From an uncultured Afifella sp. (GTDB lineage: Bacteria > Pseudomonadota > Alphaproteobacteria > Rhizobiales > Afifellaceae), in contig CALZIL010000014.1 in assembly GCA_945787495.1 (NCBI GenBank), forward strand, positions 1 through 40,184: DNA of 40,184 nt, read 5' to 3'. How positions within the stretch are numbered: the stretch's first letter is position 1; every line of letters begins with the position of its first letter. The position numbers and the translations under genes were made by a program. Below the pieces are notes generated by a model, which ran no database searches, was not told where the DNA came from, and saw only the letters and a list, made by a program, of their open reading frames with translations. Below, in pieces: positions 1 through 40,184 of this stretch.

Positions 1-141
1 ATAGACCGTGCCGTCGTCCTTGAAGTAATGAAAAAAACCGCCGCTTTCGTCGATGCATCGCGGTTCGTAGAAGGCGAATATCGATCGGGCATGATCGAGA
101 AGGAAGGCGGGGTCGCGAAAATCCGGGCATGGCAGGGTCAT
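1..141 (-). CDS. AGE-family sugar epimerase/isomerase, N-terminal fragment
   Basis: Only the first 47 codons are inside the window; the gene runs off the left edge. The start is the ATG at 141. The peptide holds FYEPRCIDESGGFFHYFKDD, which is the characteristic N-terminal block of the N-acylglucosamine 2-epimerase (AGE) family, the (alpha/alpha)6-barrel enzymes that include mannose isomerases and YihS-type aldose-ketose isomerases. The gene starts 15 bp after the stop of the ABC ATPase gene on the same strand, so the two are probably co-transcribed. From the context of sugar importers and oxidoreductases I infer a cytoplasmic aldose/ketose isomerase or epimerase. The substrate cannot be told from this fragment, and the catalytic histidines lie outside the window. 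Confidence 0.8.
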   Translation of the reverse strand, partial: MTLPCPDFRDPAFLLDHARSIFAFYEPRCIDESGGFFHYFKDDGTVY

Positions 142-156
142 GATTCCTGCATCCCC

Positions 157-897
157 TCAAGCGGTTTCGATCGCGCCGGTGATGAGACCGGTGACCTCTT
201 CGGGTGAACTGTCAGCGATCGGTTTGTCGGCCACCTTGTGGCCGCGCCGCAGTACGGCGACACGGTCACTGACGGCAAATACATCCGGCATGCGGTGGCT
301 GATCAGCACAACGGCATGGTTGGTTTCTTTCAGCCGCTGGATGAGATCGAGAACCTCGGCCACCTGCCGGACGCTGATGGCCGCCGTCGGTTCGTCCATA
401 AGCACGATCTTCGGATCGGAAAGCCGCGTGCGCGCAATCGCCACTGCCTGGCGCTGGCCGCCGGACATTTGCCGGACAAGGTCGCGCGGCCGGGTTTCCG
501 ATTTCAGTTCTTCAAACAGCTCCCCGGCCCGCTTGTACATGGCCGGATAGTCGAGGATGGAGAACGGCCCGAACCGTTTCTTCGCTTCGCGGCCGAGAAA
601 GACGTTCGCCGCGGCCGTCAGATTGTCGCAAAGCGCCAAATCCTGATAGACGACCTCGATACCCTCTTCGCGCGCCTCGACGGGTTTATGGAAATGAACC
701 GGCCTGCCATTGAGCGCGATCTCGCCGGCGCTCGCCGGAAAATTGCCGGCTATGATCTTGATCAAGGTGGATTTGCCGGCACCGTTGTCACCCATCAGGC
801 CGACGACTTCGCCTGCGTCGATAGAAAGATCGACGTCGGCCAGCGCGTTGATTGCCCCGAAATTCTTCGAAATGCCTCGAAGCTCTAGGACAGCCAA
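157..897 (-). CDS. Sugar ABC transporter ATP-binding protein (single ABC domain, FrcA type)
   Basis: This is the nucleotide-binding subunit of a carbohydrate importer of the ribose/fructose class (CUT2-like). It has 246 residues and one ABC domain: Walker A GDNGAGKST (about 36-44), Q-loop VYQD, signature MSGGQRQ (about 144-150), Walker B IVLMDEP (about 164-170) and switch histidine LISHR (His about 201). CUT2 ATPases are often about 500 residues with two fused domains; this is the short form known from rhizobial FrcA. The start is a TTG at 897, preceded by a strong GGGAGG ribosome-binding site about 8 bases upstream. No permease or binding protein adjoins it on this strand. The nearest partners are the binding protein and permease at 3860-5913 on the other strand, which lack an ATPase, so I infer they form one transporter. 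Confidence 0.93.
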   Translation of the reverse strand: MAVLELRGISKNFGAINALADVDLSIDAGEVVGLMGDNGAGKSTLIKIIAGNFPASAGEIALNGRPVHFHKPVEAREEGIEVVYQDLALCDNLTAAANVFLGREAKKRFGPFSILDYPAMYKRAGELFEELKSETRPRDLVRQMSGGQRQAVAIARTRLSDPKIVLMDEPTAAISVRQVAEVLDLIQRLKETNHAVVLISHRMPDVFAVSDRVAVLRRGHKVADKPIADSSPEEVTGLITGAIETA

Positions 898-1045
898 ACC
901 CTTATCCTCCCTCGATCACCGCAGGCTTTGCCTGTCTGTTATTCCATTTTCGCGCCATGCATTTAACCCCTGACACTAGATGGGAACGTTTGCGCGGTTC
1001 AACCGAATACTTTTCCCCGAGGCACAGCCTTGCAAATATTGTTGC

Positions 1046-1159
1046 AAGTTGACCGGGAACCGCATTCGGTTAAGCCCGCCTGATTGCGCAGGACGGAATG
1101 ACCGGCGGCCCGACACCATGCGATTGGACACCATGCGATCGCGTCACCGGGACAGACCT
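1046..1159 (+). repeat. Dispersed intergenic repeat, copy A (with internal 15-bp tandem duplication)
   Basis: This 114-bp stretch matches the reverse complement of 9985-10083. After removing an internal tandem duplication of 15 bp (GACACCATGCGATTG followed by GACACCATGCGATCG) the two copies align over 99 bp with about 10 mismatches. The unit begins AAGTTGACCG and ends GGGACAGACCT and contains a small CCTGC/GCAGG-type inverted repeat. It lies in the 367-bp gap between the aldo/keto reductase and the ABC ATPase. I see nothing else recognisable in that gap besides the ATPase ribosome-binding site. It resembles the mosaic intergenic elements of rhizobial genomes, but I cannot assign it to a named family. 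Confidence 0.8.
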
Positions 1160-1264
1160 GGCAATGGCGGCCCGGCTCTTACCGAGTTCGGATCTGGAAC
1201 CGCGCCACTCGGCGATCTTGACAGCGGCCGGATCGTGCGTGGCATCGGATCCGATGCTGGACTG

Positions 1265-2245
1265 TCATCCCGGTTTGTATTCGCGAGTCGCCTCCGGATC
1301 GTCTTTGGCAAATGGAAGTGCCATTAATTCATCCCAAACGTGTTCAGGGATCGGCCACCTGGCCCATTCGAACGTTTCCTGAATCCGCTCCGGCTTGCTG
1401 ACACCGCATATCGTGGACGTGATGCGCTCGTCCCGCATCGAAAACTGCAACGCCGCCGCGCCGGGCGGGATGCCGTGCCCGGCGCAGATCGCTTCGATCC
1501 GCCGGACCGGCTCAAGCATCTCGTCAGTCGCCTCCTGGTATACGTAGCGTGGATAGGACTCCGCACCTTTGGCGAGCACGCCGCTACCGTATGGCGCGGC
1601 ATTGAGAACGGCGATGCCCTTGGCATGGGCGAAGGCGACCATGTCGTCCGCATTGCGGTTGATCAGGGTAAAGCGATTGTGGGTGATGAGAGTATCGAAA
1701 TCCCAATCACGCAATATCGGCATCATGATATCGACATTGCCAGCCGCCAGGCCGACGGCATCGGCCAACCCCTCTTCCTTGATCTTGAACAGTTCAGCCA
1801 ATGCGCCATCCTGACCCGTTACCTCGTCGATCGATGCCGCATGCTCAGGGTCGTGCAAGTGCAGAAGCGGAATGCGGCCGAGCCCAAGGGCGGCCAAGCT
1901 CTCTTCCAAGGAACGCCGGGCTTGCGAGGCGTCGAAGCGGTTCGTCTCCATATCGCGATCGAGCTTGGTCGAAATGACAAAGCCGCCGGGAAGCCCGCCA
2001 CGCTCGCGGATGGCGTCACCGATCCGCGCTTCGCTGCGGCCAAATCCATAATTGCGAGACGTGTCGAGAAAGTTCGCCGGCCCTTCAAAAATCGCCCGCA
2101 CCGTCTGCCTCGCACGCTCTTCATCGACACCGTAGCCGTATGTGTCGGGCATGTTCGCCAACGATGTAGTGCCGAAACAGATTTTCGACACAACGAGGCT
2201 CGTTCGACCGAGTTTCACTGTCTCAAGACTGTCTGATGCGGACAT
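1265..2245 (-). CDS. Aldo/keto reductase (aldose 1-dehydrogenase-like)
   Basis: A cytoplasmic NAD(P)-dependent oxidoreductase of the AKR superfamily, 326 residues, the usual full length. The catalytic tetrad is visible: Asp61 and Tyr66 in NFLDTSRNYG, Lys94 in ISTKLD and a His near 131 in LHLHDPE. The ISTKLDRD and LLHLHDPE blocks resemble D-threo-aldose 1-dehydrogenase (L-fucose/galactose dehydrogenase) and pyridoxal 4-dehydrogenase type members, which oxidise an aldose at C1 to the lactone. It lies between an ABC ATPase and a Gfo/Idh/MocA gene, all on the minus strand, and the SMP-30 lactonase farther along would accept an aldonolactone. I infer sugar 1-dehydrogenase activity; the substrate is unresolved. 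The start ATG at 2245 fits family alignments, although the ribosome-binding site is weak. Confidence 0.88.
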   Translation of the reverse strand: MSASDSLETVKLGRTSLVVSKICFGTTSLANMPDTYGYGVDEERARQTVRAIFEGPANFLDTSRNYGFGRSEARIGDAIRERGGLPGGFVISTKLDRDMETNRFDASQARRSLEESLAALGLGRIPLLHLHDPEHAASIDEVTGQDGALAELFKIKEEGLADAVGLAAGNVDIMMPILRDWDFDTLITHNRFTLINRNADDMVAFAHAKGIAVLNAAPYGSGVLAKGAESYPRYVYQEATDEMLEPVRRIEAICAGHGIPPGAAALQFSMRDERITSTICGVSKPERIQETFEWARWPIPEHVWDELMALPFAKDDPEATREYKPG

Positions 2246-2427
2246 GTGTCAGTTCCATTCTCGCTTGGTGAACTTGATGATCCAAATGGATTGCCGTTTC
2301 GCATGCCGCCCTCGACCATTGCGGCGCAGCCTCGGCTTGCCGTTTTCAGCGCCACCGAGTGATCGGTCAAGATGGCCGTGGCGATGCCGCAGTCTATTCA
2401 GCGCCCGCACCGCGGGTAAAGGGAAAG

Positions 2428-2451
2428 CGGACATTGCCGTGTCAATGTCCG
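2428..2451. repeat. Inverted repeat with ATGTCCGCTT motif
   Basis: CGGACATTG, a 6-base spacer and CAATGTCCG form a perfect inverted repeat with 9-base arms, in the gap between the aldo/keto reductase and the oxidoreductase. On the minus strand it reads AATGTCCGCTTTCCC. Closely similar strings occur in two other intergenic spaces (11582-11596 and the minus strand near 23239-23254). It is not followed by a T-run, so I do not call it a terminator. The rest of the 2246-2460 gap shows nothing I recognise. Confidence 0.6.
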
Positions 2452-2460
2452 TTAAGCGCC

Positions 2461-2635
2461 GAAAGGCGACCGCCATCCGGAGGCCCGCTTGCGGTCGGCT
2501 TGGTTCCGGAAGCCGAAGTCTCAAGATGTTCTGTAAGGGCGACCGGCGCGACCAGTCGATCTATATCCGGATACACTCGCCACTTTTCGCAGATAGATAG
2601 GCGGCATCGACTAGCGCATAGGTTTTTAGATTGTC
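2461..2635 (-). repeat. Duplicated segment, copy C: gene 3' end plus downstream sequence
   Basis: The last 25 codons of the oxidoreductase gene ending at 2561 and the roughly 100 bases after its stop codon match 18612-18779 on the opposite strand. The best 60-base block, around the AKSGECI codons, has 49 identities. A second block, beginning GAGACTTCGG and ending GGCCTCCGGA followed by CTTTC, is shared beyond the stop codon. Homology that crosses a stop codon points to duplication of DNA rather than conservation of protein. Confidence 0.7.
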
Positions 2636-3580
2636 GGCGCCGCTCGTTTCCGGCTCATATCCGCCGGCAAGCGCAGCCAGCGCATGGGCCTGGGTGTGAT
2701 AGACACTGTCCTGGGCGACATGCCAGGGCTGCGATGTCCATGCGCGCAGCGGCGTTGAAACATCCACAACGCGGCGCGCGCCGTCAGCCGAGATCGACAA
2801 GCGGAAATCCGGCTCCAGATCAAGCGCACCCTTAGTCCCCTCGATCGTGACCAGCGTCTGCGGAAAAAAATCCGGAATTTGGCGGCTTTCATAGGTGCAA
2901 TCGACAATGCTCGTCGCGCCGGTGACATGGCCGAGCACCATCGTTGCCATGTCTTCGCCCTTGACCCGCGGGTCGATCCGCGCATGGCGCGAATAAACCG
3001 TCTCCACCTCACCGAAGAAGAAACGGGCCAAGTCGAGCACATGAATTCCAAGGTCAAGAACGATGAACCGCTCCTCGTCGAACAGATAGTGCTGACCGGC
3101 TTTCACATCGTAGCCGGTGCGGAAAGAGATCCGGCCCCAGACCGGATCGCCGATCGTGCCGGTGTCCAGCGCGGCCTTGACCTGCCGCATAGGGTGCTGA
3201 AAGCGAAAATTCTCGTGGACCATCAACATCACGCCGGCGTCCTTGCAGACCCGGACCATTGCGACACAATCATCAAAGGTCGGACCGAACGGCTTCTGCA
3301 CGATCGCCGGGATGCCATTGGCGGCGCAAAGTTCCACAAGCATCAGATGGGATGCCATGGTTGTCACGATATCGACGAAGTCAGGTTTTGCCACCACAAT
3401 CATTTCCGCAGCATCGGCAAACACGCTCGGCACCGAAAATTGCGCCGCGGCATCGGTGGCTTTCTTTTCATCGAGGTCGCAAACGGCGACCAGCTCTGCG
3501 TCGGGAAGTTCGCTCCAGGCGTGCAGATGGTTCGGCGCAAAGAAGCCGCATCCGATGACGGCAATTTTCGTGCGGGCCAA
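2561..3580 (-). CDS. Gfo/Idh/MocA-family NAD(P)-dependent oxidoreductase
   Basis: A 339-residue sugar or inositol dehydrogenase-type enzyme. The N-terminal Rossmann motif is IAVIGCGFFAPNH, followed by LVAVCDLD (adenosine-ribose binding acidic residue). VQKPFG corresponds to the EKP motif, with Gln for Glu, whose Lys is catalytic or NAD-contacting. The C-terminal half is the usual alpha/beta substrate domain. I place the start at the TTG at 3580 with AAGGA 8 bases upstream, because the longer open frame up to 3766 adds about 62 residues that do not look like protein and run over a palindrome. The family oxidises or epimerises sugars such as myo-inositol, glucose or 1,5-anhydrofructose; the substrate here is unknown. 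The gene is divergent from the ABC binding protein at 3860, and the shared 279-bp region holds two operator-like palindromes. Its last codons belong to a duplicated segment. Confidence 0.88.
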   Translation of the reverse strand: MARTKIAVIGCGFFAPNHLHAWSELPDAELVAVCDLDEKKATDAAAQFSVPSVFADAAEMIVVAKPDFVDIVTTMASHLMLVELCAANGIPAIVQKPFGPTFDDCVAMVRVCKDAGVMLMVHENFRFQHPMRQVKAALDTGTIGDPVWGRISFRTGYDVKAGQHYLFDEERFIVLDLGIHVLDLARFFFGEVETVYSRHARIDPRVKGEDMATMVLGHVTGATSIVDCTYESRQIPDFFPQTLVTIEGTKGALDLEPDFRLSISADGARRVVDVSTPLRAWTSQPWHVAQDSVYHTQAHALAALAGGYEPETSGADNLKTYALVDAAYLSAKSGECIRI

Positions 3581-3606
3581 GATCGCTGTTCCTTCGTTTC
3601 CAGTGG

Positions 3607-3620
3607 TTCCAATATTGGAA
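3607..3620. promoter_or_regulatory. Perfect 14-bp palindrome upstream of the oxidoreductase
   Basis: TTCCAATATTGGAA is a perfect palindrome located 26 bases upstream of the proposed TTG start of the minus-strand oxidoreductase, a position suited to an operator or an activator site. No regulator gene is present in the window to pair with it, so the function is inferred from position and symmetry only. Confidence 0.4.
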
Positions 3621-3757
3621 AGCGTAAGTACCACCGTGACATTGCTGCCACGAGCCGCGCAATCCGGCTTCGTCGCACCGGGTGTGCGGCGGGGTTGTTG
3701 TTTTGCGGCGAGGCCGTAATGTTGCCGACAATCCAAAGGCAGAATGTTTGCCGGAGG

Positions 3758-3787
3758 TGATCGCACGATCTATTACTGGTGCGATCA
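3758..3787. promoter_or_regulatory. Operator-like inverted repeat upstream of the ABC binding-protein gene
   Basis: TGATCGCAC, 12 intervening bases and GTGCGATCA form a perfect inverted repeat with 9-base arms, about 70 bases before the ATG of the sugar-binding protein at 3860. Arm length and spacing are compatible with a dimeric sugar-responsive regulator (GntR, LacI or similar). It is not followed by a T-run. I did not find a second copy in the window. Confidence 0.5.
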
Positions 3788-3859
3788 AAGCCGCGTGACG
3801 GTTCGTTTTGCGACGATACCAAGAAGCCCGATCAGATTTTATCATGGGAGGAAACGAAA

Positions 3860-4807
3860 ATGACAAATGGATTGCGCAGGTTACTGGTCTCCGGCGCCTT
3901 TGCCGCATCGCTTCTCACAGCCGGTGGCGTGAGCGCCCAGGATATCACCATCGCCACATCGATGCCGAGTTTCGGATTTCCGTTCTTCGTGCATATGCAA
4001 AAGGAGCTTGAGGCAGAAGCCAAGGCTCTCGGCGGAATTACGCTCGTCGTTTCAGACGGCCAGAACCAGACGCCGAAGCAAACCGCCGACATCGAAGCGG
4101 CGATCATCAAGGGCGTTAACGGAATCATCATTTCGCCGATCGACACGGTTGCCATGGCGCCCGTCCTGCAGCAGGCGGTGGATGCCAAAGTTCCGGTGAT
4201 CACGATCGACAGGCGCGTCGATGGCGTGCCGGGAATTGTCGCCCATATCGGCGCCGACAATGTCAAGGGCGGCGAAGCCCAGGGTAATCTGATCGCCAAG
4301 ATGTTTCCCAATGGCGCAAAAATCGTCAACCTGCAGGGACAGCCCGGCTCCAGTCCTGCGATCGACCGCAACAAGGGCGTCCACAATGCGCTCGACGGCA
4401 TGTCCGACAAATACGAGTTCGTGGCCGAGCAGACCGCCAATTTCGCCCGCGAAGAAGGCGCTTCGGTCACCGAGGCGATCCTTGCCGGCCTCGGCAGCCC
4501 GCCGGACGTCATTGTGGCTGCCAATGACGACATGGCGCTCGGCGCGTTGCAGGTGACTCAGGAACAGGGCCTCGATATCCCGATCATCGGCTTCGATGCG
4601 CTTCCCGAAGCTCTCGCCAGCGTGCGCGACGGCGGCCTTGCGGCGACGATCGAGCAATTCCCCGGTGGCCAGAGCCGCGGCGCGACCCAGGCGATGGTGA
4701 AATTGCTGCGTGAGGGCACAAAGCCCGACCCGCTGATCCTGCTTACGCCGATCGCGATCACCAAGGACAATATCAAAGAGGGCGAGCGCCTCGGCGAAGT
4801 CCAGTAA
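3860..4807 (+). CDS. Sugar ABC transporter periplasmic substrate-binding protein (RbsB-like)
   Basis: A 315-residue periplasmic binding protein of the ribose/galactose (PBP type 1) family. It has a clear signal peptide with basic start and hydrophobic core, probably cleaved after GGVSA before QDIT. The body shows family features: GVNGIIISP, VPVITIDRR, HIGADNVKGG, VAANDDMALGALQ and PIIGFDALPEAL. The start ATG at 3860 has GGGAGG upstream; the longer frame from 3779 would bury the signal peptide. It delivers an aldose to the permease encoded 74 bp downstream. A strong hairpin in that gap would let the binding protein be made in excess. Pentoses or galactose are plausible ligands from the enzymes nearby, but this is inference. 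Confidence 0.94.
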   Translation: MTNGLRRLLVSGAFAASLLTAGGVSAQDITIATSMPSFGFPFFVHMQKELEAEAKALGGITLVVSDGQNQTPKQTADIEAAIIKGVNGIIISPIDTVAMAPVLQQAVDAKVPVITIDRRVDGVPGIVAHIGADNVKGGEAQGNLIAKMFPNGAKIVNLQGQPGSSPAIDRNKGVHNALDGMSDKYEFVAEQTANFAREEGASVTEAILAGLGSPPDVIVAANDDMALGALQVTQEQGLDIPIIGFDALPEALASVRDGGLAATIEQFPGGQSRGATQAMVKLLREGTKPDPLILLTPIAITKDNIKEGERLGEVQ

Positions 4808-4817
4808 CTAAAAAACG

Positions 4818-4846
4818 GCGGACCGGCCTCACGACCGGTCCGCTTT
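4818..4846 (+). terminator. Attenuator-type hairpin between binding protein and permease
   Basis: GCGGACCGG and CCGGTCCGC form a perfect 9-bp stem with an 8-base loop, followed by TTT. It sits 10 bases after the stop codon of the binding-protein gene and before the permease gene. The T-run is short, so partial termination or 3'-end protection of the binding-protein transcript is more likely than a full stop. Confidence 0.65.
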
Positions 4847-4881
4847 CTCCACGGCGGGCGGCATCGCAGGTTTCAACGGGC

Positions 4882-5913
4882 ATGGCGATTGACACAAGGG
4901 GGGCGCCGGAAGTTGCTCCACCACCCCGGCAGTTCGACTTTGTGCAGTTCGCTGCGAAATATGCGGCGCCGCTGTTTCTGCTGTTGCTGGTCCTGGTCTT
5001 TTCGCTGCTGGAGCCGCGCTTCCTTCACCCGCTCAATCTGTTCAACATTCTGCGTCAGGTCTCGATTTCCGGGTTAATTGCAATCGGCATGACCTTCGTC
5101 ATCCTGACGGCCGGGATAGACCTTTCCATCGGTTCCCTGCTGGCGTTGTCCGGTCTTGTCGGTGCGTATGTTGCCAAGGGCGGCCTGGAAGACCGCTTTG
5201 CTGTCGGTGCCAGCGTCGATGCCGGCAATCCTGCATTGCTCGCAATGGCGGCGGCAATCGCTGTCGGGCTCATTGGCGGGGCGATACAAGGAACCGCGGT
5301 CACGCGGCTGCGCGTGCCGCCCTTTGTCGTTACGCTCGGCGGACTGACGGCCTTTCGCGGCGCGGCGCTCCTGTTCTCCGGTGGGGGACCGATAAGCGGA
5401 TTCGCGCCGGACTACACCTGGTGGGGCCAGGGCAAGATCGGCATTGTTCCGGTGCCCGTCATCATCTTCCTCGCATTTGCTGTATTCGCCCACATTGTGT
5501 TGAAATATTCGCGCTTTGGCATGCATGTCTTTGCAACCGGCGGCAATGTTGATGCGGCGGACCTGAACGGCGTGCCGACCAAACGCGTTATCTTTCTGGC
5601 CTATGTCATTATCGGATTCTTCTGCGGCCTGGCCGGCTTTTTGCTGTCGGCGCGCCTGAGTTCAGCCGAGGCTGTTGCCGGATTGGGGCTGGAACTGACC
5701 GTGATCGCCTCTGTGGTCATCGGCGGCACCAGCCTGTTTGGCGGGATCGGCAGCATATTCGGAACTGTTGTCGGCGCCTGTCTTATCGGCGTTTTGACGA
5801 ACGGGCTCGTCTTGCTCAACGTGTCGTCATTTGTTCAGCAGATCATCATTGGCGTGATTCTGGTTTCGGCTGTGGCCTTTGACCAGTTTGCCGCCGATCG
5901 CCGCAAGGCTTGA
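4882..5913 (+). CDS. Sugar ABC transporter permease (RbsC-like)
   Basis: A 343-residue inner-membrane permease of the ribose/xylose class (BPD_transp_2). Hydrophobic segments begin near residue 30 (PLFLLLLVLVFSLL). The hallmark GMTFVILTAGIDLSIGS block lies near residues 69-85, and TGGNVDAADLNGVPTKR, the cytoplasmic coupling-loop equivalent, near 220-235. The C-terminal half carries SVVIGGTSLFGGIGS. Length and topology (8-10 helices) are normal. It follows the binding-protein gene on the same strand. No ATPase gene follows; a convergent oxidoreductase begins beyond a 110-bp gap. The single-domain ATPase at 157-897 is the best candidate partner. The ribosome-binding site is weak, which with the upstream hairpin suggests low expression relative to the binding protein. 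Confidence 0.93.
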   Translation: MAIDTRGAPEVAPPPRQFDFVQFAAKYAAPLFLLLLVLVFSLLEPRFLHPLNLFNILRQVSISGLIAIGMTFVILTAGIDLSIGSLLALSGLVGAYVAKGGLEDRFAVGASVDAGNPALLAMAAAIAVGLIGGAIQGTAVTRLRVPPFVVTLGGLTAFRGAALLFSGGGPISGFAPDYTWWGQGKIGIVPVPVIIFLAFAVFAHIVLKYSRFGMHVFATGGNVDAADLNGVPTKRVIFLAYVIIGFFCGLAGFLLSARLSSAEAVAGLGLELTVIASVVIGGTSLFGGIGSIFGTVVGACLIGVLTNGLVLLNVSSFVQQIIIGVILVSAVAFDQFAADRRKA

Positions 5914-6023
5914 TCCGAAGCCAGCGAGAGCTTGATGGATGTCTGCGAAGATTCTTCGTACATCGCGATGACCCAATTACATTCCAGCCAGCTCAGTTTA
6001 AGTAAAAATGTCCCGCATCAGCA

Positions 6024-7025
6024 TCAAAGGTCGATCCAGCGATCCTCCGAGACAGAGCGGAAGATTGCGTCGATGATCCGCATGTTCTCCACTGAGCTTT
6101 CAAGCGAAAGAACTTGCTCGCCTCCCTCCCGGACTGCTTTGGAGAAAAGATCACCCTGGATTGTGTACTGATCGACAGGATCGAATGCGATTGCCTGGGC
6201 GCTGGATCCATCCAGCGCGCTGCCGTCATCGAAAGAGATCCGAGTTGGCTGGTCCGGCGCCGGGTTGAACGGAATTTCGATGTCGATTCGCCCTTTCGTG
6301 CCTAACACCTGAACCCGCTGGTAGGGCACAAGCTGGGTGGAAACCGTAAACGTCACCTGCCCGCCCGGATAGTCAATCAAAACCGTCGTTAGGCGGTCGG
6401 TACGAAACTCTGGGTCCCGCTCGATCGCGCCAACTACGCGGAGGGGTTCGGTGTCGAAAAGGAACCGCGACATGGTAATTGGATAACAACCGATATCGTA
6501 AAGCGCGCCGCCGCCGATATCCGCCATGTTGCGAACATTGCCCGGATCGTCGTTGAAGTAGGAAAAGACTGCGGAAATTGCCCGCATGTCACCGATTGCG
6601 CCCTCCCGTACCAGGTCCCGCGCCTTCAACCATTGCGGGTGCGAACGGGTCATGAACGCTTCCTGGATCAGCACTCCCGTTCGGTCGCGTACGGCAATCA
6701 ACTCCCGCGCCTCGTCGGCAGAAAGGGCGATCGGTTTCTCGCACAAGACATGCTTGCCGGCTTCAGCCGCCTGTTTCGTCACCGGCACATGCAGATGATT
6801 GGGCAACGGATTGTAGACTGCCTCGATTTCCGGATCGGCCAAAAGCGCTTCGTAGGACCCGTACGCCTTGGCAATACCAAGCTCGTCCGCAGCATGACGC
6901 GCCGCAGTTTCGGTACGCGAGGCAACGGCCACGACCTCGCACATATCACCCTTCATCATCGCCGGATTGACTTTTTCCATGCCGATCCTGGCCGTCGAAA
7001 TGATCCCCCATTTGACCTTTTTCAC
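6024..7025 (-). CDS. Gfo/Idh/MocA-family oxidoreductase (second copy)
   Basis: A 333-residue NAD(P)-dependent enzyme, complete. It has an N-terminal Rossmann fold (WGIISTARIG, then VVAVASRT), an EKP motif in HVLCEKPIAL and a substrate-domain helix GALYDIGCYPI that supplies the conserved catalytic histidine/tyrosine region. It resembles the glucose-fructose oxidoreductase and D-xylose dehydrogenase branch more than the copy at 2561-3580, so the two are not recent duplicates. I chose the GTG at 7025, with AAGG 8 bases before it, because the upstream 52 codons look non-coding. It is convergent with the permease gene at 5913. D-xylose 1-dehydrogenase (NADP) type activity would fit the keto-acid enzymes beside it, but other sugars are possible. 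The 270-bp gap upstream shows no feature I recognise. Confidence 0.88.
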   Translation of the reverse strand: MKKVKWGIISTARIGMEKVNPAMMKGDMCEVVAVASRTETAARHAADELGIAKAYGSYEALLADPEIEAVYNPLPNHLHVPVTKQAAEAGKHVLCEKPIALSADEARELIAVRDRTGVLIQEAFMTRSHPQWLKARDLVREGAIGDMRAISAVFSYFNDDPGNVRNMADIGGGALYDIGCYPITMSRFLFDTEPLRVVGAIERDPEFRTDRLTTVLIDYPGGQVTFTVSTQLVPYQRVQVLGTKGRIDIEIPFNPAPDQPTRISFDDGSALDGSSAQAIAFDPVDQYTIQGDLFSKAVREGGEQVLSLESSVENMRIIDAIFRSVSEDRWIDL

Positions 7026-7295
7026 GGAGTTCGCCTTTTCATACGATGACCAGACGCCATTGATTGGTGTCGGTTCATTGTTAGTGCATCGACGGTTGAA
7101 CTGCCACCTTGGCTTGCACCACCGCCGTTTCTCGATCCCGGAGTAACGGTCAAGTTGGGCATTGAAGGGCAGGGCGAGCAACGCCAGGAAGTCATCGCTT
7201 GTGATGGCACAGTCAGACTAACGGAACTTGTCTCGAAAGTGCCCCCTGCGCGGGCGCCGCAACCGGGTTTTCCTTCCAAATGTCCAATCACGGCA

Positions 7296-8735
7296 TCACA
7301 CCGGCAAAGTATAGGAGGTTTTGACGATGGTATAGAATTCACGGGCATAGCGGCCCTGTTCGCGCGGGCCGTAGTTGGAGCCCTTCCGGCCGCCGAACGG
7401 CACGTGATAATCGACGCCCGCCGTCGGCAAGTTGACCATCGTCATGCCGGCCTCCGAATTCCGCTTGAAGTGGCTGGCATGTTTCAGCGAGGTCGTGCAG
7501 ATTCCCGATGACAGCCCAAAGCGCGTATCGTTGGCGACGACCAGCGCCTCGTCGTAATCCTTGACGCGGATAATAGTGGCCACCGGGCCAAAGATCTCTT
7601 CGCGATTGACCCGCATGTCGTTGTTCGTTTCGGTCAACAATGCCGGCGCCAGATAGAAGCCCTCGGTGTCGCGGTTCAACCGTTCGCCGCCGCAGACGAG
7701 TCTCGCCCCTTCCTTCACGCCGATGTTGATGTAGGAGAGATCCTGATCGAGCTGACTCTGGTCGACGACGGGGCCAATCTGCGTGCCTTCCTTGCGCGCG
7801 TCGTCGACTTTCAATGTCTTCAGCGCCTCCTCCATGGCAGCGACGAACCGGTCGTGAATTCCATCGGTTGCGATCAATCGCGAAGACGCGGTGCAGCGCT
7901 GGCCGGTGGAATAATAAGCACCCTGTATGGCGCAGTTGATGGCGGTATCGAGGTCGGCATCGTCCAGTACGACGAGAGGGTTCTTGCCGCCCATCTCCAT
8001 CTGCACCCGGGCCAGCCGAGCAACCGCCCTGGTGGCGATGGTCTTTCCGGTTTCGACCGACCCGGTGAAGCTGATGGCGTCAATATCGGGCGCGTCCAAG
8101 ATTGCCTCGCCGACCACGGAGCCGCGCCCCATCACAAGGTTGAACACGCCCTCGGGAACGCCGGCGCGAGCAATGATGTCGGCCAGCGCCCAGGCGCAGC
8201 CAGGCACCAAATCCGCGGGCTTGAAGACGACGCAGTTCCCGTAGGCAAGGGCCGGCGCGATCTTCCAGGCGGGGATCGCGATCGGGAAATTCCAGGGCGT
8301 GATCACCGCAATTACGCCGACCGGCTCGCGAGTGATCTCCACATCGATGTCTGGGCGGATGGAGGGCAGCTTCTCGCCCTCGGGCCGCAGCACCTCGCCG
8401 GCGAAGAATTTGAAGATCTGTCCGGCGCGGGCGACCTCACCGATGCCCTCCGGCAGGGTCTTGCCTTCCTCGCGCGACAGCAGGTCGCCCAACTCTTCCT
8501 TGCGGGCCATGATCTCGTTGCCGATCGCCTCCAGCATGTCGGCACGCGCCTGAATATTTCCCCTCGACCAGGCCGGGAAGGCCGTGCGCGCAGCGGCGAT
8601 GGCCTGTGCAGCCAGCTTTGCGTCGGCGCGGGCGTACTCTCCGACCACATCGGCCAGGTCCGACGGATTGACGTCGGCATTGACGTCAACGCCTTCGACC
8701 CATTCACCGGCGATCAGGTTCCTGCAAATACTCAT
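7296..8735 (-). CDS. 2,5-dioxovalerate (alpha-ketoglutaric semialdehyde) dehydrogenase
   Basis: An NAD(P)-dependent aldehyde dehydrogenase of 479 residues. All catalytic elements are present: Asn149 in TPWNF, Lys172 in VFKPAD, the FTGSVETGK cofactor loop, Glu247 in QMEMGGKNP and the nucleophile Cys281 in TGQRCTASSR. The sequence style (GYAREFYT-like C-terminus, FKRNSEAGM) matches the semialdehyde dehydrogenases that finish the oxidative (non-phosphorylating) pentose and hexarate pathways by forming 2-oxoglutarate. The start ATG at 8735 has AGGGAAA upstream and gives the family's usual N-terminus. It lies 20 bp after the FAH-family dehydratase gene on the same strand, which would make its substrate, the same gene order logic as xylX-xylA of Caulobacter. 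This linkage makes the assignment more secure than sequence alone. Confidence 0.88.
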   Translation of the reverse strand: MSICRNLIAGEWVEGVDVNADVNPSDLADVVGEYARADAKLAAQAIAAARTAFPAWSRGNIQARADMLEAIGNEIMARKEELGDLLSREEGKTLPEGIGEVARAGQIFKFFAGEVLRPEGEKLPSIRPDIDVEITREPVGVIAVITPWNFPIAIPAWKIAPALAYGNCVVFKPADLVPGCAWALADIIARAGVPEGVFNLVMGRGSVVGEAILDAPDIDAISFTGSVETGKTIATRAVARLARVQMEMGGKNPLVVLDDADLDTAINCAIQGAYYSTGQRCTASSRLIATDGIHDRFVAAMEEALKTLKVDDARKEGTQIGPVVDQSQLDQDLSYINIGVKEGARLVCGGERLNRDTEGFYLAPALLTETNNDMRVNREEIFGPVATIIRVKDYDEALVVANDTRFGLSSGICTTSLKHASHFKRNSEAGMTMVNLPTAGVDYHVPFGGRKGSNYGPREQGRYAREFYTIVKTSYTLPV

Positions 8736-8755
8736 TCCATCTGTTTCCCTTGCGT

Positions 8756-9937
8756 TCAGATAAGCTTGCGGGCGGCAAGGTTGCGCATTAGCGCACCCGT
8801 GCCGAAGGTCCAAGGCGCCGTCTTGTTCGAGAGGGTTACGCGGTTGACCAGCGCCCCCAACTGCGGCGCCGCGATGGTGACAACATCGCCCAGCTTGTGC
8901 GTGAAGCCCATGCCTGGAGAATCGCGGTCTTCGACGGGCGCGAACATGGTACCGGTGAAGAGTGCCAGGCCGTCCGGGTACTGGTGGTTACGCCCGATGG
9001 TCTGGCCGACCAGATCCAGCGGATCACGGCTGATCTCAGCCATTGAGCTGTTGCCTTCCATCACAAAGCCGTCCGGTCCCTCGACCGTCAGCGAAACTTC
9101 GAAAGCGCGCACGTCGTCGATGCCGAAATGCTCGTCGAAAAGGCGCAGAAAGGGACCGATAGCGCAGGAGGCGTTATTGTCCTTCGCTCGGCCCAGCAGC
9201 AGCGCACTGCGTCCCTCGAAATCTCGCAGATTGACGTCATTGCCCAGCGTGGCGGCAACGCTCCTTCCGGCCGCATTCGCGATCATCACGACCTCGGGCT
9301 CGGGATTGTTCCAGGTGGAGTCAGGATGCAGGCCGACCTCTGCCCCGGTTCCCACCGCCGACATGGGCTGCGCCTTGGTGAACACCTCGGCATAGGGGCC
9401 GATGCCGACCTCGAGATATTGCGACCAGAGGCCGCGCTCGATGAGCATCTGTTTCAGCCGCTCCGCCTCTTCCGAACCGGGCTTCACCTTCGCCAAATCA
9501 CCGCCAATTTCGCGGTCGATTTTTTCGCGGGCGGCTTGGGCACCGACCGGGTCGCCCTTGGCATGTTCCTCGATGACGCGTTCCAGCGTCGAACGCACGA
9601 AGGTCACGCCACAGGCCTTCAAGGCCTGCAGGTCGACAGGCGCCAGAAATTGCGGTCGTGAAGGATCCAACGCGTCCGCATGGCTGTTCGCCAGAACATC
9701 GGCGACCGATCCCATCGCCTCGCCCTCATGGGCCTGCAACGCCGATAGTGCATCCTTCCTGTTCAGGAGCTCGGAAACCGTCGGGGCCAGATGCGATATG
9801 TCATATACATTGCCGCCACGGATCACTACGACGCTGGGCCCGGGAATTTCACCGGGTCGCCAGGCGCGGCCGATCAGGGTCGCCCGGCCGCTATCGGCGG
9901 GCATGATGGTGTCCGGGTTTAGGGTAAAGTTTGTCAT
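8756..9937 (-). CDS. FAH-family 2-keto-3-deoxy-pentonate dehydratase (XylX-like)
   Basis: A 393-residue protein of the fumarylacetoacetate hydrolase superfamily. The metal site acids are visible in NNPEPEVV (two Glu) and GNDVNLRD (Asp), with a Lys in GRAKDNN and a C-terminal GDVVTIAAPQLG strand. The length and the N-terminal region with GVTFVRSTLERVIEEHAKGD fit the long subgroup that includes Caulobacter 2-keto-3-deoxy-D-xylonate dehydratase, rather than the short FAH hydrolases of about 280 residues. Such enzymes dehydrate 2-keto-3-deoxy-D-pentonate to 2-oxoglutaric semialdehyde, the substrate of the dehydrogenase encoded 20 bp downstream. A related D-arabinonate or hexonate-derived substrate is possible. 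The upstream space to 10406 is shared with a divergent gene and contains repeat copy B and a transposase relic. Confidence 0.8.
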   Translation of the reverse strand: MTNFTLNPDTIMPADSGRATLIGRAWRPGEIPGPSVVVIRGGNVYDISHLAPTVSELLNRKDALSALQAHEGEAMGSVADVLANSHADALDPSRPQFLAPVDLQALKACGVTFVRSTLERVIEEHAKGDPVGAQAAREKIDREIGGDLAKVKPGSEEAERLKQMLIERGLWSQYLEVGIGPYAEVFTKAQPMSAVGTGAEVGLHPDSTWNNPEPEVVMIANAAGRSVAATLGNDVNLRDFEGRSALLLGRAKDNNASCAIGPFLRLFDEHFGIDDVRAFEVSLTVEGPDGFVMEGNSSMAEISRDPLDLVGQTIGRNHQYPDGLALFTGTMFAPVEDRDSPGMGFTHKLGDVVTIAAPQLGALVNRVTLSNKTAPWTFGTGALMRNLAARKLI

Positions 9938-9984
9938 CTACATCACCGCGCCGATATTCCAGGGCACGAATTCGTTCTCGCCCA

Positions 9985-10083
9985 AGGTCTGTCCCGGTGA
10001 CACGATCGCATGGTGCCCGGCCGCCTGTCCTTCGTTCCTGCGCAATCAGGCAGGCTTAACTGAATGCGGTTCGCGGTCAACTT
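9985..10083 (-). repeat. Dispersed intergenic repeat, copy B
   Basis: The reverse complement of this 99-bp stretch matches 1046-1159 with about 10 mismatches and without the 15-bp tandem duplication seen there. It lies within the 469-bp space between two divergent genes (FAH-family dehydratase and DapA-family dehydratase), 48 bases upstream of the former, so it may sit in that gene's promoter region. The remainder of the space holds a short IS3-type transposase relic (10106-10168); 10169-10406 shows nothing I can name. Confidence 0.8.
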
Positions 10084-10105
10084 AAACTGCTGCCTTAGCT
10101 TGGAC

Positions 10106-10168
10106 CGCCCGGCGACAGACCTCGGCAACCGGTGCCCCTTTCTCCGCATACCTCAAAACGAAGGCGAT
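10106..10168 (-). pseudogene. Relic of an IS3-family transposase OrfA
   Basis: The 21 codons read IAFVLRYAEKGAPVAEVCRRA, which is the helix-turn-helix beginning of IS3-type OrfA proteins (typical form: QIAFALRQAE, a Gly, then PVAEVCRK). There is no start codon in this frame, the matching helix (GISEATFY-type) that should follow is absent, and the frame enters repeat copy B and stops. It is a short remnant of an old insertion. Confidence 0.6.
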
Positions 10169-10406
10169 CCTGGATCTGAGGGCAATGCGATCGATTGTCG
10201 CCTAAACGAACCGGCGAGACTTTTTTGGGTTTGGTAATAGTGGCTCTGAGTACGTCCTGGTGGCTTTTCCGTAAATCGCGCTTTTCCTGTGAACCAGCGG
10301 AACCGCTTAGAGCGGCAAAGCACATCCGTTTGATTGCGAACACCTGCCGCCTGCCATAGGATCGCCGGGCGTTCTGCAGCTCCATACCGATCAGGCCAAG
10401 GGTACA

Positions 10407-11321
10407 ATGACAATTCCCTATGCCGGCGTTTGGCCGGTCGCGCCGACGCCGTTCGCCGATACCGGCACACTGGATCTGGAGGGCCAGAAGCGCGTTCTTG
10501 ATTGTATGATCGATCAAGGCGTTGACGGCATATGTATCCTCGCCAACTACTCCGAACAATTCCTGCTGTCGGATGAAGAGCGCGACAAACTCATGCGGCT
10601 CTCGCTGGAGTATGTCGCCGGCCGTGTTCCGGTGGTTGTCACATGCTCGCACTTTTCGTCCCGGATTGTCATGGGGCGTTGCCGTTTGGCAGCTGAGCTA
10701 GGCGCTGCAATGATCATGTTGATGCCGCCGTACCACGGAGCACTGCTGATGGCGACCGAGGCCGGGACGTACGAACAGTTTGCCCGCGCGGCGGAAGTCG
10801 GGCTGCCGATCATGGTGCAGGACGCGCCCCTGTCCGGTGTGGAGTTACCGGTGCCGTTTCTTGTGAGAATGGCGCGTGAGATTGAACAGGTCGCCTACTT
10901 CAAGATCGAAACACCGCAAGCCGCCGCCAAGCTGCGGGCGCTGGTCAAAATGGGCGGCGGCTTCATCGACGGGCCGTTTGACGGTGAAGAGGCGATTACG
11001 TTGATGGCTGATCTTGACGCGGGCGCGACCGGGACCATGCCGAGCGCGCTTTTGCCGGATTTGATCAAACCGGTTGTCGAAGCGCACCGGAACGGACAAC
11101 GCGATACTGCTGCGGACGCGTATGCGCGCATCCTGCCGCTGGTCAATTATGAAAACCGCCAGTGCGGTCTTCGCGCCTGCAAGACCGTGATGATGAAGGG
11201 CGGCGTGATCAAGTCCGATTATGTCCGCCATCCGCTGTCACCGCTCGATCCAGCGACGCAAACGGGATTGTTGGAGCTTGCCCGGGAGCTTGATCCGATG
11301 GCGCTCCGCTGGGGCAGATGA
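10407..11321 (+). CDS. DapA-family L-2-keto-3-deoxyarabonate dehydratase
   Basis: A 304-residue TIM-barrel enzyme of the dihydrodipicolinate synthase/N-acetylneuraminate lyase family. Schiff-base Lys166 is in VAYFKIETP. The aldolase tyrosine of the usual YNxP motif is replaced in IMVQDAPLSG (about 136-144). That replacement and the GGFIDGPFDGEEAITLMADL-type C-terminal block are what I associate with the L-2-keto-3-deoxyarabonate dehydratases of the oxidative L-arabinose pathway, which yield 2-oxoglutaric semialdehyde. The dehydrogenase at 7296-8735 would use that product. The gene is divergent from the FAH-family dehydratase, so two stereochemically distinct keto-deoxy-pentonates may converge on one dehydrogenase. 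A keto-deoxy-hexonate aldolase role is the alternative. The ATG at 10407 fits the family start; the ribosome-binding site (AAGGGT) is modest. Confidence 0.82.
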   Translation: MTIPYAGVWPVAPTPFADTGTLDLEGQKRVLDCMIDQGVDGICILANYSEQFLLSDEERDKLMRLSLEYVAGRVPVVVTCSHFSSRIVMGRCRLAAELGAAMIMLMPPYHGALLMATEAGTYEQFARAAEVGLPIMVQDAPLSGVELPVPFLVRMAREIEQVAYFKIETPQAAAKLRALVKMGGGFIDGPFDGEEAITLMADLDAGATGTMPSALLPDLIKPVVEAHRNGQRDTAADAYARILPLVNYENRQCGLRACKTVMMKGGVIKSDYVRHPLSPLDPATQTGLLELARELDPMALRWGR

Positions 11322-11715
11322 TCCCCCATTCGCGCGGCAAATTAATCCAGGATAGCACCGCCATTTGGAGCGCTGAGTTGAGCCTCGGTGTGCCCTGGCC
11401 GACGTGAGCCCAGATCGTGCCGCCGTATGCCATCGGCATTCTCGCGGTCTTCGGGGTCATTCAACGCACCGCCGTTTTTGAATATCAGCCTGACCCTATG
11501 CCTCCCTGTGGCAAGAAACGGACTCACAGGCGCCGTGCCAGAAACTTCTGCTTTCGGGCTCTAACCGGATATCAGTTAGCCGATGTCCGCTTTTCCATGA
11601 GTTCGATCTGCTTACGCGGGTAGACCGGGTTGAATATTGTGTAAACTCCTTTGTCGAATTGGCAGCCCGGCATGCCGGAGCCGCAGTCTTCAGGACGACG
11701 TTCGAGAGCAACAAG
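11322..11715. other. 394-bp intergenic region without a recognisable gene
   Basis: The space between the DapA-family gene and dgoK has no open frame with family resemblance. It contains GATGTCCGCTTTTCC at 11582-11596, a motif shared with two other intergenic spaces. On the minus strand a short frame reading VYTIFNPVYPRKQIELMEKR precedes a stop and might be the tail of a lost gene, but I cannot assign it. I see no clear terminator or promoter. Confidence 0.5.
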
Positions 11716-12645
11716 ATGACCGTTCCTGCATGGTGTTCAGCCGCGCTCGTGGCAGTGGACTGGGGCACTACCAATCGCCGTGGCTATTTGCTCGACGGCA
11801 ATGGAGCGATATTGGATGCACGAAAGGATGACCTCGGTCTTGTCAACGTAAAGGATGGCCGTTTTCAGGAGGCCTTCGAAATCCTTACCGCACCATGGAT
11901 CGAGACGTGTGGGGCGATGCCGGCATTGCTCTCCGGCATGGTCGGCGCGACCAAGGGGTGGACGGAAGCCCCTTATTGTCCACTGCCAGCCGGGCTAGAC
12001 GAATTGGCCGGATCTTTGGAACGGGCGCCATCGGACGATCAGATTTGGATTGTCCCCGGTGTTTCAACTCGTGATCGGATCGGTGTCGCCGATGTCATTC
12101 GGGGTGAGGAAATTCAGGCGATAGCCGCCGGCTGGCAAGACGACAGCTCCTTGATCGTCGTCCCCGGCACTCACAGTAAATGGGTTCATGTACGGGAAGG
12201 GCGCATCATCGAATTCACGACGTTCATGACCGGGGATTTATTTGGGGCGATCCTTAATCACACCGTGATATCGCAACTTCGCGTCAAGGATAGCATTGGT
12301 GATCAAAACGCCTTCGCGCTCGGTGTCGATGTCGGTTTTTCGCACAACGGAGAGCTCACCCACGTCCTTTTTGGCGCGAGAACCCGGGTCTTGTTCGGGG
12401 AATTGGCGCCTGATGCCGTATCCGACTACCTCTCAGGCTTGCTTATCGGCGCGGAAATAGCGGGCGCGCTTTCTGCCCATGGTCCTGATGTCTCCTCTGT
12501 AAAGCTGATAGGAAGCGAACACCTTTGCGAGACTTATCGCATGGCCCTTGAAAGTCGTGGCGCAAAAGTCAGCGTCGTGGGGCCTTGCGCAATAGGAAGA
12601 ATTTACGCGGATTTGGCAAAGCGGGCAGGTATCCTGAAAACCTAA
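11716..12645 (+). CDS. dgoK: 2-dehydro-3-deoxygalactonokinase
   Basis: A 309-residue sugar kinase of the DgoK family (ASKHA fold). The phosphate-1 motif is VAVDWGTTNRRGYLLD near the N-terminus. LLSGMVGATKGW, the VPGVSTRD segment, VVPGTHSKWV and FTTFMTGDLF are the family's signature blocks. It phosphorylates 2-keto-3-deoxy-D-galactonate at C6 in the cytoplasm, in the De Ley-Doudoroff route for galactonate. I start it at the ATG at 11716, because this puts the kinase motif about 13 residues from the start as in homologues; the longer frame from 11659 has no support. Its stop codon is 4 bp from the aldolase gene that uses its product, so the two are translationally linked. No galactonate dehydratase gene is nearby. 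Confidence 0.93.
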   Translation: MTVPAWCSAALVAVDWGTTNRRGYLLDGNGAILDARKDDLGLVNVKDGRFQEAFEILTAPWIETCGAMPALLSGMVGATKGWTEAPYCPLPAGLDELAGSLERAPSDDQIWIVPGVSTRDRIGVADVIRGEEIQAIAAGWQDDSSLIVVPGTHSKWVHVREGRIIEFTTFMTGDLFGAILNHTVISQLRVKDSIGDQNAFALGVDVGFSHNGELTHVLFGARTRVLFGELAPDAVSDYLSGLLIGAEIAGALSAHGPDVSSVKLIGSEHLCETYRMALESRGAKVSVVGPCAIGRIYADLAKRAGILKT

Positions 12646-12649
12646 AAGG

Positions 12650-13303
12650 ATGAGCATCGTGGATTGGAAATCGGCACTGACTCCCCTTCCTCTGATCGCC
12701 ATTCTTCGGGGACTTCGGCCGGAAAATGCCAGTAATATCATCGGAGCGCTTTGCGAGGCGGGCTTTGGTGCTGTTGAGGTCCCCCTCAACAGTCCGCAAC
12801 CGTTGAAGAGCATCGAGATTGCTGCACGGGAGTTCGCAGATGGCCTTCTCGTCGGCGCGGGCACGGTGCTGCGCCCAGACGATGTCCAGGGGGTGCGCGA
12901 AGCCGGAGGTCAGTTTGTCGTCAGTCCCAATACTGATCCAACGGTGATTACGGCAACGAAATCCCTGGGATTGTTGAGTGTGCCGGGGGTGAGTACGCCA
13001 AGCGAGGCTTTCACGGCATTGAAAGCTGGTGCCGATATCCTGAAGGCGTTCCCTGCCGAAGCCTTGCCGCCGAAAATCATTAAAGCCTGGCGGGCCGTTC
13101 TCCCGGAAGAAATATGGCTTCTGCCTGTTGGAGGCATCACGCCGGAGGCAATGGCGCCATACCTGGCGGTGGGCGCCGACGGCTTCGGTTTGGGGTCGTC
13201 TCTTTTTCGGCCGGAATTCACAGCAGTGGAGGTCTCCAAACACGCGCGATTGTTCGTGTCAGCTTACCGGTCGTTGATGGATCATCAATCCGACGCGCCC
13301 TAA
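12650..13303 (+). CDS. dgoA: 2-dehydro-3-deoxy-6-phosphogalactonate aldolase
   Basis: A 217-residue class I aldolase of the KDPG/KDPGal family. LIAILRGLRPENA (about 15-27) supplies the substrate-binding Arg. Glu43 lies in GAVEVPLNS, and Schiff-base Lys132 in ADILKAFPAE. LLPVGGITPE and GLGSSLFRP form the phosphate site. The PLNSPQP motif (rather than the TLRT of KDPG aldolases) and the adjacent dgoK favour the galacto-specific enzyme, which splits 2-keto-3-deoxy-6-phosphogalactonate to pyruvate and glyceraldehyde 3-phosphate. The start ATG overlaps the AAAGG ribosome-binding site region at the end of dgoK. A 172-bp gap with small hairpins separates it from the downstream ABC binding-protein gene, which may be part of the same operon. 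Confidence 0.94.
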   Translation: MSIVDWKSALTPLPLIAILRGLRPENASNIIGALCEAGFGAVEVPLNSPQPLKSIEIAAREFADGLLVGAGTVLRPDDVQGVREAGGQFVVSPNTDPTVITATKSLGLLSVPGVSTPSEAFTALKAGADILKAFPAEALPPKIIKAWRAVLPEEIWLLPVGGITPEAMAPYLAVGADGFGLGSSLFRPEFTAVEVSKHARLFVSAYRSLMDHQSDAP

Positions 13304-13475
13304 TTGGCAATATGAACAAAACCGCATTAGCATCATGGGCTGGAGTCCGTAGGGCTCCATCTTGCTTCCGGCGAAGATGGGCGGAAACGTGTAGCTGCGG
13401 TCCTGGAAGCAAATCACCCGGCAACACCTAAAACGCGGTGACCGGGATTAAATATACAAAGGGAGGACATTGATC

Positions 13476-14543
13476 ATGTCAGCGAAACAAACCTTCATCC
13501 TAGCGGCGGTTTGCAGTCTTTTCGCATCCGGCGCATTTGCACAAACCGGCATCCTGGACAAGGCGGTTGGCGGCTATACGTTTAAAGACGCCGCCATGGA
13601 AGCGCCCGATACCAAGAACTACAATTCGGCCGACGGCAAGTTAACATTCGCGATCGTCACACACACTGCGGGCAATGGCTTTTTCGATCCGGTATATACC
13701 GGCGCAAAGGTCGCGGCGGACCTCTTCGGCATCAATCTTATCATGCTCGGTTCCGAAGCGCCGGTTGACGACATTCCGCGTGAGATCGAGATTATCAACC
13801 AGGTCATTCAGGATCCGACAATCGACGGGCTGATCCTGACCACGCCCCAATCAGGCGCTTATGACGATATCGTCAAGAGCTTGCTTGACCGCGGCGTTCA
13901 TGTTGCAACCACAAATTCCTATGACGGTGCAATCTACAATCGTAACAGCATCAGCCATACCGGTCAGGACGCTTCGGCAGCGGCAATCGGCGGCGAAGCC
14001 ATGGCCAAGTGCATTCTGGATGGGGGCATCAGCGGCGGCACCATTGTCTTCCCGAACACAACGACGCTTGGCAATGTCGAGGTGAACAACCGCATCACGG
14101 CGGCGTTTGAGGCAACGGTCAAAGCCCTTAACGCTGCTGGCAAACTGGGTGATTTTGTTGTCGACGCCGGTCCGGAAAATATCGGCATTGACGTTGACAA
14201 GGACAATATCGTGGCCTCAGTCGCATCTCTCATTGAGTCACGCGGCGACGTGGTCGGCGCCTTTGCGGCCAACGGATTTGTCACGCCGGCACTGGGCAAT
14301 GCCATTGCGCAGCTGAATGCCGGCGACAAGATCTGCTCATTCGGATTTGATCTTGGACCGGCTCAGCAGGAGCAGATCAAGGCAGGCCATCTTGACGGGT
14401 CGCTTGGTCAGCAGCCCTTCTTGCAGGGATTTTGGCCGGTAGCGCAGCTCTATCTTGAAATCGACCGCGGCATTTCGGCGGCGAATTTGGACACGCGCGC
14501 CCAGCTGGTGACCAAAGAGGGCGTCCCCCTCCTTCTGATTTGA
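13476..14543 (+). CDS. Sugar ABC transporter periplasmic substrate-binding protein (second system)
   Basis: A 355-residue periplasmic binding protein of PBP type 1, with a signal peptide (MSAKQTFILAAVCSLFASG, cleavage probably after GAFA before QTG). Domain features include NGFFDPVYTGAKVAADLFG, PTIDGLILTTPQ, GVHVATTNSYDG, HTGQDASAAAIGG and FGFDLGPAQQEQIKAG. It is only distantly similar to the protein at 3860-4807, and carries an insertion after the signal peptide (about 30 residues before the first beta strand), so it probably binds another sugar. I use the ATG at 13476, 9 bases after GGGAGG, instead of the TTG at 13470. It heads a compact importer operon with a fused permease and an ATPase downstream, immediately after dgoK-dgoA, so galactose or a galactoside/galactonate precursor is a reasonable guess. 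Confidence 0.93.
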   Translation: MSAKQTFILAAVCSLFASGAFAQTGILDKAVGGYTFKDAAMEAPDTKNYNSADGKLTFAIVTHTAGNGFFDPVYTGAKVAADLFGINLIMLGSEAPVDDIPREIEIINQVIQDPTIDGLILTTPQSGAYDDIVKSLLDRGVHVATTNSYDGAIYNRNSISHTGQDASAAAIGGEAMAKCILDGGISGGTIVFPNTTTLGNVEVNNRITAAFEATVKALNAAGKLGDFVVDAGPENIGIDVDKDNIVASVASLIESRGDVVGAFAANGFVTPALGNAIAQLNAGDKICSFGFDLGPAQQEQIKAGHLDGSLGQQPFLQGFWPVAQLYLEIDRGISAANLDTRAQLVTKEGVPLLLI

Positions 14544-14601
14544 GGCGACATGGCCTACCGGGCGTGTTGGCGGGTTATCCGGATTTCATTTATTTGCCGA
14601 G

Positions 14602-16893
14602 ATGAGCTGGCCTGTGACACACGCTTCAGAAGCCTCTCCCACGATCAGCATGGACCGCCAGCCCAATTCATTTTGGGGCGGATGGGAAATCGGTCTCGTG
14701 GTTTTGATGGTGTTGCTCTATATCGGCGGGGTTATGCTCAATCCGAGGTTTTTCGGATCGGCTGACGCCTTTCTTGCCATACTGCGGGATGCGGCACGCT
14801 TCGGCACAATGGCCGTCGGCATGTCATTTGTCATCGTTAACAAGGATCTCGACCTGTCGGTCGGTTCCACCTACGGCCTGGTGGCTATCGTATTCTCGAT
14901 GGTCTTCTCTCCCACGGTCTACGACCTGGGCGTCGTTCCAGCGATCGCGATCTGCGTTGCCGTCGGGATGGGTATTGGTTTGATCAACGGTGTTCTGGTC
15001 ACCTATCTCCAGGTGCCGTCCTTCATCGCTACGCTGACGATGTTGTTCATTGGGCGGGGCATGGTTCTCGCTCTCAGCGGCGGCAAGACCATCGGGTATG
15101 ACATCAAGGCGAAAAATTACGATATCTTCTCCATAGGCGAAACCAATGCGCTTGGTTTCAACAATCAAATTCTAATATTTATTGCCGTTGCCGCCATTGG
15201 TGCGATCGTCCTAGCCCGCACCCGCTGGGGATACGAAACCTTTGCCACCGGCGGTAACGCGCTCGCCGCCGATTATGCCGGTATTTCCACCAAGAAGGTG
15301 CGTATTCGCGCCTATATGATTTCGGCGCTTTGCGCCACGCTCGCCGGTCTGATGGCCATGGCCCAGGACAAGACTGTCACCAGCCAGTATGGTCTGGGAT
15401 ACGAACTCATCATCATCGCCTCGGTCATCGTCGGAGGCGCATCAATCCTGGGCGGGCGCGGGCGCGTCATCGGATCATGTCTTGGGGCGGTGCTGATCGT
15501 CGTGATCGACAAGGTACTGCGCGAAGGTGTGCCAATTCAGCGGGTGATCAAGATTGGCGATACCGAGATGGTCGTCAATGCCATGGCCCAGTTGCCGCCT
15601 GGCGCGGTGCCAGCGTTTCTGGGGATGATTTTGTTGTTCGCCGTGCTAATCGAGCCGGTACTGATCCGCGGGAAATTACTGGAGCGAATCCGGGCCAGAC
15701 TGACTGGAAAACCTGTACCGCCGGCGCCAGATATCGACAGCGTCGCGATTGAAGGCACGCAAACCTACGGTAGCCGAGCCAGCGCGCGCGCGATGCGCGT
15801 GAAGGGACTTGCTTCGTTTGTTCACAGGCGAGACGCAGCGGCCATCATTTTGATGGTCGGGCTGTGGACGGTCGGCTTCTGGTTGCGGCCCGATTTCTGG
15901 GGTTCGCTGGACAATTCCTTCAATCTGATGCTGGCATTCACCGAAGTCGGTTTCCTTTCCATTGGCCTGACATTTGTTATCGCCAATGGCGACATCGACC
16001 TTTCGGTTGGCGCCGTTTTAGCCCTGTCCGGCGCGACTGCCGCCTTTTTCATGAAAACGCTTGGGGCCGATCCGCTGCTGGCTGTGACAATCGCGTTTTT
16101 TGCAGGAACGCTGGCTGGCGTCGTCAATGGTGTGTTGGTTACGCGCTTTGCGCTGCCAGCCTTTGTCGCAACGCTCGGCATGTTTTACATGGCACGCGGT
16201 CTCGGCGCCTGGATGGTTGCCGGACGGCAATTGTCGGGCTTTCCTGAAGAGTTCAATCTTGTTGGTCGCAAGGTGATCGAACTTCTGCGTTATTTGGGAA
16301 TCGCACCGGAAAGCGGCTTGATCCACGACATAGCGGCGGCGGTCAGCGTGCAGTCCCTGATCATGTTCGCGATCGCGATCGCGGCTGGAATCGTGCTGGG
16401 CTTTACGCCAATCGGGCAGATGGTTCTGGCGACAGGGGGGAGCCGGCGCGCGGCCGATTATTCCGGCATCAATACCAATCGGGTGCGGTTCCGCGCATTG
16501 GTGTTTTCAGCCATGTGCGCCTCACTTGCCGGCATCATTTATATCGCGTTCTTCCGCAGCTTCAATCCGCAGGCAGGGCAGTTGCGCGAACTGGATGCGA
16601 TTGCTGCCGTGATCATCGGTGGTGGATCGATTTTCGGCGGCTACGGATCGATATTGGGCTCCCTTGCAGGCGCGGCGGTCATCGCGTTGATCCGTGCATT
16701 GCTGTCGTTGCAGATATTCCTTTCCGACGGTTCGTCTTTTGTGATGCCGCAGCACTGGGTCAGTGTCTTCATTGGTTTGATTCTTATCGCGGCTGTTCTT
16801 GGTGATATCTGGTTCCGCCAGAATCGCATCTTGAGTGTGATGGCAACAAGGCTCGGCCTGAAGCGCGCCGGGCCGGAGATTGACGATGATTAA
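14602..16893 (+). CDS. Fused double-domain sugar ABC permease
   Basis: A 763-residue inner-membrane protein made of two complete RbsC-type permease domains in tandem, about residues 25-350 and 415-745, joined by a charged linker (about 351-410). Each half carries its own copy of the family blocks: GMSFVIVNKDLDLSVGS and GLTFVIANGDIDLSVGA; TGGNALAADYAGISTKK and TGGSRRAADYSGINTNR; ASVIVGGASILGGRGRV and AAVIIGGGSIFGGYGSI. Normal members are about 330-350 residues and form a dimer, so this protein should be a covalent pseudo-dimer. The halves differ considerably in sequence, so the fusion is not a fresh duplication, and the frame is open throughout. The gene overlaps the start of the ATPase gene (GATGATTAA). 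The first ATG at 14602 is used; another Met lies 16 codons later. Confidence 0.92.
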   Translation: MSWPVTHASEASPTISMDRQPNSFWGGWEIGLVVLMVLLYIGGVMLNPRFFGSADAFLAILRDAARFGTMAVGMSFVIVNKDLDLSVGSTYGLVAIVFSMVFSPTVYDLGVVPAIAICVAVGMGIGLINGVLVTYLQVPSFIATLTMLFIGRGMVLALSGGKTIGYDIKAKNYDIFSIGETNALGFNNQILIFIAVAAIGAIVLARTRWGYETFATGGNALAADYAGISTKKVRIRAYMISALCATLAGLMAMAQDKTVTSQYGLGYELIIIASVIVGGASILGGRGRVIGSCLGAVLIVVIDKVLREGVPIQRVIKIGDTEMVVNAMAQLPPGAVPAFLGMILLFAVLIEPVLIRGKLLERIRARLTGKPVPPAPDIDSVAIEGTQTYGSRASARAMRVKGLASFVHRRDAAAIILMVGLWTVGFWLRPDFWGSLDNSFNLMLAFTEVGFLSIGLTFVIANGDIDLSVGAVLALSGATAAFFMKTLGADPLLAVTIAFFAGTLAGVVNGVLVTRFALPAFVATLGMFYMARGLGAWMVAGRQLSGFPEEFNLVGRKVIELLRYLGIAPESGLIHDIAAAVSVQSLIMFAIAIAAGIVLGFTPIGQMVLATGGSRRAADYSGINTNRVRFRALVFSAMCASLAGIIYIAFFRSFNPQAGQLRELDAIAAVIIGGGSIFGGYGSILGSLAGAAVIALIRALLSLQIFLSDGSSFVMPQHWVSVFIGLILIAAVLGDIWFRQNRILSVMATRLGLKRAGPEIDDD

Positions 16894-17692
16894 TCCTGGC
16901 AGTTCCTCAAGCATCGCCGAAACCGCAAACAGCAGCAGCGATTATATTATTGAGATGCGCAGCATCTCCAAGGCGTTCGGAGCTGTACGCGCCCTGCATA
17001 ACGTCAATTTCAATCTCCGGCCCGGGGAAATACTGGGCCTTGTCGGCGACAATTCGGCGGGCAAATCAACTTTGATGAAGTGTCTGACCGGCGCCTATCA
17101 GCGCGATGATGGCGACGTTCTGGTGGAAAACCAGTCGACCGATTTTTCCAATCCGCACGAAAGCCGCGACCGCGGAATTGAGATGATTTATCAGGATTTT
17201 GCTTTGTGCGGAAACATGGATGTCGGCCAGAACATTTTTCTGGGCCGCTGGCCGCGTAAGGGCTTCTTTCTGAACCGCCGAAAAATGTATGAAGATGCGT
17301 ATGCTGTGTTGCAACGCCTGAAGGTTGACGTCAATTCGGTCTATCAGAAGGTTGAAAGCCTTTCTGGCGGCCGACAGCAATCGGTGGCGATCGCACGGGC
17401 GATTTCATTTGAACCGAAGGTCGTCATTCTCGATGAGCCTACGGCCAATTTGTCAGTCATGGCGACCGAGCGTCTGCTTGAGACGATGCTGGAGCTGAAA
17501 AAGCACAATGTTGCGCAGGTTATCATCTCTCACAGGCTGACCGACATATTCCAGGTCGGCGACCGCGTTATGGTCCTCAAACGAGGCGAGAATGTCGGCG
17601 AACGGCTTGTGGCGGATACGACGGAACACGAAATCCTGGGAATTATCGTCTCCGGGACGCCTGAAAACGCGCAAAACGTCGAGACCGTTTGA
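16886..17692 (+). CDS. Sugar ABC transporter ATP-binding protein (second system, single domain)
   Basis: The ATPase subunit for the importer whose permease and binding protein precede it. It has 268 residues with one ABC domain: Walker A GDNSAGKST (about 54-62), Q-loop IYQDFALC, signature LSGGRQQ, Walker B VVILDEPTA and switch His in IISHR. It is FrcA-type and similar to the protein at 157-897, including the unusual short length for the class. The start is the ATG at 16886, which overlaps the permease stop codon and has GGAG 7 bases upstream; the TTG at 16880 has no room for a ribosome-binding site. With a fused permease, two copies of this single ATPase would complete the transporter. The gene ends 82 bp before a convergent dehydrogenase, with no clear terminator. 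Confidence 0.93.
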   Translation: MINPGSSSSIAETANSSSDYIIEMRSISKAFGAVRALHNVNFNLRPGEILGLVGDNSAGKSTLMKCLTGAYQRDDGDVLVENQSTDFSNPHESRDRGIEMIYQDFALCGNMDVGQNIFLGRWPRKGFFLNRRKMYEDAYAVLQRLKVDVNSVYQKVESLSGGRQQSVAIARAISFEPKVVILDEPTANLSVMATERLLETMLELKKHNVAQVIISHRLTDIFQVGDRVMVLKRGENVGERLVADTTEHEILGIIVSGTPENAQNVETV

Positions 17693-17774
17693 AACTGCCC
17701 TCGTTGGTCAACGTCATTTCATAATGCGAAAACGCTAGGAAGCGGCGGACCGTTTCGCCATTTACGGGCCAGCC

Positions 17775-18536
17775 TTAAATCGATCCTGCCTCAACCATGT
17801 AGTTATTGGCCGTGCACATGGCGGCGTCGTCGGAGGCAAGAAAGAGCACCATGCGCGCGAGATAGACCGGCTCGATCAGGTCCGGCAGGCACTGCGACTC
17901 GCGTTGACGCTCAAGCGCCTCCGGCGTTGCCCAAAGTTCCTTCTGCCGCTCGGTCATTACCCAGCCTGGTACCACCGTGTTGACTCGAATGCGGTGCATT
18001 CCAAGATCGCGGGCGAAGGAGCGGGTCATGCCATGTACCCCGGCCTTGGACGTTGTGTAGACCGGCATGCCCCCGGAAGCTTCCCACCAGGAGTTGGAGC
18101 CAAAATTGACGATAGAGCCCTTGCCGGCGGCGATCATGCCGGGCGCCACCGCCTGGATGGCGAAGAACATGTGGCGCAGGTTTGTGGCAATGCGCTCGTC
18201 ATAGAAGTCGGGCGTCACGTCCTGCCATGCATGCCGGTCGTCGCGGGCGGCATTGTTGACCAAAACAGTCGCCGGCCCAAGGGCGGTTTCCAAGGCGGTA
18301 AAGGCACGCTTCAAGGCGTCTATGTCGCGCAGGTCGCAAGGCTCAAAACGAATATTGGTACCTTGCGTTTTCAGTTCAACGGCAAGCGCTTCACCACGCT
18401 CCGCGTCGATGTCGACGAAGCCGATTCGTGAACCCTGGGCGGCGAAGGCACGGACGATCTCCTCGCCGATACCTGACGCTCCGCCCGTGATGAAAACCAC
18501 CGTCTCATTCAGGCTCGGATAGACGGCAAAGGACAT
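17775..18536 (-). CDS. Short-chain sugar dehydrogenase (SDR family)
   Basis: A 253-residue NAD(P)-dependent classical SDR. The cofactor motif is TGGASGIG (17-24), an acidic residue in FVDID (about 40-44) favours NAD, the NNAA motif is near 94, and the catalytic residues are Ser147, Tyr160 and Lys164 (VYTTSK). The C-terminus is short and typical (AANNYMVEAG). Relatives of this kind oxidise L-rhamnose, L-fucose, D-galactose or L-arabinose to the 1,5- or 1,4-lactone. The SMP-30 lactonase gene about 240 bp away on the same strand would hydrolyse such a lactone, so sugar 1-dehydrogenase is my inference. The ATG at 18536 has GGGAG 8 bases upstream. It is convergent with the ABC operon that may import its substrate. 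Confidence 0.9.
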   Translation of the reverse strand: MSFAVYPSLNETVVFITGGASGIGEEIVRAFAAQGSRIGFVDIDAERGEALAVELKTQGTNIRFEPCDLRDIDALKRAFTALETALGPATVLVNNAARDDRHAWQDVTPDFYDERIATNLRHMFFAIQAVAPGMIAAGKGSIVNFGSNSWWEASGGMPVYTTSKAGVHGMTRSFARDLGMHRIRVNTVVPGWVMTERQKELWATPEALERQRESQCLPDLIEPVYLARMVLFLASDDAAMCTANNYMVEAGSI

Positions 18537-18611
18537 GGGGCAACTCCCGTCTGGTCAAGCGGTCACCCCGGTTTTGATGAAATATTCGTCGACGTCAAGG
18601 CGCGCACCGTC

Positions 18612-18689
18612 GATCCAAATATCAATGCGCTGGTCGATGCTGCCGACCTGTCTGTGAAAAGTGGAGAGTGCATCTGGATCTGGATCCGC
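18612..18689 (+). pseudogene. 3' relic of a Gfo/Idh/MocA oxidoreductase gene
   Basis: The plus-strand frame reads NALVDAADLSVKSGECIWI, which matches the C-terminus of the intact oxidoreductase at 2561-3580 (YALVDAAYLSAKSGECIRI). No start codon or other part of the enzyme precedes it, and the stop codon of the intact gene (TAG) is TGG here. It therefore looks like the broken end of a related gene carried here with its downstream sequence. Confidence 0.65.
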
Positions 18690-18779
18690 CGACGGAACGA
18701 GTGGCGCTTTGAGACCATGTCGAGACTTCGGATTTTGGCACCGAACCAACTTCCGGGGGCCTCCGGACGGCGCCCTTTC
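18612..18779 (+). repeat. Duplicated segment, copy D
   Basis: This stretch aligns with 2461-2635 of the opposite strand. It covers the relic gene end and then about 90 bases that lie beyond the stop codon in the other copy, including GAGACTTCGG and GGGCCTCCGGA. It fills most of the gap between the SDR gene and the SMP-30 gene and touches the last codons of the latter. Confidence 0.7.
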
Positions 18780-19674
18780 AAGGTCTTTGCGCACCTGTCG
18801 CCGCAACATAGACAGAGAACAGATACTCCGTTGCGGTGATGAACAGCCGGTTCCGTTTCGGACCTCCGAAAGTCAGGTTCGCGGCCATGGTCGGCAGGCG
18901 GATCTTGCCGAGCAGATCGCCTTCCGGCGAATAGCAATGGACCCCGTCTTGCGCGCTGGTCCAGACGTTTCCGTCGGTGTCGAGCCGGAAACCATCGGGA
19001 AGCCCGGGCGAAACCTCGGCGAATATTCGGTCGCGGGTTAGCCGGTTATCCGACGCAACATCGAAGGTGCGGATATGATGCGGCCCGTCAGGATCGTGGG
19101 TCACGCCGGAATCGGCGATGTAAAGAATCGACTCGTCGGGCGAAAACGCGATGCCGTTTGGCTTGACGAAATCATCGACCGCGATGCGGATTTCGCCGGT
19201 TTCTGGATCGACACGGAAAACGAAGCAACCGGCCTGCTCCTGCTCGCCTTTGTGCCCTTCATAGTCGCTCATGATGCCGTAGGTCGGATCGGTGAACCAG
19301 ATCGTGCCATCGGATTTGACGACCACGTCATTGGGCGAATTCAGGCGCTTGCCGTCATAGCCGTCGGCGATGACCGTAATTGTCCCGTCCGGCTCTGTGC
19401 GCGTGACAGAACGGCTCCCGTGCTCACAGGTCACGAGCCGGCCTTCCCGGTCGCGGGTATTGCCGTTCGCATAGCGGGAATCAGCGCGAAATACGTCGAC
19501 GCCGAGATCCGGGATCCAGCGAAGCATTCGGTTGTTCGGGATATCGCTCCACGCGAGAAAGCCGGCGTCGCCGAACCAGACGGGGCCCTCCGACCAGCGG
19601 CACTGGTCAAACAGAGTCTCGACCTTCGCCGTGGGTACCGTCAGTTGGTGCGCGACGGCCCGGCCCGAAACCAA
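18778..19674 (-). CDS. SMP-30/gluconolactonase-family sugar lactonase
   Basis: A six-bladed beta-propeller lactonase, 298 residues from the proposed start. Metal-site residues are visible: Glu in RWSEGPVW, Asn in LNSPNDVVV, Asn in VKPNGIAFSPDE and Asp in LPDGFRLD. WFTDPTYG and NVWTSAQDG are further family blocks. It opens aldonolactones to aldonic acids in the step after a sugar 1-dehydrogenase; the SDR gene downstream on the same strand is the likely supplier. I choose the TTG at 19674, which has GGAG 6 bases upstream; the open frame extends to an ATG at 19734, but those 20 residues have no family support. Its last codons run into duplicated segment D, so the C-terminal three or four residues may be of recent origin. 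Confidence 0.87.
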   Translation of the reverse strand: MVSGRAVAHQLTVPTAKVETLFDQCRWSEGPVWFGDAGFLAWSDIPNNRMLRWIPDLGVDVFRADSRYANGNTRDREGRLVTCEHGSRSVTRTEPDGTITVIADGYDGKRLNSPNDVVVKSDGTIWFTDPTYGIMSDYEGHKGEQEQAGCFVFRVDPETGEIRIAVDDFVKPNGIAFSPDESILYIADSGVTHDPDGPHHIRTFDVASDNRLTRDRIFAEVSPGLPDGFRLDTDGNVWTSAQDGVHCYSPEGDLLGKIRLPTMAANLTFGGPKRNRLFITATEYLFSVYVAATGAQRP

Positions 19675-19748
19675 ATGGTTCTCCGGCCCCCTGGATTCAT
19701 CACCTCTTTTACGACTTGCTGCCGCTTGCAACAACGATCACGGAAACA

Positions 19749-19859
19749 ATGATAACGCCCGTGAGAATCAAACGGTACACGCAGGAGGCTCTGGCCGCGT
19801 CGGCGTATGTCAGGGCGTTGGTAAAACTGTTGAAGCCGACACTGGACGAGATTGCTTAA
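19749..19859 (+). CDS. Short ORF of 36 codons, possible gene fragment
   Basis: An ATG-to-TAA frame encoding a basic, helix-forming peptide that ends in RALVKLLKPTLDEIA. Its composition looks like the tail of a real protein rather than random translation, with GGA 6 bases before the ATG. It does not match anything I can name. It may be a small protein or the remnant of a gene removed when the neighbouring insertion sequence region formed. Confidence 0.25.
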   Translation: MITPVRIKRYTQEALAASAYVRALVKLLKPTLDEIA

Positions 19860-19995
19860 ACGCGATGGGCCTCTAGCTTCCGTCGCGAACCGGCCACGTA
19901 GGCATCCGCTCGACACCATCCAGATCGCCCAATAATTTCTCATTTTGCCTGGTATAAGATATCGGTCAGGCCAGATAATGATCGAGGATTTCGAT

Positions 19996-20391
19996 ATGAC
20001 ACGCAACACTAGCGCGCCGCTTTGGCCGTGGTGGCCAGAGGTAAATGTCAACCTGCCTAGCGGTGATGTGACCCAGGACATCCTCCGAGAGTGGTTTTCG
20101 CAGAAGTATGAGTTCAATTTTGCAGGAAACTCAAAAATTGAAGCCGAAGTCGTTGCGAAAGTTGCTAGCTACGGCAAGCAGCTTGGCATTTTGTCGGAGG
20201 CGGTTTTGGAATTAGCCGGCAGAAGAAAGGGGGACTCTCTGGACCGACTGGAGGCGTTGGTAAAGAAGATCGATGCGATAAAGCGAGAGAGCAAGAAGGA
20301 ACTTGTGGAGGACGCGGAGCGTGCTCTAGACACGCTTCAGAGAGCTGACTCTGCAGCCTTCAGCAAGCTTATGAAAAAGCACAAGCAATGA
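19996..20391 (+). CDS. Uncharacterised 131-residue protein
   Basis: I do not recognise this protein. It has no signal peptide or membrane segment. After a short Trp/Pro-rich start (APLWPWWPEVNVNLP) there is a segment with QKYEFNFAGNSKIEAEVV. The rest is charged and helical (residues about 75-131, rich in Lys, Glu and Asp) and probably forms a coiled coil or helical bundle, ending in KLMKKHKQ. This layout is loosely like phasins or small scaffold proteins, but there is no motif to support either. The ATG at 19996 has GAGG 8 bases upstream; an in-frame ATG at 19978 is also possible. It stands alone between the sugar region and the insertion sequence, and its base composition looks less GC-rich than its neighbours, so transfer is possible. 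Confidence 0.6.
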   Translation: MTRNTSAPLWPWWPEVNVNLPSGDVTQDILREWFSQKYEFNFAGNSKIEAEVVAKVASYGKQLGILSEAVLELAGRRKGDSLDRLEALVKKIDAIKRESKKELVEDAERALDTLQRADSAAFSKLMKKHKQ

Positions 20392-20547
20392 GCTGTCTTC
20401 CGGCGTTGGAGTTCCCTTGGACTTAAGGCGCAGGGTAAAAGGGTCGCCAGCGGCGGCGTCGCCGAACTGGACGCCACAGACGCCCGCAGCGGCACGAAAA
20501 AACTTTGCCATGAGGACTTAGCCGGTTTGGACGTGATGCGCGTCAGC

Positions 20548-21356
20548 GGGCGTTGTCACGTTGTCAAACTGCAGTCGCGTGAATCTCGGGCGTCAACCTC
20601 TGCTCAAGCGGCAGCGGTTGCGGTCTGCCAGGTCCTTATTGCCTCGTTTCGAAACTGGCGTAATGTTCTTCGGGAAATAAGATGGCGTTGGACGTTGAAG
20701 GTGTTGTAGACGGCGGCATGGGTGGAGAGAAATCGCTGCGCTGATCCAGCCGATTTAAAACATTGCATTCGTCGTTCGCGTTGCCGAACTGGCAGATGAG
20801 AATTCTCCGCCCGATTGTTCTTCCTGCCACCAAAATCATGGTGCTTGGAAAGCCCCAGATCCTTCAGAGCAGCGCCATATGATGGCAGTTTGTCGGTGAT
20901 GAACGCATCAGGGACAAAGCTCTGTTTCTTCAACAAATTGCGCATCAGTTTCAGCGCGGCTGTTTTGTTTGGCCCGGATTGAGCCAGGATACCCAGCACT
21001 TCGCCTTCACTATCGACCGCACGCCATAGGTACATGCGCTTGCCATTGATCGACACGAACATCTCATCGAGGCGCCACCGGCCGTCTGGTCGAGGGCGCG
21101 TTGTCCTCAGTCTTCGGGCATAGGCCTGCCCAAACTTCAATGCCCAGCGCCGGACCGTTTCGCAGGAAACATCTATCCCCCGCTCAGCGAGCAGATCCTC
21201 GACATCACGGAAGCTCAGGGGAAACCGGAAATACAGCCAGACGGAGTGCTGAATGATCTCGGGCGGGAAGCGGTGGCGGCAATAGCTGATCTTTCTCATC
21301 CCGGGAGGCTAGTGGCTCGCCAGACCGAAGGCATCCGGTTTTATGTGACAGTTCCC
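20548..21356 (-). mobile_element. IS6-family insertion sequence
   Basis: An element of about 809 bp around a complete IS6-type transposase. The proposed ends are GGGCGTTGTCACGT (20548-20561) and, read inward from the other side, GGGAACTGTCACAT (complement of 21343-21356), which share 10 of 14 positions. Size and layout fit the family. The 8-bp flanks (GCGTCAGC and ATTTGAAC) do not match, so no target duplication remains, which suggests later recombination or that an end is misplaced. Confidence 0.65.
20604..21299 (-). CDS. IS6-family transposase
   Basis: A 231-residue DDE transposase, apparently intact. An N-terminal helix-turn-helix region (RFPPEIIQHSVWLYFRFPLS, then DVEDLLAERGIDVS and ETVRRWALKFG) binds the ends. 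The catalytic acids are Asp78 in WRLDEMFVSI, Asp136 in FITDKLPSY and Glu165 in NNRAENSHLP. The C-terminal HAAVYNTFNVQRHLISR block is typical of the alphaproteobacterial branch. It catalyses replicative, cointegrate-forming transposition. No passenger gene lies within the element. The start is the ATG at 21299. It separates the sugar-catabolic island from the purine block, and may have helped to join them. Confidence 0.93.
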   Translation of the reverse strand: MRKISYCRHRFPPEIIQHSVWLYFRFPLSFRDVEDLLAERGIDVSCETVRRWALKFGQAYARRLRTTRPRPDGRWRLDEMFVSINGKRMYLWRAVDSEGEVLGILAQSGPNKTAALKLMRNLLKKQSFVPDAFITDKLPSYGAALKDLGLSKHHDFGGRKNNRAENSHLPVRQRERRMQCFKSAGSAQRFLSTHAAVYNTFNVQRHLISRRTLRQFRNEAIRTWQTATAAA

Positions 21357-21661
21357 ATTTGAACACCCGACGCAAAATCGAGCCCTTTTTACCTTACGAA
21401 AAATCACTAAAGTGCACCATGAGCTCTTTGTTTAAGGCGGATAAGCCGCTCCCTCGGCGTTGACTTCCCGAGGTGTCAATTTCCGCGGGTGTCTACTCAC
21501 GGCGGTGACTGTGTCCGGTCTTTCTGCCATTATCGACCGCACCGTGAATATCACCAGGTTCAGAGTGTCGGGCAGACAGTCTTTCACGATCTGACGGTAT
21601 GGAGCGGGCGCAGCCGTTCCAGAAGCAAGTGAATCGGCTGTTCACAGGGGGAGAAAATCAA
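21357..21661. other. 305-bp intergenic region before the NCS2 permease
   Basis: No gene is visible between the insertion sequence end and the permease start. The stretch GACTTCCCGAGGTGTCAATT, followed by CGCGGGTGTCTACTCACGG, looks like debris of another mobile element, but I cannot identify it. The last 20 bases hold the strong ribosome-binding site GGGGGAG of the permease. I recognise no riboswitch or clear promoter. Confidence 0.45.
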
Positions 21662-23074
21662 ATGGCGACAGATACTTCAATCGGGACACTGGAACAACTC
21701 CGCGATCCCGAATACACGCCGCCCGTTGCCAAAGCGATACCGCTTGGGATCCAGCATATCCTGGCGATGTTCATCTCAAACGTCACGCCTGCGATCATCG
21801 TCGCCGGCGCCGCGGGGTTTGGATTTGGTTCGAATTCTCCAGACTTTCCCCAGCTAATCTACATGATTCAGATGTCGATGTTTTTTGCTGGCATCGCGAC
21901 TCTGTTCCAGACCATTGGATTCGGCCCGGTCGGTGCCAGGCTTCCCGTTGTGCAGGGCACCAGTTTCGCCTTCATTCCGATCATGATCCCTCTGGTGGCG
22001 GGCAAGGGTGTCGAGGCCCTCCCTGCGCTTTTCGGTGGTGTCCTCATCGGTGGTTTGTTTCACGCTCTTCTTGGTACCTTCATCGGCCGCATCCGTTTTG
22101 CCCTGCCGCCACTGGTGACCGGTCTGGTGGTGTTGATGATCGGGCTCGCCCTGGTGAAGGTCGGCATTCAATATGCGGCGGGCGGCATCCCGGCCATCGA
22201 CAAACCTGAATATGGCAGCTTGCAAAATTGGTTTGTGGCACTGGTCGTCATTCTGGCAACGCTGGGTCTGAAATTCTTTACGCGCGGCATGCTATCGGTT
22301 GCAGCAGTTTTGCTTGGCCTGATTGCCGGCTATGTCGTGGCGCTGGCACTTGGCATGGTAAGCTTCGGAAACGTGGGGAGGGCGGCGGCGTTTGCCGTGC
22401 CCGATCCCTTCCATTTCGGCTTTGAATTTAGTCTTGCTGCCGTGATCGGCTTTTGCCTGATGGCCTTCGTCTCTGCAGTCGAAACTGTGGGTGATGTTTC
22501 GGGCATAACGAAAGGTGGGGCCGGCCGCGAAGCGACCGACAAGGAGATCGTTGGCGCAACCTATGCGGACGGGCTTGGCACCGCGGTTGCCGGCGTATTT
22601 GGTGGATTGCCGAACACCTCCTTCAGCCAGAATGTCGGGCTGATAGCCATGACGGGCGTCATGAGCCGCCACGTGGTGACCATCGGTGCACTCTTCCTGA
22701 TCCTGGCTGGTTTGATCCCGAAAGTCGGGGCATTGATCTCGACAATTCCTATCGAAGTCCTCGGCGGCGGAGTTATCGTGATGTTCGGGATGGTTTGTGC
22801 TGCGGGCGTCTCCATGCTGTCAGATGTGGATTGGAACCGCCGCAATATGGTGATTTTCGCGGTTTCGCTCGCGGTCGGCCTTGGCCTGCAGCTGGAGCCC
22901 AAAGCGCTGCAATATCTGCCGGACACATTGCGTATCTTGATGACCTCTGGCCTTCTTCCAGCAGCCATCCTCGCAATTATCCTCAATCTCGTAATTCCGG
23001 AGGAACTTACCGACGAGCAGACCGAGGAGATCTCCGGCGGCCATGCGGGTCACAAACATGACGATCATGTCTGA
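21662..23074 (+). CDS. NCS2-family purine/urate permease
   Basis: A 470-residue inner-membrane nucleobase:cation symporter of the NCS2 (NAT) family with about 14 hydrophobic segments. Conserved blocks are QHILAMFISNVTPAI in TM1, VVQGTSFAFIP in TM3 (substrate site), AVETVGDVSGI in TM8 with its key Glu, and GLPNTSFSQNVGLI in TM10, the NAT signature region. The C-terminus is cytoplasmic and His-rich (GHAGHKHDDHV). This branch imports xanthine or urate in symport with protons. The E. coli ygfK-ssnA-ygfM-xdhD cluster also has NCS2 permeases for urate and xanthine beside it, which supports a purine. The start ATG at 21662 has GGGGGAG 8 bases upstream; an earlier in-frame ATG at 21599 is unlikely. 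No operon partner follows directly. Confidence 0.92.
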   Translation: MATDTSIGTLEQLRDPEYTPPVAKAIPLGIQHILAMFISNVTPAIIVAGAAGFGFGSNSPDFPQLIYMIQMSMFFAGIATLFQTIGFGPVGARLPVVQGTSFAFIPIMIPLVAGKGVEALPALFGGVLIGGLFHALLGTFIGRIRFALPPLVTGLVVLMIGLALVKVGIQYAAGGIPAIDKPEYGSLQNWFVALVVILATLGLKFFTRGMLSVAAVLLGLIAGYVVALALGMVSFGNVGRAAAFAVPDPFHFGFEFSLAAVIGFCLMAFVSAVETVGDVSGITKGGAGREATDKEIVGATYADGLGTAVAGVFGGLPNTSFSQNVGLIAMTGVMSRHVVTIGALFLILAGLIPKVGALISTIPIEVLGGGVIVMFGMVCAAGVSMLSDVDWNRRNMVIFAVSLAVGLGLQLEPKALQYLPDTLRILMTSGLLPAAILAIILNLVIPEELTDEQTEEISGGHAGHKHDDHV

Positions 23075-23223
23075 GCTGCAATTGAGGCGAATAATCTCCC
23101 GCCCAAAACAGGAGTAAATTTTTCGTTTTCGAGATATATGCCAGCCAGTATCTCGATACTAACCTGCATTCGGTGCAGAATGACCGCTTCTGGCACACAA
23201 CGGACATGGCCGGCTCGCCACAT

Positions 23224-23254
23224 GATGTCCGTTCCTGGGGGTGAAGCGGACATC
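23224..23254. repeat. Inverted repeat with ATGTCCGC motif in an intergenic remnant
   Basis: GATGTCCG, 15 bases and CGGACATC form a perfect 8-base inverted repeat inside the 268-bp space between the permease and the ACT-domain gene. Further copies of GGACAT are nearby (23204), and CTGCATTCGGTGCAG is another small palindrome (23164-23178). On the minus strand the right arm reads GATGTCCGCTTCACC, matching the motif at 2421-2435 and 11582-11596. The space looks like a degraded dispersed repeat; no gene is seen. Confidence 0.55.
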
Positions 23255-23342
23255 ACAAATGTGGTTGCCGACTTCCGAGTTTGACCCGGAACGGAAATGG
23301 GCATTGGTGTCAGGTCTTCCGAAGACAGTGCCCTGCCGACCG

Positions 23343-23756
23343 TCAGACGTCCAGCGCCTCGGCAGCCCGCTCGTACTCCTCGGGACGGACGTAGATGATA
23401 TAGCCGTAGCCGCCTCTCCCATCCGCCACCCCGGTGGAGGCGAACACATGCACGTTGGCATCGAGCAACTTCTCGTGGATATGGGCCAGCGCACCAACCT
23501 CGTCGTCTCCCTGCACGACCAGCGCCGGGTGCGGGCCGTCGAGCGGAATATTCGCCTGCTGGGCGGCGTGCTGCATCTTGGCGGTGTCATCGGGGAACAC
23601 GGTGAGCTGCGTGCGCGCGGGGCCGAAGGGAACCGCGGTTATGGCGACGAGATTGACACCTTGCTCCGCCAGTCCGGAGAGCACCTCGTACCCAAGCCCG
23701 GGAGATTCCGTGACCGTGATGTAGAAGTAGTCGATACGGCGAACTGTGAACGCCAT
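23343..23756 (-). CDS. Tandem ACT-domain protein, probable small-molecule sensor
   Basis: A 137-residue soluble protein made of two ACT-like ferredoxin folds. The first runs from about residue 5 (IDYFYITVTESPGLGYEVLSGLAEQGVNLVA pattern, with Gly-Leu-Gly at the ligand loop) to about 65, and the second from about 72 (ALVVQGDDEVGALAHIHEKL) to the end. There is no enzymatic domain and no DNA-binding motif. Stand-alone ACT proteins bind amino acids or similar ligands and regulate a partner. The gene is divergent from ygfK, with 321 bp between the starts, and next to the NCS2 permease, so I infer a role in sensing a purine-pathway intermediate or amino acid. The ATG at 23756 has GGAG just upstream; the longer frame to 23795 is less likely. 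Confidence 0.8.
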   Translation of the reverse strand: MAFTVRRIDYFYITVTESPGLGYEVLSGLAEQGVNLVAITAVPFGPARTQLTVFPDDTAKMQHAAQQANIPLDGPHPALVVQGDDEVGALAHIHEKLLDANVHVFASTGVADGRGGYGYIIYVRPEEYERAAEALDV

Positions 23757-24019
23757 GCTCCATTTCTCCCCTCGCGTGGAGGGCCTTGATTGCACCCAAT
23801 CCCGTGCGCGTCAACGTCCACTTGATGTCGACCAGACCCCGGGATGCGTACCGAGACGTGCCCATGGGAAGCTCCCGGGCGCATACTCGGTTCCATGTTT
23901 TGCCGTGTCTATGACCTGGATCAAAAAGTGGGACGTCGGCCGGCTCGTGAAAGCTTGACTTAGGTGAGTGAGGCTGCCGGCCACCCGGAGCGAGCGCCAT
24001 TATATAGGGATTGCAGCAT

Positions 24020-24037
24020 ATGCGTATATCTACGCAT
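24020..24037. promoter_or_regulatory. Operator-like palindrome upstream of ygfK
   Basis: ATGCGTATATCTACGCAT is an inverted repeat with perfect 7-base arms and a TATC centre, 40 bases upstream of the ygfK start codon in the 321-bp divergent space between the ACT-domain gene and ygfK. A TATATA stretch at 24001 is a possible -10 element. The position just upstream of the GAGGGAGG ribosome-binding site suits a repressor site. I see nothing else recognisable in this space. Confidence 0.5.
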
Positions 24038-24077
24038 CAGGTATTGAAGGTTCAATTCATGAGGGAGGCGGACGATT

Positions 24078-27000
24078 ATGTCTGAGCTGTTCCAACCGAT
24101 CGCTGCGGATCAGTTAGTCGCATGGGTGTTCTCTGAACTGGATACCCGCGATTCCGTTTTTGGTATTCCCCGCCAGCATTTCTACGTTCCCCGTGACGAT
24201 GCGCCGTATCGCACCAGCGCGTATGGCCATCCGCTCGAGACACCGTTCGGACCTGCGGCGGGGCCGCACTCCCAAATGGCGCAGAATATCGTCGCCGCCT
24301 GGCTGTGCGGCGCGCGCTACATTGAACTGAAAACAGTGCAGACGCTCGACGTCCTCGACGTATCGAAGCCTTGTATCGACATGGAGGACGAAGGCTACAA
24401 CGTCGAATGGTCGCAGGAGTTGAAGGTCCATCAGTCCTCCGACGAGTACCTGCGCGCCTGGGTGCTGATACACGCGTTGCACGACAAGCTCGGCTTCCCC
24501 GGCAACTCCCCGGGAATCGTTTTCAATCTCAGCGTCGGCTACAACCTCGACGGAATTCAGCAACCCAACATGCAGTGGTTCCTGGACCAGATGCAGGACA
24601 GTAGCGACTACAAACAGGCCGTTATCGATGAGGTTGCTCGCTTCCATCCCGGGGTCCGGGATGTGGAAATTCCGAATTGCCTCTCTGACAACGTCACGCT
24701 GTCAACGATGCACGGTTGTCCGCCTGGTGAGATTGAGAGCATCAGCAGCTATCTCTTGCGGGAACGTGGCCTGCACACGCTCGTGAAATGCAATCCAACG
24801 CTGCTCGGACCGGAGCGCGTGCGATCGATCCTCAATGACGACCTCAAGTACACGGACGTCGTGGTGCCGGACGCGGCGTTCGGGCACGACCTGAAGTATT
24901 CGGATGCCGTACCCATGATGCGAAATCTGCAGGCAGTCGCGAAGGATTGCGGTCTCGAATTCGGCGTGAAGCTCAGCAATACGCTCGAGGTCGAGAACTC
25001 GCGCGCCGTCTTCGACGCAGCCGAAAAGATGATGTACCTCTCGGGGCGAGCATTGCATCCGATTACCGTCAACCTTGCCCATGAACTCGCCGAAGAATTC
25101 GACGGTGAGCTGCCGATGTCTTTTTCGGCCGGAGCAAACTGTTTCAATGCACCGGCGCTGCTCGCTGCGGGCATGATGACAGTCACGACCTGCTCGGACC
25201 TGCTCAAGACCGGCGGCTACCTGCGTCTGCTGCAATACACGGAAAGTGCCACCGACGCGTTCAAACAACTTGGTTCGCAGAGCATGGATGCGTTCATCCT
25301 CAGTACGGCAGGAACCGACGCTGCTCTTGCGGACGTGAAGTCAGCCGCGAGACTCAACCTGCGCCGTTACGCAGAGCAGACACGCAGCGATGCGAAGTAC
25401 ATCAAAAGTACGTTCGACACAGCGCATACGAAGACATCACGCGAGCTGGAGATGTTCGATTGCATCAAGGCGCCTTGCGTTGATGAGTGCCCGTTGCAGC
25501 AGAAAGTCCCCGGCTACATGAACGCGGTGCGCGATGGTGATTTCGCGGCGGCTCTGGATGTCGTTCGCGAGGACAACCCCCTTCCTTGCGTACTCGGCCG
25601 CGTCTGTGACCATTTGTGTGAGCAGGTCTGTGTCCGGACCCATCTCGACGAGCCGTTAGCAATTCGCGACGTCAAACGATTCATCACCGACCGCGTGCAA
25701 AGACCTGCTGTTGAGCAGCCCGCAACGCGCACCGGCACCGGGGTCGCGATCATTGGTGCCGGCCCCGGCGGCATGGCGGCGGCAATCGAGCTGGCCGCGG
25801 CGGGTATCGATGTGGAAGTATTCGAGCAGCACTCCTACGGTGGCGGCATGGTTGGCGGAGCTGTACCCGAGTACCGGCTGCCGCAGGACGTGTTCGACCG
25901 CGACTTCGAGGTGCTTCGGGACCTTGGCGTGAAAGTCCACTATGGCATGCGGGCGGGGCGCGACTTCAGCCTCTCTGGGCTGCGCCGTGATGGCTTCGAG
26001 CAGATCGTCATCATGGTCGGGGCGCAGATCAGCAAGACGTTGGGCCTTGAGGGCGAAGACTGCGAAGGCGTGATGGATGCGCTGCAGTTGCTGCGGCGCT
26101 CCCGGGAAGGCAATCCGCTTGCGTTCGGCGAACGCGTCGGCGTCATCGGTGCCGGCGATACGGCTATGGACTGCGCGCGTGTCGCTCGACGTCATTCCGA
26201 CGGTGTGGTGAGCCTGATCTACCGCCGCACGATCGACCAGATGCCGGCCGACCGCGAGGAGGTAGAGCACTTACTCGAGGAAGGCATCGAAGTGCTCGAA
26301 CTGAGCAAGCCGCAGCGACTGGTCGTTGCGGATGGCAAGCTCAGGGCACTGATTTGCCGGCGCATGACCTTCAAAGGCAACCGCGATGCCTCGGGCCGCA
26401 AGATTCCGCACGAGGTGGCCGACGCTGACTTCGAGGTGCCGCTGGACACGCTGATCCTCGCAATCAGTCAGCACGCGGTTCTAGATTTCTTCGGTGACGA
26501 GCCGATCGTCCTCAATGACCGCGGCTATATCGCCGTGGACCCGGTAAACTTCGAGACCTCGGTCCCTGGCGTCTATGCCGGTGGCGACGTGGCTAATGAC
26601 GGGCCCGCATCGATCGTCAAGGCGGCGGCGGCGGGCAAGGCCATCGCAAACAGCATCCTGCGGCGCACTTCGTCCACAGCCGAAGCGGTGGCGGCCGCGA
26701 TCGATCCCGCAGCGTTGCAGCTGCGGCGCGGTCACCGCGAATGGCGCGTCCCAGCGCCGCGAACGCCGCTCGATGAGCGCCACGACTTCCGCGAGGTGGT
26801 CCTGACCTACGACGAGCAGCAGGCTCGCAGAGAGGCTGCGCGCTGCCTGGAATGTGATACCTACTGCAGCCTTTGCGTGGGAGTTTGCCCGAACCTAGCG
26901 CTAATGACCTACGAGACCGATCCGGGCAATGGGCCTGTGCGACAGCCGTTCCAGGTTGCGGTACTCGCCGATCTCTGCAACGAGTGCGGCAACTGCACGA

Positions 27001-27311
27001 CCTTCTGCCCAACCGCCGGGGCGCCCTACCGCGATAAGCCCCGACTGTACCTCGACCGCGCTGAATTCGACGTCCAGGAAGACAACGCATTCATGGTGGT
27101 CAAGAGCGGCAACGACTGGGCGATGGACGCACGCTGGCATGGGGTAACGCACCATATCGATCTCGACGGCGAGTACAACGACGCCGAGCCTTACGCGGCG
27201 ATGTACGCGCTCCTGCACGGCCTGCGTGACTCCCTGCCGTTCCTGCCCGCGGCCCAACCCGGCGCTCCGGCCGCCGAAGTCAGGGTAAGACACCCGGGAT
27301 ATAGGGATTAG
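24078..27311 (+). CDS. ygfK: YgfK-type iron-sulfur flavoprotein reductase of purine catabolism
   Basis: A 1077-residue cytoplasmic multi-domain oxidoreductase, close to the E. coli YgfK length. The N-terminal dihydroorotate dehydrogenase-like barrel (about 1-440) includes TPFGPAAGPHSQM and ELKTVQTLDV. Next is a GltD-like cysteine module at about 460-535 (CIKAPCVDECP; CVLGRVCDHLCEQVC). An FAD Rossmann motif IIGAGPGGMAAAIELA lies near 555 and an NADPH motif VIGAGDTAMDCARVARR near 690. The C-terminus has two 4Fe-4S sites, CLECDTYCSLCVGVCP (about 921) and CNECGNCTTFCP (about 967). Such proteins pass electrons from NAD(P)H to an unproven substrate; YgfK belongs to the reported bacterial uric-acid degradation gene set and has also been annotated as a selenate reductase subunit. 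It heads an operon with ssnA, ygfM and xdhD and starts 9 bases after GAGGGAGG. Confidence 0.92.
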   Translation: MSELFQPIAADQLVAWVFSELDTRDSVFGIPRQHFYVPRDDAPYRTSAYGHPLETPFGPAAGPHSQMAQNIVAAWLCGARYIELKTVQTLDVLDVSKPCIDMEDEGYNVEWSQELKVHQSSDEYLRAWVLIHALHDKLGFPGNSPGIVFNLSVGYNLDGIQQPNMQWFLDQMQDSSDYKQAVIDEVARFHPGVRDVEIPNCLSDNVTLSTMHGCPPGEIESISSYLLRERGLHTLVKCNPTLLGPERVRSILNDDLKYTDVVVPDAAFGHDLKYSDAVPMMRNLQAVAKDCGLEFGVKLSNTLEVENSRAVFDAAEKMMYLSGRALHPITVNLAHELAEEFDGELPMSFSAGANCFNAPALLAAGMMTVTTCSDLLKTGGYLRLLQYTESATDAFKQLGSQSMDAFILSTAGTDAALADVKSAARLNLRRYAEQTRSDAKYIKSTFDTAHTKTSRELEMFDCIKAPCVDECPLQQKVPGYMNAVRDGDFAAALDVVREDNPLPCVLGRVCDHLCEQVCVRTHLDEPLAIRDVKRFITDRVQRPAVEQPATRTGTGVAIIGAGPGGMAAAIELAAAGIDVEVFEQHSYGGGMVGGAVPEYRLPQDVFDRDFEVLRDLGVKVHYGMRAGRDFSLSGLRRDGFEQIVIMVGAQISKTLGLEGEDCEGVMDALQLLRRSREGNPLAFGERVGVIGAGDTAMDCARVARRHSDGVVSLIYRRTIDQMPADREEVEHLLEEGIEVLELSKPQRLVVADGKLRALICRRMTFKGNRDASGRKIPHEVADADFEVPLDTLILAISQHAVLDFFGDEPIVLNDRGYIAVDPVNFETSVPGVYAGGDVANDGPASIVKAAAAGKAIANSILRRTSSTAEAVAAAIDPAALQLRRGHREWRVPAPRTPLDERHDFREVVLTYDEQQARREAARCLECDTYCSLCVGVCPNLALMTYETDPGNGPVRQPFQVAVLADLCNECGNCTTFCPTAGAPYRDKPRLYLDRAEFDVQEDNAFMVVKSGNDWAMDARWHGVTHHIDLDGEYNDAEPYAAMYALLHGLRDSLPFLPAAQPGAPAAEVRVRHPGYRD

Positions 27312-27367
27312 CCACGACCGATCCGGGCCCTTCGCGGGGTTATTTTCAATAAAAAGAGACTGTTACG

Positions 27368-28684
27368 ATGAGTTCCTTGCTGATCACCAACGGGCGCCTG
27401 GTCACCCTCGATGAGGACAATCGCTTCATCGACGGCGGCAGCGTGTACATCGACGGTAACCGGATCGTCGCTGTCGGTGAGATCGCCCCCGGGACCTACG
27501 CCGCCGACTGCAGCATCGACGCCGGCGGCCGGCTGGTGATGCCGGGACTGATCAATGCCCACCATCACCTGTATTCGACGTTCGCCCGGGGCTTTACGCC
27601 ACCCGGACCGCCGGCACGCGATTTCGATGAGAATCTGAAGAACTTGTGGTGGAAGCTCGACAGGGCGCTCGAGTCCGAGGACGTCTACTACTCAGCATTA
27701 CTCGCCCTCATGGAGGCGGCCCGCGCCGGATGCACGACGATTATCGATCATCACGCTTCTCCGTCCTGTTGGGACGGCAGCCTGGATCAAGTGGAGCGTG
27801 CATTCAGGGACGTCGGGCTGAGCGGCTGCCTCTGCTACGAAGTCTCGGATCGCAACGCGGCAGGCGAAGGCATCGAGGAGAATGAGCGCTACATCCGCAA
27901 ATGCCGCGAATCCGACGACGAGCAGATGGCCGCCCTGTTCGGCATGCATGCGTCAATGACGCTGGGTGCGAAGACGCTCGAACGCTGCGCCGCCGCCGGC
28001 CAGGACACCGGCTTCCACGTACATGCGGCTGAAGACCAGATCGACGTCCGCATAACGGCAGACCGTGACCGGCGGGGCATCATGGATCGCTACCTCGAGT
28101 ACGGCATTGCAGGCCCCAGCACGATCTTCGTGCACGGCACTCATCTCGAACCCCGTGAGATGGATCTGCTAAATTCCACCGATTCGATGCTCGTGAGCAA
28201 CCCCGAGTCCAACATGAACAACGGGTTACGCGTCTCACCGATTCTCGAGTTTCTAAAACACGGCGTGACCGTGGGCGTCGGTACTGACGGAATGTCCTCG
28301 CATCTCATTTCTCAGGCCCGGTCCATGTACCTGCATCAACGCACCGATCACCGCGACCCGACCCTGGCCTTCGCCGAGGCCTGCGAGATTCTCTTGCACA
28401 ACAACCGCGACATCTGCAATCGCCTGTTCACGGAACCGCGCGGGGCGCTTGTGCCGGGACACCTGGCTGACGTTGTAATCCACGACTACGTGCCGTTCAC
28501 GCCGCTCGCCGCGAACACGTTTTACGGACACCTGCTGTTCGGGCTGAGTTTCAGCCGTGTGCAGACGACGATCGCGAGAGGTGTGGTCGTCGTCGATGGC
28601 GGACATCTGCCGCATCTCGACGAAAACAGGACGCGTGCCCACTGCAGCGAACGTGCGGCCGCGATCTGGACGAGGATTGACTAA
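27368..28684 (+). CDS. ssnA: SsnA-type amidohydrolase/purine-like deaminase
   Basis: A 438-residue metal-dependent amidohydrolase of the ATZ/TRZ-guanine deaminase group. Metal ligands are visible: His pair in NAHHHLYS (after about residue 60), His in FHVHAAED, His in FVHGTHL and Asp in VGTDGMSS. The small N- and C-terminal beta-sandwich is present (LVTLDEDNRFI; GHLADVVIHDYVPF). E. coli SsnA (442 residues) has the same length and the same neighbours. Family members deaminate or hydrolyse cyclic amidines such as 8-oxoguanine, and in the uric-acid cluster SsnA is thought to open or deaminate a ring intermediate; the exact reaction is unproven. It follows ygfK by 56 bp and precedes ygfM by 5 bp on the same strand. 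The ribosome-binding site (AAGAGA) is weak. Confidence 0.92.
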   Translation: MSSLLITNGRLVTLDEDNRFIDGGSVYIDGNRIVAVGEIAPGTYAADCSIDAGGRLVMPGLINAHHHLYSTFARGFTPPGPPARDFDENLKNLWWKLDRALESEDVYYSALLALMEAARAGCTTIIDHHASPSCWDGSLDQVERAFRDVGLSGCLCYEVSDRNAAGEGIEENERYIRKCRESDDEQMAALFGMHASMTLGAKTLERCAAAGQDTGFHVHAAEDQIDVRITADRDRRGIMDRYLEYGIAGPSTIFVHGTHLEPREMDLLNSTDSMLVSNPESNMNNGLRVSPILEFLKHGVTVGVGTDGMSSHLISQARSMYLHQRTDHRDPTLAFAEACEILLHNNRDICNRLFTEPRGALVPGHLADVVIHDYVPFTPLAANTFYGHLLFGLSFSRVQTTIARGVVVVDGGHLPHLDENRTRAHCSERAAAIWTRID

Positions 28685-28689
28685 ACACA

Positions 28690-29592
28690 ATGGCCAACGC
28701 ATCGCCAAATCGCTGGGATCGCTACTACACGCCCGCAACTGTGGCAGAAGCCATCGAGTTGCTGCAGCAATATGACGGCCAGGCGCGCGTGGTCGGCGGC
28801 GGTACTGACCTGCTCGTCGAAACGCGACGCGGTTTACACAGGCCCGCGCAGGCCATGGTGGATGTCACGAACATCGGTGGCCTGGACACGATTACGTCGG
28901 ATGACGGCCACATCGTGATGGGCTGCGGTGTAACCCACAGCCAGATCGTCACGAATGCTCTGATCATCGAGCGCGGCAGTTGCCTCGCGGAAAGCTGCAG
29001 CGTTATCGGTGGGCCACAAGTGCGCAACGTCGGGACACTTGCTGGCAACGTTGCGCATGCATTGCCCGCCGGCGACGGCACTATCGGCCTGCTGGCTCTC
29101 GGCGGTGAAATCGAGGTCGCCGGCGAAGGCGGCTCTCACTGGATGCCACTGCAGGAATCGTTCAAGGGGCCTGGTAAGAGTTTCATCGATCGTCACCGGC
29201 AAATTTTGACGCGCTTGCGTTTCACGCCCACTGCCGAACGTGAGGGATCGGCGCACCACCGTGTCATGCGGCCACAAGGCCTTTGTCTGCCGATCATTTC
29301 GATGGGGGTGCGAGTGAAACTCGATGACGACGACACGATCTCCGCCGTACGCATCAGCATGGGTCCGGTCGGACCCGTGCCGTATCTCGCCGAAACCGCG
29401 ATGGATGTACTGGTCGGCGGCCCGGCAACGCCTGAACAGTTCCGGCAAGCCGCAGAGGTCGCTCTGAACAGCGTTTCGCTCCGCGCGAGCAAATACCGTG
29501 CAAGCCATGAGTACCGCGAGCAGATGGTCCGTACGTTCTTGCCCATGATCCTGAACCGTGCCGTGGAGCGGGCGCAGGGGACCGGGTTATGA
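28690..29592 (+). CDS. ygfM: FAD-binding subunit of a xanthine-dehydrogenase-family enzyme
   Basis: A 300-residue FAD subunit of a molybdenum hydroxylase. FAD-binding motifs are VVGGGTDLLVETRRG (about 36-50) and VRNVGTLAGNVAHALPAGDG (about 112-131), with MGCGVTHSQI between. The C-terminal CO-dehydrogenase flavoprotein domain follows (SVSLRASKYRASHEYREQMV). It accepts electrons from the 2Fe-2S clusters of the partner subunit and passes them to NAD or another acceptor. Its last bases overlap the start of the molybdenum subunit gene in an ATGA overlap (29589-29592), so the two are coupled. The order ssnA-ygfM-xdhD equals that of E. coli, which supports the name. Confidence 0.9.
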   Translation: MANASPNRWDRYYTPATVAEAIELLQQYDGQARVVGGGTDLLVETRRGLHRPAQAMVDVTNIGGLDTITSDDGHIVMGCGVTHSQIVTNALIIERGSCLAESCSVIGGPQVRNVGTLAGNVAHALPAGDGTIGLLALGGEIEVAGEGGSHWMPLQESFKGPGKSFIDRHRQILTRLRFTPTAEREGSAHHRVMRPQGLCLPIISMGVRVKLDDDDTISAVRISMGPVGPVPYLAETAMDVLVGGPATPEQFRQAAEVALNSVSLRASKYRASHEYREQMVRTFLPMILNRAVERAQGTGL

Positions 29593-32366
29593 GCATGTTG
29601 CATTTGATCCTGAACGGCAGACCGGTCGATATTGACGTACCCGAGTCCCGTTACCTTTCGGAAGTACTGCGTAATGACCTCGGACTGACCGGCACGAAGA
29701 TCGGCTGCAACGAGGCTGAGTGCGGCATCTGCACGGTACTTGTCAATGGCACGCCCATAGAGAGTTGTGTGTTCCCCGCGTTCAAGGCGCAGGGCGCAAC
29801 GGTGGAGACGATCGAAAGTCTTTCGCAGGATGGCGAATTGCATCCGCTGCAGCAGGCGTTTCTCGATCATGGCGCGGTTCAATGCGGCATTTGCACACCC
29901 GGCGTGATTATGACCGCCAAAGCGTTGCTGGACGAGAAAGGTGCATCGCTGACGGATGACGAGATCAGCGTTGCGTTAAAAGACACCTATTGCCGCTGCA
30001 CCGGATACCAGAGCGTGATCCGTGCCATCCGGCAGGCGGCCGGCCAGAACGTTGCGCCGCTCCTTCCCAACATTCAGCCCGCCGGCGATTCAATCGGACG
30101 GCCGCATCCGAACCCGCAGTCGCGAGCGAAAATCATGGGCCGTGCCCGCTATACCGATGACTACCGCTTCCCGGGAATGCTTTATGCGCGAACGAAACGT
30201 GCCGGCGTACCGCATGCCCGCATTCGTTCGATCAATACTGCGGCGGCACGCAATCTGCCAGGCGTGCGAGCCGTGCTGACTCACGAGGACGTTCCCGGTC
30301 ACAACCGGCATGGACTCGTGATCGACGACTGGCCCGTGCTCTGCGACGACAAGGTCCGCTATGCCGGCGATGCAGTTGCAATCGTCGCTGCCGACTCGGA
30401 CGAAGTCGCAGCCGCGGCTCTCGAGCGGATCAGAGTCGAATACGACGAATTGCCCGTGGTGAGCGACGCAATAGCAGCCACCAAGCCGGATGCACCGCTC
30501 GTTCACGAGGGCCGTGACAACGGCAACCTGCTCAGGCACATCAAGGTAGACAAAGGCGATATCGAGGCCGGCTTCGCCGCGGCTGATGCCATTGTCGACC
30601 AGACTTATCGCACCCCCGCCACCGAACATCTGTTCCTCGAACCGGAGTGTTCGATCGCTGTGCCCGGCGGTTACAACCCCGAAGACTTCGGCGGAACCTT
30701 GGATCGCAATGCGGCACGTGGCGAAACGGCGACACACGACAAAACAACGATCTATGTCGGTAGCCAGATCCCGTATCAGGATCGCGGCCAGACGGCGGCG
30801 GCGCTCGGCGTCGAACCCGATGCCGTAAGAGTTGTCGCAACGCTCACCGGCGGCGGTTTCGGCGGCAAGGAAGATATTACAGGACAAATCCATACCGCGC
30901 TGCTCGCCGAAAAAACGCAGCGCCCCGTCAAGATGTTGTATTCACGACAGGAAAGCCTGCTCGTGCATCCCAAACGGCATGCGACGGTCATTCGCATACG
31001 CACGGGGGCAAAGAGCGACGGCACGCTCACCGCCGTCGAAGCAACGCTGTACGGCGATGCCGGGGCTTATGCCAGTCTCAGCGAGAAAGTCCTGACGCGC
31101 GCGACCACACATGCCGCCGGTCCTTATGACGTTCCCAACGTCAAGGTCGATTGTTTCGCCATATACACCAACAATGCGCCTAGCGGCGCGTTCCGTGGCT
31201 TCGGCGTGACACAGAGCTGCTTCGCCGTCGAGAGCAACATGGATATGCTCGCCGAGAAGCTGGGTCTCGATGCGGCAGAGATCCGCCGCGTCAACGCACT
31301 GGATATAGGCCGGGCGACCTCCACGGGGCAGGTGCTGCGTGAGAGCGCCGGCCTGAACGAGTGTATCGACATGGTCGACGTCGGCATGCGCGGCAAGGAC
31401 TTTCACTGGACCTGGGAGGAAGGCAACAGCCGTTTCGCCTGGGGCCTCGCCGTGGCGTACAAGAACACCGGCCTCGGCGGCGGCGCGCCGGACAGGGCCG
31501 GAGCCGAAGTCGAAGTCTGGCGTGACGGTAATGACTCAATCCGGGCGGAAGTCCGCACGTCGTCAGCCGAGATGGGCCAGGGCTTGCCCGCCGTACTCGC
31601 CGCCTGTGTCGCGGAGGAACTCGGGATTCCGATGGACAACGTCGACGTGCTGCTCGGCGACACTGACTACTGTCCCGACGGCGGGCCGACGACGGCCAGC
31701 CGGCAAACGTTTGTCAGTGGCAACGCGGCACGGCTCGCGGCGCGCAAGGCCGCAAAAAAACTCGCGAACGCCAGCTCCGCGCAGAGCGTTCGGGCCCGGT
31801 ACGATTATGACGCGCCACAGACACGAGCGCTTGGGACTGGTGGCGACATGCACTTCGCTTTCAGCTTCTGCGCCCAGGCTGCGCTGGTCGAGATCGACAT
31901 GGACACGGGCGAGGTTCATGTCCGCAAGGTCATCGCGGCACACGATGTCGGCCGCACCATTAACCCTTTGACGCTACAGGGACAAATCGAGGGCGGCATC
32001 GTCATGTGCATTGGCTACACGTTGACGGAACATTACATCCAGGAGCAGGGCAAACCCTGGACCGACGTGATGGCGAGATACAAGATGCCCAGCATCACAC
32101 ATACGCCCGCAATTACATCGCACATCGTAGAGCACCCCACTTCGGGCGGCCCGTATGGGGCAAAGGGTGTGGGCGAACTGCCGAGCATTCCGACGAGCGC
32201 GGCAATATGCAATGCGATTTACCGCGCCACGGGTGTACGCGTGCGCAGTCTGCCCGTCGATCAGGACGAGTTGCTGCGGGCGATACGCACCGGGGCTGAC
32301 GAAATCGAACTGGCATGGGGCGACCTGGAGCCGATACCGACTATCGCTCTTGGATGCGAGCGGTGA
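29589..32366 (+). CDS. xdhD: Molybdenum-containing purine hydroxylase subunit with N-terminal 2Fe-2S domain
   Basis: A 925-residue fusion of a ferredoxin domain and a molybdopterin-binding domain, as in E. coli XdhD (956 residues). The first 2Fe-2S cluster uses CNEAECGIC and a later Cys (about 39-60). The second uses CGIC near 98 and CRC near 134. The molybdenum half begins near residue 170 (GRARYTDDY) with LTGGGFGGKEDI, SGAFRGFGVTQ and the probable catalytic Glu in KGVGELPS (about 862). Such enzymes hydroxylate purines or related heterocycles with electrons leaving through the FAD subunit, here YgfM. The natural substrate of XdhD is not established; hypoxanthine and urate-derived compounds have been suggested. 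Maturation genes for the molybdenum cofactor are not in the window. It is the last gene of the operon, followed by a 130-bp convergent gap without a clear terminator. Confidence 0.92.
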   Translation: MSMLHLILNGRPVDIDVPESRYLSEVLRNDLGLTGTKIGCNEAECGICTVLVNGTPIESCVFPAFKAQGATVETIESLSQDGELHPLQQAFLDHGAVQCGICTPGVIMTAKALLDEKGASLTDDEISVALKDTYCRCTGYQSVIRAIRQAAGQNVAPLLPNIQPAGDSIGRPHPNPQSRAKIMGRARYTDDYRFPGMLYARTKRAGVPHARIRSINTAAARNLPGVRAVLTHEDVPGHNRHGLVIDDWPVLCDDKVRYAGDAVAIVAADSDEVAAAALERIRVEYDELPVVSDAIAATKPDAPLVHEGRDNGNLLRHIKVDKGDIEAGFAAADAIVDQTYRTPATEHLFLEPECSIAVPGGYNPEDFGGTLDRNAARGETATHDKTTIYVGSQIPYQDRGQTAAALGVEPDAVRVVATLTGGGFGGKEDITGQIHTALLAEKTQRPVKMLYSRQESLLVHPKRHATVIRIRTGAKSDGTLTAVEATLYGDAGAYASLSEKVLTRATTHAAGPYDVPNVKVDCFAIYTNNAPSGAFRGFGVTQSCFAVESNMDMLAEKLGLDAAEIRRVNALDIGRATSTGQVLRESAGLNECIDMVDVGMRGKDFHWTWEEGNSRFAWGLAVAYKNTGLGGGAPDRAGAEVEVWRDGNDSIRAEVRTSSAEMGQGLPAVLAACVAEELGIPMDNVDVLLGDTDYCPDGGPTTASRQTFVSGNAARLAARKAAKKLANASSAQSVRARYDYDAPQTRALGTGGDMHFAFSFCAQAALVEIDMDTGEVHVRKVIAAHDVGRTINPLTLQGQIEGGIVMCIGYTLTEHYIQEQGKPWTDVMARYKMPSITHTPAITSHIVEHPTSGGPYGAKGVGELPSIPTSAAICNAIYRATGVRVRSLPVDQDELLRAIRTGADEIELAWGDLEPIPTIALGCER

Positions 32367-32496
32367 ACCTGGTACCTGAAATCCGCGAGGATGTTCTGAA
32401 AAAGAGCATCGCGCGGCCGCCGTCCTGATCAGACCGAGTAGGTTGCCGCACAGGAGCCATCGTAGTCGCTGATGCGGACCGCACCAGGCCGACCCA

Positions 32497-33975
32497 TCAC
32501 GCGGTGGCAGCATTGAATTGATCGATCGCCGAATCCCAAACTGGAACCATGTCCATCAAGCCGTCCCAGAAGGCAGGATCGCGCCGCACATCGAAATCAG
32601 CAACCGAAACGCCCTGCTGCTCAACCCATGTGTAGTAGCCAAGGTTGAATATACGCTCGCGGTCGCGCCGGTTCGGTTCCAGCATGTTGTCGGTCGTTGC
32701 GCCTGACAAATACTGTCCGAACACTTCTGCGGCTGCCAGTTCATCGAAACTTCCGCCAAAAACGTCGCTGGCCGTCTTGGCCAGTTCGGTGCTATACATT
32801 TCCGCACCATCTGTCGCCACGGTCAGCACCGCATCGTCGGCGCCCAACTCCATATATTTGGCCACCTTGATGGCAGCCAGAACATTGGCGATTGATGAAA
32901 GTCCGAGATCTCCGAGCGCGAAGATCTGATCTTGTGTCATTCCTTTACGCGCGGTGAGGAATTCACGGCCGATCGTCGTGTTGAACAAGAGGTTGAGCGC
33001 ATCGGAAGCCTGATCCGACACGCCGATCACCAAATCCGTGTTCAGAACATTGTGTATGAACGGCACATGCTTGTCGCCGATACCCTGGATGTTGTGTTCG
33101 CCGTAGCCGTTATAAAGCAGGGTCGGGCATTCCAGCGCCTCGACTGCGGCGATAGAAGCGCCCAGGCTTTGTTTCAGATAATCGCCAGCTGCAAGGGTGC
33201 CGGCCGAGCCTGATGCGGCGACAAAAGCGCGTGCCTTCAATGGGCCGTCCGCCTTGACGGCCAGGAATGCCTTTTCCATGGCCGGACCCGTGACTGCGCG
33301 GTGGACGATATAATTCCCGAATTCGTTGAACTGGTTCAAAATGACATTGTCGGGATCGCGAGACAGTTCACGGCAAGCATCGTAGATTTCCTTGACGTTG
33401 CTCTCCGTGCCCGGCGTGCGCACAATGTCGGCTGGGTCAATGACCCAATTTTCCAACCACTCAAACCGCTCGCGGCTCATGCCTTCGGGCAATACGGCGA
33501 CACTGCGGCAACCGAGAATGCGCGAGATCGCGACGCCGCCGCGGCAATAGTTGCCGGTTGACGGCCAGACTGCGCGATGACGGGCCGGATCGAATTGTCC
33601 GGCAATGAGCCGCGGCACCAGGCAGCCATAGGCCGCCAGGACCTTGTGGGCACGGATCATGGGAAACCGGTTGCCGATGGCGACAATGATCTTGGCCTCC
33701 ATACCGGTTAGTTCCGGCGGCAACACGATGTGCGCGGGCACTTCTGAAATGCCGCGCCGGTCTTCGGCATTGTACCAATGGACACGGAAAAGATTGCGCG
33801 GATCCGGCTTATCCGGATCGACAATTTCAAGACCGCCGGTAATCGAACGATCCAGGGTCGAGGGATCGGCCAATTGAGAAATCTTGGGCAGACGGATATC
33901 GGCATCCCGAAACCGATCGACTGTCCGGTCGTAGATCGTGCGATCAACGATATCTCGTACGAGTCCGATGGGCAT
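32497..33975 (-). CDS. Fold-type II PLP-dependent enzyme of unknown reaction
   Basis: A 492-residue protein resembling the cysteine synthase/threonine synthase superfamily but longer than typical members. The pyridoxal-phosphate features I can see are a candidate Schiff-base Lys111 in [12 protein letters not shown], the cofactor-holding [10 protein letters not shown] (about 138-147) and a glycine-rich phosphate loop [11 protein letters not shown] near 255-265. The usual SxKDR motif at the lysine is not recognisable, so the subgroup is unusual. It is the last gene of the minus-strand operon, 35 bp after the N-carbamoyl hydrolase gene. From context it may act on diaminopropionate or on another amino acid released by the carbamoyl hydrolases. 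The ATG at 33975 has GAGAGG 7 bases upstream; the longer frame to 34116 overlaps the preceding gene and is rejected. Confidence 0.8.
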
Positions 33976-34010
33976 GGCCCGACCTCTCTGGTTGGTTTTA
34001 CTTGGTGGCG

Positions 34011-34934
34011 TCAGGCGCTCTTTGTCTCGGTGATCAACCGATAAGCCGCCGGCACCCGGTGCAGGGCGAGGTTGAAAATATTGTCCTGAATTTCTCTGCA
34101 GCGATCGAGCTCGCACTGATAGGTGATCACTTCATCGTCAAGCGACTGGCACTGTGCAACGATTTCTCCGGTTGGCGCGATGACGCAGGTGCCACCGATC
34201 AGGTCGCAATCTTCTTCCTTGCCGGCCTTGGCGACGCCAACAACCCAGGTACCGTTTTGATAGGCACCAGCCTGCATGACCAGGTGGTTATGGAAATCTT
34301 GAAGATGGTCGTGTTCAGGCGCCAGGGGATAGTGAACTGGCGTATTGTAGCCAAGCATCACCATTTCAACGCCCTGCAGCCCCATTACCCGGAAGGTCTC
34401 CGGCCATCGGCGATCGTTGCAGATGCACATGCCCATCCGTCCGCCGAAGGCGTCAAAAACGGGAAATCCGAGATTTCCGGTCTCAAAATACCGTTTTTCC
34501 AAATGCTGGAAGGGCCGCCACGGTTCGTTTTCGGTGTGGCCCGGCAGATGAATCTTGCGGTACTTGCCAATGATTGTGCCGCTGGAATCGACGAGAACCG
34601 CTGAATTGTAGTGGTAAAGCCGGCCATCCTCCTCGGTTAGCTCGGCATACCCAAGGTAAAACCCGATGCCCAATTCAGAAGCCGCTTCAAACAGTGGCCG
34701 GGTGTCTTCATTCGGCATTTCGCGTTCGAAGTAGGAATCAATAGCGGCCTGATCTTCAAAATACCAGCGCGGAAAAAAGGTCGTAAGGGCCAGTTCCGGA
34801 TACACGACGATCTCGGCACCGCGAGACTTTGCCTGACGCATCATGTCGATCATCCGACGGACCGCAGAAGCGCGCGGTTCACTGCGAGAGATGGGCCCCA
34901 TCTGTGCGGCGGCAACGGTCAAATATCTCGGCAT
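34011..34934 (-). CDS. N-carbamoyl-D-amino-acid hydrolase-like enzyme
   Basis: A 307-residue nitrilase-superfamily amidohydrolase. The catalytic triad falls at exactly the positions known for the Agrobacterium N-carbamoyl-D-amino-acid amidohydrolase: Glu47 in [10 protein letters not shown], Lys127 in KYRKIHLPG and Cys172 in [11 protein letters not shown]. Length and the [14 protein letters not shown] and DRCRE segments also match. It releases CO2 and NH3 from an N-carbamoyl (ureido) amino acid. The gene lies 10 bp after an M20 amidohydrolase gene and downstream of diaminopropionate ammonia-lyase in one operon. A substrate such as a ureido derivative of 2,3-diaminopropionate is therefore possible, although D-amino-acid carbamates from hydantoins are the known substrates. 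No hydantoinase gene is in the window. Confidence 0.9.
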
Positions 34935-34944
34935 CTATGCTGTC

Positions 34945-36204
34945 CTATTCGGCAGTCGCCAGCATCACCTGAAGAAGGACGTCAGCGCCCGCCCGAATAT
35001 CTTCTGGTTGGGTGAATTCTTCAACGTTGTGACTGATCCCCGCCTTGGATGGCACGAAGATCATGGCGGTTGGACAGTTGAGCGCAAACATCTGGGCATC
35101 GTGACCAGCACCGGACGGCATGCGGCGGACGGTATGTCCAAGGTCGCCGGCGGTCTTTTCGACGAGTGCAATCATCGACGGATCGAAATCAACCGGTACG
35201 AATCGTGCCAACGTCCGACTTTGCACTTCAACGCCTTCAGCTTTTGCCGTTGCATCGACAAATGCCGCCATGCGGGCTTCGGCCTGCTTGAGTATCTCAT
35301 CATCGGTATTGCGCAGATCAACCGTGGCGAGCGCTTCCTTGGCAATGACGTTGACCAGATTGGGGGTTAGTTCGGTAACGCCAACAGTTGCTACTTGGTC
35401 ACCACCTAATTGGCGGGCGATGGTGCGGGCCTCAATGGCAATTGCCGCCGCGACGTAGCCAGCGTCGTGGCGCAATCGCATCGGTGTCGTACCGGCATGG
35501 TTGGAAACGCCACTGATTTTATATTCGGTCCACGAAATTCCCTGCACTCCGGTCACGGCGCCAATGGTGATTTGCTCTTTCTCCAGGATCGGTCCCTGTT
35601 CGACGTGCAATTCGAAGAAGCATCTGGCGTGAAATCCGCCGACCGGTGCAGGACCTGCATAGCCGATGCTTTGCAGGTTTTCTTCAACGGTGGAGCCGTC
35701 AATCCCCTTGCAGTCGAGCATAGTCTGCAGGTCGAGGCTGCCTTGGTGCGTGCCGCTGCCCATCATGTCGGGCGCGAAGCGTGCACCTTCCTCATTGGTA
35801 AAAACGCCAACCGCTATCGGGCGGCGTGTCGTAATGCCGGCGTCATTGAGGGTGGCCACAATCTCCAATCCGGCCAGGACCCCAAGGCTGCCATCGTAGA
35901 GGCCGCCGGTGGCAACTGAATCGATGTGCGAGCCCGCCATGACTGGCGCGCCGTTTTCATGGCCAGGGCGCACACCGACAATATTGCCGATCCTGTCGAT
36001 AGTGACCTTGAGCCCCAACTCTTTCATCCAGCCGACGACCAGATCACGGCCTTTCCGGTCTTCATCGGTCAGAGCGAGGCGGCAAACACCGCCGCCTTCC
36101 AGCGCGCCGACTTCGCCGAGGTGCCCGATCCGCCCCATAAGGCGATCAAGATCGATCCGCAGATTGTCATACTGCATGGGTGCATCTTTCACAGCGTCAG
36201 TCAT
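34945..36204 (-). CDS. M20-family amidase (allantoate/N-carbamoyl-L-amino-acid hydrolase type)
   Basis: A 419-residue dinuclear metallopeptidase-fold amidohydrolase of the AllC/HyuC group. The metal ligands are His in GSHIDSV, Asp in GGLYDGSLGV, Glu in FTNEEGARF, His in LHVEQGP and His in SGAGHDAQMF. The dimerisation/lid domain has the conserved NHAGTTPM. Members hydrolyse N-carbamoyl-L-amino acids, beta-ureidopropionate or allantoate. The gene overlaps the end of dpaL by 4 bases (ATGA), so translation is coupled, and the D-carbamoylase-like gene follows 10 bp later. Having one enzyme of each carbamoylase family suggests substrates of both configurations or two ureido groups on one molecule. 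YgeY of the E. coli purine cluster is also an M20 protein, but I cannot say whether the two are orthologous. Confidence 0.9.
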   Translation of the reverse strand: MTDAVKDAPMQYDNLRIDLDRLMGRIGHLGEVGALEGGGVCRLALTDEDRKGRDLVVGWMKELGLKVTIDRIGNIVGVRPGHENGAPVMAGSHIDSVATGGLYDGSLGVLAGLEIVATLNDAGITTRRPIAVGVFTNEEGARFAPDMMGSGTHQGSLDLQTMLDCKGIDGSTVEENLQSIGYAGPAPVGGFHARCFFELHVEQGPILEKEQITIGAVTGVQGISWTEYKISGVSNHAGTTPMRLRHDAGYVAAAIAIEARTIARQLGGDQVATVGVTELTPNLVNVIAKEALATVDLRNTDDEILKQAEARMAAFVDATAKAEGVEVQSRTLARFVPVDFDPSMIALVEKTAGDLGHTVRRMPSGAGHDAQMFALNCPTAMIFVPSKAGISHNVEEFTQPEDIRAGADVLLQVMLATAE

Positions 36205-37412
36205 TCGGTAGCAGGTCCGACGATTTCGGCGTAGGTGTCGGGATCAGTCGCGCCTTCGGTGCCGAAAACGACCACACGCGAATTTCCGTCCAGACCCAAG
36301 GTTTGCCTCATATCGGCGTCTTGTGTGGCAGCCAGGAAGCCGGCCAGACCGGCGACGCCGGATTCGCCGGCAACGATCACCGGATCTCCATACGCTCCTT
36401 TGGCCAGCAGCCGCATGCAATCAGCGGCCGCTACATCTTCGATGGTCATCATGGCATCGGCTCCGGTTGCCAGGATTTCCCAAGCCAGGCGGGAAATTTC
36501 TCCGCAAGCCAGTCCTCCCATTAGCGAATCCAGATCGCCATCGATGACGACCGGATGGCCGGCTTTCAAACTGGCAAGCCAGCACGCCGCATTGACCGGC
36601 TCGACCAGGACTGTCATTGGGCGCTTGGGCCCGAATTCCTGCCAAAATTGCGCGCAGGTGGCTGCGGCCATGCCGCCGACACCAGCTTGCAGGAAGATAT
36701 GGGTTGGCGCCCCGCCATAGGGCAGCTGATCGATGGTTTCGGCTGCCATCACAGCGTAACCTTGCGTGACGTCGCGCGGTGCTCGGGCAGCGATGTCATT
36801 CGAGGTGTCGGCGATGACGTGCCAGCCCTCCGCCTCGGCGGTGGCTTGTGCCTTGCGCACAGCATCGTCGTAGCTTCCCGGATTGCGGCGCACTTCAGCA
36901 CCGTAGGAAGCAATTGCCTTTTCGCGTCCTTCACTCACAGCCTCGTTGATGAAGATGACACAGCGGCAGCCGAACATTCGCGCTCCCCAGGCCACGGACC
37001 GGCCATGGTTGCCGTCTGTGGCGGCCGTGACGGTAAAGCGCGAAACCGCTTGCCTGTGGCGTCCGGCGAGGAGATCGTCGATCGTGATATCGGCTGTTCC
37101 GACGATCCCCGGCAGTTCCCTGATCAACATACGGGCAACCGCAAAGGCGCCGCCCAGGGGCTTGAAGCTCTTTAGCCCAAAACGATGCGCTTCATCCTTG
37201 TAGTGAAGGTCATTGACATCGGCTGCCCTGGCGAGACCTGCCAGAGCGACCAGCGGGGTTGGTTGATAGCCCGGCCACGCGCCGATGATGGCCTTTGCGG
37301 TATTGAGGCCATCGGCGTTCAGTATCCGCATTTGCGCCGGGCCATAGTCAGCGCCATGGCGAGCCGACGGATTGACCGCAAGCTCAGCAACATATGGGGT
37401 GAGCGGTCTCAT
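36201..37412 (-). CDS. dpaL: 2,3-diaminopropionate ammonia-lyase
   Basis: A 403-residue fold-type II PLP enzyme of the DpaL (YgeX) family, typical length. The Schiff-base Lys is in KSFKPLGGAFAV (Lys84). The cofactor loop TAATDGNHGRSVAWGARMFG, with its Asn-His pair, and GVGGMAAATCAQFW (phosphate-binding glycines) are diagnostic. A conserved ESGVAGLAG block is near the C-terminus. It converts 2,3-diaminopropionate to pyruvate and two ammonia, with activity on both enantiomers in studied members. YgeX is the terminal enzyme of the reported bacterial uric-acid degradation cluster. The gene follows a terminator-like hairpin after dctP and overlaps the M20 gene. I use the ATG at 37412; the longer frame to 37535 overlaps dctP. 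Confidence 0.93.
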   Translation of the reverse strand: MRPLTPYVAELAVNPSARHGADYGPAQMRILNADGLNTAKAIIGAWPGYQPTPLVALAGLARAADVNDLHYKDEAHRFGLKSFKPLGGAFAVARMLIRELPGIVGTADITIDDLLAGRHRQAVSRFTVTAATDGNHGRSVAWGARMFGCRCVIFINEAVSEGREKAIASYGAEVRRNPGSYDDAVRKAQATAEAEGWHVIADTSNDIAARAPRDVTQGYAVMAAETIDQLPYGGAPTHIFLQAGVGGMAAATCAQFWQEFGPKRPMTVLVEPVNAACWLASLKAGHPVVIDGDLDSLMGGLACGEISRLAWEILATGADAMMTIEDVAAADCMRLLAKGAYGDPVIVAGESGVAGLAGFLAATQDADMRQTLGLDGNSRVVVFGTEGATDPDTYAEIVGPATE

Positions 37413-37450
37413 TGTGGCGATGTCTGATTTCGATATGTCTGCAATATCTG

Positions 37451-37485
37451 AAAAAGAGGCCGGCCCACCGCAGCGGGCTGGCCTC
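37451..37485 (-). terminator. Intrinsic terminator or attenuator between dctP and dpaL
   Basis: On the minus strand GAGGCCAGCCC and GGGCCGGCCTC form an 11-bp stem with one G-T pair and an 8-base loop, followed directly by five T. It lies 27 bases after the dctP stop codon and 38 bases before the dpaL start. Partial readthrough would yield more binding protein than enzymes; full termination would require a separate dpaL promoter. Confidence 0.75.
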
Positions 37486-37512
37486 AGGGTGTGTAATTCA
37501 CCGGTGTGTGCG

Positions 37513-38553
37513 TTACTGGGCGTTCTTGATTGCATCCAGCATTGCGTTCAGCATATCAACGCCTTCGGCACCGAGCTTTTCTTCGATGAGTTTGCGCACG
37601 GCGGGCTGCGAGGCGGCTGCAAATTTTGCCTGTTCAGCCGGTGAAACCGCATTGACCTCCATTTTCTGAGCCAGTTTCGGAAGGCCGTGTTCGGAGGCTT
37701 CAATCACCCGCGATACACCGCGCCCGGCTTCGCTTGCCACTTCGGCCGCCCAGTCGACAATCGCACGATGCTCGGGCTTCAGGCCGTCATAGAAGCCCTG
37801 GTTCATGGTCCAGATGTAGGGCGTGATCACGTGATTGGTGATCGACAGATATTTCTGGACTTCGTCGAACTTGGCAAAGGCGATGATGGGGACCGGGTTC
37901 ATCTGACCGTCGGCAACGCCGGTCTGCAAGGCCGTGTAGACCTCGGCCCAGGGCAGCGGTGTGGGCTTGCCGCCCAGCGAGCCGACGATGGTCTGATGAG
38001 TCGGCAATGTCATTGTGCGGATCCGAAGCCCTTCCATGTCCTTGACGGTCTTGATCGGACGCTTGGAGTTGGAGAATGCGAAGAAGCCGCCGGAATCAAT
38101 CAGGCCCAAAACCTTCAGGCTGGTCTTTTTTTCCAGATCACCGGCGAACTTCTTGCCAAAGTCGCTACGCAAATCGATGACCCGATTGGCAACAGCGATG
38201 TTGGGGAAGGCGAACGGGATGTCGAACACACCGACCAATGGATAATGCTGGGCGATGCCGCCTGCCGACGAGATTGTTGATTCAACGATGCCGTCACGAA
38301 CCTGCTGGATGACTTCATTGTCCTTGCCAAGCTGGCCATTGGGGAACAACTGGACCTCAATGTCGCCGCCACTTGCCGTTTCTACTAGCGACTTGAAAAT
38401 TGTGGTCATCGCTCCTGAGTGACTTTGAAAAGCGTCCGCCGGATTGAGATGACCGACCCGGATCGTCACTTCGGCGGCAAGGGCGGTCGCCGACAGCATG
38501 CAGGTTATGGCCAGGCCCGCCGTCATTTTGGCGGTTTTCCGCAAGAATCTCAT
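37513..38553 (-). CDS. TRAP transporter solute-binding protein (DctP family)
   Basis: A 346-residue periplasmic binding protein of a tripartite ATP-independent transporter. The signal peptide ends ATALA before AEVTIRVGH. Family features are FPNGQLGKDNEVIQQVRDG, DIPFAFPN, the ligand-carboxylate binding Arg in GLRIRTMTLP, PLPWAEVYTALQTGVADGQMNP and the long C-terminal helices. DctP proteins bind organic acids, often carboxylates and amino- or ureido-acids, and deliver them to the DctQM membrane complex, driven by a Na+ gradient. The gene lies 70 bp after dctM and 100 bp before dpaL on the same strand. I infer that the ligand is the carboxylate that feeds the carbamoyl hydrolases and DpaL; nothing in the sequence identifies it. 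Confidence 0.93.
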   Translation of the reverse strand: MRFLRKTAKMTAGLAITCMLSATALAAEVTIRVGHLNPADAFQSHSGAMTTIFKSLVETASGGDIEVQLFPNGQLGKDNEVIQQVRDGIVESTISSAGGIAQHYPLVGVFDIPFAFPNIAVANRVIDLRSDFGKKFAGDLEKKTSLKVLGLIDSGGFFAFSNSKRPIKTVKDMEGLRIRTMTLPTHQTIVGSLGGKPTPLPWAEVYTALQTGVADGQMNPVPIIAFAKFDEVQKYLSITNHVITPYIWTMNQGFYDGLKPEHRAIVDWAAEVASEAGRGVSRVIEASEHGLPKLAQKMEVNAVSPAEQAKFAAASQPAVRKLIEEKLGAEGVDMLNAMLDAIKNAQ

Positions 38554-38623
38554 AATCTATCCTCCTTGTTTGTGTATTCAATTTGGGTGGTTGAAACGGT
38601 TCCCGAAAGATGTGCAGTTTTGC

Positions 38624-39904
38624 CTAAAGCCCCAGGAACCGGGGAACGGCAAGGGTCAAGTCCTCCCAGTAGGCAATGAGCACCAGGACCGCCGTTTCGG
38701 CGAGCAGGAATGGCCAAAGCGACCGGGTAATGTTTTCAATTTTCTCCTTTGTAACCGATGCCAGGACGAACAAACACGCACCCACCGGTGGTGTCATCAG
38801 TGAGATATTGAGCGCCAGGATAATCATGATCCCGGCATGAACCGGGTCCATGCCAATGCTTGCCGTCAGCGGCGCCAGAACCGGTGCCAGGATGATCAGG
38901 GTCGCATTGATGTCCATGAACATCCCAATGAACAGCAGCAAGACAATGACCATGCCGATGATTACATTCGGATTGCTGGACAAGGACAGGACGCCGGCGG
39001 CAATGGCTTGGGGGATCTGATTGAATGTCATCCACCAGCCCAGGATTGAGGCCGATGCGATGATCAGGAAAATAATGCCGGTTATACGCGTGGTGCGAAC
39101 CAGTATTTCGTAAAGGTCTTGCCAGGTTAGGCCACGATAAACGAGACCGCCGACGACCAGGGCGTAAAAGACGGCAATTGAAGCCGCTTCCGTCGGCGTG
39201 GCGATGCCGCCGAGGATGGAACCGAGAATGAAAACCGGCAGCACAAGGGCGAGGAAACTCTCCTTGAAAGCAACAAATATGGTGCAAAGGCTGGGACGTT
39301 CATCGGATTTTGGCAGGTTGAGTCGCTTGCCGAGGGCGGCAATAACCGCCATGCAGATCGCGCAAATCAGCAGACCGGGCAAGATCCCCGCAGCGAACAG
39401 GCCGGCGATGGAAACTCCCATTATCGACCCGTAGATAACCATCAGCGTGGACGGTGGAATGGTGGGCCCAATGATCGAGCCGGCAGCCGTAACCGCGCAG
39501 GCGAAGGGCTTTGCATAACCCTGCTTGACCATTGCCGGTACCAGCGTGTTGCCAAACGCCGCGGCATCCGCCGTGGCCGCGCCGGTAATGCCGGCGAACA
39601 TCACCGAGGCAACCATATTGGAATGGGCCATGCCGCCTCTCAACCATCCCACCAGAGCATCGGCGAAACGCACCAGGTGAGTGGTTATTCCGGAGCGGTT
39701 CATGATTTCCCCGGCAAGAATGAAAAATGGCATAGCGAGAAACGGGAACAGATCGAGGCCTGCGAACATGCGATCCGGCACCATTGCCAGGAAACGCCCA
39801 CCACCCATGTCTAAGATACCGACCAACCCGGCAATGCCGAGCACGTAGCCCACGGGCATGCCAAGCGCCAGGAGACCGAAAAAGGTGAGCGCGACATAGA
39901 GCAT
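38624..39904 (-). CDS. TRAP transporter large permease (DctM family)
   Basis: A 426-residue inner-membrane protein with about 12 hydrophobic segments, the normal size of DctM. Characteristic blocks are FLAMPFFILAGEIMNRSGIT near residues 54-73, MVASVMFAGITGAATADAAA, the AAGSIIGPTIPPSTLMVIYG region with its Pro pair, and a late IALNISLMTPPVGACLFV-type motif. It forms the transport channel and couples uptake to Na+. It starts 2 bp after the dctQ stop codon and is followed 70 bp later by dctP, the common order for these operons in alphaproteobacteria. Confidence 0.95.
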   Translation of the reverse strand: MLYVALTFFGLLALGMPVGYVLGIAGLVGILDMGGGRFLAMVPDRMFAGLDLFPFLAMPFFILAGEIMNRSGITTHLVRFADALVGWLRGGMAHSNMVASVMFAGITGAATADAAAFGNTLVPAMVKQGYAKPFACAVTAAGSIIGPTIPPSTLMVIYGSIMGVSIAGLFAAGILPGLLICAICMAVIAALGKRLNLPKSDERPSLCTIFVAFKESFLALVLPVFILGSILGGIATPTEAASIAVFYALVVGGLVYRGLTWQDLYEILVRTTRITGIIFLIIASASILGWWMTFNQIPQAIAAGVLSLSSNPNVIIGMVIVLLLFIGMFMDINATLIILAPVLAPLTASIGMDPVHAGIMIILALNISLMTPPVGACLFVLASVTKEKIENITRSLWPFLLAETAVLVLIAYWEDLTLAVPRFLGL

Positions 39905-39906
39905 GG

Positions 39907-40184
39907 TCAGATCTCAACCCTGTCGGCTGCGGTGATGCCGGTCTCCGCAAAGAAATCGTGGATCGTAACCAGTAGAAGCTGGATACAGGCTAGGGCTCCG
40001 GCCAGTGGCACCCCCATGAAAGGATAGGCTTTGGGAATCGCCTCAATCATGGTGAAACGGCCAAAGCCACGCTCGACCAACCCAATGCCGTAAAAACAGA
40101 TGATAGCGAAAAACCCGAAAGCCATGATGTCGAAAGCCACGGCCAGCCATTTGCGGATTCGGGCGGGGAAGCGCTCGAAAATGA
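39907..40184 (-). CDS. TRAP transporter small permease (DctQ family), C-terminal part
   Basis: The frame is open to the right edge of the window, so only the last 92 codons are seen. Two hydrophobic helices are visible (DIMAFGFFAIICFYGIGLV and MGVPLAGALACIQLLLVTIH), matching the second half of a four-helix DctQ protein. The start lies outside the window; the GTG at 40140 is internal and not a real start. It is the small membrane subunit that pairs with the DctM encoded 2 bp downstream. Confidence 0.88.
   Translation of the reverse strand, partial: IFERFPARIRKWLAVAFDIMAFGFFAIICFYGIGLVERGFGRFTMIEAIPKAYPFMGVPLAGALACIQLLLVTIHDFFAETGITAADRVEI

Follow-up and report, generated by a model that had tools for sequence, protein, structure and literature searches.

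A CUT2-type sugar importer whose permease carries two diverged domains in a single chain

In importers of the CUT2 family, a two-lobed binding protein present in one copy must fit a membrane part that is roughly two-fold symmetric. The locus described here lies in a window of 40,184 nucleotides (the whole stretch of DNA that was analysed) from an uncultured Afifella sp., and it encodes this membrane part as one chain with two unequal halves. An earlier note on this DNA had read a frame of 763 codons as two RbsC-type permease domains joined by a charged linker. The features of this frame are given below; helix limits come from the predicted model, and membrane sides were inferred from the helix count and the positive-inside rule.

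14602..16893, forward strand: fused double-domain RbsC-type (CUT2) permease of 763 aa with about 20 transmembrane helices (frame, domain models and predicted structure)
14680..15669, forward strand: N half, a ten-helix permease domain, residues 27-356 (domain and helix limits)
15523..15603, forward strand: N-half periplasmic insertion, a predicted beta-hairpin, residues 308-334 (predicted model and segment lengths)
15670..15834, forward strand: cytoplasmic linker, residues 357-411, basic and partly disordered (model and alignment)
15835..16821, forward strand: C half, a ten-helix permease domain, residues 412-740 (domain and helix limits)
16219..16347, forward strand: C-half periplasmic insertion, predicted to be helical, residues 540-582 (predicted model and segment lengths)

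The frame is single and intact from ATG to TAA, and Pfam PF02653 (BPD_transp_2) matches the protein twice along its length, with 247.7 bits and above the cut-off. The ribose permease model NF007067 likewise aligns in two stretches, under the RbsC equivalog cut-off, while no Pfam family besides PF02653 was matched at E <= 0.001 and the FhuB siderophore permease family gave no match. Together with the Peripla_BP_4 binding protein encoded in the same operon, membership of the BPD_transp_2/RbsC family places the system in CUT2. As each half has ten helices and both of its ends on the cytoplasmic side, the halves could be joined through a cytoplasmic linker. The linker is 54-56 residues long in all 31 aligned family members and carries 8-14 Lys/Arg against 2-6 Asp/Glu; being basic, it would be cytoplasmic by the positive-inside rule, and its residues 379-397 have pLDDT values below 50 in the predicted model. 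Both the two-domain frame and the charged linker of the earlier note are thus borne out.

The source is a draft assembly of 432 contigs, and two plasmid relatives are frame-broken, so two adjacent genes might have been joined by an error of assembly or sequencing. However, the homologue count that the earlier note had proposed found the complete fusion in one frame at 28 of 33 loci in named genomes (28 loci in 27 genomes), with 60-70% identity, and the same frame is present in proteins annotated in RefSeq. This recurrence in relatives already refutes a join, to which we give practically no credence. The remaining five loci consist of three cut by contig ends (L035, L037, and L040) and two distant single-domain relatives (L039 and L041). 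Two of the loci, L027 and L028, both on CP051235.1, show the same layout with a fused permease near both ends of a 3.3-Mb contig, and they probably represent the uncut overlap of a circular chromosome.

A search of plasmids matched 124 of 72,556 records at E <= 1e-30, and 36 of these cover at least 80% of the query. Thirty-five come from Rhizobium, Sinorhizobium, Ensifer, and Phyllobacterium, with 58-62% identity; in the remaining record, at 29% identity, two separate permease genes adjoin a double-NBD ATPase. Among the 35 rhizobial copies, 33 match in one piece, a statement about the continuity of the match in which stop codons were not checked singly, and two are frame-broken, one near residues 370 and 524 and the other near 210-231, 452, and 592. 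Intact copies are annotated in the databases simply as permeases (for example, RefSeq WP_027667209.1). Counting the window's own genome, sampling found the fusion in 7 of 199 genomes within the order, in 2 of 289 within the class, and in 3 of 398 within the phylum. The fused permease is therefore real, a conserved yet uncommon variant of a well-known pump type in soil and water bacteria.

Two permease domains in one frame were seen only in this family among the loci examined. Long frames around other relatives yielded no further double-permease fusion; the one at L077:1-2493 is instead an NBD-NBD-permease fusion, in one frame of at least 830 aa with an open 5' end and a second permease domain just downstream. 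A candidate second fusion in the window's genome, a 697-aa 'open frame' on contig 105 taken as a fused LivHM, proved to be two genes in tandem, separated by a stop codon.

Separate-gene orthologues of each half, the other check that the earlier note had suggested, were then sought with either half as the query. Fused copies were recovered at 59-73% identity. If the opposite halves of the fused proteins themselves are disregarded, the following matches among those listed reached at most 45%, and none of the listed matches looks like a separate-gene orthologue of the N or C half; at most 9 or 10 candidates were scored per genome, so that a divergent half could escape. In a tree of 151 permease domains, all 34 N halves form one group and all 34 C halves another, and the two groups are joined to each other, although the program warns that joins between long lead branches may be false. 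A slower tree of 88 domains, built from 10 of the 34 fused loci and 68 unfused domains (the domains of L001, L004, L005, L007, L044, L046, L058, L059, L041, L035, and L037 being left out), gives support (bootstrap/SH-aLRT) of 100/100 for the N clade, 100/100 for the C clade, each of which takes in 10 of 10 halves, and 100/98 for the two together. Less certain are the sisters of this joint group, the unfused permeases of L003 and L096 (97/72), both of which have single-NBD partners. Since the N and C halves are sisters, a joining of two different permease genes is not supported, with the reservation that both lead branches are long; the simplest reading of the trees is a single duplication and fusion without later splitting. 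The lead branches of the N and C clades measure 0.99 and 0.66 changes per column, a sum of about 1.6 compared to a median end branch of 0.17, and the split between the halves is old.

The gene that follows the permease encodes its presumed motor.

16880..17692, forward strand: single-NBD ATPase, starting at TTG 16880 or ATG 16886 (frame and Pfam)

Both candidate starts overlap the permease stop codon (16891-16893), suggesting that permease and ATPase are probably translationally coupled. In all 28 complete fused loci of the named genomes, the permease is immediately followed by an ATPase with a single nucleotide-binding domain (NBD), and each of the 33 complete partner domains has Walker A, Q-loop, signature, Walker B, and H-loop. 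A chain with two NBDs, the trait of E. coli RbsABC, is absent. Thirty-five partner ATPases, namely these 33 and those of the cut loci L037 and L040, form one clade with support of 100 in a tree that includes the window's own. With a support of 86, which is not strong, this clade is placed together with 16 further CUT2 ATPases that have a single NBD, and the first NBDs of double-NBD proteins stand next to them (97). All 33 complete partners have GDNSAGKST as their Walker A sequence; among 30 other single-NBD rows, 15 have GDNGAGKST and two have the Ser form, and these two probably stem from the cut loci L037 and L040 of the same family. GDNSAGKST is a signature of the partner-ATPase family.

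Single-NBD ATPases also adjoin unfused CUT2 permeases. The window itself contains a second single-NBD CUT2 ATPase at 157-897 on the reverse strand, next to which the contig has no permease on that strand. It also encodes, at 3779-4807 and 4882-5913 on the forward strand, an unfused CUT2 permease together with a binding protein. At L019:4672-5274, in a metagenome assembly, the ATPase beside a fused permease is missing a mid-domain stretch at model positions of about 122-177, which may be either a real loss or an assembly error.

The predicted structure of the fused chain has pLDDT 80.1 and pTM 0.81. Sequence searches returned no solved relative of the fused permease at E <= 0.001, nor any of E. 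coli RbsC at E <= 0.01. FhuB (7lb8_B) was the sole PDB match of the model at E <= 0.001 in Foldseek, with a poor superposition (TM 0.42-0.49, rmsd 16.5). A second aligner matched residues 22..736 of the model, spanning both halves, to FhuB with Z 13.6 and rmsd 5.8 over 513 residues, a score within the range, up to about 13-14, in which it warns that helical models may share only a common arrangement. The single-domain type II importer chains BtuC, HmuU, and a metal-chelate permease scored Z 14.3-15.8, above FhuB, with only one half covered; among matches that span both halves, FhuB ranks first.

Like the fused permease model, FhuB of E. coli FhuCDB (PDB 7lb8) has two ten-helix halves in one chain and a single-NBD ATPase as partner. 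According to its structural description, the two halves of the 20-helix FhuB chain enclose a central path and are linked on the cytosolic side through a loop of about 24 residues, and the chain is served by two FhuC and one binding protein; the C-lobe of the binding protein docks on the N half of FhuB, and the N-lobe goes with the C half (PMC8660799). FhuB differs from the fused CUT2 permease in its siderophore cargo, in sharing only 10-12% identity in structural alignments, and in the length of the loop (about 24 residues compared to 54-56).

We consider it probable that the locus encodes a CUT2 importer whose permease gene was duplicated, fused via a cytoplasmic linker, and then diverged into halves specialised for docking. 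One binding protein would hand the sugar, an aldose of the galactose or arabinose type, to the single 20-helix chain, and import would be powered by the single-NBD ATPase, present twice and with all of its ATP-site motifs, giving one permease, two ATPases, and one binding protein. By analogy with FhuCDB, the sugar-binding protein probably places one lobe on each half; docking of each of the two unlike lobes on its own half would leave one productive orientation, while the cytoplasmic side would retain a near two-fold symmetry that suits two identical ATPases.

The distribution of differences between the halves bears on this proposal. In the window's protein, 9 of the 63 aligned periplasmic positions carry the same residue in the N and C halves, compared to 74 of 204 in the membrane and 25 of 46 on the cytoplasmic side. 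Across 33 proteins, 43 columns are at least 90% conserved within each half yet different between the halves (36 with two different residues and 7 with a residue opposite a gap), which supports the earlier note's claim of divergent halves in a permanently heterodimeric RbsC-type permease. Among positions conserved to at least 90% in both halves, the numbers that are the same and different between the halves are 23 and 4 on the cytoplasmic side, 36 and 24 in the membrane, and 5 and 8 on the periplasmic side; the contrast between the cytoplasmic and periplasmic sides gives a Fisher p of 0.008, with positions that are not independent. Pairs of N and C halves share an identity of 0.176 in periplasmic and 0.572 in cytoplasmic regions, compared to 0.249 (sd 0.061) and 0.54 in unfused pairs of similar overall identity, so that the periplasmic value lies little more than one sd under the control, and the pairs are not independent. 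The unfused controls are permeases found by their likeness to the halves together with E. coli and plasmid ones, and are not a random sample.

Periplasmic gap columns number 38 in N-C pairs compared to 11 (sd 9.7) in unfused pairs, because there are two insertions, one per half; the halves aligned with unfused permeases have 31 and 33, about as many as half against half. Segment 303-338 of the N half has 36 residues in 33 of 33 N halves, compared to 20-25 in C halves and 16-19 in all 68 unfused permeases. Segment 536-587 of the C half has 51-53 residues in 33 of 33 C halves and 37-39 in N halves, and the matching segment has 32-42 residues in 62 of the 68 unfused permeases and 49-70 in the other six. 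Periplasmic loops, however, diverge fastest in any permease pair, and only the insertions stand out in the contrast between the halves.

These differences could be explained without docking if the fusion merely secured equal amounts and assembly of the two domains, and the halves then drifted neutrally while keeping the same tasks. Two-gene CUT2 permeases such as YtfT/YjfF and LsrC/LsrD are ordinary, and six neighbouring-gene pairs that include these two have membrane parts at least as different as the two halves, without any fusion. However, the 36 positions are fixed as different residues in at least 90% of each half across the 33 proteins, and each half retains its own periplasmic insertion of near-constant length, with 2-9 periplasmic gap columns in the six two-gene pairs compared to the 38 seen here. 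For these fixed differences and near-constant insertions neutral drift would hardly suffice, and we regard it as an unlikely account.

The earlier note had instead proposed that the asymmetry serves the path of the cargo, in that the halves line one pore and offer the sugar different contacts. Membrane segments, which form most of the protein, do hold 24 of the 36 residue-for-residue fixed differences, but fixed positions that are shared outnumber those that differ there, which is reversed on the periplasmic side; furthermore, specificity in CUT2 importers is generally ascribed to the binding protein. Of that proposal, the consistent difference between the halves stands, while asymmetric substrate recognition is the poorer fit, since the halves contrast most sharply on the periplasmic side, on which the binding protein docks, and asymmetric docking is the better reading. 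We think a role in the cargo path improbable, somewhat more so than drift. The fixed difference being greatest at the periplasmic face, specialisation of each half for one lobe of the binding protein is what we infer.

The cargo was approached through the neighbouring genes.

11659..12645, forward strand: 2-keto-3-deoxygalactonokinase, DgoK type (PF05035)
12650..13303, forward strand: 2-dehydro-3-deoxy-6-phosphogalactonate aldolase, DgoA type (NF006600, above cut-off)
13470..14543, forward strand: periplasmic sugar-binding protein (Peripla_BP_4), frame of 357 aa (Pfam)
17775..18536, reverse strand: SDR aldose dehydrogenase (best NCBIfam match D-xylose 1-dehydrogenase, below the model's cut-off)
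18778..19734, reverse strand: SMP-30/gluconolactonase-type lactonase (PF08450)

The operon runs in the order binding protein, fused permease, ATPase, with the DgoK- and DgoA-type genes upstream and the SDR and SMP-30 genes downstream on the opposite strand. A relative of the binding protein lies upstream in 27 of the 28 fused loci in named genomes, the 28th being cut by the contig start. Neighbour families were assigned by searching 18 different flanking genes with Pfam as representatives, and the others via clustering. In only three of the 28 loci (L022, L033, and L034) is the fused operon accompanied, as in the window, by genes related to DgoK, DgoA, and the SDR. L033 also has GguC, L010 has a gene of galactose-mutarotase type with a same-cluster gene in L020, and the SMP-30 lactonase of L011 represents a cluster found in eight loci. 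An Ensifer plasmid copy is accompanied by an aldose 1-epimerase, an SDR, and a gene of the fumarylacetoacetate-hydrolase family, and no sugar-oxidising genes were found near two other annotated plasmid copies. Solved structures were set aside as a guide to the cargo, the matches of the binding protein to known structures being too weak (best 2.8e-14). Judged from gene context, an aldose of the D-galactose or L-arabinose type that enters an oxidative route is the most likely cargo, with the pathway assigned from the general roles of DgoK and DgoA. The imported aldose would be oxidised to a lactone and then degraded by the neighbouring enzymes.

Beyond the sugar operon, an IS6 transposase at 20604-21299 precedes a purine-type region at 21599-37535. 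This region has genes for a xanthine permease, for YgfK and SsnA, and for a xanthine dehydrogenase close to the selenium-dependent type (below the model's cut-off), and after them, on the opposite strand, genes of allantoate-amidohydrolase and diaminopropionate-ammonia-lyase types. It resembles the ygfK-ssnA purine region of E. coli.

Among known sugar importers, RbsABC of E. coli has the same permease family and the same kind of binding protein, but RbsC is a single domain of 321 aa and RbsA a double NBD of 501 aa, so that the fusion lies in the ATPase, and here in the permease. YtfQRT-YjfF and LsrACDB of E. coli also build a CUT2 permease from two different homologues, although from two separate permease genes and with a double-NBD ATPase. 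Closer in their ATPases, which belong to neighbouring clades, are CUT2 importers with a single-NBD ATPase and a permease of the same superfamily; several occur in the window's genome, and they differ in that their permease is one unfused domain. These importers are of the FrcBCA type. In an inventory of Brucella, the monosaccharide systems are given as ABC2 plus IM (PMC2821768). Work on B. subtilis describes RbsA and NupO as double NBDs with one site degenerate, models RbsAC2B with one degenerate ATP site, and calls the role of NBD fusion unclear (PMC11466899). No description of a fused RbsC-type permease was found in the open-access literature searched, including the available portions of PMC2821768, PMC10191376, PMC11466899, and PMC8660799, and with the subscription literature mostly outside the search; as far as the open-access literature shows, the fused CUT2 permease is new as a description, with FhuB as a structural precedent in another family.

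Whether the asymmetry has been moved across the complex, from the fused and unequal ATPase pair that drives a symmetric permease in RbsC2-RbsA to a fused unequal permease with two identical complete-site ATPases, and with half-specific periplasmic insertions that fix the docking orientation, is in our judgement evenly balanced. If true, the moved asymmetry would provide a natural test of whether an importer of this kind needs one built-in asymmetry, and whether the side of the membrane on which it lies is relevant. In RbsA-type systems the inequality sits within the fused ATPase; a related lineage with equal ATPases and a fused permease would allow the asymmetry of the ATPase to be told apart from that of the permease. 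The fused chain would also offer a covalent RbsC-type permease of fixed stoichiometry for structural work.
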